A stretch of DNA of 49,780 nt from a virus, in IMG/VR virus record IMGVR_UViG_3300018059_000003, positions 1 through 49,780 of that record. The stretch is one strand, 5' to 3'. Shown piece by piece: positions 1 to 49,780 of the stretch (the stretch's first letter is position 1; the number at the start of each line of letters is the position of its first letter). The notes beneath the pieces were generated by a model, which saw only the letters and a program-made list of their open reading frames with translations, was not told the origin of the DNA and made no database searches. A program made the position numbers and the translations under genes.

Positions 1-123
1 GCATGGCTTTGCGTCTGGCGGATTTTCTGGTCAGCCTATCCTTTTGAGTATGTGGATTGTGGTCCTTCGATCCCTTAATGCCAGTTCGGCTGGCCGCACC
101 GATGGCTGCATTGCGAGTAATGC
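1..123. repeat. Terminal direct repeat, left copy
   Basis: These 123 bases are identical to the last 123 bases of the window (49,658-49,780). A reading frame for a GcrA-like protein continues in frame through the repeat from one end of the window to the other. The repeat is therefore best read as the overlap left when a circular or circularly permuted genome is written linearly. A genuine short terminal repeat cannot be excluded. Confidence 0.95.
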
Positions 124-235
124 GGACGCCGAACTTATCGTTAATTTCGGCAGCGCATTGGGTGAACGTCTTGTTCTGGCGCTCGCGTAGGTCGCGCAGC
201 ATGTTCACCAACTCGGGGCTCCAATCGAAATTCAT
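1..235 (-). CDS. gcrA: GcrA-like cell-cycle regulator, N-terminal part (continues at 49,657)
   Basis: This is the start of a GcrA-family transcription regulator. The ATG at 235 overlaps the stop of the upstream nuclease gene (TAATG). The first 78 residues begin MNFDWSPELVNMLRDLRE and include the arginine-rich segment RITRNAAIGAASRTGI, which matches the GcrA N-terminal DNA-binding domain (family pattern W..E.V..L..L ... TRNAVIGK). The reading frame leaves the window at base 1 and resumes at 49,657, giving about 182 residues in all. In Caulobacter, GcrA binds sigma70-RNA polymerase and activates promoters carrying GANTC methylation. A phage copy would plausibly redirect host transcription, which is an inference. 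It sits in the leftward early operon between a nuclease gene and the replication gene. Confidence 0.85.
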   Translation of the reverse strand, partial: MNFDWSPELVNMLRDLRERQNKTFTQCAAEINDKFGVRITRNAAIGAASRTGIKGSKDHNPHTQKDRLTRKSARRKAM

Positions 236-675
236 TAGGAAAACTCCTCCCGCTCCCAGCCGCCGCCATGCTTTTTGGCGCGCGCTGTGACTGCGATGAA
301 ACGAAATGGATAAATCGACGCCGCGACCTTGATTTTCACGCGCGCGTCGTCCTGCCAGAAGCCTTTGACTTCGTGCATTTCCAGCAACGCGGATTTTGGC
401 AGCACTGCGAAATCGCAAGTATAAAACGTGTTGTCAGCAAGCCTCAGTTTGACGCCCTCGAACTTCCACCACACGATTTCGCCCGCGTGCTTTTGCGTTT
501 CCAAAAACGAGGCATACGCAGCCTCCGTCTTGTTCATCGTTCCGACCGGCAAACGGCCGAGCGCAAAGCGCCCGGCTTGGTTCGCTGGTGGCAGGAAAGG
601 TGGCGCACTCGTATCGACTATGTCGCGCCGCCGCTGATATTCCGCGTATTGTTGTATGGACATGCGCGCGTTCAT
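235..675 (-). CDS. DUF1064-like PD-(D/E)XK nuclease
   Basis: A 146-residue protein resembling the phage DUF1064 family. The central part (about residues 47-125) reads as a nuclease fold: NKTEAAYASFLE, then WWKFEGVKLRLA, an aspartate at 88 in YTCDF, and E102-V-K104 in EMHEVKGFW, which together form a D...ExK active-site pattern. Related proteins are small phage endonucleases thought to act in recombination or junction resolution; the exact substrate is unknown. The start codon overlaps the upstream gapR-like stop (ATGA), and its own stop overlaps the gcrA start. The first 40 residues look like a variable, disordered arm. Confidence 0.75.
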   Translation of the reverse strand: MNARMSIQQYAEYQRRRDIVDTSAPPFLPPANQAGRFALGRLPVGTMNKTEAAYASFLETQKHAGEIVWWKFEGVKLRLADNTFYTCDFAVLPKSALLEMHEVKGFWQDDARVKIKVAASIYPFRFIAVTARAKKHGGGWEREEFS

Positions 676-1040
676 GCGACATCGGCCTGTCGCGGTTGGT
701 CGTCAGATAGATCGCGATCCATGGCGGCCTGCCCGAGCGGGGTGTCCGCCAGCATGCCCAGCGCCAGCCGATAGACATCGACCACCGCCTCGAAAGCCTC
801 GCGTTCTTTCTTGGATTTCTTCTTATCCTTGATGACGACGCGCATCGCCTTGGTATCGAATCCTGCGTCCTTCGCGGCGTTGAAGCACAGCCCGATATCG
901 GACTGAATAACGGCCTTTGCCGCTTCGTGCCGCTCGATCTCGCTGACATATCCGGCGAGTTGCTTCTTGCGATCTTCCGTCAGCGCCGCGCCGTCTTGAC
1001 CGATTTTTGGCTCAACAGTTTTGCGATTTCGCTTGGCCAT
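672..1040 (-). CDS. gapR: GapR-like DNA-binding protein (DUF2312)
   Basis: About 122 residues. The body matches DUF2312/GapR: a helical stretch YVSEIERHEAAKAVIQSD, then GFDTKAMRVVIKDKKKS and a C-terminal YRLALGML. In Caulobacter, GapR is an essential nucleoid protein that binds over-twisted AT-rich DNA ahead of polymerases and stimulates gyrase and topoisomerase IV. The ATG at 1040 is chosen because GGAG lies 6 nt upstream; a further upstream start would lack this. The phage copy may support replication or transcription of its own DNA (inference). It lies in the same overlapping operon as a GcrA homologue. Confidence 0.85.
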   Translation of the reverse strand: MAKRNRKTVEPKIGQDGAALTEDRKKQLAGYVSEIERHEAAKAVIQSDIGLCFNAAKDAGFDTKAMRVVIKDKKKSKKEREAFEAVVDVYRLALGMLADTPLGQAAMDRDLSDDQPRQADVA

Positions 1041-1221
1041 TTGGTTCTCCGGTATGAGGGGTTTGTGCGGGTAGACCGTCATCGAGCAGGTCAGCGATCA
1101 GGGATTCGACGGTGATGCCGGCCATGCACGCATAAGCTTGAAGACGACATGCCAGCGCGCGCGGCAATTTCACTGTGATCGCGACCATATTGACCCGCCG
1201 AACCCGAGAGCGTTGCTGCAT
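1012..1221 (-). CDS. Small ribbon-helix-helix-like protein
   Basis: A 69-residue protein. A basic N-terminus is followed by a beta-strand-like MVAITVKLP and two helices (ALACRLQAYACMAG, TVESLIADLLDD), the pattern of a ribbon-helix-helix DNA-binding fold. I infer a small transcription regulator. The start at 1221 has GAGA at a suitable distance; 1188 (MVAITV) is a possible alternative. The C-terminus overlaps the gapR-like gene by 29 nt. Confidence 0.55.
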   Translation of the reverse strand: MQQRSRVRRVNMVAITVKLPRALACRLQAYACMAGITVESLIADLLDDGLPAQTPHTGEPNGQAKSQNC

Positions 1222-1297
1222 TGAGTTCTCGTGCTGCTGTCGTGTTTCATATTTAACAGCCCGCGAGCGCGGGGTACGCAGACGCAACAAGCAACGC

Positions 1298-1771
1298 TCA
1301 CAATCTCCGATAGCCGATGATGCCTGCGGTGCTGCGCTCGCGTTCGCGAACCGCGCCGCCGTCATTGCCGGACAAAAGAACGATGCGAGTCGGGCTAATC
1401 ACCCTGCGGACCTCGCCAACATGGGCGCCGCGTCCGCGTGCATAAATTGCGATCACGCCGGGCGATGGCTCTGAAACCGGCTGCCCCTCGTCGAGCCAGT
1501 TTCGCCCGTACCAGAGATGGCGAATGCTCTTGCCAAACCGCGCGATCGACAACCAACAGCCGCACCATGCGCGCGGTGGACAAATCGCTGGTCTGCCGCC
1601 GACCATATCGTTGACGCCACCGATATGGTTTGACCGCTTGTAATGCGGCTTGTCGAACGTCATCTCGTACTTGTCGCCCGGCTCAGCGCGGGCCATGCAC
1701 GTTGACAGCGCGAGATACGCCAGGGCGACGGCAACCAATAGCCAAAGTGTGGGACGCGATGCTGCTGTCAT
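1298..1771 (-). CDS. Exported NlpC/CHAP-like cysteine hydrolase candidate
   Basis: A 157-residue protein with an N-terminal hydrophobic signal segment (residues 10-25, ending near ARAE), so it is probably exported. The mature part has RAWCGCW (Cys70/Cys72), a late GAHVGEV (His117) and SGNDGGAVRERERS, the hallmarks of a small exported family I associate with Bradyrhizobium phages and distant NlpC/CHAP papain-like amidases. A peptidoglycan-related role in the periplasm is likely but unproven. GAGG lies 5 nt before the ATG. It is unusual to find this among early regulators rather than in the lysis cassette. Confidence 0.65.
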   Translation of the reverse strand: MTAASRPTLWLLVAVALAYLALSTCMARAEPGDKYEMTFDKPHYKRSNHIGGVNDMVGGRPAICPPRAWCGCWLSIARFGKSIRHLWYGRNWLDEGQPVSEPSPGVIAIYARGRGAHVGEVRRVISPTRIVLLSGNDGGAVRERERSTAGIIGYRRL

Positions 1772-1777
1772 GCGGCC

Positions 1778-2068
1778 TCATTCGCGTTTGGTGACCTTGA
1801 AATTCCGCATGTGATGGCGGCGCATGATCTCTGAAACGATGGCCGCGATGGCATCGCCGGACCAGTTTTGCTTGCCCGATAGGCAAAGCTCGATGTTGCG
1901 CTCACCACAGCCGACAAGCGCGGCCACCTGCGCCGCTGTTTTTGGTGGCGGATAAAGCATTTTGGCGATGTCGGAAAAAATTGAACCGAAGGGTTCTTCG
2001 CCATCCCGAAGATCGTTTCGGGCGGTTTTTGTTGTCTCGGAATCGGAACGCAACAATACTGACGACAT
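1778..2068 (-). CDS. HTH regulator-like protein
   Basis: A 96-residue protein. Residues 36-75 (MLYPPPKTAAQVAALVGCG, RNIELCLSGKQ, DAIAAIVSEIM) have the rhythm of a helix-turn-helix followed by a helical tail, and the C-terminus is basic (RNFKVTKRE). It is the first gene of the leftward early operon and lies just after the minus-strand terminator at 2,111-2,153, which makes it a candidate regulator of the switch. GGAG is 9 nt before the ATG. I cannot assign it to a named family with confidence. Confidence 0.6.
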   Translation of the reverse strand: MSSVLLRSDSETTKTARNDLRDGEEPFGSIFSDIAKMLYPPPKTAAQVAALVGCGERNIELCLSGKQNWSGDAIAAIVSEIMRRHHMRNFKVTKRE

Positions 2069-2110
2069 GACGCTTTACTCCACACTGACGATTGCCGCAT
2101 CAATGCGAAT

Positions 2111-2153
2111 AAAAACGGCGGGGCCGCGCATCGCTGCGCTGGACACCCGCCGT
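2111..2153 (-). terminator. Rho-independent terminator/attenuator on the minus strand
   Basis: On the minus strand ACGGCGGG (2,153-2,146) pairs with CCCGCCGT (2,122-2,115), and an inner 5-bp hairpin (GCGCA/TGCGC, loop of 4) stacks within. The stem is followed directly by TTTTTATT. This is a good intrinsic terminator for the repressor transcript coming from about 2,586. It lies upstream of the leftward operon, so it could act as an attenuator that must be bypassed or antiterminated. Confidence 0.7.
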
Positions 2154-2268
2154 CAGCCGTCGCGGTATGGGGGAGAGCATTCGCGACGGTGTGAGAATTT
2201 GAATTGCAAGCCTGCCTGGTCAGATAGTCCCGCTGTTCACATGCGACGCTGCGTTGCGTATTCGGCTC

Positions 2269-2310
2269 TTTACCACCATGCAACACAGGATATAATCTTA
2301 GGTTGCATGG
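2269..2310 (+). promoter_or_regulatory. Plus-strand sigma70-like promoter inside a large dyad
   Basis: TTTACC (2,269-2,274), a 16-nt spacer and a perfect TATAAT (2,291-2,296) precede an AGG-rich ribosome binding site and an ATG at 2,320. The TATAAT is centred in a perfect 9-bp dyad, CCATGCAAC (2,276-2,284) and GTTGCATGG (2,302-2,310), separated by 17 nt. A dimeric regulator binding the dyad would cover the -10 element. The binding protein is unknown. Confidence 0.6.
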
Positions 2311-2319
2311 GAGGCGATC

Positions 2320-2940
2320 ATGGGCGATGTGGTGCGGTTTCCCCGTCATGTGTGGGCACCTTCTACGGGCTCAGGGGCACGTTTTGCGTGCAGCCCCGCC
2401 AGAAGCTCAAGGGTGATCCCGTTTACGCCACGCTCGGCCGCGAGATTGATCAGGGGCAGCCAATGCTCGCCGGGTATCGATTTCCGCGAACGCCAGGAAC
2501 TAACCGTTGAAGGGTCGAGGCCAAGCGCCGATGCAACGGTGTTGGTCCGCAGTGCGCCTATGATTTCGTCGACCGTCGAGAACATGAGGTCGAATATAGT
2601 TGGCAATTTGCCAACCTGTCAAGAGTTTGCAAATCTCCAATCGCATTGCGCCGCACAAGTTGGTGAAATGCGGACTATGCCGGATAGGACAGAAATCATA
2701 GCAAAGCGACTGATCCGTACCAGGGAGGCCATTGGCTACCTTGAGCAGGCCGAGTTCTGTCGCCAGATTAAGATCGATAAAACCGTCTATAACCCCTTTG
2801 AAAAGGGCCGCCGACGCATTACGCTGGATGTGGCCATGAAAATTCGGGCGCGATTCGGCATTAGTTTGGACTGGATTTACTGCGGCGATTCGTCGCACCT
2901 ACCTGGGCAATTGTACGAAAAGCTCCAGACGGCGGCATAA
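2320..2940 (+). CDS. XRE-like HTH regulator with long N-terminal arm, antisense to the repressor
   Basis: The C-terminal 87 residues (from the ATG at 2,677, or 2,668) form an XRE-like HTH domain: RLIRTREAIGYLEQAEFCRQI, KTVYNPFEKGRRR, then LDVAMKIRARFGISLDWIY. The frame is open back to an ATG at 2,320, which has a good GGGAGG site and a TATAAT promoter. The long arm begins MGDVVRFPRH, a start I associate with rhizobial phage regulators, but it is read antisense through the whole minus-strand repressor gene. The arm could therefore be a by-product and the functional start could be 2,668/2,677. A Cro- or repressor-like role in the switch is inferred from position. Confidence 0.6.
   Translation: MGDVVRFPRHVWAPSTGSGARFACSPARSSRVIPFTPRSAARLIRGSQCSPGIDFRERQELTVEGSRPSADATVLVRSAPMISSTVENMRSNIVGNLPTCQEFANLQSHCAAQVGEMRTMPDRTEIIAKRLIRTREAIGYLEQAEFCRQIKIDKTVYNPFEKGRRRITLDVAMKIRARFGISLDWIYCGDSSHLPGQLYEKLQTAA
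2346..2585 (-). CDS. Small HTH repressor candidate (leaderless)
   Basis: A 79-residue protein from the ATG at 2,585. FSTVDEIIGALRTNTVASALGLDPSTVSSWRSRKSIP is a clear helix-turn-helix, and the following PGEHWLPLINLAAERG with ITLELLAGLH matches small rhizobial regulators of the CARPH-ISOPRO type. The promoter -10 box ends 7 nt before the ATG, so the mRNA is probably leaderless, as for lambda cI from its maintenance promoter. The promoter spacer is filled by a palindromic operator shared with the rightward early promoter, so this is the best candidate for the lysogeny repressor. The ORF could be extended to a TTG at 2,606, but that codon lies inside the operator. Confidence 0.75.
   Translation of the reverse strand: MFSTVDEIIGALRTNTVASALGLDPSTVSSWRSRKSIPGEHWLPLINLAAERGVNGITLELLAGLHAKRAPEPVEGAHT
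2593..2622 (-). promoter_or_regulatory. Repressor promoter with operator in the spacer
   Basis: On the minus strand TTGACA (2,622-2,617), an 18-nt spacer and TATATT (2,598-2,593) form a strong sigma70 promoter. The spacer holds the perfect palindrome GTTGGCAAATTGCCAAC (plus-strand copy at 2,599-2,615). The start point falls at about 2,586, next to the ATG at 2,585. Confidence 0.85.
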
Positions 2941-2992
2941 GCCGCGCCAATATCTCATTTAAAACAAAGTTTGCATCCTGCCAACATTTCGC

Positions 2993-3022
2993 TTGACGAG
3001 TTGGCAATCTGCCAACTATAGT
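2993..3022 (+). promoter_or_regulatory. Rightward early promoter with operator in the spacer
   Basis: TTGACG (2,993-2,998), an 18-nt spacer and TATAGT (3,017-3,022) precede the first gene of the rightward operon. The spacer holds GTTGGCAATCTGCCAAC (3,000-3,016), nearly identical to the operator at 2,599-2,615 and with the same geometry. A half-site TGCCAAC lies at 2,979-2,985. A regulator bound here would block the whole 13-kb early operon. Confidence 0.85.
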
Positions 3023-3045
3023 CCTCCCATCAGAGGGAGAGACAC

Positions 3046-3252
3046 ATGGACCGCTGCTTCGCCTGCGACAAGCCTCTCGGCAAAGCCCCGCAGATCGTCG
3101 GTTGCAAAGATGACCAGACCGTCCATGTCGGCTCCGATTGCTACAGCAAGATCAAGTCAGCCGGTCCTGATGGTTTCCAGCCTCCGAAGGGCGGCCCGCG
3201 CCTGTATCTCCTCCAATACACAAAACACAAAGCGAGCGGAGCCGCGCCATGA
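3046..3252 (+). CDS. Small zinc-ribbon-like protein
   Basis: A 68-residue first gene of the rightward operon, with GAGGGAGAG upstream of the ATG. Cysteines in RCFACDKPL and a later DCYSKI suggest a metal-binding knuckle. GSDCYSKIKSAG resembles phage proteins that carry a C..C ... H/C zinc site. The function is unknown; it is the first product made when the operator-controlled promoter fires. The stop overlaps the next start (ATGA). Confidence 0.65.
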   Translation: MDRCFACDKPLGKAPQIVGCKDDQTVHVGSDCYSKIKSAGPDGFQPPKGGPRLYLLQYTKHKASGAAP

Positions 3253-3455
3253 CCGCTCAGCCTACCGTCCACCGCACCGAATTCTTCAAAAACCGCCACA
3301 GCGGCGTCTGGAAGGCAGTTTGCACTTGCGGCTGGTTCCACATCGGCGGGTCGGTCGACGTGCAAAACCGCGCCGCCGTCCACGATCTCGGCGAGGAGGA
3401 ATGGATCGCGGCTGATCCGAAGGCGCCGAAGCCAGACATCATGGCTGCGTCATGA
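3249..3455 (+). CDS. Hypothetical small protein
   Basis: A 68-residue protein, translationally coupled (ATGA) to both neighbours. It contains WKAVCTCGWFHIGG, a CxC knuckle, and an acidic segment HDLGEEEWIAADP. The pattern resembles small phage proteins of unknown role. I can assign no function. Confidence 0.6.
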   Translation: MTAQPTVHRTEFFKNRHSGVWKAVCTCGWFHIGGSVDVQNRAAVHDLGEEEWIAADPKAPKPDIMAAS

Positions 3456-3556
3456 TCTACGACCTGATCGCCATCGTCGCAGGCATCATCATCGTGGCCG
3501 GGCTGCTCGGATACGCCTTGCTGATCTACAGCTTCTACGTCGTGGCCAAGTCATGA
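3452..3556 (+). CDS. Single-pass membrane micro-protein
   Basis: A 34-residue ORF coupled by 4-base overlaps at both ends (ATGA at 3,452 and 3,553). It is almost entirely one hydrophobic helix (LIAIVAGIIIVAGLLGYALLIY) ending in VVAKS. It is probably an inner-membrane peptide of unknown role. The tight coupling is the main evidence that it is translated. Confidence 0.6.
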   Translation: MIYDLIAIVAGIIIVAGLLGYALLIYSFYVVAKS

Positions 3557-3756
3557 GCGCCCGCGTCAAGCCCCACGAGATCACCGTGATCGGCGCCCAT
3601 CTGGTCGGTCTGGTCGCGGGCCGGCTGTACGAACAGCGCCACGGCCAATGGCTGCCGCTGATGATGGAGCGCCAGGCCGCCGCCCGCGCCGAGCGCATTC
3701 ACCAACGGAAACTCCGCTACGCCGGCCATCATGACAGTGCGAGGTCACATGCTTGA
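3553..3756 (+). CDS. Hypothetical small basic protein
   Basis: A 67-residue protein starting in the ATGA overlap with the upstream membrane peptide. The sequence (EITVIGAHLVGLVAGRLYEQRHGQ, then a helical basic ERQAAARAERIHQRKLRY) looks alpha-helical. It overlaps the start of the RecE-like gene by 8 nt. The function is unknown. Confidence 0.5.
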   Translation: MSARVKPHEITVIGAHLVGLVAGRLYEQRHGQWLPLMMERQAAARAERIHQRKLRYAGHHDSARSHA

Positions 3757-4663
3757 GATCGAAAAACCTGGAATTTATCCCGGCATCGCATCGGCCGACT
3801 ATTTCCGCGATCCATGCACGGCGCCGAGCTTGACGCAAAGCGTGGCAAAAATTCTGCTCGACCAAAGCCCGCTGCATGCGTGGCATGCCCATCCCAAGCT
3901 CAATCCCGATTACCGCCACAACGACGATCGCAAGTTCGACGTGGGCAACATCGCCCACGCCATGATGATCGGTCGCGGCAAGTCGATTATCGTTCTCGAC
4001 TTCGATGATTGGCGCACAAAAGCGGCGAAAGAGGCCCGCGAAGCCGCCGGCGCCGAGGGCAAGCTGGCCGTTCTCGGCAAGCACTATTCGCTGGCCGAAC
4101 GGATGGTTACGGCGGCGCGCGAGCAGCTTGAACTGCGCGACCTCGGCCACCTATTCCGTGATGGCGACGGCGAAGTGGTCACGGCATGGCAGGAAGGCGA
4201 CATTTGGCTCCGTCAGATGATCGACTGGCTGACGCCGGATCGGATGATCTTCGCGGACTACAAGACAACCGACATGAGTGTGGCGCCGCATCTGCTCGGT
4301 CGGCAGATGGTCAACGCGGGCTGGGCAATCCAAGCGGCAATGGGCAAGCGCGGGCTTGATCTGCTCGCCCCCGACAGTGCCGCGCGCCGCCGATACCTGT
4401 TCATCGTGCAGGAAACCGAGACGCCCTATTGCCTGTCCGTGGTTGAGATCGGCCGCGAACCGATGGTGATGGGAACCAAGATGCTCGATTTGGCCATTGG
4501 CATGTGGCGCTACTGCATGAATATCGATCGCTGGCCCGGTTATCCAAACGAAATTGTGACGCCGGAATACCCGGCATGGGCCGAGCAGCAATGGCTCGAT
4601 CGGGAAATACACGACGCCGCGCGCTCGCGCGTCCCCACCGACAGCATCTTGAACGCAGGGTGA
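3749..4663 (+). CDS. RecE-like PD-(D/E)XK exonuclease (DUF3799-like)
   Basis: About 304 residues. N-terminal LEIEKPGIYPGIASADYF and SLTQSVAKILLDQSPLHAW match the PDDEXK_12/RecE C-terminal nuclease family, where a conserved S..A..L...P..A/W opens the domain. The active-site signature is D159, then FADYKTT (D170-x-K172). Such enzymes resect double-strand ends 5' to 3' to make single strands for annealing. The ATG at 3,749 is preferred to 3,731 because GAGG precedes it and the family start fits. It lies one small gene upstream of a P-loop ATPase, so the pair looks like a phage recombination module. Confidence 0.8.
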   Translation: MLEIEKPGIYPGIASADYFRDPCTAPSLTQSVAKILLDQSPLHAWHAHPKLNPDYRHNDDRKFDVGNIAHAMMIGRGKSIIVLDFDDWRTKAAKEAREAAGAEGKLAVLGKHYSLAERMVTAAREQLELRDLGHLFRDGDGEVVTAWQEGDIWLRQMIDWLTPDRMIFADYKTTDMSVAPHLLGRQMVNAGWAIQAAMGKRGLDLLAPDSAARRRYLFIVQETETPYCLSVVEIGREPMVMGTKMLDLAIGMWRYCMNIDRWPGYPNEIVTPEYPAWAEQQWLDREIHDAARSRVPTDSILNAG

Positions 4664-4666
4664 CCA

Positions 4667-4837
4667 ATGAAAGCGTTCACCTCATCCGCAATGGCGGTCA
4701 TTCTCGGCCTGTCGCTCGGGTGGCTGATCCTGTCGTTCGTTTATTCATTTAGTTGGATGTCAGTTTCGGCCGCTGTGTTGCTCTGCATCGCTTCAACGGT
4801 GATCGGAACATGGACTTTTGAAGAAGTGACACAATGA
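4667..4837 (+). CDS. Small two-helix membrane protein
   Basis: A 56-residue ORF between the nuclease and ATPase genes, 3 nt after the former and overlapping the latter by 4 (ATGA). Two hydrophobic helices (about residues 8-27 and 31-49) end in a short acidic tail (TFEEVTQ). The function is unknown; the coupling supports real translation. Confidence 0.6.
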   Translation: MKAFTSSAMAVILGLSLGWLILSFVYSFSWMSVSAAVLLCIASTVIGTWTFEEVTQ

Positions 4838-5772
4838 ACGTGCAGACCACCACATTTCGTCCCGCGACGCGATCCGAGGCTAAGCCGCTGATCGGCCTCT
4901 ATGCCGAATCCGGCTGTGGCAAAACGTGGTCCGCGTTGCTGCTCGCACGCGGCTTCGTTGGCCCGAACGGCAAGATCGGCATGATCGAGACCGAAGGCGG
5001 GCGCGGCGAAGCCAATGTCGGGCGCGATCCAGTCGGACAATTTCTCGTTCGTCCGATCCGTGGCGACTTCTCACCGATGGAATACGGCAAGGCCATCACC
5101 GACGCCGAGAACGAAAAGCTCGATGCGCTGATTATTGACAGCGCGAGCCACGAATGGGAAGGGGCCGGCGGCGTGCTGGCGATGGCCGCGCAAAATCTTG
5201 CCGACGGCAAGAAAGGCGTGCTGGTCTGGCAGCAACCCAAGATCAATCACCAACGCCATTTCATGCTGCGCCTGATGCAGACGCCGATCCCGCTCGTCAT
5301 CGTCTGCATGCGCGCGAAATATCCCATGGTGCAGATTAAAGGTAGCGAATGGGCGCGATCCACCATCCTTGAGCCGAAGCAAGCCGATGACATCCTATTC
5401 GAAATGTTCGTTCACGGCTGGATCGACCAGGACCACAAGCTGCACGTCACCAAGTACACGCTGCCGGAACTCGCCAACGTCATCGAAGATGACAAACGCA
5501 TCTCGATCGACACCGGCCGCGCGCTCGCCGCATGGGCGCGTGGTGGCTCAACCCCTTCGCGCGCCGACGCGAAGCCCGCTCCGTCCGATGATGACGCCCC
5601 CGCGCATCTGGACGGAGCGGGTGCGTCGCTCGAAATGATGGCGCGTGAGGCGGCGCAACGCGGGCACGACGTGTTCGATGTTTTTTACAAAGGCCGATCG
5701 CGCGACGAGCAGGCGATATTGCGGGACATGAAGGCTGAGCTCGAAGCGCTGATGCCGGCTGATCCACTCTGA
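4834..5772 (+). CDS. P-loop recombination ATPase (Sak4/AAA_24-like)
   Basis: A 312-residue RecA-fold ATPase. Walker A is GLYAESGCGKT (21-31) and Walker B is LDALIID (96-102) followed by SASHEWEG. The core to about residue 225 resembles phage AAA_24/Sak4-type proteins, which assist single-strand annealing or act as RecA-like recombinases. The C-terminal 90 residues are a linker rich in Ala, Pro and Asp plus a helical tail. Together with the RecE-like nuclease it probably forms a double-strand-end recombination pathway that also helps replication or circularisation. No separate single-strand binding protein is recognisable. Confidence 0.75.
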   Translation: MNVQTTTFRPATRSEAKPLIGLYAESGCGKTWSALLLARGFVGPNGKIGMIETEGGRGEANVGRDPVGQFLVRPIRGDFSPMEYGKAITDAENEKLDALIIDSASHEWEGAGGVLAMAAQNLADGKKGVLVWQQPKINHQRHFMLRLMQTPIPLVIVCMRAKYPMVQIKGSEWARSTILEPKQADDILFEMFVHGWIDQDHKLHVTKYTLPELANVIEDDKRISIDTGRALAAWARGGSTPSRADAKPAPSDDDAPAHLDGAGASLEMMAREAAQRGHDVFDVFYKGRSRDEQAILRDMKAELEALMPADPL

Positions 5773-5812
5773 CAACAAGTTAATGCAGCCAAATTCAACC
5801 AGGAGAGATGCG

Positions 5813-6034
5813 ATGGCACATAGCGAAGCTCAAATGACTGAGTTCTTCCAATATCTCGATGATCTGCGAGAGAGCGGCGCAACAAATATGTACGGCGCGC
5901 GACCTTATCTTGAAGCCCAATTTCCAAGCCTCACGTCCAGCGAAGCGGGCACCGTTCTTCGAGCTTGGATGAAATCATTCAAGAGAGACTCGCCGCTTAA
6001 TCGCGCCAAAGAAGTTTTAGCGCAGAGCGCGTGA
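5813..6034 (+). CDS. Conserved small phage protein
   Basis: About 73 residues from the ATG at 5,813, preceded by AGGAGA. FFQYLDDLRESGATNMYGARPYLEAQFPSL and a C-terminal AWMKSFK resemble a small conserved phage family in which an alpha-helical protein follows recombination genes. No function is known. An ATG 30 nt upstream has no binding site. Confidence 0.65.
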   Translation: MAHSEAQMTEFFQYLDDLRESGATNMYGARPYLEAQFPSLTSSEAGTVLRAWMKSFKRDSPLNRAKEVLAQSA

Positions 6035-6059
6035 TCTGCGCATTCGGGACATAAACGCA

Positions 6060-6542
6060 ATGGAAGCCACCAAAACCAGACAACTCCATTTTCGCCGTGA
6101 GGAAGGCTCGTCAGCCATCCGCATGACGCAGCGGGGCTATGGTGGGAAGGGTATGGTTGGTGGCGAGCCTATCAAAATTCATCCGTCAATGAAGGATCAA
6201 TACGAGGTATTGAAGCGGCGCGCCATCGAGATTGACCAATTGCTGGATATAGAACTGCCTTCCGTTGAGCGAGAGAAAATTCGTGCTGAATTGTCCGAAT
6301 TGATCCGAACAACTGGCAGCATGCGCGAAGCCTTACAAAATGGTTCGCGCCTCGCATTCGAAAAAATCTTCGTCCAGGTCGCTAATAGCCGCCTGCCGCG
6401 CGACTACTTCTTAATTATTGTTGAGGAAGCCCGAGAAATCTGGCGCAGCAAGGGTTACGCCGAACTTGTTCCGCCACCGACAAATCAAATGAAGCGGCGC
6501 ACGTCAAGAAACGCACTGCGTCTTGATAGGCGCGGCGGCTGA
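6060..6542 (+). CDS. Hypothetical helical protein
   Basis: A 160-residue protein with a glycine-rich N-terminal patch (RGYGGKGMVGG), then a long, charged, probably coiled helical region (KDQYEVLKRRAIEIDQLLDI ... VEREKIRAELSELIRTTGS) and a basic tail. No catalytic motif is visible. It follows the recombination ATPase in the same operon. Confidence 0.6.
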   Translation: MEATKTRQLHFRREEGSSAIRMTQRGYGGKGMVGGEPIKIHPSMKDQYEVLKRRAIEIDQLLDIELPSVEREKIRAELSELIRTTGSMREALQNGSRLAFEKIFVQVANSRLPRDYFLIIVEEAREIWRSKGYAELVPPPTNQMKRRTSRNALRLDRRGG

Positions 6543-6567
6543 GCTGCATTCATATGGAGTCAGGGCA

Positions 6568-6786
6568 ATGAAATGGCTTCTGTGTTCAATTGGAATTTTA
6601 TGCGCGTCGGAAAATCCGCATCCGAGGCCAGGTTACATCTATGGCGTTGGTGACATCGCAAATTGTCCGGTCGGCATGCGCTGGCGCATGGGCGGCGCGT
6701 TTGTTCCAGAGAAACCAAACTCAATCGAATTAAAATGTCATGGGCCTGAATGTCGTGGCGTTTGCTACCCACGCGATGAACGCTAA
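6568..6786 (+). CDS. Small exported cysteine-containing protein
   Basis: About 72 residues. It starts MKWLLCSIGILC, a short signal-peptide-like segment, followed by YIYGVGDIANCPVGMRW and a cysteine pair in CHGPECRGVCY, suggesting a disulphide-linked periplasmic peptide. The ATG at 6,568 is preferred to one 45 nt upstream because the hydrophobic start and AGGG fit it. The function is unknown. Confidence 0.55.
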   Translation: MKWLLCSIGILCASENPHPRPGYIYGVGDIANCPVGMRWRMGGAFVPEKPNSIELKCHGPECRGVCYPRDER

Positions 6787-6821
6787 TCCCTCATAAGTGC
6801 AGCCTAATTTGAAAGATACGA

Positions 6822-7463
6822 ATGAAACCTTTAGCCCTCGATCTTTTCTGCGGTGCCGGCGGGGCCTCTATGGGCCTGCATCGGGCGGGCTTTGACGTGA
6901 CTGGCGTCGATATTAAACCGCAACCGCACTATCCATTCCGGTTTGTGCAGGCCGATGCCCTTTGCCCGCCGTTCGATCTCACTCAGTTTGATTTCATTTG
7001 GGCAAGCCCGCCCTGTCAGGACTATTCGACACTCAAAGGTCTGGCTACCGGAGGCGAGCGGGGCAAACTCATTCCGCAAGTGCGGGCAGTGTTGATCGCT
7101 GCCGGCAAGCCGTTCGCTATCGAGAATGTGGTCGGGTCGGAACTTCAAAACCCTATCCGCCTATGCGGATCAATGTTCGGGCTTGGCGTCTGGCGGCACC
7201 GACTTTTCGAGATGAGCCACCCGCCAGTTCTTGTCCCACAATGCCAGCACGATCTGGTCCCTGAGCCTATCGATGTCACCGGAACTGGCGGCCCGTTCAA
7301 CGGAGTTCGCAAGACAGGCAACGGCGGTATCAGCCGAAAGCCAAAAAATATCCGACACGCGAGCGAAGTCATGGGGATTGACTGGATGACGCGCGTTGAA
7401 ATCTCACAAGCCATCCCGCCGGCGTTTGCCGAGTACATCGCTGGCGCGAGTTGGTTCGCATAG
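6822..7463 (+). CDS. DNA cytosine-C5 methyltransferase
   Basis: A compact 213-residue enzyme with the m5C methyltransferase motifs in order: motif I DLFCGAGGASMGL (7-19, S-adenosylmethionine binding), motif IV SPPCQDYS with catalytic Cys65, motif VI ENV (101-103) and a motif VIII-like RHRLFE (125-130). The C-terminal target-recognition region is short. Small phage enzymes of this kind protect phage DNA from restriction or alter host promoter methylation. No restriction endonuclease is next to it, so it looks like an orphan methylase. Confidence 0.85.
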   Translation: MKPLALDLFCGAGGASMGLHRAGFDVTGVDIKPQPHYPFRFVQADALCPPFDLTQFDFIWASPPCQDYSTLKGLATGGERGKLIPQVRAVLIAAGKPFAIENVVGSELQNPIRLCGSMFGLGVWRHRLFEMSHPPVLVPQCQHDLVPEPIDVTGTGGPFNGVRKTGNGGISRKPKNIRHASEVMGIDWMTRVEISQAIPPAFAEYIAGASWFA

Positions 7464-7506
7464 ACAGCCGATCAACGCAGACCAAATCTTAACAGGAGTT
7501 AAAAAA

Positions 7507-7884
7507 ATGGCTGAATATCGAAAAGACTTCCGAGAAATCCAGCGCGAATACTATTGGTCCGTACCACGCATTTTCATGATGCTGCTGCTCGCCGTGATCG
7601 GCTTGGGCAGCATCGGGTTTGGCCTCAACTATTTTGGCTTCGCTCAATTCGCGTTCTTCGCCCCAAAATACGAAGCAGTCCGCCGCGACGTGATGATCGA
7701 GTCGCGCGCCTATAGCGAGGCGACGACGCGGCAGATGTACAATCTCAAGCTCCAATATCAGCAAGCCAAATCAGACGACGAGCGGGCCACCATCAAGGCG
7801 ATGGCCCTGCACGAATCCGCCGCTTTCGACAAAGCGCGGCTGCCCGTCGATCTGCGCGTTTTCCTCGACCAACTTGGAGGCTAA
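7507..7884 (+). CDS. Single-pass membrane protein with helical periplasmic or cytosolic domain
   Basis: A 125-residue protein preceded by AGGAG. One hydrophobic segment (about residues 22-45, IFMMLLLAVIGLGSIGFGLNY) divides a short charged N-terminus from a helical domain with SRAYSEATTRQMYNLKLQYQQAKSDDE, likely a coiled coil. It lies 3 nt before a lipoprotein gene, and the two may form an envelope pair. No known family is recognised. Confidence 0.7.
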   Translation: MAEYRKDFREIQREYYWSVPRIFMMLLLAVIGLGSIGFGLNYFGFAQFAFFAPKYEAVRRDVMIESRAYSEATTRQMYNLKLQYQQAKSDDERATIKAMALHESAAFDKARLPVDLRVFLDQLGG

Positions 7885-7887
7885 GCC

Positions 7888-8421
7888 GTGAAAAACATCA
7901 TCGCTCTATCATTCGTCGCGTTGGCACTCGCCTCTTGCAAAGAGGATACGTCCAGCGCCACGCGCGAAACGCGCCAAACGATGCAGCTATCGGAACAGGC
8001 ATCCGTTGTTATCGGAATGCCAGCGGTCAAAAACTTTGCCGAGAAGCGCCAGCTTAAGACCATTTACGAGCTACGCGACAACGCCAACCTAGTGACCTAT
8101 ACCTATTATCTCGACCTCAACGGCAAGCGTCACAAGGTCTGCCCGACAACCTCACTTGGTTTTGGCATCCCCTATTCGACGCAGTACACTGCACCAAAGG
8201 CGTTGCGTGTTGGCCGCCCGCTATGGCCGGATGGTACGCAGTACAACACCGCCGGTCACACCTACGAGGCCGAACAGCCGGAGCCGAATGGTCTGTTCAT
8301 GCCCGCGTCGGCTGACGGAACTTGGATTGTCTGTCTGCATCCGAACGGCAAAGACCTAGCGCCGACTTATGTCGAGCCGCGCATCGTCGTCTATCTGTTC
8401 GAAATGCCAGCGGGCGATTGA
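7888..8421 (+). CDS. Phage-encoded lipoprotein
   Basis: A 177-residue protein starting with GTG, 3 nt after the upstream membrane-protein gene, with GGAGG in that gene's tail. The N-terminus MKNIIALSFVALALASCKE is a lipoprotein signal with a clear lipobox (LASC). The mature domain contains repeated aromatic and polar stretches (YTYYLDLNGKRHKVCPTTS, GIPYSTQYTAP). An outer-membrane or periplasmic role such as superinfection exclusion is possible but not shown. Confidence 0.75.
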   Translation: MKNIIALSFVALALASCKEDTSSATRETRQTMQLSEQASVVIGMPAVKNFAEKRQLKTIYELRDNANLVTYTYYLDLNGKRHKVCPTTSLGFGIPYSTQYTAPKALRVGRPLWPDGTQYNTAGHTYEAEQPEPNGLFMPASADGTWIVCLHPNGKDLAPTYVEPRIVVYLFEMPAGD

Positions 8422-8472
8422 CCATGCCTGAGCCGTCTGCCCTGACAACGGATCAATGCAAGGGAATTTGAC

Positions 8473-8781
8473 ATGAGCAAAGCACAACATACACCAGGGC
8501 CGTATCGTGTTGATCCTCGCGCCGCGACTCGCGTTGTGGCTGGCGAAGATGACACGGTTGCCACGACTGGCTGCCAAGCAGATTTGCGCGACCATTGGGA
8601 AGCTAACGCCAACCTGTTCGCCGCCGCGCCTGACATGTTGGCGGCTGGTATCGAAATCGATCGCCTCATGCTGGTGATCGAGAGCGCGGTGCGGAATGAC
8701 GATAAATCGCATCATGCCAAAGTGCTCGCAGCGCTCAAAGCAAACCGCGCAGCCATCGCCGAGGCCAAAGTCGAGACATGA
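8473..8781 (+). CDS. Conserved phage protein with ANANLFAAAPDML motif
   Basis: A 102-residue protein. It starts SKAQHTPGPYRV and contains DHWEANANLFAAAPDMLAA, the signature shared by many small early proteins of temperate phages (Ea-like). The rest is a helical tail rich in Ala and Lys. The biochemical role is unknown. It overlaps the next gene by 4 nt. Confidence 0.8.
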   Translation: MSKAQHTPGPYRVDPRAATRVVAGEDDTVATTGCQADLRDHWEANANLFAAAPDMLAAGIEIDRLMLVIESAVRNDDKSHHAKVLAALKANRAAIAEAKVET

Positions 8782-9038
8782 ACCAGCCTACACTCACCGA
8801 AGAACGCAGCCCAGATCGGCACGATACCCTATGGGTAACGGATGCCGAGCTGATCCGCCGTTCGGGAGTGCCTGAGAAGATCGCGCGGCAGGCTATCGAG
8901 GTGCTGGATAAGAACGAGGTGAGCGGCTTCCCGCAGAAAGACCCGATGTGGGGTAACCGTCGATACTGGCCTGCGGTGCAGCTCTATTGGTCGAAAAGAC
9001 AGGGACTTATTCCACAGGAAATGCGCAAGAGCGCTTGA
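8778..9038 (+). CDS. Excisionase-like DNA-binding protein candidate
   Basis: An 86-residue protein. LWVTDAELIRRSGVPEKIARQAIEVLDKN reads as a winged-helix or HTH start, followed by GFPQKDPMWGNRRYWPAVQLYW, which resembles the wing of small MerR/Xis-like recombination directionality factors. The position shortly before the integrase supports this, but the assignment is an inference. Confidence 0.55.
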   Translation: MNQPTLTEERSPDRHDTLWVTDAELIRRSGVPEKIARQAIEVLDKNEVSGFPQKDPMWGNRRYWPAVQLYWSKRQGLIPQEMRKSA

Positions 9039-9071
9039 CTTGTTAAGCGGCGGTAGCTAAGTATGTTAAGC
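9035..9071 (+). promoter_or_regulatory. Direct repeat next to the XRE gene start; weak promoter candidate
   Basis: TGTTAAGC occurs at 9,041-9,048 and again at 9,064-9,071, 23 bp apart (about two helical turns) in the same orientation. The second copy abuts the ATG at 9,072. A TTGACT at 9,035-9,040 with a poor -10 (TAAGTA, 9,058-9,063) would place the start of transcription at the ATG. The repeats could be an autoregulatory operator. Confidence 0.35.
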
Positions 9072-9272
9072 ATGAAACTGCATGAAGCTATCGCCTTCGC
9101 TAGAGCCGGTAAAGGTCTCACGTTGCGCGACTTGGAAGACAAGACGGGGATTTCGAATGGGCTACTTTCACAAATTGAAAGTGGTTACGTCAAAAATCCA
9201 AGCTTCCGCAATGTCGTAAAGATCAGCAAGGCGTTGGGCTTATCGCTTAACCGATTGGCGGAGACAGACTAA
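9072..9272 (+). CDS. XRE-family HTH regulator
   Basis: 66 residues (69 if the ATG at 9,063 is used). It is a canonical lambda-repressor-type HTH: AIAFARAGKGLTLRDLEDKTGISNGLLSQIESGYVKNPS, then VVKISKALGLSLNRLAE, with no effector domain. It lies just before the integrase, so it may control integration or excision. There is no clear ribosome binding site, which fits leaderless or coupled translation. Its stop overlaps the next ATG. Confidence 0.85.
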   Translation: MKLHEAIAFARAGKGLTLRDLEDKTGISNGLLSQIESGYVKNPSFRNVVKISKALGLSLNRLAETD

Positions 9273-9502
9273 TGACCGAAGTTAAGACCAGCAAACCCGT
9301 GAAAGAACTTTTCATTGGCGATCGCGTGCGGATCGTCGAGCCAGATGGCATTGCCGAAGTCACGCACATCGAAAGAAGTCGTTTATTTCAAGCCGCTGGC
9401 GGTTGTTTTCGCCTTGATATGAAGATCATTGGTGGCCCGAACAAGGGACAGCGGATCAGGGATCAGCACCACGGCGGCGAAGAAGAGATTGAATTGGCAT
9501 GA
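9272..9502 (+). CDS. Small SH3-like hypothetical protein
   Basis: A 76-residue protein. KELFIGDRVRIVEPDGIAEVTHIER and DMKIIGGPNKGQRIRDQHHGG have the strand pattern of a small beta-barrel (KOW/SH3-like). It is coupled to both the XRE gene (overlapping A) and the integrase (ATGA). The function is unknown. Confidence 0.65.
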   Translation: MTEVKTSKPVKELFIGDRVRIVEPDGIAEVTHIERSRLFQAAGGCFRLDMKIIGGPNKGQRIRDQHHGGEEEIELA

Positions 9503-10821
9503 CCCGCATCGCCCCCAAGATCGAGAACGCCCCAGGCATCGTCTGGCGTCCGCTCATTAATGACCGCTGGATGGCCAAGTGGCAGGCCCGCACCGATCTA
9601 AAGCTGCGCGGCTATCTGCCGAAATATGTCCGGGTATGGATGGGCACTGAGGACGACCTGACGCCAGAGGCCGTCGAATATATCCAGCACACTTGCAACG
9701 AGCTTCAAACCGCGATGCTGATCTGGGGCCGTGGTGGCGTTACGGTTGTAACCAACTTTGACGACACCGTTGGTAGCCTGATCCATTGCTACAAGAACGA
9801 CCCGGACTCGCCCTATCTCCGGGCTCGCTATCTCACGCGGCAGAACTACGACAGCCTATGCAAACGGCTTGAGGCCGACATAGGCGGCGAGAAGGTCGCA
9901 GACTTGAAGGTGCGGCAGTTCAAACGATTGCATGAGCAATGGTCGATGCCAGCCAAACCAGGTGGCCTTCCCAGGATTGCCATGGCGCATTCCTGTATGA
10001 CGATGCTACGCATTCTGATGGGCTTTGGCTCGACCTATCTTGAGAGCGATGAATGTGCCAGAATTTCGGCCATCCTCCACAGCATGAAATTCAAGAATGC
10101 CAAGCCGAGAAACGAACGGCTGACATACGAACAAGCCGAGATGATCCGCGCAAAGGCACATGAGGAAGACCGAGCCTCGATTGCATTGGCCCAGGGCTTC
10201 CAATTCGAGGGGATGTTTCGCCAGAAAGACGTGATCGGCGAATGGGTGCCAATCTCAGAGCCTGGCATATCTGCCACCACGTCCGGCAACGCCAAATGGC
10301 TGCGGGGGCTTCGCTGGGAGGAAATCGACGAGAACCTGATCCTGCGCCATGTCACCAGCAAGCGGCAAAAGGAAATCGAGATCGATCTAAAGAACGCCCC
10401 GATGGTCGTGGAAGAATTGAACATCAGATATCCGGGCTGTGTCGCTGAGCATGAGGTGACCGATCGAGCTACGCAGGAAGTGTCAATAATTCTGATTGGT
10501 CATCGTGAGCTTTTACCAGCGTCCGGCCCGGTCGTCGTTTCAGAGGATACGTCGCTTCCGTACACGGCGGGTGCCTATCGTGGGGAGTGGCGACGGCTGG
10601 CGAGGCTCTGCGCTATCCCCGACGCGGTTTACAACATGGACAGCCGTGCAGGCGCGATTAGCGAATCCACGGACGCTGGAGCCGATCTGCACCACGTCCA
10701 GCATTTCGCGACTCACAGCGATATCTCAATGACCCAACGCTATTCGCGCGGGACCGCTGAAAAGGTCGTCGGCGTTCAACACAAGCGCGTTGCGTTCAGG
10801 AACAAGAGCGGAACGAAGTGA
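9499..10821 (+). CDS. int: Tyrosine-recombinase-like integrase
   Basis: A 440-residue protein. Residues 110-190 resemble the SAM-like arm/core-binding domain (YLTRQNYDSLCKRLEADIGG ... FKRLHEQW). The C-terminal catalytic region has LRGLRWEEIDENLIL, then DSRAGAISESTDAGADL and ATHSDISMTQRYSRG with the nucleophile candidate Tyr415 and His406. Of the usual R-H-x-x-R-H-Y set, Arg383 is present, but the box I arginine is not at its expected place and Met380 occupies the first histidine position. I take it as the phage integrase of a degenerate rhizobial lineage. Its presence makes the phage temperate. Confidence 0.8.
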   Translation: MTRIAPKIENAPGIVWRPLINDRWMAKWQARTDLKLRGYLPKYVRVWMGTEDDLTPEAVEYIQHTCNELQTAMLIWGRGGVTVVTNFDDTVGSLIHCYKNDPDSPYLRARYLTRQNYDSLCKRLEADIGGEKVADLKVRQFKRLHEQWSMPAKPGGLPRIAMAHSCMTMLRILMGFGSTYLESDECARISAILHSMKFKNAKPRNERLTYEQAEMIRAKAHEEDRASIALAQGFQFEGMFRQKDVIGEWVPISEPGISATTSGNAKWLRGLRWEEIDENLILRHVTSKRQKEIEIDLKNAPMVVEELNIRYPGCVAEHEVTDRATQEVSIILIGHRELLPASGPVVVSEDTSLPYTAGAYRGEWRRLARLCAIPDAVYNMDSRAGAISESTDAGADLHHVQHFATHSDISMTQRYSRGTAEKVVGVQHKRVAFRNKSGTK

Positions 10822-11018
10822 ATTTGGACATCGCAGGAACACGCATGACTACCTCGACTAACATGGCATTGATGATACAGGGCAGAATCGGCCGATGCAT
10901 TGACGGGACGTTAGCCACTCCCTCAATCATTTCAATGCCGTTTAAGTCATCAACTCGGCGAATAACCGCAGGGCGCAGCATTGAGCGTCCGTATCCAGAA
11001 TCGGAGACATGGCGATGA
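10818..11018 (+). CDS. Possible small protein bridging two genes
   Basis: A 66-codon frame starting with GTG in a GTGA overlap with the integrase stop and ending in an ATGA overlap with the next gene. The exact 4-base coupling at both ends is the only support; the sequence itself (MTTSTNMALMIQGRIGRCI ...) resembles nothing I know. The stretch could equally be non-coding and hold the attachment site. Confidence 0.35.
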   Translation: MNLDIAGTRMTTSTNMALMIQGRIGRCIDGTLATPSIISMPFKSSTRRITAGRSIERPYPESETWR

Positions 11019-11251
11019 GCGACATTGACCATACCATTAACAGCTTGTCGCACTCGCTTGGTGCAGCAACTCGCATCCTGACCGTCATTGCCAGACTGGA
11101 TGACGATCATGGATTGCAGCCCGAACTAAACCACGCTCTCCATCACGTTCTAATTGTTGCCGAAGAAGGCAGACAAGCGCTCCAAGAGCGACAAGCAAAA
11201 CCGAAACGTCACACGACTAGCGGAAGCGATGCCGCAGAGGATGACGATTGA
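11015..11251 (+). CDS. Hypothetical helical protein
   Basis: A 78-residue protein, started at 11,015 because GGAG lies 8 nt upstream. It is mostly helical (HTINSLSHSLGAATRILTVIARL, LNHALHHVLIVAEEGRQALQERQ) with an acidic tail. The function is unknown. Confidence 0.6.
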   Translation: MSDIDHTINSLSHSLGAATRILTVIARLDDDHGLQPELNHALHHVLIVAEEGRQALQERQAKPKRHTTSGSDAAEDDD

Positions 11252-11309
11252 CCCGTCGATTTAACGCATGGCGCGGCGTGGCGCGGCGAGTTTAACATAG
11301 GAGACTGAC

Positions 11310-11588
11310 ATGCTTTACGATCCGAAATGGGAAAAAACGACAAAGCCTGCCGTGCGATCCTTGGCCGGATTTATGGCGTGGCTCGAACAGCAGCCGCCCG
11401 AGATGGAATATCGCTTTACTCAACCCGACCGCTGCGCAGTCGCCCAGTATCTCAAAGCTATGGGCGAGACCAATATCGTCCTCTATTCCGGAGATGTTCG
11501 CGACATGCTGGGAGATCATCGGATTGTGTCTTCGTACCCCGAAACATTTGGCGCAGCGCTCGAACGCGCCCGCGCTTCTCTGCGGTAA
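11310..11588 (+). CDS. Conserved hypothetical protein
   Basis: A 92-residue protein preceded by AGGAGACTG. RSLAGFMAWLEQQPPEMEYRF and a central CAVAQYLKAMG match a small conserved family in alphaproteobacterial phages and genomes whose role is unknown. The body looks alpha-helical with no visible catalytic motif. Confidence 0.7.
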   Translation: MLYDPKWEKTTKPAVRSLAGFMAWLEQQPPEMEYRFTQPDRCAVAQYLKAMGETNIVLYSGDVRDMLGDHRIVSSYPETFGAALERARASLR

Positions 11589-11623
11589 CAGCGTGTGAGT
11601 GCAGACCAGAAAAAGGGAAACAG

Positions 11624-11866
11624 ATGAAACCGTGTAATGCAAAAGGCGATAGTGGACAACGCGGAGTTACAGCGCTCCGCAGCGATAACAAATCGCTTGG
11701 AGACTTTTGGATTTTGACGGACGGCTACCATGTTTCCATACGCGAGCAAAAATCGGGTCATGCCCCAACGCAAGGCATCAGAATGCCCGTGAACAAATTC
11801 AATGCATTCATTGATTGGTACATGCGCGATCAAGCTCCGCGAAAGAGGTTGCGTGCGCTGCGCTGA
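11624..11866 (+). CDS. Hypothetical protein
   Basis: An 80-residue protein from the ATG at 11,624, with AAGGGAAA upstream. It contains LGDFWILTDGYHVSIREQKSG and PVNKFNAFIDWYMRDQ, suggesting a small beta-alpha fold. The tail is basic. No family is recognised. Confidence 0.6.
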   Translation: MKPCNAKGDSGQRGVTALRSDNKSLGDFWILTDGYHVSIREQKSGHAPTQGIRMPVNKFNAFIDWYMRDQAPRKRLRALR

Positions 11867-11888
11867 CGGAACGTAAGGGCAGACGGAG

Positions 11889-12185
11889 ATGAATGGAATT
11901 AACGCCAAGAGAGTTAAGGCCCTTAGAGATGCTTACGAAGCGGGCCTCAGTCTGCGTGGGGCGTCTGCTAGTTGCGGTATTCCGAAGAACACTGTCGAGC
12001 GGTATTACCGACGATGGAAGTCAACGGATTGGGGCGGCGACATGGCCTGTCGAGTGTCAGGGACAACCAAGTCCGCATGGAAGGCCGAAGCAGAACGTCG
12101 CGAAATGAGCCTCCACGCTCTTCTGACCGAAATAGTTGAATCGATAGCCGAAGACAATTTGTTCGCCGCAGTTTTGGAATCTTGA
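11889..12185 (+). CDS. HTH plus ribbon-helix-helix-like DNA-binding protein
   Basis: A 98-residue protein. The first 45 residues (LRDAYEAGLSLRGASASCGIPKNTVERYYRRWK) form a resolvase-type helix-turn-helix; the rest (VSGTTKSAWKAEAERREMSLHALLTEIVESIAED) resembles a ribbon-helix-helix arm. I infer a transcription regulator acting within the early operon. Confidence 0.65.
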   Translation: MNGINAKRVKALRDAYEAGLSLRGASASCGIPKNTVERYYRRWKSTDWGGDMACRVSGTTKSAWKAEAERREMSLHALLTEIVESIAEDNLFAAVLES

Positions 12186-12195
12186 GGAGAGCGCA

Positions 12196-12414
12196 GTGCG
12201 CTTTGAACCAGTTCGCACCAAGGACGATCTTGAAAGCCTCGACCAAGCCGAGATCGTGGAAGGCTATGTGTCTGCCGTGCGCGGCGACCCGGAGCCGGGG
12301 CCGAACCGAGGCCGCGCATTCTGGCACGGCTGGCGCAATCGAATGATCGATTATGGCGAGTTGCCGATGGACGACGCAGCAATGCAGCTAGCCCACGAAA
12401 TTGTGCGGCGTTGA
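12196..12414 (+). CDS. Hypothetical protein, Rmf/CrpP-like appearance
   Basis: A 72-residue protein with a GTG start preceded by GAGGAG. VEGYVSAVRGDPEPGPNRGRAFWHGWRNRMIDYG has the G..A...G ... W..GW..R pattern seen in ribosome-modulation-factor-like small proteins. The resemblance is weak and the role is unknown. Confidence 0.55.
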   Translation: MRFEPVRTKDDLESLDQAEIVEGYVSAVRGDPEPGPNRGRAFWHGWRNRMIDYGELPMDDAAMQLAHEIVRR

Positions 12415-12441
12415 CTGCGCATGAATGCAATGGAGATTTTA

Positions 12442-12813
12442 ATGCCTGACCAAGACGTTCCGATTGATGTGAAGCCCGGCCAGGGTGGCAAGCTCGTTTA
12501 TGACAAGAAGCGGCGGACTATTATCGCTGTGCCAGACAGCCAAGAAGCACTTTGCACAGCGCCTGGGTCTGATGACCTTACCTTCGGCTCCCTGCTCTAC
12601 GAGATGATCCGCACGCAATTCACGCGGCATGATCGCGCGGCTGGCCTAACTCCGCACCAGTTTTATCAATGCAACCATTGCGGCGGCAACGACAGTGCGA
12701 GCAGGAAAATGGCGCAGCGACCATCAACTGAATTGGTCGAACACAAGCTCGACTGCCTTATGGCGAAACACCTGCCACGTCTAAAGGCGATGGCGAACAA
12801 GGGTGCGACCTGA
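12442..12813 (+). CDS. Hypothetical protein with a zinc-knuckle-like motif
   Basis: A 123-residue protein from the ATG at 12,442, which has GGAG at 6 nt; earlier ATGs at 12,421 and 12,430 lack a site. FYQCNHCGGND followed by EHKLDCLMAKH gives two CxxC/HxxxxC-type metal ligands. It might bind zinc and nucleic acid. The function is unknown. Confidence 0.6.
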   Translation: MPDQDVPIDVKPGQGGKLVYDKKRRTIIAVPDSQEALCTAPGSDDLTFGSLLYEMIRTQFTRHDRAAGLTPHQFYQCNHCGGNDSASRKMAQRPSTELVEHKLDCLMAKHLPRLKAMANKGAT

Positions 12814-12875
12814 GCTGCGGTGATGACGCGGCAATGTGAGTTGCATTCGTAACCAACAACCAAAGGAGACTGACA

Positions 12876-13172
12876 ATGCAAGGCAACATCTCTACCGCTG
12901 GAATCGACAAGGGCAAACTGCTGGCCGCGCTTTACAACGCCTCCAAGCCGCAAGGTATGGGCTTCATGCACTACAATCCCGAACCGATGACAGCAGAAGA
13001 AGCCCGCGCACTCTTAGCGGACAACACCTACTTCGATTACCTCAAGGGCCGCGTGATGAAGGTCCGGATCGAAGGCGACGAACTCAATCCGCGCCTCTAC
13101 GACCGTGACAATGGCCAAGGTGCGGCTGCCTACGTGATCGAGCAACTTCGAGCCAAATCGCAAGCTGCGTAG
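12876..13172 (+). CDS. Conserved hypothetical protein
   Basis: A 98-residue protein preceded by AAAGGAGACTG. KLLAALYNASKPQGMGFMHY, then EEARALLADNTYFDYLKGRVMKV matches a small protein family common in phages and mobile regions, with a helical N-terminus and a beta-strand ending. No function is known. Confidence 0.7.
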   Translation: MQGNISTAGIDKGKLLAALYNASKPQGMGFMHYNPEPMTAEEARALLADNTYFDYLKGRVMKVRIEGDELNPRLYDRDNGQGAAAYVIEQLRAKSQAA

Positions 13173-13212
13173 CGGCCTGCCCATATGGGCCGACAGAGCA
13201 GAGGATTTTGAA

Positions 13213-13401
13213 ATGAACGAAACGGTCGTCAAAATTATCATCAGTACAATAATGAAACTATTTATCGATCTGCCGTTCGCGCTACTCGTTATCAGGTTGT
13301 GGGTCTTAGCTGGAATGTTTGATCTTTTCAAATTTCCTCGCCCGTCATGGCCGCAATCATGGGGCATCGCCGCCCTGATTGTTTCTATTGCACCACATTA
13401 A
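13213..13401 (+). CDS. Small two-helix membrane protein
   Basis: A 62-residue protein with GAGGA upstream. Two hydrophobic segments (about residues 6-30 and 48-60) flank a short polar stretch rich in proline. It is probably an inner-membrane protein of unknown role. Confidence 0.6.
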   Translation: MNETVVKIIISTIMKLFIDLPFALLVIRLWVLAGMFDLFKFPRPSWPQSWGIAALIVSIAPH

Positions 13402-13416
13402 GGAGAGGGAAGTGCA

Positions 13417-13587
13417 ATGCAAATAGTCGAACCAGTTGACACCGAAATTGAATGCAAGACATGCGGACGGCGTAAGCGTCGAGATTGCGACGGAAAGGGA
13501 TGGCTTGATGCTCTTGGTCCGTACCGAGACGGCTCCTACATCACGTCGCGGCCATGCCCAAACGAAAATCCATTCGCTGCTGACTGA
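13417..13587 (+). CDS. Small CxxC protein
   Basis: A 56-residue ORF with a strong AAGGAGAGGG site. It contains ECKTCGRRKRRDCDGKGWLD and a later RPCPNE, so three to four cysteines could hold a metal. It is probably a small zinc-binding early protein. It lies between two well-supported genes with sensible spacing. Confidence 0.6.
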   Translation: MQIVEPVDTEIECKTCGRRKRRDCDGKGWLDALGPYRDGSYITSRPCPNENPFAAD

Positions 13588-13621
13588 GCTGCATTCGTGC
13601 GCCCTGAGCGCAGGAGAATTT

Positions 13622-14008
13622 ATGGCTTGTGATTGTCCAGAACGACCGATGTGTAAATGGCGCGGCTGCGATCAGCCAGCCTTTGGCTCGATCTTACTGC
13701 CACCGTGGGGAGATCGTGAGCGACTGAAATGGTCGTGCCGTGGTCACGCTGAGTTCTACCAAAGGGAGAGTGTTCGCCGCATTCCTGGTCTCGACCCGCC
13801 GGATAACGCAGACGAGTATTGGCGTCCATCGCTATTCGACATGATCCGGCACGCCTTGATTGCCGAGAAATTCGAGGAACGAAAATACAAGTCAGACGTA
13901 GCAATCGATTTCGTACCGACCAATGAGCGTGAACGTCGATACACCCCACAACAACGCGCCAACGCAATGCGAATGCGAGCGGCAATGCAGGAATATGACC
14001 TGCGTTGA
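13622..14008 (+). CDS. Cysteine-rich hypothetical protein
   Basis: A 128-residue protein with GCAGGAG upstream of the ATG. The N-terminus is cysteine-rich (ACDCPERPMCKWRGCDQPAF ... WSCRGHAEFY), suggesting a zinc-binding domain; the C-terminal half is charged and helical (NERERRYTPQQRANAMRMRA). The function is unknown. Confidence 0.65.
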   Translation: MACDCPERPMCKWRGCDQPAFGSILLPPWGDRERLKWSCRGHAEFYQRESVRRIPGLDPPDNADEYWRPSLFDMIRHALIAEKFEERKYKSDVAIDFVPTNERERRYTPQQRANAMRMRAAMQEYDLR

Positions 14009-14038
14009 TCGCCGCTCTATGCGGCCTAGGAGATGAAG

Positions 14039-14251
14039 ATGACGGCCCCTGATCTTAGAAGCGATGAGACCAAAACAATCGACGCGGCAATCGCGAGGGC
14101 GCGCGCAGATGAGCGCGAGCGATGTGCGAGGCTTGTCCCGACAAGCTGGCTCGATCCACTCCTAACCGGAAAAGATGTGACCGAGCCGCCTCTGACTGAG
14201 CGTGGCATCGAGACCCTTCTCCGAGGTATCCAAGACCGCATTCGTGGCTAG
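14039..14251 (+). CDS. Hypothetical charged protein
   Basis: A 70-residue protein. The start at 14,039 is preferred because AGGAG lies 6 nt upstream; the in-frame ATG at 14,033 touches that site. TKTIDAAIARARADERERCARLV is a common opening of small phage proteins that contain a helical hairpin. The function is unknown. Confidence 0.6.
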   Translation: MTAPDLRSDETKTIDAAIARARADERERCARLVPTSWLDPLLTGKDVTEPPLTERGIETLLRGIQDRIRG

Positions 14252-14260
14252 GAAATGCAG

Positions 14261-14413
14261 ATGACCATACAACAACGCCAACCGACCCCACGCCTGCGGA
14301 GCTCAGACATACTCTTGCTGATCTTCTTTTGGTTTGGGTTTGTCCTGGCAACACATGATTTGACCGCTGCGATCATCGCAACCCTCGCAGTCATCGTCAT
14401 GGTGCTGGCGTGA
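14261..14413 (+). CDS. Small two-helix membrane protein
   Basis: A 50-residue ORF with AGGAA 6 nt before the ATG at 14,261 (an in-frame ATG sits 6 nt earlier). Two hydrophobic helices, DILLLIFFWFGFVLA and TAAIIATLAVIVMVLA, form nearly the whole protein. It could be a holin-like or regulatory membrane peptide; no evidence decides. Confidence 0.55.
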   Translation: MTIQQRQPTPRLRSSDILLLIFFWFGFVLATHDLTAAIIATLAVIVMVLA

Positions 14414-14436
14414 TTAGGAAGACGATGGAGGGGTGA

Positions 14437-14688
14437 ATGAAAAAGCAAAACGATCTGCGTGATGAACTGTGCCGAACGCTCTTGCGCGCAATCGGCGATG
14501 GCGACGTAACCCTTGAACAAGCCGCAGTGGCCTGCATGGGCGCGGCGGCGTGCGTCATCGGTGTATTTCCGGCGCCGATCCGCGAGCGCATCGCGCTTGA
14601 ATTAGACGGCAAACTTTTGGAACACGCCAATCAGCGCGCGAAGGAAATTCGCAGCGGTGAATTTGACCAGCAGCAGAGTGGTCACTGA
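14437..14688 (+). CDS. Hypothetical helical protein
   Basis: An 83-residue protein with GGAGGGG before the ATG. LRDELCRTLLRAIGDGDVTLEQAAVACMGAAACVIG is amphipathic and Ala/Cys-rich, followed by a charged helix. It is similar in size and style to small early phage proteins. No function is known. Confidence 0.6.
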   Translation: MKKQNDLRDELCRTLLRAIGDGDVTLEQAAVACMGAAACVIGVFPAPIRERIALELDGKLLEHANQRAKEIRSGEFDQQQSGH

Positions 14689-14690
14689 CC

Positions 14691-14804
14691 ATGAAGAAGC
14701 CGGAACGACAATACGAAGGCAAGCGCGCTCGCGACCGTCGCCGCACCCATCAAGAGCGGGCCAGAATATGTATTAAGCGCACAGGGAAACAGCGGCGTGA
14801 TTAG
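14691..14804 (+). CDS. Small very basic protein
   Basis: A 37-residue ORF starting 2 nt after the previous stop. It is extremely rich in Arg and Lys (about half the residues), so it could bind nucleic acid. Translation is supported only by position and spacing. Confidence 0.4.
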   Translation: MKKPERQYEGKRARDRRRTHQERARICIKRTGKQRRD

Positions 14805-14822
14805 GAAGTGTGGGGGAAGGTC

Positions 14823-15128
14823 ATGAAACAGGACATTTCTTTTGATCTACCTGGCGGCACGCTCACCTTCAAAGACGTTGAACTACCGGACGGCAATACG
14901 CCTCTGCCGCCGACGAATGCAACGCTGCACATTCTTTCCTTTGAGAAAGGATATGGCACCCCCGACCGGGAATTTGTCGCACATTGCGGACAGCGCTGGA
15001 GCCCCAAGGGGGGCGGCGGCGAACACAAATATTTTTTTGAGGGCGACACACAATGGTTCAAGCACGTCAATTGCGCGCGGTGCCGCGAGATTTTTGGCAT
15101 TGCCCCTACCCAATCGGAGAACCCATGA
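14823..15128 (+). CDS. Hypothetical protein
   Basis: A 101-residue protein from the ATG at 14,823, preceded by GGGGGAAGG. KQDISFDLPGGTLTFKDVELPDG reads as beta strands, and WFKHVNCARCREIFG ends in a CxxC knuckle. It overlaps the next gene by 4 nt (ATGA at 15,125). The function is unknown. Confidence 0.6.
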   Translation: MKQDISFDLPGGTLTFKDVELPDGNTPLPPTNATLHILSFEKGYGTPDREFVAHCGQRWSPKGGGGEHKYFFEGDTQWFKHVNCARCREIFGIAPTQSENP

Positions 15129-16000
15129 CCAGCGATAGCGAGAGAGAGAAGATGGTGGTGGAGATTGCGCTGGCACTCATAAACGCAACACGCCAACATT
15201 ACGGCATGGACAAAATTGCGTGGGACTTTCCTGCTCTTTCAACGGCCAACCGAAACTTAAATCTCCGACAAGCCCGCGCTATTCTTGCCTGCCCGTCCCT
15301 CGCAGCCCTCCTCGCCCCCGAACCAGACTACGGTAAAGCAGCGAAGGGAATCTTAGACGCACTCAAAACATCACCCTCACAAGCGAGAGAGGAAGTGCTG
15401 GGAACGGAAATCGAGCCACATAAACCGGGCGCAATGCGTTTAGTGCCGTTCGATTTGCTTCACGCGCTATGGTGCTATGGCAATTTAAGTACAGTTGAAA
15501 ATGTTATTTACCCAGGCGGCACACATCGGGCGCGACTGCTTCAAGTTCAAGATTGCTTCCCAGCCATCCGCGCCCTGCAAACCTCCCCCGCGCCAACTTC
15601 AATCCGCGATCAACTTCATGACCGCGATTCATCTTGGATGGAAGCAAATCACCCCGCGCCAGCGAAAGAGGAGTTACCATTTCGAACCGACGATCAACTC
15701 CATTGGCAACGCGAAGCGGCCAACATGCTCGACAATTGCGGCGTGGAACATTTAGCTCAGAGCAAGAGCCAGACCGTATCTGACATTCTGGAATTTGCCG
15801 AGCAATATGCTTTAGTTCACTCTCCCGCGCCAGCGCAGAGCGATCAAGTCAGAGAGCTACGCGAGATCGCTGGCGGGTTGGTGCAGGATTCAGTACCTCC
15901 CGAAGTTCTCACCGATCTAAAACAGCGCGGCAGGAAGCTACTAGCCGAGATGATGCCGCCAGCTCACATTCATCAGCAGTCAACGCAGACGGAGAAATAA
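15125..16000 (+). CDS. Large hypothetical early protein
   Basis: A 291-residue protein started in an ATGA overlap. It has alternating helical parts and proline-rich low-complexity linkers (LHSPAPAQS, NHPAPAKEE), with three similar segments in which a helix is followed by an S/P-A-P-A spacer. It resembles modular phage proteins of the Ea22 style built from short mobile segments. The function is unknown. Confidence 0.6.
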   Translation: MTSDSEREKMVVEIALALINATRQHYGMDKIAWDFPALSTANRNLNLRQARAILACPSLAALLAPEPDYGKAAKGILDALKTSPSQAREEVLGTEIEPHKPGAMRLVPFDLLHALWCYGNLSTVENVIYPGGTHRARLLQVQDCFPAIRALQTSPAPTSIRDQLHDRDSSWMEANHPAPAKEELPFRTDDQLHWQREAANMLDNCGVEHLAQSKSQTVSDILEFAEQYALVHSPAPAQSDQVRELREIAGGLVQDSVPPEVLTDLKQRGRKLLAEMMPPAHIHQQSTQTEK

Positions 16001-16311
16001 TGGACCAGCTAGAAAAGATCATCCGTCCTATCGTTGAGGGGCAAATTCGCGGCTTCCTTAAAGAGCATCCGCCGATTGTGGAAGCCGTCGATTGGTTCAA
16101 GCCACGACAGGACAAATCTGTTACGTTCGTTAATTCATTGGCGAAACGGATTGTACGCGATCTAGTGTGTCCAATAGTCAGGGCGCGCTTGACGGCTGCG
16201 TTGTTGGAAGATCCAACTGACACGCGGCCAATTTCGACTGTGGAATCTCGGTGCTGCGGCGAAGGCGACCAGCTTGGACTGGCTACTGAGCTGGTCGCGC
16301 CGCCTGCATAA
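16000..16311 (+). CDS. Hypothetical protein, last gene of the rightward operon
   Basis: A 103-residue protein whose ATG overlaps the previous TAA (TAATG), with GGAG 6 nt upstream. The N-terminal helix DQLEKIIRPIVEGQIRGFLKEHPP and a second helix make a small helical domain. It is the last plus-strand gene before the convergent late operon. The function is unknown. Confidence 0.6.
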   Translation: MDQLEKIIRPIVEGQIRGFLKEHPPIVEAVDWFKPRQDKSVTFVNSLAKRIVRDLVCPIVRARLTAALLEDPTDTRPISTVESRCCGEGDQLGLATELVAPPA

Positions 16312-16330
16312 ACATCACACAAATGCAGGC
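16302..16330. terminator. Hairpin between convergent operons
   Basis: GCCTGCAT (16,302-16,309) pairs with ATGCAGGC (16,323-16,330) around a 13-nt loop. It sits exactly where the rightward early operon and the leftward late operon meet. No T-run follows on either strand, so termination is plausible but not certain. Confidence 0.4.
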
Positions 16331-16334
16331 CAGA

Positions 16335-16679
16335 TCAACCGCCCGGTCGCTGGATCAACCGCTTGATATCGGAGATGCCTTCCTGAATGGCCTCGATCTT
16401 GACTTCAACTCTGGTAAGCCTGCCCTCTTGTGGGCCGAACATAGTCAATTGTTTTTCAAGAAAGTTCACCCGCTCGGACACGGCGGATGCCCACCACAGC
16501 GCGCCGCCTGTCTGGATCATAATTGCCAAGATCAGCGCCAGCGGAACCTTTTTATCTAGGTGCCATTGCCTGTCGTCTATGCTTGAATTGCCATCAGCCA
16601 TCGTGGAAGCTATCCTTCTATGGTGGTCAGGGCTGGCCGTAACGGTTTCAGCGCTACGGTCGGCCCGCTTCTTACTCAC
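16335..16679 (-). CDS. Membrane-anchored coiled-coil protein (i-spanin-like position)
   Basis: A 114-residue protein beginning with GTG in a GTGA overlap with the upstream gene; an ATG at 16,601 is an alternative. One transmembrane helix (VPLALILAIMIQTGGALWWAS) is followed by a helical, charged tail (RVNFLEKQLTMFGPQEGRLTRVEVKIEAIQEGI) that looks like a coiled coil. The topology and place at the end of the lysis region fit an Rz-like spanin or a lysis accessory protein, but there is no sequence proof. Confidence 0.6.
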   Translation of the reverse strand: MSKKRADRSAETVTASPDHHRRIASTMADGNSSIDDRQWHLDKKVPLALILAIMIQTGGALWWASAVSERVNFLEKQLTMFGPQEGRLTRVEVKIEAIQEGISDIKRLIQRPGG

Positions 16680-16921
16680 CCCTTGAAATCAGGATCGCCG
16701 GGCTGCGCTGGCGGCAACGGTTGCTGTGCTTCATCGAGCGCGGCATCGACCAAAGCGTGCAAAGCCTCGGCTTCGGCCTCGGTGATCTCGCTCTTGCCTG
16801 AGATTGTGCCGATGAGCTGCGTGGCAAACGGCTTCACACCGTTCACGGTCTGGATGATGGTAGGAGCCGCCTGCGCAAATTTCAGCAACAGGGAGGCAAC
16901 AACATCGATAACTGCGAGCAT
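16676..16921 (-). CDS. Small lysis-region protein
   Basis: An 81-residue protein between a lipoprotein and a coiled-coil membrane protein. The N-terminal helix (LAVIDVVASLLLKFAQAAPTI) is moderately hydrophobic, and the C-terminus is acidic and proline-rich (DEAQQPLPPAQPGDPD). It resembles small phage proteins found next to holins. The function is unknown. Confidence 0.55.
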   Translation of the reverse strand: MLAVIDVVASLLLKFAQAAPTIIQTVNGVKPFATQLIGTISGKSEITEAEAEALHALVDAALDEAQQPLPPAQPGDPDFKG

Positions 16922-16922
16922 G

Positions 16923-17270
16923 TTATTTCACTCCATATTTTGATTGTGCGGCCAGGAAATCGCCAAGGGCGGCCTGCACCGCGCCAATAGAAGCCGCCGG
17001 GCTGAGTTGCGGATAGTTCTTGACAAAGTTGCGGGCGGAATTGAGCGCACCACGCACCTGCGGGATATGTACTTGCACGGCTTGGACCGCCGTCCGGCAT
17101 GATGGCGGGATGATCCGATCGGCACAGAGTTGTTTGTAGCCGTTGAAGGTAGTTACGGCTGTTCCAACACTAGCTTCGATGGCCGCAAGTTCATCGCGGC
17201 TAAACGGATTTTGGATCGTAGCGCAGGCCGCAAGGCTGAGCGCGAAAGCAAGAACGATTAGCTTTTTCAT
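16923..17270 (-). CDS. Lipoprotein in the lysis cassette (o-spanin-like position)
   Basis: A 115-residue protein from the ATG at 17,270. MKKLIVLAFALSLAACATIQ is a lipoprotein signal with lipobox LAAC, so the protein is lipid-anchored in the envelope. The mature part is helical (DELAAIEASVGTAVTTFNGYKQLC ... VHIPQVRGALNSARNFVKNY). The position after endolysin and holin suits an outer-membrane spanin, but the size is larger than Rz1 and other roles are possible. Confidence 0.65.
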   Translation of the reverse strand: MKKLIVLAFALSLAACATIQNPFSRDELAAIEASVGTAVTTFNGYKQLCADRIIPPSCRTAVQAVQVHIPQVRGALNSARNFVKNYPQLSPAASIGAVQAALGDFLAAQSKYGVK

Positions 17271-17271
17271 G

Positions 17272-17592
17272 TCACACCTGTTTCTTGAGGGCGTCGGCAA
17301 TTGCGACTATTTCGGGAGTTGGCGGGAGAGTTGCTGCGACTGCCGCAGCATTCGGGTTTGCGGCGATGTCGAGAATCTTGGACTTGGTTGAGGCTTTGTA
17401 GATGCCATAAGCAGCGGTTGCGAACGGCGTCACCATGGCAACCAGCTTCGTCATCTCCGCAATCACCTCATTCAATTGATTCCAGATCGCGTAGAGATCG
17501 ACGCTGTGCGACGACATGAATGCGATAGCGGCGACAGCCCCGCCCATGGCGGTGCCTAAGTGTGTTACTCCGGTTCTGACCTGTGGATTCAT
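17272..17592 (-). CDS. Holin candidate
   Basis: A 106-residue protein immediately after the endolysin gene. It has two hydrophobic helices (about residues 11-28 GTAMGGAVAAIAFMSSH and 45-66 EMTKLVAMVTPFATAAYGIYKAS) and a soluble tail. Similar proteins next to rhizobial endolysins are annotated as holins. This rests on topology and position rather than a family motif. Confidence 0.6.
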   Translation of the reverse strand: MNPQVRTGVTHLGTAMGGAVAAIAFMSSHSVDLYAIWNQLNEVIAEMTKLVAMVTPFATAAYGIYKASTKSKILDIAANPNAAAVAATLPPTPEIVAIADALKKQV

Positions 17593-17602
17593 TCGCTGCT
17601 CC

Positions 17603-18031
17603 TTATGGATAAATTGAACTCGGCAACTGGAAGTGCGGCATGTCGCAAAATGACCGCCAGTCGCCGCCCCACTCGACGCTCAATTTCAACTCCCGCGCCG
17701 CCTGCTTCATGCAACCGGAAAACTGCTTGTACAGCGGGCCATCCCAACGCAGATCGGGGCCGAAGATGAAAGCAACATCGATGGCCTTTCCAAATCCGTC
17801 CCTGCCGGGGATGTGCCGAGAGTTCATGGTCCGTGACGCGCCTTTGGCGACCAGAATTCGTTGCTCCGCTACCGAGCGCGTGCCGCATGTCACCACCGGA
17901 TCGAGTTCGGAAATTTCGACAGCGCGCCTATAGATTTTGACCAGATCGGGATGCACGCCCTTGAGGCTGGTTTCGCTGCGCTGCCATTGCTTGACGGATT
18001 GCTGATAGGATTTTGGAATTGGTAGAGCCAT
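17603..18031 (-). CDS. Endolysin, M15 D-Ala-D-Ala carboxypeptidase/L-alanyl-D-glutamate peptidase
   Basis: A 142-residue zinc peptidase of the M15 (VanY/Ply) type. The zinc and catalytic residues are visible: SRH (His73) with Asp85 in KAIDVAF, and Glu120/WGGDW followed by His133 in PHFQL. Such enzymes cut the peptide stems of peptidoglycan and release phage at lysis. There is no signal peptide, so it needs a holin; the next gene downstream is a good candidate. Confidence 0.9.
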   Translation of the reverse strand: MALPIPKSYQQSVKQWQRSETSLKGVHPDLVKIYRRAVEISELDPVVTCGTRSVAEQRILVAKGASRTMNSRHIPGRDGFGKAIDVAFIFGPDLRWDGPLYKQFSGCMKQAARELKLSVEWGGDWRSFCDMPHFQLPSSIYP

Positions 18032-18033
18032 GG

Positions 18034-19695
18034 CTACACATCCTCTCCGAGCGGATCGATCCAGCTAGTCAGATTTCCGCGTGTCACGTCAGCCGCGCCG
18101 GTTATGTTGGTGCGAGTGCGGATCGTCGCGCTGTTGTCGGTTCTGACCCGCACCAGGCACGAGAACCCATCAGCGTCGTTGGTCGTGGCTTGAACGCTGT
18201 GGATGGTTCCGCTGGCGGCCGAGTCGGTGCTGTCGAGTGATGAAAAGTAACTGTAGCCGCCGCCGCCGGTCGTCGCCGAGATCAAGATGGCGTTCATGGT
18301 GACGAGATGCTTGATGCCGGTCGGCACGTTATCGATAACCTGATTGACGGCGGTGGCGGCGGCATAGGCTGCGCTGAATTCCTCTACCGGTGTATTGAGC
18401 ACGACTTCATTGCGGTATTGCATGAAGCCCTGGATCGCGCCGCCGACCCGAACGCGTGACCCGAGCCTGCGGGCATAGACATAATCCGCGCCGGTCTTGT
18501 TGGCCTCGGCGTTGACAGCCGCCAGCACGGTCGCGGCATAGGCTGCGGTGTCGGGATCGGTCCCGGCCACGCCTTTATAGAAATACTTGTCTTCGTTGCC
18601 GTCCGCTTTCGACACCGTGAAATAGTGATAGGTGCCGTCCGCGATGGCCGCCGCCGAGTTGCGCCCGCCCAGCGGCGTGCCAGAGGTTCCGCCCGGCGCC
18701 CAATTCTGGTCGAGCTGCTTGCCCTGTGCTGACACCGTGATATTGGCGGTGTTGGTGATGTCGCGCCAGGAACCCGCCGTGTTGTTGATGTCGTTGGTGG
18801 CGTCGGTGCCGTTCGAGAGGATGCCGCCGCTGTGGAAGCCGCGCGGCAATGCCGTGGTGGCCGCCGCCCAAGCGGCGTCGGTGCCGTTCGAGGTCAGCAC
18901 ATGGGTCGCGGTGCCGAGCGCATATGCCGCCCATGCCGCCGTCTCGCGCCGCAGGATCATTCCTCGGGTTGAGCCGAATACCGAATCCAGCGCCGCCGTA
19001 ATGGTGCTGAACGCCAACGCATTCGACAGCCGGACCAGGATTTGACCGTTGGCGCTGGCGGTGATGTCGGCAGGGTCGCCGGTCGAGTTGGCCGCGCGCC
19101 CTTTGACCGAAACGCCCGCCATATTGACCAGGAAGGCATCGGTGATGGTGTCGTTTGCAACCACCGTGCCGACAGCATCGAGCGTGGTCGCGGTCAGCGC
19201 GCCGTCGCTATCGAAGGTCAGCGCCTTGCCCTGCCGGTCGGCCACCACCGGCAGCACCAAGTCGACCGCCTCGCCGGGGATGGCATAGATCGTGCGGGTC
19301 CGCAGCACGTCCCAGATTTCCCGCAGTCTGGCGGTGATATGGGTGATGGCCTGGTTGAAGGCGCGAGCCGACACACCGCCGCCTTCTGTGACTTGCGTGG
19401 CCCGTTGCGGCCTGTCGGCGCCTTCGATCTCGATAGTTCCGGTGCGCGCGGTGGTGAAGGTGATCCGGGCGTCGGTGATTGGGCGGGGCAGCGTTGCGAG
19501 CGAGCCGGATGGGCTATCCAGCGTCCAGTCGGTGATCGGGGTGGTTTTTACCCCATCGTCCCAAACCGCGACCCAATCGGAGAAGTCAGTACCGTTGCCG
19601 TAGATCGCAAAGTCGATGGTGATCGGCCCGACCGAGTCCGCAATGACGGCTGTGGTGCGACGTTCTGAATCTGGCAAGGCGGGTATTGCCGTCAT
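18034..19695 (-). CDS. Tail fibre protein, T7-gp17-like N-terminus
   Basis: A 553-residue protein. The N-terminal 150 residues (FAIYGNGTDFSDWVAVWDDG ... IEGADRPQRATQVTEGG ... FNQAITHITARLREIWDVL) match the virion-attachment domain of T7-like fibres. The middle is repetitive and rich in Gly, Thr and Ala, and the C-terminal part (GKQLDQNWAPGGTSGTPLGG ... VNQVIDNVPTGIKHLVTMN) is likely the receptor-binding part. It adsorbs the virion to the host surface. It starts 29 nt after a copy of the late-region motif and lacks a strong ribosome binding site. Confidence 0.8.
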   Translation of the reverse strand: MTAIPALPDSERRTTAVIADSVGPITIDFAIYGNGTDFSDWVAVWDDGVKTTPITDWTLDSPSGSLATLPRPITDARITFTTARTGTIEIEGADRPQRATQVTEGGGVSARAFNQAITHITARLREIWDVLRTRTIYAIPGEAVDLVLPVVADRQGKALTFDSDGALTATTLDAVGTVVANDTITDAFLVNMAGVSVKGRAANSTGDPADITASANGQILVRLSNALAFSTITAALDSVFGSTRGMILRRETAAWAAYALGTATHVLTSNGTDAAWAAATTALPRGFHSGGILSNGTDATNDINNTAGSWRDITNTANITVSAQGKQLDQNWAPGGTSGTPLGGRNSAAAIADGTYHYFTVSKADGNEDKYFYKGVAGTDPDTAAYAATVLAAVNAEANKTGADYVYARRLGSRVRVGGAIQGFMQYRNEVVLNTPVEEFSAAYAAATAVNQVIDNVPTGIKHLVTMNAILISATTGGGGYSYFSSLDSTDSAASGTIHSVQATTNDADGFSCLVRVRTDNSATIRTRTNITGAADVTRGNLTSWIDPLGEDV

Positions 19696-19724
19696 GCCGC
19701 CACAGTGCGCGGACCGGCTTCGTC

Positions 19725-19739
19725 AGCAACGCACCGCAA
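19725..19739 (-). promoter_or_regulatory. Late-region motif, copy 1 (upstream of tail fibre)
   Basis: On the minus strand TGCGGTGCGTTGCT, sharing the 13-bp core GCGGTGCGTTGCT (19,737-19,725) with four other sites. It ends 29 nt before the tail fibre ATG. It differs from the other copies in the leading TAG (here TTG). Confidence 0.6.
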
Positions 19740-20183
19740 GCCAATAGCCCGCTCCCCGCTATCCCGGCTGAGAGCCAAGCGGTGCTGAGGAGATCGGATA
19801 GCGCGTATACCCAGGATGCCATTTATCGGTGGCCAGCCGCCCGGCACGCAATACAACGCCGTTCAAGTCCTGGATGCGGGCATGATGCCGTCCACCATTT
19901 GCCCGGCCCGGGGGATTAAGCCCGCGCTTCATCCCCGGATAACGCCGGGCCGATGCAACATTTGATGGGACGGCTTGCGAGGTCGAGCGCGCTTGAGTAT
20001 ATCATGCGCAATTCGGTCGGGACTTTAGACCATCTTATCCCGATCAGCGCTGGCAGGGGTCACATCCTGGCCAGCGCACCCATTTTCACGACGGGGTGGA
20101 CACTCGATTGGACCGAAGTCCAGGCATCCGCAGCCCCGCCGATCCCGAAGGACAAGCCGCAGACTGCGCCATGCTGGATTTTC
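19740..20183 (-). other. Stretch without a convincing gene
   Basis: Between copies 1 and 2 of the late-region motif I see no convincing coding frame. The best minus-strand frame (19,586-19,822) begins with a hydrophobic stretch but has no ribosome binding site and runs 110 nt into the tail fibre gene. A plus-strand frame of 48 codons at 19,816 is also weak. The region holds a strong hairpin (19,901-19,950). It may be a decayed gene or a structured leader. Confidence 0.5.
19901..19950 (-). terminator. Strong GC hairpin without T-run
   Basis: On the minus strand GCCCGGC (19,950-19,944) pairs with GCCGGGC (19,907-19,901) and, after a 5-nt bulge, CCGGGG (19,938-19,933) pairs with CCCCGG (19,913-19,908), leaving an 18-20 nt loop. 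It lies between the internal virion protein gene and the fibre gene. Without a T-run it may be a processing or pausing structure rather than an intrinsic terminator. Confidence 0.45.
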
Positions 20184-20198
20184 AGCAACGCACCGCTA
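20184..20198 (-). promoter_or_regulatory. Late-region motif, copy 2
   Basis: TAGCGGTGCGTTGCT on the minus strand. Its first three bases are the TAG stop codon of the 1,039-residue internal virion protein gene. It opens the 490-bp stretch before the tail fibre gene. Confidence 0.6.
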
Positions 20199-23100
20199 TT
20201 CGTCAGGAGGGTTGGCAAAATATCGCAACATTTGCCTCACCCCGGCGTAGGACTGGAACGGGATCAGCCGCTCCATCGCGTTGCGCTGGCCCTGCGTGGT
20301 TTCGCCTTTGGCGGCGCTTACGGCGGCTTGTGGCATACCAAGCACATCCTCGGCCATTCCCATCATTGGACCGAATACCGACGAGACATTGCGCCCCTTG
20401 ATCCGCTCCGAGCCCTGGCGGCCTTCGTCGAACACCTTCATCGGCCCCCGGATCGGGTTCATGCCTGACAGCTTTTCCGAGGCATTGGCCAGCATGAACG
20501 GCAACATGAACACGCCGGAGCTATCCAAGCCCTCGCCGATCCACCAGCCCGGATTGTCGGCGAAGTTTGGCAGCTTGTCGACGCGGTTGCCAGCCACAGC
20601 CTTGAGATAGGTGCCGAGCATGCCGATCGCGGTCAGCGCCGCGACGCCTGTGAGGAAACGCGTCGGCCCTTCCTGTAAGCCGCGCAGCAGGATGCGCTGA
20701 TGCGACGCGAGATTGAAGGTGTTGAATTGCGCGATGGTGCGGCCAAGCTCGGTGTTGGCCAGCAGCGGAATGTCGGCCACCGACCGGGTGACGACCAGAG
20801 AATCCAAGTCCTTGTTCAGCGCCGCGCGATAGGCCCGCCGTGCCGGCTCGTCGGTCCAGCGTTCGGTCCCGGCCACCCTCACCCGCTCGTGAGTCTCGCC
20901 GTGGGCGGCGAATTGCTCGGCGATGCGCCCGGCCATGGATTGATCGATGCCAGTCCATTTCAGGAAATCGCGATCCTTGGCGCTGGCGGTGTCCCATTTG
21001 GTCGCCGCGCGCAGGATGCGGTTCTGCGAGACCACCGTCGAGATCGAGCGGATGCCGTCGGTCCATATCCGGATGCCGTTCCAGTTCGACGCCACGGTGG
21101 TCATGTTGTCCATGAACTTTTCCACCGGCCCCTTGGAGGTGTAGGTGTCGGTGATGTCGGCGATGGTCGCGAGCCGATGCGCCAGCACCCGGTCGGAGAT
21201 GTTGCCCGCCAGCTTGCCCTCGTTCACGCTCATCCGGGCCGCCGGCAGGTTGCGCAGCGCCGAGAACGAATCCGCCATGAACGGGGTGAGGCCATGCACC
21301 ATGGCGGTGCGCGGGGCTTCCGGCAGCGACGACAGCAGCACTTGCCCCATCAGCCGGATATAGTTGAACGACCGCGCGATCCGCAGGATGTGGCCGTAAT
21401 CCATCGCGGCCTGGCTTTGCGGGAAATTGTTGCGCAGCAAGTCACGGATGCCTTCAAGGTCGTTGATGTCCTGGCGCTCGGCCTTTTCCAGCCCGATCAG
21501 CTTGTTCTCGCTGGTTTCGGCCGAACGTAGTTCTCGATAGCGGTCCTTGATCTTGGTGAAGGATTCCGCCATCAGCGGGTCGCCAAACTTGCGGGTCAGT
21601 TCCACATCGGTCGCCATGATGCGGTGGTATCGCCGCCCGATCATGCGGATGTTGTGTTCCATCCACGGGTCGAGCAATTCGTCCGGCATGTTGAAGGTGC
21701 GGCCTTGCAGCGGACCTCGCGCTCCTACTTTGATGAACTCGGGACGGATTTGGCCGGGGTCGGAGGCCGAGCGCCCGGTGTATTTGTCGAACACCTCGTC
21801 GGCCACCTTGCGCGCCCGGTCCCATGTGGCGTCGGCGTCGCCGAACTTGGCCTCGCGTTCGGTACGGATTTCGGTTTCCACGTCGCGCAACGCACGCTGC
21901 GCCGCAGCCTTGGTGCCATCGCCAGCGCCGTCGACCTTGGCCCGTGCCTCGGATAGCCGCTCGGCAGCCTTGGCTTCGAACTCGGACAACCAACGTGGCG
22001 CGCTGCGATGCACCCATTCCGCCACCGCGTTCTTGAAACCATGCTCGTCAGCCTGCATCTTGATCCGGTTCGGCACCCGGGAGAAATACGAAACAGCTGT
22101 ATCCACCGATACGTCCTCGGGCAGCTGTTTCAGGTTAACCGCCTCGTCCTTGAGCGGATCGAACACGCTCTTGCGCCAAGCCTGCGCCGCCTGTGCCACC
22201 TCGGGGATTTCGTGCGTGTCGCCGCGATAGGCCGCGCGCCCGGCCTCGTCCTCGAACGCGGTCTTGCTCAAAGCGTCCTTCCCCACGCGCTGGCGATAGG
22301 CTTTATAGGCCGCATCGGTCGCGGTCTCGGCCTGCATCAGCCCGGCGTTCCATTCCTTGCGCAGCGTTTCCACCGCCTGCGGCGTCGCCATGCCATCGCG
22401 ATTGCCGCGCAGATATTGCGTCATCTCGGACAGATTAAGCGCCACATCGCGGCTGATTTCGTTCGGGCTTTGCAGCAAGCGCTGGCCGGGATTGGTCCAA
22501 GCGGTAGCCTTTGCCACCGGCCCGGCGACGGCTCCCGCGATAGTCAATTCGTCCAGCGTCTTGTTGCCGAGCGCCGCCGCGCCGAGCGAGACCGGAGCGG
22601 TGTCCTGCATCACTGGCGCTGGGGCCGTGGTCGACAGCAATTCGTCGTCCAGCCTGCGCACCGCCGAGGTCCATTCCGCATGGCTCAACAGCCTTGCGCC
22701 GCCAGATCCGAGCAGCCCGCCTATCACCACGCCCGCCGAGATGTTGACCGCACTCTCGCCCGGCGTGCGGAGTTCCTGTGTCGAGTGCAGGCCCAATTCC
22801 TGCGCCGCCACGCCGACGCCAGCAGCAGCGCCGACGCTCAGCGCAGACTTCGCCACCGAAAACCCGCCCTTGGCCCCCTTGATGAACGCGCCGCCTGGCA
22901 ACAGCGTCGGCCAGTCCAGCGTGCCGGCGAGCATGCCGAGCGGCAGCGTGGCCCATGCCGGCGCGGCGTCAATCAGCTTGCGGTTCTCGCGCTCGCCGTC
23001 GATCTGGCGTTTCACCGCATCGAAGTCGGCGCGGTTGAATACGTCGGTGAAACTGTCGAAATTGGCTTCGTATGGCGTGCCCTTGATTTCGGCCCAAGGG

Positions 23101-23315
23101 TCGATGCCATCGTTGTCCAGCCGGTAGCGTTGCTCCGACGCCAGATAGGAGCCGATGGTGTTTTCGGCCTTGAACGTCGCGGCTGTCAGTTCGCCAAGGT
23201 TGAAATCCTTTGGCTTGACGGCCTCGCCAATCGCGCCGGGCGTCATCGCCATGCTCTTCGGCGTGTCGAGCGTCAGGCCGGGATCGGTCTGCGGCATGTC
23301 GACAATCGGCATCAC
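20196..23315 (-). CDS. Large internal virion (ejection) protein
   Basis: A 1,039-residue protein at the place of T7 gp16/gp15. It has a proline-rich start (MPIVDMPQTDPGLTLDTPKS), two hydrophobic segments around residues 115-165 (LPLGMLAGTLDWPTLLPGGAF, SALSVGAAAGVGVAAQELG) and about 700 residues of long helices. Proteins of this kind are ejected into the host envelope to form a channel for DNA entry. It overlaps the upstream gene by 4 nt, and the stop is inside motif copy 2. Confidence 0.75.
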   Translation of the reverse strand: MMPIVDMPQTDPGLTLDTPKSMAMTPGAIGEAVKPKDFNLGELTAATFKAENTIGSYLASEQRYRLDNDGIDPWAEIKGTPYEANFDSFTDVFNRADFDAVKRQIDGERENRKLIDAAPAWATLPLGMLAGTLDWPTLLPGGAFIKGAKGGFSVAKSALSVGAAAGVGVAAQELGLHSTQELRTPGESAVNISAGVVIGGLLGSGGARLLSHAEWTSAVRRLDDELLSTTAPAPVMQDTAPVSLGAAALGNKTLDELTIAGAVAGPVAKATAWTNPGQRLLQSPNEISRDVALNLSEMTQYLRGNRDGMATPQAVETLRKEWNAGLMQAETATDAAYKAYRQRVGKDALSKTAFEDEAGRAAYRGDTHEIPEVAQAAQAWRKSVFDPLKDEAVNLKQLPEDVSVDTAVSYFSRVPNRIKMQADEHGFKNAVAEWVHRSAPRWLSEFEAKAAERLSEARAKVDGAGDGTKAAAQRALRDVETEIRTEREAKFGDADATWDRARKVADEVFDKYTGRSASDPGQIRPEFIKVGARGPLQGRTFNMPDELLDPWMEHNIRMIGRRYHRIMATDVELTRKFGDPLMAESFTKIKDRYRELRSAETSENKLIGLEKAERQDINDLEGIRDLLRNNFPQSQAAMDYGHILRIARSFNYIRLMGQVLLSSLPEAPRTAMVHGLTPFMADSFSALRNLPAARMSVNEGKLAGNISDRVLAHRLATIADITDTYTSKGPVEKFMDNMTTVASNWNGIRIWTDGIRSISTVVSQNRILRAATKWDTASAKDRDFLKWTGIDQSMAGRIAEQFAAHGETHERVRVAGTERWTDEPARRAYRAALNKDLDSLVVTRSVADIPLLANTELGRTIAQFNTFNLASHQRILLRGLQEGPTRFLTGVAALTAIGMLGTYLKAVAGNRVDKLPNFADNPGWWIGEGLDSSGVFMLPFMLANASEKLSGMNPIRGPMKVFDEGRQGSERIKGRNVSSVFGPMMGMAEDVLGMPQAAVSAAKGETTQGQRNAMERLIPFQSYAGVRQMLRYFANPPDE

Positions 23316-26300
23316 GGCGCTCCGGCGGTCGTGGTCCGGTCAGCCTCGGGGACAAACGCCGCGCGCTTCGCGATGGATTGCACGCCCCGGCGCTCGCTCT
23401 GCTTTTGCTGGATCACTTTCGGATCGACCACGAAGGCGCGGCCCGGATTGGTGGTGCGCGGCACGCCATCGGCGTCGTTCCACAGCAATTGATACGGCAC
23501 CGGCTGGCCGGACTTGAACGCGGCGGCGGTCTTGCCCGCGATCGGCATCAGCCCGATCTTGTCGCGGGTCACTTTCGCGCCGGACTCCGCCATGATCGCG
23601 CTGACCGCATCCTCGGCGATCAGTTGGGACGCATCGGGAATGTTCGCCATGCCGGGCGCCATCTCGGGCGGATAGCGCATCACCACGTCCTTGCCGCTGA
23701 CGCTGCTCGCGCCCCACACGATCTTGAGTTGCGACTGCGCCAGTTTCTTCGAAAGCCTCAAGTCGCCTTTGTCGAGATAGAATTCCTTGGTCAGTTCGGC
23801 GTAGTCGCGGAACATCTCGTCGCGCTGGCGCTGGGTAAAGCCAATGGACGGATCGGTGAACGGCACAATCGGCACCTTGTCGAATGCGCCTTGCAGGTCC
23901 GAAACGCTCAGCTTTCGTTTCAGGACTTCATCGATATTCTCGCCCTTGATCTGGACGTTTGCCCTGATTTTGGCCTGATATTCCGGATCGCGGCCTTGGA
24001 TCAGCTTGCCCGCCGCCTGCTCTGCCGTCATGCCAAGGTCGTCAACGTAATGCCGGAACGCCACCGCCTCCTCCTCAATCTCCTTCTTGCCCGCCACCTT
24101 ATGAAACGCATCGGGATCATCGGCCAGCAGCGACGACGCCAGCGAAGCCGCCGCCGCGACCCGCTTCGGATTGTTCGAGAACAGCGTTCCGGAAAATACC
24201 TTCTCCTCCTCGTCGCCGTTGAAGATCGAAATCTGACCCGGCCCGTCGTGGGCGCGGATCACTTCGCGGAAGCCGCGCCGCTGCGTCACCGCAGCCGACA
24301 GCGCCGCCGGGTCGTCGTAATTCAACGGCGCAGGCGGGCCGTGCAGTTCTCGCGCCGCCCCCATGGCATACGGCGCTTTCGCCATCCCAGCCTCGACCGA
24401 TTTAACCGCGTCCTCGGCGGTATCGATCACGCGGCGGGTTTTCGGATCGCCGCCCTGCGCCGCCATCGCTGCCATCTGCGCCCGGAACGCCTGCCGGGCA
24501 TTGATCGGCATCTGCATCACCGTCCGCGAGGCTTCAAGCCCTGCGAGCTTAGTATCGACCCGTTCGACCAGATCGTTGCGCCCGGTATCGTGCAGCAACT
24601 GTGCGATGTCCCTGACCTCCTGATCGCCGGGCGCGCGGCCCTTGCCGATCGCGGTTTCCATCGTCGAGACCATGCTTTCCGCGCGCGCGCCCAGGTTCTT
24701 GCTGACATCGTTGACGGCCTCCTGCCGCACTGCCTCGACCCATGTTCGTGCCGCCGCCGGTAATCGGGATTCGTCCAGGCCGCCGGGCGTCGTGCCCATC
24801 TTGCGCTCGGCCCAGGACACCAATTGCGCAGCGGTCGGGTTGCGCTGGAAGATCGAGGCATTGGCGTCAATCGAGGCTTGCGCCACCACGCCGCGCAAGC
24901 CCTGACCGGGCTCTGCTTTCAGCACCTTGATGGCGTCGCCGGGCCCGAGGAAATGCGCCAGATACAAAGCGCCGTTGTCAGTGCGGACGCCTGCGGTTTC
25001 CAATTGCGCGCGGTTCTGCTCGGCGTAGCGGCCGATCATCTCGCGGGACAATCCCCGGTCCGTCCGCAATGACAGGATTTGCTCGTCGGTGTTGCCCGCC
25101 GCCAGATCGGGCCGCGTGCGCTTGACCATATCGAGCCAGGTGGCGCGCACGAATTGACCTGAGCCAAGCGCGCTCGACGCGATGGCCTGCGCATTGGCGT
25201 TGCCACGGCTTTCGGTGCTTTCGATCCGGTCGACCAGCGTGCCGCTCTGGCGCATGGCCCGCACCGCGTCGAGGCCCTCGGGAATTGGCAGCGCTTGGAT
25301 CGAGGCCCGCCAGCCATGGAACACCTGATAGGACGACAGCTTGTAATATGACTCGACATCGCCAAGGTCTTTGCTGCGCTGCAACAGATCGTTGACCCGG
25401 CGGCTGTCATATGGCGCGGTGGTTTTAAGGCCCTCGATGGTCTCGCCGACCAGCTTCTTGTTGGCGTCGACCAGCGCCTTGTTCTCCGAGGTGCGGCCTT
25501 CCAGTGCCGCCATGCCTCGCGTCACGATCTGCTGGCGCTCGGCGGGCGTGAGATTAAGCGACGGATTCCACGCCTGCTCCTGCAAATGCCTGCGGGCATC
25601 GGCGGCGGCGGTCGGGGTCGCCTTGTCGTAGACGCCGATGGCGCTTCCGATCACGGCCTCGCCCTTGTGCCGCGACGCCATCGCGTCGATTTCCTGGTCG
25701 ATGCGCTCCTGCGGGTATTTGAACCGCGCGTCGGTGGCGAGCTCGCCGTACAGCGTACGGATGCTTTGCTGCACCTCCTGATATTCCGGCGTGCCGACGC
25801 CACCTTGGCGTGCCAGCGCCGCGCCCTTGTTATCGAGTCCGGTCAGGCTCGACTTGTAGGCCCGCGATGCTTCATCGACGTTGATCTTTTCGGCCTGCAC
25901 CAATGCGGTTCGATAGTTCTGCCCACCCTCGCGCGACAGCACCTTGTCGATCGAAGGCTTGACCAGCGGATCGAGCGGGCGATCCGGATTGTCGACGAAT
26001 TGTTTCGAGAACGAATCCCATGCCTGCTTGAAGCCATCCGGGTCGTTCGGATGCGCCAGCCGTGTTTCGGTCGCCTTGGTCTCGATCTCGGGCTCGACCT
26101 TCGCCAGATAGGTCATGCGCGCGGCGCGGTTGAACGCGGCCCCGGCAGGCCCGATGATCGGCTGGCGGTCGATCACCAGATTGCCGCCGTCGTCCTTGCG
26201 CACGGCCTGCGTTCCGGCCTGCTCGGCTGCGACAGTGGCGACCTTCTCCAAGCCGTCGCCGACCTCCGCCATGGTTTTCGACAAGATCGTGTAGGGCGCG

Positions 26301-26392
26301 GCGGCATCGGCGGCCGAAAGCTGCGCCATGTTGCGGGTCTGTGGCGTCTGGACGACGCTCAGGCGGCGGGGAATTTGCGGGAGACTAGCCAT
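23312..26392 (-). CDS. Internal virion protein with lytic transglycosylase domain
   Basis: A 1,026-residue protein. Residues about 387-500 (VDRIESTESRGNANAQAIA, GSGQFVRATWLDMV ... NGALYLAHFLGPG) form a soluble lytic transglycosylase (SLT) domain with a catalytic Glu at 391 or 394. In T7 the transglycosylase of gp16 opens peptidoglycan for DNA ejection. Here the enzyme is carried centrally, with about 390 helical residues before it and about 520 after. The 4-base overlap with the downstream 1,039-residue gene suggests co-assembly. Confidence 0.85.
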   Translation of the reverse strand: MASLPQIPRRLSVVQTPQTRNMAQLSAADAAAPYTILSKTMAEVGDGLEKVATVAAEQAGTQAVRKDDGGNLVIDRQPIIGPAGAAFNRAARMTYLAKVEPEIETKATETRLAHPNDPDGFKQAWDSFSKQFVDNPDRPLDPLVKPSIDKVLSREGGQNYRTALVQAEKINVDEASRAYKSSLTGLDNKGAALARQGGVGTPEYQEVQQSIRTLYGELATDARFKYPQERIDQEIDAMASRHKGEAVIGSAIGVYDKATPTAAADARRHLQEQAWNPSLNLTPAERQQIVTRGMAALEGRTSENKALVDANKKLVGETIEGLKTTAPYDSRRVNDLLQRSKDLGDVESYYKLSSYQVFHGWRASIQALPIPEGLDAVRAMRQSGTLVDRIESTESRGNANAQAIASSALGSGQFVRATWLDMVKRTRPDLAAGNTDEQILSLRTDRGLSREMIGRYAEQNRAQLETAGVRTDNGALYLAHFLGPGDAIKVLKAEPGQGLRGVVAQASIDANASIFQRNPTAAQLVSWAERKMGTTPGGLDESRLPAAARTWVEAVRQEAVNDVSKNLGARAESMVSTMETAIGKGRAPGDQEVRDIAQLLHDTGRNDLVERVDTKLAGLEASRTVMQMPINARQAFRAQMAAMAAQGGDPKTRRVIDTAEDAVKSVEAGMAKAPYAMGAARELHGPPAPLNYDDPAALSAAVTQRRGFREVIRAHDGPGQISIFNGDEEEKVFSGTLFSNNPKRVAAAASLASSLLADDPDAFHKVAGKKEIEEEAVAFRHYVDDLGMTAEQAAGKLIQGRDPEYQAKIRANVQIKGENIDEVLKRKLSVSDLQGAFDKVPIVPFTDPSIGFTQRQRDEMFRDYAELTKEFYLDKGDLRLSKKLAQSQLKIVWGASSVSGKDVVMRYPPEMAPGMANIPDASQLIAEDAVSAIMAESGAKVTRDKIGLMPIAGKTAAAFKSGQPVPYQLLWNDADGVPRTTNPGRAFVVDPKVIQQKQSERRGVQSIAKRAAFVPEADRTTTAGAP

Positions 26393-26398
26393 GGATTA

Positions 26399-26896
26399 TC
26401 ACGCCTTTCCCCCGTAGCCCTGCGCAATACCGCCGGCCACCTTGGCCGCCGCGCCGATGTAGCCCTGTTTCAGCGCGAAGTTGCCGACCGACCGCTGATA
26501 GCTCGCCACGTCGCGGCCATAGCGCGCCATGCGCTCGTCTTCGGCGGCTTGCAATTTGATCGAGGCAACCTGAGTGCGCCGGTTGCGATCCGAAATCATG
26601 GTCTCTTTATCCTTGATCGCAATCCCGGTCGGGCTGGCCGGGTCGATGCCAGACACCGCCCGGATGGCGTCGATGTTGGCCAACGTGGTCGACAGTTCCT
26701 CGCGCAACGCCACGTCGGTCTGGTCGGCGGCAATGCGGCCGAATTCGGCGGCGCGCTCGGCACGGGCTGCTGCGAATTCGGACTCGCCGGCCTTTTGGTT
26801 GGCGGCGGATTGCGCGGCTTGGCCCTCGGCCACCTTGCTATAGGCGCCAAACCCGGTGGAGGCGATAGAGGCACCAATCGCGATTTCCGGTCCCAT
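26399..26896 (-). CDS. Internal virion protein, T7-gp14-like
   Basis: A 165-residue protein between tail tubular B and the transglycosylase protein, the T7 gp14 position. The Gly/Ala-rich N-terminus (GASIASTGFGAYSKVAEGQAAQSAANQKAGESEFAAARAERAAEF) followed by long helices is typical of gp14-like ejection proteins. It probably inserts in the outer membrane during DNA entry. Confidence 0.7.
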   Translation of the reverse strand: MGPEIAIGASIASTGFGAYSKVAEGQAAQSAANQKAGESEFAAARAERAAEFGRIAADQTDVALREELSTTLANIDAIRAVSGIDPASPTGIAIKDKETMISDRNRRTQVASIKLQAAEDERMARYGRDVASYQRSVGNFALKQGYIGAAAKVAGGIAQGYGGKA

Positions 26897-26898
26897 GG

Positions 26899-29541
26899 TC
26901 AGATTTCCACTTCGTAGGACAGTTCAAGCACGCGCAACGTGCCCGGCGTGGTCTTGGTCAGTTCCAGACGCGGATCGAAGTCAGAGCCATTCGGCTGGAA
27001 GGTCTCGACGCCCTCGCGTTGCGGCGGCGCGGCGTCCTGGTCCTCACCCTGCTTGTACGCCGCGATGATGGTCGGGTTGTTGCCACCCACCGCGCCGAAG
27101 TTGAACCCGGTGGAATTCTGGAACTTGACCGCGACCTCGCCGAGATTGCGTTTGTGCAAGGTCTGCTTGGCAGGTTGGCCCTCGCTGGCATGGGGGATGA
27201 ACGGCTCGAACGTGGCGTCATAGGCGAGCCCGACCCGCACCGTCGAGGCGGCAAAATCGTCGCCCTCCTCCAAGGTCAAGTCGCCATCGTCGTCGACCTC
27301 GCGAGTGCCGTAATAATACAGTCCGTCCATGACATCGACATCGCCGCCCGCGAACATCCACAGCGTACCGGTGCCGCCGTTGTCGGATTGCAGCACCGCG
27401 CCGGGATGTACGAATGTCGCCAGCGCCATGTACATATTGCCGGCGCTGGAATCGCTGATCCGTACCCAATGGTAGAGATAGGCGGTGTCCTGGTCGGTCG
27501 ACAGCAGCGTGATGGTGCCGGCATTGGCGTCAGCCGCCGTCAGCGATTTCAGCAACGTGCCGTCCGAACCAGTGGCGTCCGGCGCGGTATTGGAGCCGCG
27601 CAATTCGAAGGTGATGACGGCTGCGGTGTCCGACCAGCCGGCGTCGGAACTGGCATAGACCGTGGCGCTGCGCACCGGCTGCGCAACGGTCATCAACCGG
27701 CCATAGAACCCCGAGGTGCCAGCTCTGGCGCCGCCCTGCGCCGCCGTCTTGGTAATGTCGCCGTCGTCCAATGCGGTCAGTCCGCCGCCGCTGGTCAGGT
27801 CGCCGATCGCGGTGCCGCCGGTCGGATGATAGTCCAGTGCGTCCTCGGTCTGCGCCACCAAGGCGGCGGGCACGGCATTATAGGCCAGCTGAGCGTCGAG
27901 ATAGGCGTCCTTGTCCATTTCCTCGACCAGATAACGGTCGACGGAATCGATGGTGTATTTGACCGTGAACAGCACGGTGCCGGCGCGCGACGTGACCCAC
28001 TGGAACAGGCCCTCGCCGCCCGGCGTCCACGGCAACCAGCCCCACCATTTGCGGCGCGGGTCGAACCGCCCGACCGCAATCGAGCCGTCGTCGTTCAAAA
28101 CCATCAGGTAGCGCTCGGGGTATTCGCCGTCCCCGGTGGTGGCGACGATGGCGCTGGGGTTCGACAGTAGATGCGAGTGCCATTCCGCCAGATCGTCGGC
28201 GACGTAGGGCTGCGCGGTCTGTCCGGTCGGGATAATGCCGATGACTCGGCTGCCGCCGGCATTGATGAAGGCCAAGCCTTCCGCCGTCTCCACCGGGCGC
28301 ACCGTCGAGGCCGCATCCGAGGTGATGCGGCGGAATGTCACCGAACCTGGCACCAGCGGATTGCTCTCGCTGATCGGGATGCGAAACACCCCGCGCGAAG
28401 TGAACACGAATTGATCCGATCCGCCCATGACGTGATAGACGCGCGGCTCGCCGGTCATCAGTTCGACAATCGCACCGGACGGCAAGGCGGTGACATCGAA
28501 ATCGTTGAAGATGCCGATCGCGGACCAGCAGATCGCTTCCGGCAGGCTCGGGATATCGCAGAAGATCAGCCGTGAAACGTCCTGGTTGCAGGATTGCGGC
28601 CAGCCATAGGCGTCGCCGAATACCTGTTCGTCCCAAACGGTTGTCGCCCGTGGCGTCGAGGTCGCGGTAGCGGTGATCGCGGTGCGCTGGAACGGCCCAA
28701 CCAACGTGTCGGCGGTGGTGAAGCCGGTGCGGAAATTGAGCAATTGCACGTAGACGTAATTGTTGGGGCCGTCGATCTCGACCACTACGCCCTCGGTTTC
28801 CGTCACCGATCCCGACACCGGCTCGTCGATGGCGAAGCCCAATTCGGTGTCCGCTGTCACGGTCAAGCGCTGCACGATCAGCAGGGTTTCCAGGCACAGC
28901 GCGGTGCCGACCAGCGCCGTACTCACCGCCGTCACCCGCAGCCGCTTGTTGGCCCATTTGATCAGCGAGCCGATATGATCGGCGGTCAGCACGTCGTCGG
29001 AAAACGTGATCGTGACCGATCCGGTGACATCGCTCACTAACATCGTGATGCCGCGCTCGGCAATACGGGCGAACGGCACCTTGTCGATGCCGACGCCATC
29101 GGTGGCGAAGGTAAAATCCGCGATAGTCCAGGTGGTTTCGCCGTCCCATGCGCAGGTCAGAGGCCGCATGCCGGGGAAGCAGATCACGACGTTGCGTTTG
29201 ACCAGCGCAAAGGTGACTTGGTACGCGGTGGCAAAGCTCCATGGCATACCGGCAACACCCGCGACGATGGCGTTGGAACTGTCGCGGATTTTCAGGGTGC
29301 CCTGACCGAAGCAAAAGCGGTATGTGGTGTCCGAGGCAACATCGATTTCCTCGACTCTGGCCCGATCCGGAAACAGCGCCTCCCGCCCGCAGCGGAATTC
29401 CATCGCGCGTGGTGTCATGATCCGCATGTTCGACATCTGCCACCCGCCGGCCCGGACCAATGGCTCGTCGCTGCGCTCGGCATATTCATCGAGCTCGCCA
29501 GCCGAGAAATCGCGCTGCCGGATCACCTGCCGGGCGGCCAT
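26899..29541 (-). CDS. Tail tubular protein B (nozzle)
   Basis: An 880-residue protein starting MAARQVIRQRDFSAGELDEYAERSD, the usual start of phage tail tubular B/stabilisation proteins (DFsgGe ... R.D). The rest is beta-rich with many short propeller-like strands (WDGETTWTIADF, GSDQFVFTSRGVFRIP, NGDDG-type turns). It forms the tail nozzle below the tubular A ring. It overlaps the tubular A gene by one base. Confidence 0.85.
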   Translation of the reverse strand: MAARQVIRQRDFSAGELDEYAERSDEPLVRAGGWQMSNMRIMTPRAMEFRCGREALFPDRARVEEIDVASDTTYRFCFGQGTLKIRDSSNAIVAGVAGMPWSFATAYQVTFALVKRNVVICFPGMRPLTCAWDGETTWTIADFTFATDGVGIDKVPFARIAERGITMLVSDVTGSVTITFSDDVLTADHIGSLIKWANKRLRVTAVSTALVGTALCLETLLIVQRLTVTADTELGFAIDEPVSGSVTETEGVVVEIDGPNNYVYVQLLNFRTGFTTADTLVGPFQRTAITATATSTPRATTVWDEQVFGDAYGWPQSCNQDVSRLIFCDIPSLPEAICWSAIGIFNDFDVTALPSGAIVELMTGEPRVYHVMGGSDQFVFTSRGVFRIPISESNPLVPGSVTFRRITSDAASTVRPVETAEGLAFINAGGSRVIGIIPTGQTAQPYVADDLAEWHSHLLSNPSAIVATTGDGEYPERYLMVLNDDGSIAVGRFDPRRKWWGWLPWTPGGEGLFQWVTSRAGTVLFTVKYTIDSVDRYLVEEMDKDAYLDAQLAYNAVPAALVAQTEDALDYHPTGGTAIGDLTSGGGLTALDDGDITKTAAQGGARAGTSGFYGRLMTVAQPVRSATVYASSDAGWSDTAAVITFELRGSNTAPDATGSDGTLLKSLTAADANAGTITLLSTDQDTAYLYHWVRISDSSAGNMYMALATFVHPGAVLQSDNGGTGTLWMFAGGDVDVMDGLYYYGTREVDDDGDLTLEEGDDFAASTVRVGLAYDATFEPFIPHASEGQPAKQTLHKRNLGEVAVKFQNSTGFNFGAVGGNNPTIIAAYKQGEDQDAAPPQREGVETFQPNGSDFDPRLELTKTTPGTLRVLELSYEVEI

Positions 29542-30128
29542 CAGCCCCTCCGGACTTGGCGGGCGGTCCTGTGCCGGGTAATGAACAGCGCCTTTTTACC
29601 CTCCTGCTGGTCGCCCCTGGTCCGGGCGCGCTGCAACAGCATGTCGGCCTTGGCGAGATGGCGGTCGGCGGTGGCTTGGTCCTTTTTCAGCCCGGATTCG
29701 ATCCCGGCGTTGACCGCCTCCTGCAACGCGGTCTTGAACATGGCGGAGAGGTCGGCAACATCGGCCTCTTGGACGAATTTCGCCATCACGTCGTCGGTGG
29801 TCTCGCAGGACAGCAGGATTTCGTTGTTGACGATGCGGTATTCCTGCGGAACGTCGTCGATTTTGACCCAAATCAGGTGCAGGCAGCCGGTCGGCAGGGT
29901 GTAGGCGTCCTCGTAATGCTCATCCGGGCTGTCGCCGGTCCTGGTCAGTTCGGCAATCTCGGTGGAGAACTTGAATTCCGAGTCCTCCAACATGGCCTCG
30001 AACCAGGTGTCGTAGGCCGCCGAGCAGACATTCCACTCGTCCGTGCCGTCGTCCTCGCTGACGGGCTGGCGCTGGCCCTTGAGCAGCAGGCACCTCGACA
30101 CCAGGCTCAATTTGTCGTCGATCGGCAT
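29541..30128 (-). CDS. Tail tubular protein A
   Basis: A 195-residue protein. DKLSLVSRCLLLKGQRQP, NVCSAAYDTWFEAMLEDSEFKFSTEIAEL and LPTGCLHLIWVKID match the T7 gp11-like adaptor ring that joins portal and nozzle; EYRIVNNEILLSCETTDDVMAKFVQEADV is typical of the same family. It starts 30 nt after motif copy 3 and has no strong ribosome binding site. Confidence 0.85.
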   Translation of the reverse strand: MPIDDKLSLVSRCLLLKGQRQPVSEDDGTDEWNVCSAAYDTWFEAMLEDSEFKFSTEIAELTRTGDSPDEHYEDAYTLPTGCLHLIWVKIDDVPQEYRIVNNEILLSCETTDDVMAKFVQEADVADLSAMFKTALQEAVNAGIESGLKKDQATADRHLAKADMLLQRARTRGDQQEGKKALFITRHRTARQVRRG

Positions 30129-30158
30129 GGCCGGACGGTGGAACGGGTTAACCCTGCC

Positions 30159-30173
30159 AGCAACGCACCGCTA
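30159..30173 (-). promoter_or_regulatory. Late-region motif, copy 3 (upstream of tail tubular A)
   Basis: TAGCGGTGCGTTGCT on the minus strand, ending 30 nt before the tail tubular A start. It lies in the short gap between that gene and the plus-strand gene at 30,216. Confidence 0.65.
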
Positions 30174-30179
30174 CCGGCC

Positions 30180-30208
30180 TTGCGGCGGGAGCGGAAAAGA
30201 GACAGAAT
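30180..30208 (+). promoter_or_regulatory. Promoter candidate for the plus-strand moron
   Basis: TTGCGG (30,180-30,185), a 17-nt spacer and CAGAAT (30,203-30,208) would start transcription at or next to the ATG at 30,216, giving a leaderless mRNA. Both hexamers are imperfect (3/6 and 4/6), so the call is tentative. Confidence 0.4.
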
Positions 30209-30215
30209 CCTCGGC

Positions 30216-30539
30216 ATGGAAACAGTCGCATCCCTGATTGTTGCTTCGGTCGTCGGCTTTGGTCTCATCTTCGCTTTTTTTCGAAATGGACCTTCGACAT
30301 GGGCCGAAAAGTTCTTCATGCTGAAACTAGTTGGATGCATGTCCGGTTGGTTCCTTGTCGGCACGACCCTGGGCGGATTCATCGGCTGGTTTCTTGGCGA
30401 TGATTATGGCGGCTGGTTCTACGGCGCATGGGTTGGGGCAGACACTATTTTAGTGCTTGGCTTCTGTTGGTATGGGTACTGTCTGATTTTTGACCAAGAC
30501 AGAATTCCAAAAATTCCTGACAGCTTTCGACCGTACTAA
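30216..30539 (+). CDS. Plus-strand membrane protein (moron)
   Basis: A 107-residue protein oriented against the late operon. Hydrophobic segments (TVASLIVASVVGFGLIFAFF; KLVGCMSGWFLVGTTLGGFIGWFLG; GAWVGADTILVLGFCWYGYC) predict three to four transmembrane helices. No ribosome binding site is visible. A lone antisense membrane gene between virion genes is typical of a moron expressed in lysogens, for example in superinfection exclusion. The function is not known. Confidence 0.65.
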   Translation: METVASLIVASVVGFGLIFAFFRNGPSTWAEKFFMLKLVGCMSGWFLVGTTLGGFIGWFLGDDYGGWFYGAWVGADTILVLGFCWYGYCLIFDQDRIPKIPDSFRPY

Positions 30540-30577
30540 AGGCGCAACGATCCAAACCTTGACGGCTCTTGACCACG

Positions 30578-32854
30578 CTACGGCACATAAGCTGACATGC
30601 CGATCCCGGCTCGGAAATAAACATTCGCTGCTGGCGCTGCTAACGCCGCGTTCCAGCCAGCCTCTTTCGATTGCGAACGGGCGTTGGTGAGAAACGCCGC
30701 CGTCGTAGCTGTGCATCCAGCGGGCAGCGCGCCACAACCGGATATTTGAGCGTTGTAAGTTCCGACCGTCACAGTCGGATCGGTCAGTGTCGGTTCGCCG
30801 CCGGTCCAACCACTAGTGGTGCAAGCTGATACTTTGTACTTATTGCCAGAGAGGACCGTCCCCGAACCTAAGTCCTCGATAGGCGTACCACCCCAAGAGC
30901 AGATCACATTGTTGATAGCGGAGTTGACCCCAGAGCCAGAGATTTGAAGACCCCAATCGCCCGCACTCTGCGGATTGGCTTTGAACACAAGATTATTATA
31001 ATAGGTCATCGTCCCGACATCGAACGGATGACTGTTATAAGTAGCGATGAGAGCAGGCCCACCAGCACCACCACAATCAGCTAGACCCTGTATTCCTTCC
31101 GTGTAAACATTGTTGCTTATTACTCCGGTTTGCGCTTCCGGCATCCCAAAGTTAGCAGCTATTGGATTGCCGATTTGCAGATTATCATCTTGCGTCCCGC
31201 CACTGCGCTGCTGCGCCGCGCAGGAGTCATTCGCAATGATATTTTTTCTAAGAATTATTGGGGGATCGGTAAAAGTCCCGATGTAGAAATTATGATTGAA
31301 CGCGGTTTGCACGGCCCCCGACCAAGTGGCGGTGTTGTTTCCGGTTCCGCCGGTCGTATTCAAGAAAACAGCGGGGGCGATTGGAGTGACCGATACGTAG
31401 AACCCGCCTTGAGACGTGGTTGCGTTGGCGCTCATCGTGAGCTGCGTGGCGCTGTCGATGGAGATGATCGTGGTCGCCGCAGGAATGCCGCCAAAGACCG
31501 CGACGATACCAGCGCCAACCTGCATCGCCGTGGTATCGATCCCGGTGATGATCGGGCTGCCGTTGGTCACGGTGCCGGTGGTGTTGTTCACCGCGAAAAA
31601 CGGATTGACCGAGAAGGCGCTGGTCTCCGATGCCGTGGCGTTCTTGCTAAGCGTGATCTGCGTACCGCTATCGACCGAGACAATCGTGGTGTTGAACGGA
31701 ATGCCAACTCCCGTCACTAGCCTCTCGGTCGCGCCAGCCGCCATGCCAGCCGTGCTGGCGATTCCAGTGATGACCGGGCTGCCGTTGGTCTTCACCCCGC
31801 TGGAGCTTATGCCGGGGATGATCTTGAACGTCGTTCCGTTGTTGCTGAAAACATAGTACGACGTTCCGCTTAGTATCCCTCCATCGGACGAGGCGAATGT
31901 TATCCGGTTGCCCGCCGTCGGGATTGTCGGAAGCTTATTGCTCGTCCAAGTCACCACGGCTGGCGTGGCTTGCGTGACAGTCACCGACGCTGGCGTGATG
32001 AGAGTCGCATTCCAGCCATTGCGGTCGAACAGGTTTTCCTCGACCAGCACATCGGTATAACCCGACAACAAAAACCCGGACGAATTTCCAAAGATTGGAT
32101 TGTTGTTCGAATACTGATCGACGATGACGTTGCGGCGAATGCGCACATCGGTGTAGGTCGATCCTTGCATGTCGAAAGCAAAACGGTAGAAACTAAACTT
32201 GGTATCCTCGAACAAAAGAAAAGTTGCGCCAGCGAGGAACGAAATCGCGTTCCTGCCGCCCGCATTGCCATCGTACCCTGCGTTGGCTGGGTCAGCGACG
32301 TAGTTATAAAACTCAAGACCTACAACCGCTAAGCTGCCAGCAGCGCCGCCATAGAAAAGAATATTCCCGCTGGAATCATTGGACCTCAGAATCGGCCTAG
32401 CGCCGGTGCCGTAGGAAGATATCAGCACAGGAGCGGACGCGGAGGCCCCCGTGGGCATGCCGTTGCCAAACCCCTCGGCGGTCCAAGTGTCGCCCTTCTT
32501 CAACAGCAGCCAATCGGGCTTATTGCCCCGCGTCAGCGAGACGCCTTTGGCTATCGTCAGGCACGGCGCGGCTTCGGCAGCGGCTTGAGTTGTGGCCGAA
32601 GTGCAAGTGCCGTCATTGCCGGTGGAGCTTGAAACCGTTGTGTAGCACGTTCCGGTCTGCGTCCCCGTGCCAAGAGCATTGCATGTGCCAGTACCGGCCG
32701 TGGCGCAAAGATCGGTCCAGCCGTTGACGACTGTCCAGCAAGTGCTGGCACCACTAGGCGCGCCGCTAAGAAGGATTGCCTCGGAGCAAGCAATAGCCGA
32801 GAGCGAGAGGAACGTAGTTAGGAGGAAGGCGGTGAGTTTTTTGGTCATAGTCAC
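30578..32854 (-). CDS. Exported right-handed beta-helix protein
   Basis: About 758 residues. The N-terminus MTKKLTAFLLTTFLSLSAIACSE is a Sec-type signal (the ATG at 32,848, or a GTG at 32,854 in GTGA overlap). The body has repeated short strands of a parallel beta-helix (YGTGARPILRSNDSSGNILF, FLLFEDTKFSFYRF, RIRRNVIVDQYSNNN, DVLVEENLFDRNG), as in pectate-lyase folds and tailspikes, with a central insert of three similar repeats (TNGSPIITGID, TTIISIDSATQLTMS). It probably binds or cuts surface polysaccharide. A signal peptide is not expected on a tailspike, so it may act outside the lysogen or infected cell. Confidence 0.75.
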   Translation of the reverse strand: MTMTKKLTAFLLTTFLSLSAIACSEAILLSGAPSGASTCWTVVNGWTDLCATAGTGTCNALGTGTQTGTCYTTVSSSTGNDGTCTSATTQAAAEAAPCLTIAKGVSLTRGNKPDWLLLKKGDTWTAEGFGNGMPTGASASAPVLISSYGTGARPILRSNDSSGNILFYGGAAGSLAVVGLEFYNYVADPANAGYDGNAGGRNAISFLAGATFLLFEDTKFSFYRFAFDMQGSTYTDVRIRRNVIVDQYSNNNPIFGNSSGFLLSGYTDVLVEENLFDRNGWNATLITPASVTVTQATPAVVTWTSNKLPTIPTAGNRITFASSDGGILSGTSYYVFSNNGTTFKIIPGISSSGVKTNGSPVITGIASTAGMAAGATERLVTGVGIPFNTTIVSVDSGTQITLSKNATASETSAFSVNPFFAVNNTTGTVTNGSPIITGIDTTAMQVGAGIVAVFGGIPAATTIISIDSATQLTMSANATTSQGGFYVSVTPIAPAVFLNTTGGTGNNTATWSGAVQTAFNHNFYIGTFTDPPIILRKNIIANDSCAAQQRSGGTQDDNLQIGNPIAANFGMPEAQTGVISNNVYTEGIQGLADCGGAGGPALIATYNSHPFDVGTMTYYNNLVFKANPQSAGDWGLQISGSGVNSAINNVICSWGGTPIEDLGSGTVLSGNKYKVSACTTSGWTGGEPTLTDPTVTVGTYNAQISGCGALPAGCTATTAAFLTNARSQSKEAGWNAALAAPAANVYFRAGIGMSAYVP

Positions 32855-33687
32855 AAACTAAATCTACCGACGAGATACGCATCCATACAGTCGCGGTCAG
32901 AGGTTCCCAATGCTGCGCTGTAAATTATGATCTCCGCAACCGGCCCGTACCATGCACGGGTTAGATCAGGCACGCTCAACGCCAACACACGGGCGCCTAT
33001 AACAATACTATTGCTGTCGGTAGGAAGGGTGCTGATCCAACTTTTAGCGGAGGCGACCGAAGAACCGACAGAATTGTTGATATAAAATTTGCTGTTCGTT
33101 CCGTCTAATATATTTCCGAGACGATAATTGGTGGCAAGAGAGATTGCTTGGGTGGACGCATCGCCATTACGATAATAAGCAAGTCCGTTGTTTGTTGCAT
33201 CTCTCGCAATCCAAGAAACGCTCGCATTAGAATCCCAGTCATTAAGAGTATCATTTACAATACCAACAAGGCCGCCGTCAGCTTCCGTCCCGGTTAACAT
33301 TTGCCCAGCAACGAAAACCGAACCGGTTGTTCCAGTTCCCATATCAACGGTACTAGAAGCAGTGGTCAACACCCCGCCAGCTTGGAAATCGATCGCAGGG
33401 AAACCGTTGAAACCGGTGGCGTTGTACGGCACAGTCCCGCTGTTGGTCAGCGTGTAGCCATGGCCGCTATTATCAGTCAGCGCCGTAATTGGATCGCCAG
33501 TACGTCCAGTGTCGGCCTTGTACCAAGCAACGAGACCGGAAGGAGTGGCAGGAGTCCAGCCTGCGCACGCACCTGCCGCAGCGATCGAAACCTGCGGGCG
33601 CGATTGCCAATAGGAATACGCCGGAGCCAACAGCAACGATGCCGCAGCGAGAACCGCCGCGAGTAGTATCGTCTTGCCGAACCTCAC
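32851..33687 (-). CDS. Exported LamG/concanavalin-like protein
   Basis: A 278-residue protein with an N-terminal hydrophobic signal (residues 5-25, TILLAAVLAAASLLLAPAY). LVAWYKADTGRTGDPITALTDNSGHG is the characteristic opening of LamG/concanavalin A-like jelly-roll domains, and SDRDCMDAYLVGRF closes the fold. Such domains bind glycans. It overlaps both neighbours by 4 nt, so the three exported proteins are made together. Confidence 0.75.
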   Translation of the reverse strand: MRFGKTILLAAVLAAASLLLAPAYSYWQSRPQVSIAAAGACAGWTPATPSGLVAWYKADTGRTGDPITALTDNSGHGYTLTNSGTVPYNATGFNGFPAIDFQAGGVLTTASSTVDMGTGTTGSVFVAGQMLTGTEADGGLVGIVNDTLNDWDSNASVSWIARDATNNGLAYYRNGDASTQAISLATNYRLGNILDGTNSKFYINNSVGSSVASAKSWISTLPTDSNSIVIGARVLALSVPDLTRAWYGPVAEIIIYSAALGTSDRDCMDAYLVGRFSL

Positions 33688-34418
33688 AGCTTGAATCCCC
33701 AGGAGTTAACCGTGACCGATCCGCCGGTTCCGGGCGCGGGCGACTGCACCGCGATGCTGGTGTTGGCGGCGCTCGCCGGAACGCACGGCTGGAAAATCAT
33801 TTCGGTGATGCCCATGCCGCTCGCTGCCGGCGCGGTCCAGTGGGTGAAATTCATCGTCGAGGTGATGACGCCGGTTAACACCACGCTGCTGGTCGCCGCC
33901 GACGTGGCGTTTGACCGCACCGAAAATCCACAGATGTAGGTTGTGACCGACGACGCGCCCGCGAGTGTCGCCGTGGTGGCGCTGGTCGTTCCGCTCGCGC
34001 TCGCGGTATATGGCGTTGCTTGCGACGCATACGGCAGATTGCTGGACTCGATCAGCGTTTCGCCCTTGATGTTCATCACCGGCATGTTGGTTTGCGCGGT
34101 GGTGTCGGTCGGGCGCGTGGACAACGTGCGGAGGCCGATCGGCGACATGGTTTGGCCCGAAGACGTTGAGCCTTGAGAAACGCCAACCGCGCTGGTGATA
34201 TTGACGACGCCGGGATTGGTGGATGTGAGAATTTCCGTGCCGGCGGAATTGACCTGCACGCTGGCCGGACAGACCTTCGTGGTGAAACAGGTGAAGGCGA
34301 AGATGGTTGTGCCGACGCCTTGCGTGACGGTGTAATCCGACATCGCGTAGCTGATCGGGAACGCCAAGATTATGGCGGCCGATACGACCTTGATCCAGCT
34401 TCCAAAAAACTTGCGCAT
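33684..34418 (-). CDS. Exported protein of unknown function
   Basis: A 244-residue protein with a signal-like N-terminus (WIKVVSAAIILAFPISYAMS). The mature part is rich in Ser, Thr and Ala, with short beta strands (TVTQGVGTTIFAFTCFTTKVCPASVQV) and four cysteines. It is coupled to the LamG gene (ATGA). It could be a beta-rich adhesin or appendage protein; no family is recognised. Confidence 0.65.
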   Translation of the reverse strand: MRKFFGSWIKVVSAAIILAFPISYAMSDYTVTQGVGTTIFAFTCFTTKVCPASVQVNSAGTEILTSTNPGVVNITSAVGVSQGSTSSGQTMSPIGLRTLSTRPTDTTAQTNMPVMNIKGETLIESSNLPYASQATPYTASASGTTSATTATLAGASSVTTYICGFSVRSNATSAATSSVVLTGVITSTMNFTHWTAPAASGMGITEMIFQPCVPASAANTSIAVQSPAPGTGGSVTVNSWGFKL

Positions 34419-34419
34419 C

Positions 34420-34794
34420 CTAGCCTCCTGAAAGTCCCGGTATGTATTGGCTGTCCATCAAAACGGGCGCGGCGGAAACCGCCGTCACCGTGATATCGAA
34501 CGACTTCGACGCCACCGCTGGCGTGACGCCCGAGACCGCCGCCGTGATGGTGTCCGTTCCGGCCGTCAGCGTGTCGGCCACGGTGACGACGCCCGTGCTG
34601 GAATCGACCGCGTATTTGCCGCTGGCGTCATCGGTCAGCGACCACGACGGCGTGCCGCTGGTACGGCCTAGGATGGTGAGCGTGCCGACGACGGTGCCTA
34701 CCGTGTCGTCGTCTTCCGCCGTGTTGCCAGACAGCCGCATCGACGGTTTGACGCCCAGCAGGATCAATCGTTTTTGCAGTGGGCTCGCCATCAA
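34420..34794 (-). CDS. Cadherin/Ig-like domain protein
   Basis: A 124-residue protein without a signal peptide. SLTDDASGKYAVDSSTGVVTVADTLTAGTDTITAAVSG followed by SFDITVTA is a cadherin-like/Ig-like beta sandwich, as found on phage tails and capsids and in surface adhesins. It may decorate the virion or bind carbohydrate. Confidence 0.65.
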   Translation of the reverse strand: MMASPLQKRLILLGVKPSMRLSGNTAEDDDTVGTVVGTLTILGRTSGTPSWSLTDDASGKYAVDSSTGVVTVADTLTAGTDTITAAVSGVTPAVASKSFDITVTAVSAAPVLMDSQYIPGLSGG

Positions 34795-34795
34795 T

Positions 34796-35143
34796 TCACC
34801 ACGGCGCCAGAACGAGCCGCAGTTCGCGCGCCGCCGCCTGCGTCACCGCCGAACCCGCCGTTCCAGACCTGACCTTGAGAAACCGGATGCCGACGAAATC
34901 GGCCAGTGGGATGATGATGGCGCGCGAGGACGACGCCGTGACGTTGTATTCAGTGCCGGCGGAATCGTAGAGATTGTTGAAGGTCACGTTGTCGAAGCTG
35001 GATTGGAACGTCAGGTTCGCCGCCGTCCAGACGTTCGGCATTTCGATGCGGGCGAGCCTTGATCCGGCCAGATCGATGGCGTCGGACAACGATGCACTGG
35101 CCGCGATCGAGGCGATGACATTCGGGGGGTCGCCAGCAGCCAT
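34796..35143 (-). CDS. Beta-rich virion-associated protein
   Basis: A 115-residue protein with GGAGG 5 nt before its ATG and a copy of the late-region motif 48 nt upstream. SDAIDLAGSRLARIEMPNVWTAANLTFQSSFDNVTFNNLYDSAGTEYNV resembles small phage structural proteins that form a beta barrel. It opens the block of genes encoding exported proteins. Confidence 0.65.
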   Translation of the reverse strand: MAAGDPPNVIASIAASASLSDAIDLAGSRLARIEMPNVWTAANLTFQSSFDNVTFNNLYDSAGTEYNVTASSSRAIIIPLADFVGIRFLKVRSGTAGSAVTQAAARELRLVLAPW

Positions 35144-35191
35144 GATGGCCTCCGTTCCTGTGCCGCGAACCTGCGGCCACGGACGAAAGCG

Positions 35192-35206
35192 AGCAACGCA
35201 CCGCTA
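35192..35206 (-). promoter_or_regulatory. Late-region motif, copy 4
   Basis: TAGCGGTGCGTTGCT on the minus strand, 48 nt before the 115-residue gene. Its TAG is the stop codon of the frame-shifted C-terminal part of the O-antigen ligase. A degenerate 11-bp match (AGCAACGCACC on the plus strand) lies at 35,734. Confidence 0.65.
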
Positions 35207-35640
35207 CATGGTGTCGGGGTTCTGGTTGACCGGGATCGCCAGCGGCGGCAGATGCGGCACCACCGACATGATGAACAGCACTTGCTCGGCGGCCTCGGGC
35301 TTGCGGTCGAGTTGGATCAGGAATCCGGCGAGGTTGCGCCGCAGATCGTGGGCGAACGGATTGACCGCAAGTTCGGCCCTTAAGCTCGCCATGCACGGCT
35401 CGGCCGAGCCTTTCCACCTCACCTCGGAACAGAATTTCGACGGCGCAAAGCGGAGTTCATAATCGAACGGGAACAGCCGCGCCGCCGCCTGCATCCGGGC
35501 GAAGCGTTCGGCCTTGGTCCCGAAACTCTCGGGCACGGCGGATGCGGCCATAATTGCGGCGGTAATATTGCAAGCCCCGAACCACAGCCCCGTCGCGGCA
35601 TAGATGGCCAAGAGCCAATGCCGCCAGCGCCGCCGTGACC
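35204..35640 (-). pseudogene. C-terminal continuation of the O-antigen ligase in the +1 frame
   Basis: This frame reads LLAIYAATGLWFGACNITAA, then KAERFARMQAAARLFPFDYELRF and a TPR-like VNPFAHDLRRNLAGFLIQLDRKPEAAEQVLFI. It has the normal composition of a protein, whereas the other frame turns Arg-rich here. It has no start signal of its own, so it is best explained as the end of the ligase after a +1 shift near 35,605-35,625. An assembly error, a mutation or a programmed shift could be the cause. Confidence 0.6.
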
Positions 35641-36632
35641 GGCCAATGCAGGGGAAATCCAGGAATGCCCTCCACCACAAACGCGAGCAGCAGCGCCCGC
35701 GCCGGGGTGAGGGAACCCGCCAGCGCAAAGCTGAGCAACGCACCAAGCAGCAATGCGCCGGGGCCGTATTCGTAGATCAGTTCCAGCGCGTCGTTGTGGG
35801 CGTGCGACGGGCGGCTCTCGAAAAAGTCGTGGCGCTTCATGTGGCCGGGAAACAACGTGTAATACGATCCCGCCCCCGATCCGGTCCAGGTCAGGCCGGC
35901 CACGCTGTCGCGCCAAATGTCCAATCGCTGTAATGTGCTGGATTGATGCGGCGAATGGTTCGACAACACGATGGCCAGCAATACCAGCCCCGCCAGCAGC
36001 GAAACCGCCAGCGTGCGCGAGCGCGGCCAAACCCACGCGAGGCCAACCGCCGCCAGCGCCAGCAGCGCGCCCCGTCCCATCGGCAGCACCGCCGCCGGCA
36101 GGCACAGCATGGCCGCGAAATATTGGCGGTATAGTACCAGCGCCACCATCACCAGGACTGCGGCCTCGGCCAGATAATTGCCGACCACGAATAATCCTGC
36201 CGGGCCGGATTTCTGCGGGATGCCGTCGAAGCCGATGACTTGTGCCAGCACCAGCGAGGAGTTGAGGGCGATGCCGATGCCTGCCCCGAGCAACACAGGT
36301 TCTAGCGAAACCAGCCGCGAGCCGACCAGGTACAGCCCGGCGAGGGCGGCCCAATGCCACAGCGCCAGCACGCCAAGCGTTGGATCGGGCGCCCATGACA
36401 GCGAGGCCATGGTGAAGGCGAGGAAGCCAAAGCCCAGCAGATCGGGCCATTTGACGGGCGCGTTATCTTTCCAGCAAAAAATTAACGCCAGAATCGGCCC
36501 ACCGGCATAGATCAGCGCCCAGCGCGGCAGATCGCGGTGCCCGATGATCGGTGGCACCAGCAGCACGGTCAGGACAAAGAAAAACGCCCCGACCAGAAGG
36601 CCGGGGCGAGTTTGCGTCGCGGGAGGAGACAC
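35457..36632 (-). CDS. O-antigen ligase/polymerase-like membrane protein (N-terminal part, frameshifted)
   Basis: 391 codons; the last 45 or so are Arg-rich and probably out of the true frame. About nine hydrophobic helices precede a Wzy_C/O-antigen ligase signature: PMGRGALLALAAVG, LQRLDIWRDSVAGLTWTGSGAGSYYTLFPG and RPSHAHNDALELIYEYGPGALLLG (HN at 279-280). Family members join or polymerise lipopolysaccharide or capsule repeats at the periplasmic face of the inner membrane. In a prophage such a gene would change the host surface (serotype conversion, receptor loss). Coding quality passes to the +1 frame near 35,605-35,625. Confidence 0.8.
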   Translation of the reverse strand: MSPPATQTRPGLLVGAFFFVLTVLLVPPIIGHRDLPRWALIYAGGPILALIFCWKDNAPVKWPDLLGFGFLAFTMASLSWAPDPTLGVLALWHWAALAGLYLVGSRLVSLEPVLLGAGIGIALNSSLVLAQVIGFDGIPQKSGPAGLFVVGNYLAEAAVLVMVALVLYRQYFAAMLCLPAAVLPMGRGALLALAAVGLAWVWPRSRTLAVSLLAGLVLLAIVLSNHSPHQSSTLQRLDIWRDSVAGLTWTGSGAGSYYTLFPGHMKRHDFFESRPSHAHNDALELIYEYGPGALLLGALLSFALAGSLTPARALLLAFVVEGIPGFPLHWPVTAALAALALGHLCRDGAVVRGLQYYRRNYGRIRRAREFRDQGRTLRPDAGGGAAVPVRL

Positions 36633-36639
36633 GTAACGG

Positions 36640-37218
36640 CTAGTTGAAGTAGCCGTAAACCACGATCATGTTGATGCTAGAATTGTTCAGCACGCAGCTC
36701 ACGCAATCGAGATAGAGCCGCGTATCGACAGTCCGCGAGAACGAGGCCCGGATCAGCGTCGAGCTGGTGGTGGCGACGCTGGATGCGAGCAGGCCGAGCG
36801 CGGACACGACCTGCGCGCTGCCGTTGGTGGTGCCGACCTTGATGCCGCCGGCCAGATTGGTGCCGGAGGTTTCCTCGACGGTGATGGCCGAGATGAAGGT
36901 GCCGGCCGGAAGGTCGACGAAGTTGCCGCTGGCCGATGTGGTGATGCCGGTTACGGCGACCGAGCCGAACGGCGGTTCGACCGAGAAGCCGGCGGCGATG
37001 GCGGCGCCGACGTTGGCCTGCTGAATCCGGGCGCAGCCACGGGCGTTGAGCGAATATGTCACGCTTGAGGTTGCGGCCCATTGCGACGGACCCAGCGCGG
37101 CGCCGGTTCGTGACGGGGCGCACATCCTCACCGCTGCGGCGTCGGCCGGGGTGAAGCTGGCCGGAACCGCCGCCAACGCGGCGAGCAGGGCCAGGACAAT
37201 CAGCGCGCTACGTTTCAT
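36640..37218 (-). CDS. Exported protein of unknown function
   Basis: A 192-residue protein with a clear Sec signal (MKRSALIVLALLAALAAVPASFTPADA, likely cut after ADA). The mature part is beta-rich and Gly/Thr/Ser-rich (GSVAVTGITTSASGNFVDLP, AGTFISAITVEE) with four cysteines. It lies 7 nt before the O-antigen ligase gene and overlaps the upstream gene by 4 nt. It is the fourth exported product of the capsid-to-tail block. The role is unknown. Confidence 0.7.
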   Translation of the reverse strand: MKRSALIVLALLAALAAVPASFTPADAAAVRMCAPSRTGAALGPSQWAATSSVTYSLNARGCARIQQANVGAAIAAGFSVEPPFGSVAVTGITTSASGNFVDLPAGTFISAITVEETSGTNLAGGIKVGTTNGSAQVVSALGLLASSVATTSSTLIRASFSRTVDTRLYLDCVSCVLNNSSINMIVVYGYFN

Positions 37219-37625
37219 GGTGCAAGCTCCTTCTCGGTATTGGTCGGTAGCGTTTCCGGCGCAGCGGCAGAAAGCGGGGCTTCGCGCTCGCGGCGCTTGA
37301 CCTCGGCGCCGATGATGGCGTTGGCGATGTCGGACGTGCAGTTCTTCTCGGCGCCGAGCGTGACCGCGAGTTTTTTCCGCTCAGGCCAGGATAGCGCGAG
37401 CCAGTCTTGCGGGATCGGATCGGGCGGAACGTCGGCTATGACGCGGACGATCTTCTTTTCCCGAGGAGCAGCGGCGTCGGAGGGCGGTTGCTCGGTCGAG
37501 TAGCGGCCCTTGCCGCGTTTCAGCGCTTCGCGGGCGCGGATGGCGTACATCTCGATCCAGCCGGGATCGGGCTTGCCGTCGTCGTTGGTGCGTTCGTTGT
37601 CCCAGACCTTGACGATCTCTGGCAC
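37215..37625 (-). CDS. Hypothetical late protein
   Basis: A 136-residue protein. The N-terminus (PEIVKVWDNERTNDDGKPDPGWIEMYAIRAREALKRGKGRY) and middle (PIPQDWLALSWPERKKLAVTLGAE) resemble small hypothetical proteins lying after capsid genes in rhizobial phages. It is charged, lacks a signal peptide and ends in a disordered tail. The function is unknown. Confidence 0.65.
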   Translation of the reverse strand: MPEIVKVWDNERTNDDGKPDPGWIEMYAIRAREALKRGKGRYSTEQPPSDAAAPREKKIVRVIADVPPDPIPQDWLALSWPERKKLAVTLGAEKNCTSDIANAIIGAEVKRREREAPLSAAAPETLPTNTEKELAP

Positions 37626-37654
37626 GTCTATTCTCCGTTATCCGCGCCGGCCGC

Positions 37655-38095
37655 TCACTGGCCGGGCAGTTTGGCGATGAACGCCTTGAAGTTGATACCT
37701 GTGGCGATGGTGCCGGCCACCACGATGTAGACCCGGAGGTATTGGTAAACCGTGTCGTCCTGGTAATTGGTGAACAGCAGCTCGTAGCGTCCGGTGGTGG
37801 AATCCTGAGCGCCGCCTTGGCGCACTTCGGTGGCGCCGAGATTTAGTTGTCCGAGGTTCTCGACACCCGAGGCGAAGGCCGAGTCGTTCGAGCCTTGGAC
37901 GATGATGTCGTATTCCTCGTCGTTCGAGGCAATCTCGACGGCGCTCACATCGACCACCAGCACGGCGTCGAGCCGCGCGGCGCCGACATTCTTGACCTTG
38001 GCCGCTCCGGAGACCGTGGCTGCGGCGGTTGCCGCGACCAGACCGGCGTCCTTCATCAGCATATCGGCGTCGAAATCGTAGGTGCGCAGGCCCAT
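37655..38095 (-). CDS. Capsid-associated structural protein
   Basis: A 146-residue protein 36 nt after the capsid gene. It starts GLRTYDFDADMLMKDAG and is beta-rich (LDAVLVVDVSAVEIASNDEEYDIIVQGSND ... YQYLRVYIVVAGTIATGINF). Proteins of this pattern follow the major capsid gene in many podoviruses and siphoviruses and may be decoration or joining proteins. This is inferred from position. Confidence 0.65.
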   Translation of the reverse strand: MGLRTYDFDADMLMKDAGLVAATAAATVSGAAKVKNVGAARLDAVLVVDVSAVEIASNDEEYDIIVQGSNDSAFASGVENLGQLNLGATEVRQGGAQDSTTGRYELLFTNYQDDTVYQYLRVYIVVAGTIATGINFKAFIAKLPGQ

Positions 38096-38131
38096 CTGGG
38101 TCTCCTATTGCTTTCGTGTCTCGCGCCGCCG

Positions 38132-39073
38132 TCAGGCGACGATCGCGGCGTTAGTCCAGCTATCCAAGCGGTGGAGGCAATATTTGCCTTCGTCTACGAG
38201 GCCGATGTCCCATGAAAGGTGATCGCGAAGCGTTATCTGGTCTTCCAGCAGACCGCAGTCCTTGATCGACAGCGAGGAGTGCTGGATGCCGTGTACACCG
38301 GCTTCGCCGAACTTGATGATGTAGAGCGACGCCGTGACGGCCGAGCCGCCGCCGGAAGCGACCTCGTTGAATTGCAGGACCGGCGTATGATCGTCTTTCT
38401 CGTAACCGATCAGGAACGGGAAGCCGCGATAGGTCATTTTCGGCATGCCGAGCTGGTCCCAGGTCTGGATCACGAACCCGGTCAGCGTCGAAGTGCGCGC
38501 CGCCGCGATCCACAGCGGGATCGAGTCGTAGGGCACCAGGATCGCGCAATTGCCGTTCTGCTTGTTCACGGCATTGAGCGCGACATCGAGTTTGCCGAGC
38601 GACAGCGCCGCGCCGCCCGACGAGGCCGAATTGTGCGTGTTGCGGCTGAACAGGGTGCAGCGGGCTTGGAGGCCGTTGAATTCCCGCGCGTTCGAGGTGT
38701 TGTCGCCGACCACAAAAACGTCGGCCCACTTCCGGCCGGCGGCGGCGAGCAACATCTGGCGTTGCTGTGCGCGCCGGGTCTCGCCCTGGCGGCGCACGAT
38801 GGCGCTATCGATGTCGATGTCGTGGTCCATGATAAAGGACGCTTCCTGGAACGGATCGACATGACCGGCACCGGTCGAAGAACCTTCGTTGATGCCACGG
38901 AATACCGGGCTTGGCAGCGATGCCTGCCGGGTGCCTTCCCAGATCGGACCGGTCATGCCGGCGATCGGCAGCATCCCGAAGATGTCCGTCGATCCCGCGA
39001 ACATCTCGATTAGCGGGCGCTCAGAGCTGGCGCCCATGCCCCGGGCATATTCTGGAAGTGTCTGCATCGCCAT
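38132..39073 (-). CDS. Major capsid protein
   Basis: A 313-residue protein immediately after the scaffold gene. TDIFGMLPIAGMTGPIWEGTRQASLPSPVFRGINEG resembles the N-terminal arm and E-loop, and VPYDSIPLWIAAARTSTLTGFVIQTWDQLGMPKMTYRGFPFLIGY the P and A domains of an HK97-fold capsid protein. Size and position fit well. It should be the most abundant protein of the virion. Confidence 0.85.
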   Translation of the reverse strand: MAMQTLPEYARGMGASSERPLIEMFAGSTDIFGMLPIAGMTGPIWEGTRQASLPSPVFRGINEGSSTGAGHVDPFQEASFIMDHDIDIDSAIVRRQGETRRAQQRQMLLAAAGRKWADVFVVGDNTSNAREFNGLQARCTLFSRNTHNSASSGGAALSLGKLDVALNAVNKQNGNCAILVPYDSIPLWIAAARTSTLTGFVIQTWDQLGMPKMTYRGFPFLIGYEKDDHTPVLQFNEVASGGGSAVTASLYIIKFGEAGVHGIQHSSLSIKDCGLLEDQITLRDHLSWDIGLVDEGKYCLHRLDSWTNAAIVA

Positions 39074-39089
39074 GGCTCAGTGCTCCTGG

Positions 39090-39905
39090 TCAATTGGCTC
39101 GCGGTCGTGGGGCATGCGCAGCGGCGTACTCGACGCGCGCAGTGCTGCCCGCAGGCCCGGATTTCTGGTACGCTTCTTCGTCCCACGCTTCGCTCTGGCT
39201 CTCGCGATGGCTTTGGTTGAATTGCCCGCCGCCCTGCGTGGAGAACTGCTTGAGCAAATCCTCCATGATCTCGATGTCGCTCGACAGCATCAGCCGGTCC
39301 ATCAAGGCCGCGCCGCGATCCGATCCGAGCTTGGCGGATAGAATCCGCGAGACCGCATCGACCCGCGCCGGGCCATTGGCTCCGAGCTTGGCCTGCTCGG
39401 CCGCGCGCGCGCCGTTGATCTGCTGCATCTCGCCGATCTCGTATTGCGCATGGATCGCGAGCAATTCGGAGAATCCGGCTTGGTCGATGCCGCGCGCGAG
39501 GGCGAAGGCCCGCACCGGGGCAAGCCGTGGATCGGTCTCGTCGAACTTGAATTCGACCGGCTTGCCGTCCGGCCCTTTCGGCATCTCGAAAGCCTGCGGC
39601 AAAGCGAGCTTGTATTCCTCGGCCTTGGCCGGGACAGCCGCGCGGCGCAGATCGTCCTGCGCTTTGAACGACCGCAATTCGTTGAAATCCTTGGTGAAGA
39701 CGTCAAACTTGACGCCCTTGGCCGGATCGAAATAGGCGTCGAACGCCTTGTCGGCCATCTCGGCCGGGCGTACCGGCGCGCTACTCGGCGTTGGGTTCGA
39801 CGCGCCGGGCGAGCCCACGCCGTTCGGCTGTGGCGACGGGTTGCCGTCTGGGGAGGGAGATGGGTTCGCTGCTTCCGTCACTTTTTGGCTCCGTGCCTTC
39901 GTCAA
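39090..39905 (-). CDS. Scaffolding protein
   Basis: A 271-residue protein with a Pro/Ser/Asn-rich start (ANPSPSPDGNPSPQPNGVGS), a central conserved segment (MADKAFDAYFDPAKGVKFDVFTKDFNEL ... EEYKLALP) and a Gln/Glu-rich end, the typical make-up of phage scaffolds. It directs assembly of the procapsid and leaves before packaging. Its first 125 nt overlap the 100-residue gene upstream in another frame. Confidence 0.8.
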   Translation of the reverse strand: MTKARSQKVTEAANPSPSPDGNPSPQPNGVGSPGASNPTPSSAPVRPAEMADKAFDAYFDPAKGVKFDVFTKDFNELRSFKAQDDLRRAAVPAKAEEYKLALPQAFEMPKGPDGKPVEFKFDETDPRLAPVRAFALARGIDQAGFSELLAIHAQYEIGEMQQINGARAAEQAKLGANGPARVDAVSRILSAKLGSDRGAALMDRLMLSSDIEIMEDLLKQFSTQGGGQFNQSHRESQSEAWDEEAYQKSGPAGSTARVEYAAAHAPRPRAN

Positions 39906-40083
39906 GCAAATTCAGCAATCTGCGCGCGAACGTGCGCTCGCCTTCAAAACTTTGCAAAGCACCACTAGACCCGAGAGGGGCTAAATCCATGAGACGCCTC
40001 TGTAGGAATAGCCGCATTAATTGGCCATCGCTGGTTGTCGCGATGCGCTTAATGGCGTCCATCGTTTGCTTTTCGTCGATCAT
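39781..40083 (-). CDS. Small conserved protein between portal and scaffold
   Basis: A 100-residue protein started in an ATGA overlap with the portal stop. The first 65 residues (DEKQTMDAIKRIATTSDGQLMRLFLQRRLMDLAPLG ... FEGERTFARRLLNLLDE) form a helical unit of a type found beside podovirus portal genes. The last third lies in the overlap with the scaffold start and is Arg/Pro-rich. The function is unknown. Confidence 0.65.
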   Translation of the reverse strand: MIDEKQTMDAIKRIATTSDGQLMRLFLQRRLMDLAPLGSSGALQSFEGERTFARRLLNLLDEGTEPKSDGSSEPISLPRRQPVATAERRGLARRVEPNAE

Positions 40084-41684
40084 TGATTGCCCGCAGTTGC
40101 TGGGTCCGCCGGCTTGATTTGCTGGCGGCCCTCGATCAATTTTTGGATACCGGCGATGGCCTCGGCGCGCTTGTCCGGCGTGCGGAACGCGATCAGGGTG
40201 GCGCGCATCTTGGCCTGGATATTGGCCATGGTCTTGGCGCCATCGACCTCAAGCCGGAATTCCTCGGGGAACGACGGCGCTACGATCGAGATGAAGCGCG
40301 CGGCCATTGCCACCTCTTGCTGCTCGGCGGCGCGCTGCGCCGGATTGTACGGCACCAGCGCCACCGACTTGCCGTTGACCTTGACCGGTTCCAGCACGCC
40401 GCGCTGTTCCAGCAGATACTTGAACCGCAGGAAAATCTCGGCCGGGCCCTCGCGCCAGAACGGCATGCCGGGCGTGCCGATGCGGCGCTGGCCCTCGATC
40501 ATCTCGTCGATCCATTGCGTCGCGGTCGGCGGGGTCTTGCCGCGCTGGTTTGGGAAGCCGAGGAAAAACCGCCGCCGCAGCCGTTCCTCGATCTTTTCGG
40601 TCTCGAACAGCGCGGCCTCGATATCGCCCTCGCCGTTGAGCTTGACCACATCCTTGCCGGAGCCGGGCCGGATCGGATAGGCCGAGCCGGTGACGATGCC
40701 TTGTTCCACGGCGGCAAAGCTGTCGTCGGGGAAGCCCATGGCCGGTCGTAACTGCTCCTCGATGTGGTCGATCTTGTCGGCCTCGATGGTGTCCAGCAGC
40801 CGCAAATCTTCCAGCGACTCGATCAGGACACCGGTGCCGAACGCCCATTCCGGCGACGCGCCGAACCGCATCACCAGCAGCGGGCAGCAGCCCTCGCCCT
40901 GTATCTCAACGCTATGCACCACGTCCTTGTCGATCATGACGACGTGCTGCCACCAGATATCGTCGCGGCGCGCCCACAGCCGCCAGTAGCCCCAGCGGAT
41001 TACGGTGCGCTCGGTCGGCTTGTCCTTGATCAGATTCTTGATCCTGGCCGGAACCTTGGCGAAAATCTCCGCGCCGAGCAGCGCCTCGACATGGCGGTTG
41101 CGGGTGTGGCGCACGGCGAACCGGTCGTCGATGCCGCCGAACGGCCCGATATTGATTTCCAGTTCGCGCAGCGGGATCGGCTGAGTCACGATGTTCTCGG
41201 CCGGACGCGGATCGGATATCCACATCGCGGCGGTGCCGATGGTCAGGTACGGGTCGAACGCCATCGGCGCGACCTCGTAGAGATTGGACGCGCGGATCGC
41301 CTCGAAAATGATCGGGTCTTGCTTGGCCGCGATCTCTTTCGCATCTTTCTGAATATTCGGCGGCAGGAACATGCCGGGGCGGCGTTCGGCCCACGGCTCG
41401 GCCTGCGGCATGAAAGCGTTTATGATTTCGGTGACACATTCGCGCGACAGTTCCGACGCGATCGAGGTGTTGCGGGTCGAGCCGTCGGTCGGTTTGGTTT
41501 CCGACGGCGCCTGCCGCGAGCGCACTTCGCGCGCCAGATGCGGGGCTGCGAAGAACAACGCCTCGCGAATATCGAGATCGAATTCGACCTTTTGCTTTTC
41601 GCAGGCTTCCAGCCGTTCGCAGGCTTGCTTGCTCAGCCCGGAATAGTCCTCGCTCTCGGATTTCTTGGCTGGTAGTTTGGCCAT
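40080..41684 (-). CDS. Portal (head-tail connector) protein, T7-like
   Basis: A 534-residue protein. LSKQACERLEACEKQKVEFDLDIREALFFAAPHL, then PQAEPWAERRP ... NLYEVAPMAFDPYLTIGTAAMWI and FGTGVLIESLEDLRLLDTIEADKIDHIEEQLRPAMGF match the T7-type head-to-tail joining family. It forms the dodecameric ring for DNA passage and for terminase docking. It lies between the terminase and scaffold genes as in T7. Confidence 0.9.
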   Translation of the reverse strand: MAKLPAKKSESEDYSGLSKQACERLEACEKQKVEFDLDIREALFFAAPHLAREVRSRQAPSETKPTDGSTRNTSIASELSRECVTEIINAFMPQAEPWAERRPGMFLPPNIQKDAKEIAAKQDPIIFEAIRASNLYEVAPMAFDPYLTIGTAAMWISDPRPAENIVTQPIPLRELEINIGPFGGIDDRFAVRHTRNRHVEALLGAEIFAKVPARIKNLIKDKPTERTVIRWGYWRLWARRDDIWWQHVVMIDKDVVHSVEIQGEGCCPLLVMRFGASPEWAFGTGVLIESLEDLRLLDTIEADKIDHIEEQLRPAMGFPDDSFAAVEQGIVTGSAYPIRPGSGKDVVKLNGEGDIEAALFETEKIEERLRRRFFLGFPNQRGKTPPTATQWIDEMIEGQRRIGTPGMPFWREGPAEIFLRFKYLLEQRGVLEPVKVNGKSVALVPYNPAQRAAEQQEVAMAARFISIVAPSFPEEFRLEVDGAKTMANIQAKMRATLIAFRTPDKRAEAIAGIQKLIEGRQQIKPADPATAGNQ

Positions 41685-41687
41685 GCG

Positions 41688-41888
41688 CTACATCCCGACC
41701 CGCAGCGGGCCGGTGCTGTTTCCGGCGAAGGCGGCGCGGGCGCCGTAGCGCAACAGCAGATCGTTCTGGCGCTGGGCGACGCGGGTTTGCAGCGCGTTCT
41801 GCTGGTCCTGCGTGGCTTGCAGCTTGATGGCTTCAAGCGCCGGATCAGGCGCGATAGGCTGTGGTTGCGGCGCTGCTGGCGGGCTCAT
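41688..41888 (-). CDS. Small helical protein before the portal
   Basis: A 66-residue protein from the ATG at 41,888, with GGAGG about 11 nt upstream. A Pro/Gln-rich start (SPPAAPQPQPIAPDPALEA) is followed by a helix (LQATQDQQNALQTRVAQRQNDLLLRYG). Similar short proteins precede portals in alphaproteobacterial podoviruses. Motif copy 5 lies 50 nt upstream. The function is unknown. Confidence 0.65.
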   Translation of the reverse strand: MSPPAAPQPQPIAPDPALEAIKLQATQDQQNALQTRVAQRQNDLLLRYGARAAFAGNSTGPLRVGM

Positions 41889-42294
41889 CGAACGGTCGGC
41901 CTCCGGTGGCCAGACAGTGGCGATGAAGCGTTGTCGGCAGCAACGCACCGCTATCCGAGCCGATCAGCCGCTTGGTGACGCCGACACAATACAGTCCCGG
42001 CCAGAACCTTCGATGCACGCGATGCTCGACCAGCACCACCTCGCAACCGGCGGTCCAGGCACGGATCAACACATCGAACGCCGCCGACTTGTCGCGCACC
42101 GCCTTGACCTGGATGCCGATCGGGTTGCAGTCGACGAATATCCAAAGCTGTTCCAGCGGCACGAAGCCGAACGCGCGGACATGCTTGAAGCGCCCGGGGA
42201 TCAGGCGATCCAGCCACGGCGCGAGACCGGTTTCGGAAAAGCACAGTTGCCAGTGCTTGGGCTGGGCGGCGAGGTTGAACAGCGGGTCGTCCAT
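41845..42294 (-). CDS. Phage protein of internal-virion/acetyltransferase-like type, unknown function
   Basis: A 149-residue protein. FNLAAQPKHWQLCFSETGLAPWLDRLIPGRFKHVRAFGFVPLEQLWIFVDCN and later AFDVLIRAWTAGCEVVLVEHRV ... FWPGLYCVGVTKRLIG match a family found beside terminase and portal genes in rhizobial and other podoviruses. The last 35 residues overlap motif copy 5 and the next gene and may not be conserved. The function is unknown. Confidence 0.7.
   Translation of the reverse strand: MDDPLFNLAAQPKHWQLCFSETGLAPWLDRLIPGRFKHVRAFGFVPLEQLWIFVDCNPIGIQVKAVRDKSAAFDVLIRAWTAGCEVVLVEHRVHRRFWPGLYCVGVTKRLIGSDSGALLPTTLHRHCLATGGRPFDEPASSAATTAYRA
41939..41953 (-). promoter_or_regulatory. Late-region motif, copy 5 (upstream of portal block)
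   Basis: TAGCGGTGCGTTGCT on the minus strand, 50 nt before the small gene that precedes the portal. It lies within the 3' part of the 149-residue gene. Confidence 0.6.
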
Positions 42295-42304
42295 GTGTTA
42301 TACA
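42275..42304 (+). promoter_or_regulatory. Promoter of the leaderless moron
   Basis: TTGAAC (42,275-42,280), an 18-nt spacer and TATACA (42,299-42,304) place the start of transcription at 42,311, the A of the ATG. Spacer length and geometry equal those of the two switch promoters. The promoter overlaps the start of the minus-strand 149-residue gene. Confidence 0.65.
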
Positions 42305-42310
42305 TTCGCC

Positions 42311-42481
42311 ATGAAAATCAATTCACTACCTCAAGATCAAATAGACCATCTATTAAAGATATCCGCCGCCCACGACGCCGCTGAATTGAAGCAACGGGCG
42401 GAACTTAAAGCAGCGATATTGCAAGAATACTTTGATCCTCCATGGGCTGCTGAGTTGGCATTAGGTCCGAAACCTAACTAG
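42311..42481 (+). CDS. Plus-strand small protein (leaderless moron)
   Basis: A 56-residue protein against the late operon, in noticeably AT-richer DNA than its surroundings. DQIDHLLKISAAHDAAELKQRAELKAAILQEYFD is one long amphipathic helix. There is no ribosome binding site, but a good promoter puts the start of transcription at the ATG. It converges with, and overlaps by 21 nt, the small exported protein gene on the other strand. It is a candidate lysogen-expressed gene; the function is unknown. Confidence 0.65.
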   Translation: MKINSLPQDQIDHLLKISAAHDAAELKQRAELKAAILQEYFDPPWAAELALGPKPN

Positions 42482-42673
42482 CGGTGCCTCCATTTTTTTC
42501 ATAATGAGCCGCATGGTCTCGCCGCTATCGCATAGCTGGCGCTCATTTGGGCCAGGGTCGATAACTACGCCATCAGGATAAACCACGCACATTGGGGGCG
42601 AAGCCTGATCGGCCGCCACCGCCGCGAGCGACGCGCCTGCCAGAAATCCAAATAGTCTGCGTTTTGTCAGCAT
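42461..42673 (-). CDS. Small exported protein
   Basis: A 70-residue protein right after the terminase gene. MLTKRRLFGFLAGASLAAVAADQA is a signal peptide with Arg-Arg near its start (Sec- or Tat-like). The mature part has two cysteines (MCVVYPDG, QLCDSGE), so it could carry a disulphide. An exported product in this position is unusual. The role is unknown. Confidence 0.6.
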   Translation of the reverse strand: MLTKRRLFGFLAGASLAAVAADQASPPMCVVYPDGVVIDPGPNERQLCDSGETMRLIMKKMEAPLVRFRT

Positions 42674-44209
42674 CTAAGCCACCCTCCGCTTGAGCCCCCG
42701 CACCTTGGCGTATTGCACCGGCTTGAGCATGTTGGCCGGGGTGAGGCCGATCATGCGGCGACCCTCGCCTTGCGCCAGGCATTCGTATTGCAGGCAGTCG
42801 CACAGGTTCGAATACTTGTCTTTTTTCGGCTTCAATTGGCCGTCCTCCTCGCGCACCAGATGGTAGCGCCCGGCCATGCCGACGATCAGCGTGCGGCAAT
42901 TCGGCGAGATCACCAGCCGGTTCACGCCGCTCGGATTGTCGTTAAGGATGAAGGCGACCGCCTCGACCCGTGTCGCAATGTCGTTCTGCTTCACCGGGGC
43001 CGGCGTCACCGGCATGCCGTTGAACTTGAACACGTCATAGGCGCTCTGTTCGGTCGCCGCGCCCTTGTCGGACCCCTTTGGATCGCCGACGCAGCGGAAC
43101 GGACAGCCCGGATAGTGGGTTTCGAGGAACCGCTTGACCTTCGGCGCGAAAATCGTGGCGCCTTCGTTGAATCCCAGCATCTCATGCTGAACGTTGAGCC
43201 GGCCGTTGATCTCCTGGCTGAACAAAGCGGCGGGATAGACCCGGCCAAAATCCAGCGAAACCTTGACCTCGTAGCCCGGCTTGGGCTTTAGCATCTCGAT
43301 CGCGACGTGATATTCGCGGCGGAACATCGGCCAGACCGGAGAACCATCCACCACCAGCGTCACGGTGTTGCGCAGGTGCGAATCGATCCAGGCTTTTGAC
43401 TTACCGGCGATCTGCTTTTCGTAATAGTCCGGCGGCAGGTTCTTCAAGTTCTCGGCGCGCGGGTTGACGCGGTAGCCGATGACGTTGCCGCGCTCGTCCA
43501 GGCTCTCGAACAAGGCCGGCGGCTGCTTGAAAAACCCCCAATCCGGCGGCCATTGCCATTGCAGCTTGTCCTGTTCGGGCATCCCGGGTGGCAGATCGAT
43601 CTGCCCGGTCATCATCGCCAGCCAGCAATCCTCCTCCGGCGCGTTGCCATCCGCGATGATGCCGCGCCAGGTCGGCCCGCCATCCTCCGGCGGCGGATAG
43701 CGCAACCGTCCCGTCGCCTCGTCGAACAGCACCTTCGGAATATACGGCAACTCGTTGAAGCCGATGCCGGTATATTCGGTCGAGCGCAACTTCTTGACAT
43801 CCTCCTCCTTGTCCAGCCCGATGAAATCGACATCGCATTCGACATCGTTGAACCGCAAATGATGGCAAAGCGTCTGGCCGTAGTTGAACCGGCCATGCAG
43901 CCGCTCCTCGACGATGTTGAGCCAGGTCCGGATCGTGGTGCGCTTGAGGTCCGGCGTGGTGTTGCGCACCAGCGCCCAGCGCGATTTGCGCTTGCCGTCG
44001 CGCGGCGACGGCTGCTGCTCCTGAATGTGCCGCATCACCCGTAGGCAAAGCCCCACGGTCTTGCCGGAACCGAGATCGCCCTGGATGAAATCGACGAAAT
44101 TGTTGGCGGTGACAAACTCGGCAAGCTTGCTGCCTGGCTCCAAATAGTACACCCCGCAACCGCTTTCGGCGGCCTCCGCCGCCCGCATCATGTCGGCCTG
44201 GGCGGTCAA
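42674..44209 (-). CDS. terL: Terminase large subunit
   Basis: A 511-residue packaging motor. Walker A is GDLGSGKT (44-51), a Walker-B-like segment TGIGFNELPYI lies at 147-157, and the C-terminal nuclease has VSLDFGR (Asp320) and GDPKGSDKG (Asp376). The enzyme cuts concatemers and drives DNA into the procapsid through the portal. It overlaps the upstream gene by 4 nt. Confidence 0.95.
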   Translation of the reverse strand: MTAQADMMRAAEAAESGCGVYYLEPGSKLAEFVTANNFVDFIQGDLGSGKTVGLCLRVMRHIQEQQPSPRDGKRKSRWALVRNTTPDLKRTTIRTWLNIVEERLHGRFNYGQTLCHHLRFNDVECDVDFIGLDKEEDVKKLRSTEYTGIGFNELPYIPKVLFDEATGRLRYPPPEDGGPTWRGIIADGNAPEEDCWLAMMTGQIDLPPGMPEQDKLQWQWPPDWGFFKQPPALFESLDERGNVIGYRVNPRAENLKNLPPDYYEKQIAGKSKAWIDSHLRNTVTLVVDGSPVWPMFRREYHVAIEMLKPKPGYEVKVSLDFGRVYPAALFSQEINGRLNVQHEMLGFNEGATIFAPKVKRFLETHYPGCPFRCVGDPKGSDKGAATEQSAYDVFKFNGMPVTPAPVKQNDIATRVEAVAFILNDNPSGVNRLVISPNCRTLIVGMAGRYHLVREEDGQLKPKKDKYSNLCDCLQYECLAQGEGRRMIGLTPANMLKPVQYAKVRGLKRRVA

Positions 44210-44508
44210 TGCAAAGCCTGACGCATATCAACGACATGCCGCTTGATCGCCTCCTCGTCGGCATCGGTCTGCGGCCTAATCACCATCCGGGGCCGCGACG
44301 GATCGCTGTTGTCGAATTCCGCGCGCAACCGCACCCCAACAATGCGCCGCTGCTCGTTCGCCAGCACCAGCGGCTCAACCGGCCGCCTCAACTTGAACAT
44401 CGCTACCTCGCCGACCTGCCGGAAATTGTGCGCCCAAGCCTGAAACGACACATCGTAAAGCTCGACAAACCGATCCGGAATGCGCTCGAATACGGTGGTC
44501 ATCTGCAT
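44206..44508 (-). CDS. Hypothetical protein upstream of terL
   Basis: A 100-residue protein. FERIPDRFVELYDVSFQAWAHNFRQVGEV, then LRRPVEPLVLANEQRRIVGVRLRAEFD reads as a beta-rich fold. It is coupled to terL by a 4-base overlap. The ATG at 44,508 is 1 nt after the stop of the preceding gene in its better frame. The function is unknown. Confidence 0.6.
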   Translation of the reverse strand: MQMTTVFERIPDRFVELYDVSFQAWAHNFRQVGEVAMFKLRRPVEPLVLANEQRRIVGVRLRAEFDNSDPSRPRMVIRPQTDADEEAIKRHVVDMRQALH

Positions 44509-44509
44509 G

Positions 44510-44732
44510 TCAGTGGCTCGATCCCGCCTGCTCCGAACCACTTGTCTGCCGGATCAGTTCCACAATGGTCGGCATTGGCGCGCCGCAATCCGTGCCAGCG
44601 GTGTAGTGAGCCGACCGACCGCAGCCATCGTTCATAACCAGCGGCAACGCCGTGAACCTCACCTTCACGCGCCTTGCCGAGCAGTTTTTCGAGAAGTGCC
44701 ACAACTTCGAGATCAATGTTGACCTTCGCCAT
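44510..44732 (-). CDS. Small conserved phage protein, apparently frameshifted
   Basis: The start (MAKVNIDLEVVALLEKLLGKAREGEVHGVA) has AGGAGG before its ATG at 44,732 and looks like the opening of a common small phage protein. From about 44,645 the natural continuation (LVMNDGCGRSAHYTAGTDCG, then APMPTIVELIRQT) is in the +1 frame, whereas the original frame becomes Trp/Arg-rich and ends at 44,499. The +1 frame ends at 44,510, neatly before the next ATG. I read one protein of about 73 residues with a one-base shift. Confidence 0.5.
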
Positions 44733-44870
44733 TTTCAACCTCCTGAGATTTTCAGACTTCCAAAATTTTCACGCCCCAACCTTTTTCGGGGAAGATGGAT
44801 ACGCACCGTAGGAGCATCACATTACGCGCGCCTTTTTGCCCCCACCCGGCCTCCAAGCGATCGCTGGCAA

Positions 44871-45431
44871 TCACGTTTGATCCTCTGTCGGTCCTATACG
44901 TAATGGGACGGACTGACTACCTGAATGCTGTGATATCAATGGGTTAGCATCGATCATGCGTTGATGTGTGCTGAGTGCAGCCGCTTGTATCGCCTTGTCG
45001 CCGATCACGATCAACACACCAGGCATGCGTGAAGCCGTTGATCCACCTGCATGATTGTCGTCGACCTGCTCAATCAGCTTGATCGCACCGAGCTTGGCCA
45101 TGCTGTTGCCGCTGTTGTCGCGGATTTCGGCCAATCGCTGAATGTTTTGCGAGCTTATGTACTCTCTAAACACCTGCTTCTGCGCTTTGAGATAGGTCAG
45201 AACATGCGGTCGCTCGAATGCGAGCCTTAGCGTTCGGGTAGTCAGCCCGACGGCCTTTGCTGCTTCATCAAGTGCTTTGCCTTCGCGAACAATCAGATTG
45301 CAGGCGCGCTTGAGCTTGCCTTGCACGCGCGGTGTTCTGGTAGGCGCTCCGACTGATCTGATTGGTGGCTGTGCAGACTGTTCGGTGGTTGCTAGATCGG
45401 AGGACATTGAGACACTGCGCTGGTTGGACAT
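44871..45431 (-). CDS. terS: Terminase small subunit candidate
   Basis: About 186 residues from the ATG at 45,431 (an upstream start at 45,539 is possible). A basic linker (APTRTPRVQGKLKRACNL) precedes a helix-turn-helix (VREGKALDEAAKAVGLTTRTLRLAFERPHVLTYLKAQKQVFREY) as in DNA-binding small terminases; helical oligomerisation segments follow. It is the first gene of the late operon, two genes upstream of terL. It recognises phage DNA and recruits the large subunit. Confidence 0.7.
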   Translation of the reverse strand: MSNQRSVSMSSDLATTEQSAQPPIRSVGAPTRTPRVQGKLKRACNLIVREGKALDEAAKAVGLTTRTLRLAFERPHVLTYLKAQKQVFREYISSQNIQRLAEIRDNSGNSMAKLGAIKLIEQVDDNHAGGSTASRMPGVLIVIGDKAIQAAALSTHQRMIDANPLISQHSGSQSVPLRIGPTEDQT

Positions 45432-45612
45432 CGCTACGTCGCGCTTGCGCTCCTCGCGGTAGATCGGCCAAGCGGCCTCTTTAAGATGAAGTGGTGCGCG
45501 CGAGCGCGAATGAATGGGCGGTTTGATTATCGTTTGCAAAGCACCACAAACACTATGGCGCTAACACGTTGATTACTAACAGCTTCCCATGCGCGCTGAT
45601 TTGCGATTGTAC

Positions 45613-45648
45613 TTGACACTCAACATGCAAACTTGCCTTATGCAAGTT
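45613..45648 (+). promoter_or_regulatory. Promoter/operator of the plus-strand HTH gene
   Basis: TTGACA (45,613-45,618) lies 36 nt before the ATG at 45,649. The region where a -10 should be holds the perfect dyad AACTTGC-CTTAT-GCAAGTT (45,630-45,648), with a poor -10. The arrangement suggests regulated or leaderless transcription, with autoregulation by the HTH protein as one possibility. Confidence 0.5.
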
Positions 45649-45909
45649 ATGGTGAGACCCCGGCGAGACCCCGAAGCCCGCCGCGCGGCGCTGGTATTGC
45701 TCGCAAAGGGGCTTGGCTCGCCTGGTGACATTGCCGAGTTGGCTGGCGTGTCCCGCCAGGTTGTCGAGGAATGGGCGTGGCGAGCCGGCATTGATTGGCG
45801 AAAGGTCAAGCGCGCTAATCTGACGGCTGCATGGCGAAAGGAAATGCGACGTGGGCCTAAACTGGTCGAGACAAAGGCAGCGCACCGCAGTTCACAAGCG
45901 CGGGACTGA
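45649..45909 (+). CDS. HTH regulator divergent from terS
   Basis: An 86-residue protein from the ATG at 45,649. RPRRDPEARRAALVLLAKGLGSPGDIAELAGVSRQVVEEWAWRAGIDW is a clear helix-turn-helix with basic flanks, followed by a basic helical tail. It is transcribed away from terS, so it is a candidate regulator of late genes. There is no ribosome binding site; the start abuts a palindromic operator. Confidence 0.7.
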   Translation: MVRPRRDPEARRAALVLLAKGLGSPGDIAELAGVSRQVVEEWAWRAGIDWRKVKRANLTAAWRKEMRRGPKLVETKAAHRSSQARD

Positions 45910-46159
45910 GGAGACCAATCCCCGTGATGAGTCGCGGCCTAGAGGTCGTTATCAGCCACGGCGTAAACCGTTGAATCTCGCTGAGGTGCGGCTATGGCAA
46001 TTGCCGTGCGACGATTGCGGCCACGTCGGGGACATTCGCGCCAGCGCAATGCAGTTGCGTCGCTGGATCGCCGATGAGCGGCTGCGTTGGCAGCTTCCAC
46101 AAGGTCAGCGCCAAATATATGCCGCTGTACGTCGCAGAATTCCAATTCCGCTACAATAA
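45851..46159 (+). CDS. Possible small zinc-knuckle protein
   Basis: A 102-codon frame that overlaps the end of the HTH gene. The later part (LNLAEVRLWQLPCDDCGHVGDIRASAMQLRRW) looks protein-like with a CxxC...H knuckle, whereas the first 30 residues, lying in the overlap, look unnatural. A TTG start at about 45,971 is possible. I am unsure that it is a gene. Confidence 0.35.
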   Translation: MGLNWSRQRQRTAVHKRGTEETNPRDESRPRGRYQPRRKPLNLAEVRLWQLPCDDCGHVGDIRASAMQLRRWIADERLRWQLPQGQRQIYAAVRRRIPIPLQ

Positions 46160-46315
46160 CCGGCATAATCCCGATATATTCGGGGAAGCCATAGCAGGGT
46201 GCTGAGGCGCAAGAAGCGGCGACCGTCTCAGCTAGAGACGCCCGCGAGAAAAGCAAAGCAATTGGAGATGCCGTTCTAGACTGAGTCAGCAATCCGTGGC
46301 GTTCTGGGGCAAGCG
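46160..46315. other. Short intergenic stretch
   Basis: I see no gene here. A small inverted repeat CCCGA-TATAT-TCGGG lies near 46,170 and could form a weak terminator for the genes to its left. Confidence 0.4.
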
Positions 46316-47176
46316 ATGGATTTGGCGCGTTGGATTGAGTTTTGGGTGGTAATGGTCTCTGCGCTAGGTGGCAGCATCGGGTGGGCATTACACGGCCTCC
46401 GACCTACGCAGTATCAAGCGTTTATCATCATCCATCTGTTTGCTGGCATCGTTATCGTCGAAATTATCGCTCTTTACCGCGCCTATCAGAAGCCACAGGG
46501 CGAGCAAGATCGGAATCAAAATTCCGTATTGCGTGTGCAGGATAACGCAAGCAGCCAGGAACATAAGCGAAAGGATGGCGGCAGTTTTGCCTATTTGAAT
46601 AGCCGCATCAAGTTTTGGTTGTGGTTGCCAATATGGCTCTACAATCTGAAGCCCATTGATAAATTTACTGGCGTGTTGACCGTGATTGCTTCCCTTCAAG
46701 TTTGTTTTTTCATTCAGAGCGAAAGAGCCTTCGTTTTCCCAACGAATGTCGCCTTTGCTTCCCCCCTTGTTCACCCTATGCCGGGTGTCGCTGTGAATAT
46801 TGATTTCGAAAATAGTGGCAAGAGCCCAGCGACGGTTGGTGAGATTCGGATCGTGATTGGTGACGCTGTTCGCCCCCCTCAGCCTATCTATGGGGGCGCA
46901 ATCAAGAGCTTCCTCATTCCTCCGCTCGCTATTGGCGGCGAACACAAACAGTATGTATTGCTCCAGAAAGAAAGCTGGGGGGCAGGCACTGTTGAAGAGA
47001 CCAGAATCGGCAAACTCGGGTTTTACATATACGGGGTGTTCAATTACTCCGACGGTTTCACCTGGATAGCTGGAGAGCGGAAAAGCCAATTCTGCTTTCA
47101 GTACGTTGTCGATCCCGAACCCAGCAAGGCTGCTTTCAGAACCTGTCCAGAACCCGAATACACATACATACGCTAG
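46316..47176 (+). CDS. Plus-strand membrane protein with extracytoplasmic domain (moron)
   Basis: A 286-residue protein. Two hydrophobic helices at the N-terminus (IEFWVVMVSALGGSIGWAL, FIIIHLFAGIVIVEIIALY) and one near residues 118-137 precede a C-terminal beta-rich domain (VAVNIDFENSGKSPATVGEIRIVIGD ... GKLGFYIYGVFNYSDGFTWI ... SQFCFQYV). The C-terminal pattern is common in rhizobial membrane proteins of unknown function. The DNA is AT-richer than the surroundings. It ends 2 nt from the end of a small minus-strand gene. A lysogenic-conversion role is possible. Confidence 0.7.
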   Translation: MDLARWIEFWVVMVSALGGSIGWALHGLRPTQYQAFIIIHLFAGIVIVEIIALYRAYQKPQGEQDRNQNSVLRVQDNASSQEHKRKDGGSFAYLNSRIKFWLWLPIWLYNLKPIDKFTGVLTVIASLQVCFFIQSERAFVFPTNVAFASPLVHPMPGVAVNIDFENSGKSPATVGEIRIVIGDAVRPPQPIYGGAIKSFLIPPLAIGGEHKQYVLLQKESWGAGTVEETRIGKLGFYIYGVFNYSDGFTWIAGERKSQFCFQYVVDPEPSKAAFRTCPEPEYTYIR

Positions 47177-47539
47177 GACTATCCACGCCAAGCTCCTACG
47201 AGGGCGGCTAGGGCTTGGATGACCGCCGCCATGGCCAGAAGGAATTGAGGCGTTAGCCAGCGGCGACGATTTGGCTTCCTTTTCATGTGGCGATGCTGGC
47301 ACCGCAACTCTAACCACCCCAACGAACGATGCCCCCTCCCGCCCCGCTTTGGCATTGGGGTGGGTGGCAGGACCATAGGAACGCTTATTCTCCTGATCTG
47401 CGGCACCAGTCAAGTACCGCATAATCGCCATTCTAGTCATCGGATTGCCAGCATTGAGAAACCTCTGAATGGCAGCTGCTAATTCATATTCCTGCCGGTT
47501 TAGACCAGCAGCCTTGAAAGCATGTTGCATCGTATTCAT
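46388..47539 (-). CDS. Last large gene of the leftward operon; 3' two-thirds antisense to the membrane gene
   Basis: The start is well supported: AGGAGGAGG lies just before the ATG at 47,539, which overlaps the upstream stop by 4 nt. The first 120 residues (HAFKAAGLNRQEYELAAAIQRFLNAGNP, MAIMRYLTGAAD, then a disordered Ser/Pro/Lys-rich stretch) resemble regulators I associate with Bradyrhizobium phages. After about 47,180 the frame stays open but runs antisense to the plus-strand membrane protein gene and no longer looks protein-like. The true gene may end earlier through a lost stop or a frameshift. Confidence 0.45.
   Translation of the reverse strand: MNTMQHAFKAAGLNRQEYELAAAIQRFLNAGNPMTRMAIMRYLTGAADQENKRSYGPATHPNAKAGREGASFVGVVRVAVPASPHEKEAKSSPLANASIPSGHGGGHPSPSRPRRSLAWIVLAYVCVFGFWTGSESSLAGFGIDNVLKAELAFPLSSYPGETVGVIEHPVYVKPEFADSGLFNSACPPAFFLEQYILFVFAANSERRNEEALDCAPIDRLRGANSVTNHDPNLTNRRWALATIFEINIHSDTRHRVNKGGSKGDIRWENEGSFALNEKTNLKGSNHGQHASKFINGLQIVEPYWQPQPKLDAAIQIGKTAAILSLMFLAACVILHTQYGILIPILLALWLLIGAVKSDNFDDNDASKQMDDDKRLILRRSEAV
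47179..47286 (-). CDS. Single-pass membrane micro-protein
   Basis: A 35-residue ORF: MKRKPNRRRWLTPQFLLAMA, then a hydrophobic helix ending LVGAWRG. A basic start followed by one transmembrane helix is the usual form of small phage membrane peptides. It ends 2 nt from the end of the convergent plus-strand gene, as expected for the last gene of the operon. It overlaps the preceding gene's open frame, so one of the two calls needs revision. Confidence 0.45.
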   Translation of the reverse strand: MKRKPNRRRWLTPQFLLAMAAVIQALAALVGAWRG

Positions 47540-48087
47540 GTTGCCTCCTCCTTGGGTTTGCCAGCGAGGAATCTCTTTCGTGCCTCGCCCTTGATCTCCA
47601 CAAGCCTTGGCTTGCGCCACCTCACCAACGCAGCCCTTTTAGCGAGTCGGCTTCGTTTCTTTGGTGATAGCGACAGGTTGCGAGCGCGATTGCCTTTCAC
47701 AGCGTTCGCTTTGCCAAATTGCCGCATAATCTCTGGCCTTGCGCGATTAATTACTCGCATGCTCACCTTGGCGAGCATCTGTATTTTCGAGTTGTTTCGC
47801 GGCGCATAAAGCTCGGTGTTGTGGCATCGTTTTTTTGGGTCATCGAATAGCGCGATCGACAACCCGAGCCCGCCGAGAATATCGAACAGGGTCAGCCCCG
47901 ATAGCCGCTTGACCTGCGCCGGACCCAGCACCTTTTGCGTATAGCCCGGCGCCCAGTCGATAATATCGTCGAGCGCGCGGTCGCCCAGGTTCAATTCGTT
48001 CTTGCGCTCGAACAGCAGATCGATCAGCTCGCTATACGACTGCGGCGAGCCGATCATCCGCGCTGGTCCGGGTTGCGCCTCAATCAT
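47536..48087 (-). CDS. HTH-like regulator
   Basis: A 183-residue protein. SYSELIDLLFERKNELNLGDRALDDIIDWAPGYTQKVLGPAQVKRLSGLTLFDILGGLGLSIALFDD matches small rhizobial DNA-binding proteins with an XRE-like fold. The C-terminal half is strongly basic (RARNLSLSPKKRSRLAKRAALVRWRKPR). It is coupled to both neighbours and is probably a regulator of the leftward operon. Confidence 0.7.
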   Translation of the reverse strand: MIEAQPGPARMIGSPQSYSELIDLLFERKNELNLGDRALDDIIDWAPGYTQKVLGPAQVKRLSGLTLFDILGGLGLSIALFDDPKKRCHNTELYAPRNNSKIQMLAKVSMRVINRARPEIMRQFGKANAVKGNRARNLSLSPKKRSRLAKRAALVRWRKPRLVEIKGEARKRFLAGKPKEEAT

Positions 48088-48232
48088 GGTTCTTCAACTT
48101 CGGGATATTGCGATTGCGCCATTTGTAAACCAGCGTCGCGCACTCGGAGATCAGAAATGCCGTTGCGAGCCCCGCCCCGATCGACACCAGCATCGAACTG
48201 AGAATGATGGTCAGGGCTTCGAGCTGGGTCAT
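48080..48232 (-). CDS. Small membrane protein
   Basis: A 50-residue protein from the ATG at 48,232, in a 4-base overlap with the upstream gene. One hydrophobic helix (ALTIILSSMLVSIGAGLATAFLIS) is followed by a basic tail (VYKWRNRNIPKLKN). The function is unknown. Confidence 0.55.
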   Translation of the reverse strand: MTQLEALTIILSSMLVSIGAGLATAFLISECATLVYKWRNRNIPKLKNHD

Positions 48233-48537
48233 GCCGTGCTGCCGACGAAGCTGGAATCGAACCATTCTGGCCACTGTGCCGGCACGGTCATTTTATCTTT
48301 GAGACCATTGCAAATCGCCTTGAATATCCACGGACGCCACCGCAGATGCTCATCGAAATATCGAGCCCAAGCGTTAAATTCAGTGCTGTTTGGTTTTATC
48401 GTCGGGAACTCCGAATTGCCTGAGGCTTGGGCGAATTGGAGGACTCGCGAGTGGTAATTCGCCGCTGTTATCCGCTCCATTCCCGCCGGTACAATCGGCT
48501 TGGGCTTGTGGTGGAATTCTACAATCTGGTTGTCCAT
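48229..48537 (-). CDS. Hypothetical protein overlapping the replication gene
   Basis: A 102-residue protein. The second half (TEFNAWARYFDEHLRWRPWIFKAICNGLKDKMTVPAQWPEWFD) has the W..YF..H ... MTVP.QWP.WFD pattern of a small family common in rhizobial phages. The first half overlaps the end of the replication gene by 158 nt in another frame. It could be a partner of the replication protein; this is inference from position. Confidence 0.65.
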   Translation of the reverse strand: MDNQIVEFHHKPKPIVPAGMERITAANYHSRVLQFAQASGNSEFPTIKPNSTEFNAWARYFDEHLRWRPWIFKAICNGLKDKMTVPAQWPEWFDSSFVGSTA

Positions 48538-49108
48538 ATTTCTTCCTCAATTCTTCGTCGGTGGGTGCGCCTTTCGGCGCAATTGCTACGGGTTGACCGC
48601 TTGGGCCGGCCGGCTTCGGCGGTGGCTTGCCTAGGAATTCAGCGGCTTTGATGCACCAATTTGACCAAGCGGCTTGCCAGTTGATGCAGGTTCGCCCGTT
48701 CTGCGCCGCGTGGTTCTTGAATTTCAGAAATTCACGTTCCGCCTCGGCTCTCGAAAGGCCAACTGCGGAAGCTGCATTCCAATTCGGATCGAAGTCCGGT
48801 GGAATTTGGCTCTTGCGGCCTCTTACTTTCTTTTCTTTCTGTTCTTCTAAAGAATCTTTCTTACTAGTAAGAGGCGGTTCTTGTGCGTCACGTGACGCAA
48901 CCACGTCACCGTCACGTTTCTTCTTCTCGCGGTATCTCTTTGCTCTTACAGCAGCTTTTTCTTTATCGTCACGCTGCGTAACGTGACGGACAGCGTGATG
49001 CGTCACCGTGACGGCGTGACGCTCTGCGAGATCAACAATCGTCACGATAACGTCACGCGGAACGTCACGCTCAAGCATGACGCTGACCATTTCGGCTATC
49101 GGGTTCAT
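48380..49108 (-). CDS. Lambda-O/DnaT-like replication protein containing the iterons
   Basis: A 242-residue protein. The N-terminal 80 residues are encoded by the iteron-rich DNA (VIVTIVDLAERHAVTVTHHAV ...) and lead into a Lys/Arg-rich segment (RAKRYREKKKRD). Residues about 103-160 (IPPDFDPNWNAASAVGLSRAEAEREFLKFKNHAAQNGRTCINWQAAWSNWCIKAAEF) match the C-terminal domain of phage replisome organisers and DnaT-like helicase loaders. I infer that it binds the internal repeats and loads host helicase. It is coupled to the upstream gene (ATGA). Confidence 0.75.
   Translation of the reverse strand: MNPIAEMVSVMLERDVPRDVIVTIVDLAERHAVTVTHHAVRHVTQRDDKEKAAVRAKRYREKKKRDGDVVASRDAQEPPLTSKKDSLEEQKEKKVRGRKSQIPPDFDPNWNAASAVGLSRAEAEREFLKFKNHAAQNGRTCINWQAAWSNWCIKAAEFLGKPPPKPAGPSGQPVAIAPKGAPTDEELRKKYGQPDCRIPPQAQADCTGGNGADNSGELPLASPPIRPSLRQFGVPDDKTKQH
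48822..49069. other. Candidate replication origin: iteron array and AT/pyrimidine tract
   Basis: Within the replication gene, heptamer CGTCACG or its complement CGTGACG occurs at least ten times between 48,886 and 49,069 (for example 48,910, 48,967, 48,982, 49,007, 49,015, 49,040, 49,051, 49,063), including the perfect palindrome GCGTCACGTGACGC (48,885-48,898). Next to it lies an AT-rich, mostly pyrimidine tract (48,822-48,860) and the palindrome TCTTACTAGTAAGA (48,859-48,872). The layout (iterons plus an unwinding tract inside the initiator gene) is that of the lambda origin. Confidence 0.7.
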
Positions 49109-49347
49109 ACAGTCGTTCTCACCGTTCCCATGCCGTTGGCCAGCGTCGTGACGACATGGCCGTTGTGGATAATGAACTGCACGCCATCGGCCTTGACCGT
49201 GCGGGCGCCGGCTTTGATCGCAGGCGCGACCAGATCGTCGATCTTTTTGCGCACGGCTTCGACATCGATGTTGCAGCGCCGCTCGATAAATCGCAGGACC
49301 GCATGATCGGTGACGCGGGGCGCGTTGGTGCTGCGTCGTGTGCTCAT
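49105..49347 (-). CDS. Small conserved phage protein
   Basis: An 80-residue protein started in a 4-base overlap with the gcrA-like stop. RVTDHAVLRFIERRCNIDVEAVRKKIDDLV, then GARTVKADGVQFIIHNGHVVTTL resembles a small family found in phages and rhizobia that shares the 'DHAVLRFIERR' opening of RelE-like or regulatory folds. The function is unknown. It precedes the replication gene. Confidence 0.65.
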   Translation of the reverse strand: MSTRRSTNAPRVTDHAVLRFIERRCNIDVEAVRKKIDDLVAPAIKAGARTVKADGVQFIIHNGHVVTTLANGMGTVRTTV

Positions 49348-49780
49348 GCCGGCCGTCCCATGCTGGCGAAATTGGTCCTGGCTTGGAACACGCGGCGTTG
49401 GCGTTCCATGTCGTTGAGGTTCATCGATCGCGGCTTGGCGTGGGCCATCTGGTGGTGCCGATCGCAGTATGATGACCCACTGTTCGGCACGGCGCCGCAA
49501 TACAGCATCTCAGGTCCGGGCTCGCCCAAAGGCCAGCGGCATGCCGACGCGGTCAACTGCATCAGGGCCACCGCGCACGGCGATTGATCCGGCGGCAGGT
49601 CGGTGGATTCTCGGCGTTCGACAAACACCGCCTCAAGGACAACTCGTTGCGCCGCTCGCATGGCTTTGCGTCTGGCGGATTTTCTGGTCAGCCTATCCTT
49701 TTGAGTATGTGGATTGTGGTCCTTCGATCCCTTAATGCCAGTTCGGCTGGCCGCACCGATGGCTGCATTGCGAGTAATGC
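49344..49780 (-). CDS. gcrA: GcrA-like cell-cycle regulator, C-terminal part (5' end lies at 235..1)
   Basis: This is the C-terminal part of the GcrA-like protein that starts at base 235 of the left end. It carries the characteristic zinc-type segment CRWPLGEPG, then LYCG, then SYCDRHHQMA, with cysteines and histidines spaced as in the GcrA C-terminal domain. In GcrA proteins this region contacts sigma70. The frame is continuous across the 123-bp repeat, so the gene is intact in the circular genome. Its TGA overlaps the ATG of the next gene by 4 bases (49,344-49,347), showing translational coupling in the minus operon. Confidence 0.85.
   Translation of the reverse strand, partial: ITRNAAIGAASRTGIKGSKDHNPHTQKDRLTRKSARRKAMRAAQRVVLEAVFVERRESTDLPPDQSPCAVALMQLTASACRWPLGEPGPEMLYCGAVPNSGSSYCDRHHQMAHAKPRSMNLNDMERQRRVFQARTNFASMGRPA
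49658..49780. repeat. Terminal direct repeat, right copy
   Basis: This is an exact second copy of bases 1-123. Removing one copy gives a unit genome of 49,657 bp. The length is in the range of a typical assembly k-mer overlap, which favours an assembly-derived circular join over a packaged terminal repeat. Confidence 0.95.

Follow-up and report, generated by a model that had tools for sequence, protein, structure and literature searches.

Tailed-phage virions are taught as being built wholly in the cytoplasm, and in P22 the spikes attach in vitro to finished particles. To our knowledge, no route is known in tailed phages by which particles are completed with exported parts, and a literature search that fell short of most subscription papers turned up no virion protein, tail fibres included, that had been described with a signal peptide. 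Described cases of phage proteins with signal peptides include endolysins such as Lys44 of phage fOg44 (reviewed in PMC6116005), and the absence of a signal peptide has even served as an indicator of phage origin (PMC6199706). Like the Lys44-type endolysins, the proteins described below are late phage proteins with a cleavable signal that point to export by the host Sec system, but the former are lysis enzymes and not virion-type proteins, and the endolysin of the phage studied here (17603-18031) carries no signal.

The window, by which we mean the whole 49,780-base stretch of DNA analyzed, is a single virus record (IMGVR_UViG_3300018059_000003) and belongs to a T7-like podophage. Its late module lies on the minus strand and has the T7-like content of terminase, portal (phrog_332), scaffold, capsid, tail tubular proteins A and B, internal virion proteins, T7-type fibre, and M15 endolysin. 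An integrase-like gene suggests a temperate lifestyle, which we regard as likely. The space between the capsid partner protein and tail tubular protein A, here called the slot (Table 1), is filled with genes that are tightly packed in the late operon (gaps of -152 to 7 bp, one 60-bp gap excepted), and their strand yielded no promoter-like site. Four-base overlaps, part of a sequence-only reading made before this analysis, are present at three junctions (37215/36640, 33684/32851, and 32851/30578). The GC content is 0.56 at 30-34 kb versus ~0.64 in the virion genes, and because of this drop genes 30578 and 32851 look recently acquired. A 107-aa multi-spanning membrane protein (METVASLIVASVVGFG...) is encoded on the opposite strand (30216-30539, +), in the 449-bp gap before tail tubular A, and is a candidate moron. 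Elsewhere in the late module, a small lipoprotein-like protein (LSLAAC; 16923-17261, -) follows the holin-like gene (17272-17592) and the endolysin gene and is likely a spanin or lysis accessory protein.

Table 1. Features of the window, with coordinates from its first base.
Feature	Coordinates	Strand	Remarks
Tyrosine integrase-like protein	9499-10821	+	Pfam E 1.8e-5, just under cut-off
T7 gp17-type tail fibre	18034-19695	-	Signal-less in the window; starts MTAIPALPDSERR...
Tail tubular protein A	29541-30128	-	phrog_394, E 1.5e-19; right edge of slot
Exported fibre/spike-like protein (predicted), 758 aa	30578-32854	-	Signal; Cys-rich (13 Cys); weak matches to phrog_1980 (tail fibre) and phrog_17105
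Exported protein (predicted)	32851-33687	-	Signal; weak match to phrog_10356 "virion structural protein", E 4e-6
Exported protein (predicted)	33684-34418	-	Signal; 4 Cys; in one cluster with signal-bearing slot proteins from L036, L046, L057, L063, and L064
124-aa protein	34420-34791	-	No signal; cadherin-like by eye only
115-aa protein	34796-35143	-	No signal
Companion ORF	35204-35611 (or to 35746)	-	One TM and a TPR-like, putatively periplasmic domain; other frame, overlaps Wzy_C end; start uncertain, TTG 35611 or further up
Wzy_C (O-antigen ligase/polymerase)-type multi-spanning membrane protein	35457-36632	-	RPxHAHNDxLE motif
Intrinsic terminator	36577-36608 (hairpin 36608-36585)	-	10-bp stem, 9 GC, then TTTTTCTTT; 32 bp past E1 stop; inside 5' end of Wzy_C frame
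E1, exported protein (predicted), ~190 aa	36640-37218	-	Signal residues 1-27, A25-x-A27; invariant C33 and C62; cement-protein-like body
Small non-exported protein	37215-37625	-	Sits where the conserved first slot gene does; its cluster comprises 78 slot proteins, 0 with signal
Capsid partner protein	37655-38095	-	Conserved beside capsid; left edge of slot
Major capsid protein	38132-39073	-	phrog_212, E 2e-35

A capsid profile search yielded 80 viral and 9 bacterial loci, the relatives in bacterial genomes being mainly from Rhizobiales (Bosea, Microvirga, Rhizobium, Gellertiella, and a Methylocystaceae MAG). In most members of the clade around the window, the slot measures 1.3-8.9 kb and encodes largely signal-bearing proteins, eight of them in L035, and three phages share the Wzy_C cassette described below; in distant relatives (~50% capsid identity) the same space is mostly 0.3-0.7 kb long and holds one small signal-less protein. 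One phage outside the clade that carries E1 homologues, L076, has a signal-bearing tail fibre in its slot (11694-12971; phrog_32740, E 2e-14), while its own T7-type fibre is signal-less.

All four Sec-type signal peptides claimed by the sequence-only reading between capsid and tail tubular A were recovered with our home-made scoring, which combines n-, h-, and c-regions with the -3/-1 rule. Each of the four genes encodes a positive n-region, a hydrophobic core, and a site of the signal peptidase I type, with predicted cleavage (slash) at MKRSALIVLALLAALAAVPASFTPADA/AAVRM for gene 36640, MRKFFGSWIKVVSAAIILAFPISYA/MSD for 33684, MRFGKTILLAAVLAAASLLLAPA/YSYW for 32851, and MTMTKKLTAFLLTTFLSLSAIA/CSEA for 30578. 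Identical scoring found signals in 48 of 115 non-redundant slot genes of the relatives versus 4 of 266 core virion genes (Fisher p 2.6e-24, a value inflated by phylogenetic non-independence). Across 49 cleavage sites, alanine occupies position -3 in 39 and position -1 in 45. The signals thus exceed chance and are under selection, and Sec export of the proteins that bear them is well supported as an inference. Resemblance to a Tat motif was limited to single cases, and Tat signals were set aside. Signal-bearing slot proteins contain 1.49 Cys per 100 aa, compared with 0.41 in core virion proteins, and mature sequences hold an even number of Cys in 16/16 E1 proteins and 25/33 other signal-bearing proteins versus 113/241 core virion proteins; enrichment and even numbers together fit with oxidation in the periplasm.

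The names previously given to individual slot proteins fared less well. Gene 30578, read as a beta-helix protein, gave no beta-helix match and hit no Pfam family at E 0.1; gene 32851, called LamG-like, gave no LamG/concanavalin match and no Pfam family, leaving the phrog_10356 match of Table 1; and the cadherin-like label of gene 34420 found no backing in Pfam. A right-handed beta-helix does score above the Pfam cut-off in another slot spike, L055 13155. Among INPHARED phages, no homologue of 30578, 32851, or the L055 spike was found, and a single-sequence scan of viral records returned no relative of 30578.

E1, the product of gene 36640, has 16 homologues with 26-44% identity to the window protein. 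In this set of 17, the cleavage site A25-x-A27 is invariant while its middle residue varies (D, E, S, N, K, H, Y, A, or F), and both C33 and C62 are present throughout. Selection for a disulphide and for cutting by signal peptidase is expected to produce this combination of fixed cysteines and a fixed A-x-A with a free middle residue. The E1 sequence profile matches a single chain among 177,635 in the PDB, the Pam1 cement protein (7eel chain H, E 1e-4), which is also the best PDB match of the predicted fold (pLDDT 80; E 7.8e-5, with a modest TM-score of 0.29-0.37). E1 differs from Pam1 cement protein in its signal peptide and its pair of invariant cysteines, and it is known from sequence and predicted fold; given this modest similarity we consider it a candidate relative of cement/decoration proteins. 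No E1 homologues were found among INPHARED phages or, in a search run without a positive control, in 397 Hyphomicrobiales genomes. The aligned E1 proteins differ too much in sequence to serve as a search pattern. Signal-less E1 paralogues with 0-2 Cys directly adjoin E1 in three phages (L036 10773, L057 12688, and L064 4987) and are possibly a cytoplasmic counterpart.

Exactly one T7-type fibre domain was found in 34 of the 41 records searched. The window's fibre gene sits directly behind those of the internal virion proteins, and the predicted fold of its N-domain (AF2 pLDDT 82), which aligns with those of signal-bearing fibres, has phage tail-fibre and tail-complex structures as its top Foldseek matches, among them the fibre anchors of LME-1, Kp7, PhiM1, T7 (7boz), and Kp9. 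What departs from T7 gp17 in the window's clade is a Sec signal that precedes this domain, usually together with a Cys-x-Cys. When the N-termini of 30 relatives were read, 15 had a cleavable signal directly ahead of PxPxLPD, typically as A-x-A/QAPPPVPALPD. The signal-less fibres of the window, of L032 (the window's sister), and of the outgroup have their first residue at the domain boundary or a little ahead of it. Cys-x-Cys occurs within the virion-attachment domain of 12/15 signal-bearing fibres and 0/14 signal-less ones. Eight of the 15 signal-bearing fibres occupy the canonical gp17 position, directly after an internal virion protein, and two further ones lie in the slot (L009 and L035). 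On the capsid tree, the fibre signal needs at least three changes: it is found in 14 fibres of a clade of 16, is absent in the pair formed by the window and L032, and appears as a separate case in L096. None of ~24 other alphaproteobacterial T7-type fibres read had a signal, and when INPHARED phages were searched with the signal-bearing N-domain, the sole match was the fibre of Microcystis phage Mwe-JY08, which has no signal.

The O-antigen ligase/polymerase-like membrane protein noted earlier is supported. The window's protein alone scores below threshold for Wzy_C (28.3 bits against a cut-off of 31.7) and is backed by its two homologues, all three matching the domain (best E 1.6e-8). In the window, L032, and L039, the cassette lies directly behind E1, the large loop carries RPxHAH[NS]D, and a companion ORF with one TM and a TPR-like domain overlaps the Wzy_C end. 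A programmed frameshift between the two was not favoured, each phage having a separate overlapping frame with usable starts. The putative Wzy_C domain with its HxH(N/S)D region resembles phage O-antigen polymerases and ligases known from serotype conversion; unlike those, the window's gene stands in a late virion operon behind an intrinsic terminator, and its TPR-like part is in a separate overlapping frame. Several phages with E1 have a strong intrinsic terminator behind that gene, as many outgroup phages do behind the small slot gene; the arrangement resembles that of T7, where a terminator stands behind the capsid gene. In the window and L039 (13233-13258), hairpin and T-run code for the start of the Wzy_C frame (PGL[LI][VA]G[AV]F[FS]F), so that Wzy_C would be expressed by read-through only. 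With the terminator at this position, E1 would belong to the capsid unit, and transcripts of Wzy_C and the spikes would arise by read-through. Wzy_C homologues were absent from INPHARED phages and from a single-sequence viral scan; a search with the three-sequence alignment returned the two phages already known to carry it and L165, in which no marker of the window's lineage was found.

These observations bear on several explanations. The main rival to ours, that of the sequence-only reading, holds that the exported proteins are a secreted or surface set and not virion parts, and that they bind, trim, or remodel the polysaccharide of the infected or lysogenic cell so as to block superinfection or free progeny. 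Real export signals, a Wzy_C membrane protein in the slot transcription unit of three phages, the beta-helix spike of L055, and the likely temperate lifestyle all speak for it. Yet the sole T7-type fibre, with an intact attachment domain, has a similar signal in 15 relatives, E1 is cement-like, and the slot genes sit in the late operon with no promoter-like site of their own on the strand, and we judge this explanation to have about one chance in four. The premise behind it, that virion proteins do without signals and that an export signal excludes a virion role, fails because the relatives' only fibre, with a fibre-anchor fold, is signal-bearing and because E1 appears to be a cement relative. 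What stands of the proposed coordinated polysaccharide set is the selection on the export signals and the Wzy_C cassette, which by its sequence is probably a real surface modifier in the three phages and makes that reading partly right; lysogenic conversion from the slot position is doubtful, since the genes are packed in the late operon and show no promoter-like site on their strand.

It had also been suggested that the hydrophobic N-termini stay uncleaved as part of the virion, where they would be inserted into, or cling to, a membrane or the particle. Long hydrophobic segments and extended n-regions at some candidate starts agree with such anchors, but this is improbable: A-x-A is invariant at the right distance across the 17 E1 proteins and recurs as A-x-A/Q in the fibres, the layout of charged, hydrophobic, and polar parts is typical of cleaved signals, and the homologous fibre of the window and outgroup does without the segment. 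Least probable is that the signals are artefacts of start-codon choice or chance hydrophobic runs; the fibre starts do lack a strong Shine-Dalgarno sequence and the caller is home-made, but the same scoring leaves core virion genes nearly signal-free, and the site is conserved over 17 diverged E1 homologues.

We favour, at a probability of roughly 55%, the reading that the island encodes virion-surface proteins that are made late, routed through Sec, cleaved, locked by disulphides, and joined to particles at lysis, and that the Wzy_C cassette of some phages alters the polysaccharide of the producing cell. The cargo would be a cement-like decoration protein and fibre- or spike-like proteins, joined in most close relatives by the canonical T7-type fibre. 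Synthesized late with genuine Sec signal peptides, these proteins would be transferred to the periplasm, processed by signal peptidase I, and locked there by disulphide bonds. Holin and endolysin would then open the cell, and the exported parts would join virions leaving via the periplasm, a process that may be called finishing in transit; where present, the Wzy_C cassette would change the surface polysaccharide of the producing cell. We infer this assembly of particles after export, together with any benefit to the phage, from the arrangement described above. It would be feasible after lysis because P22 spikes attach to finished particles in vitro; against it stands the need for a folded trimeric fibre made in the periplasm to encounter particles once the cell has lysed. 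As the window's own fibre has no signal, its exported set would consist of E1 and the spike-like proteins, whose role in the virion is weaker. The broader proposal, that a tailed-phage lineage Sec-exports its own virion-surface proteins, fibre and decoration protein included, for the sake of periplasmic disulphides and that its particles reach completion beyond the cytoplasm, as the cell lyses or afterwards, is tentative, and we hold it at slightly less than even odds.

A clade with a cleavable signal and matching cysteines on its single canonical fibre, beside an exported decoration-like protein, amounts to a natural experiment on the site of virion finishing. It could explain how disulphide-bearing fibres are made and why receptor-binding proteins might be kept from the cytoplasm. 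Taken together, our results suggest that a soil-type family of bacterial viruses places export tags on shell- and fibre-like proteins, including the single main fibre, and may finish its particles with exported parts.
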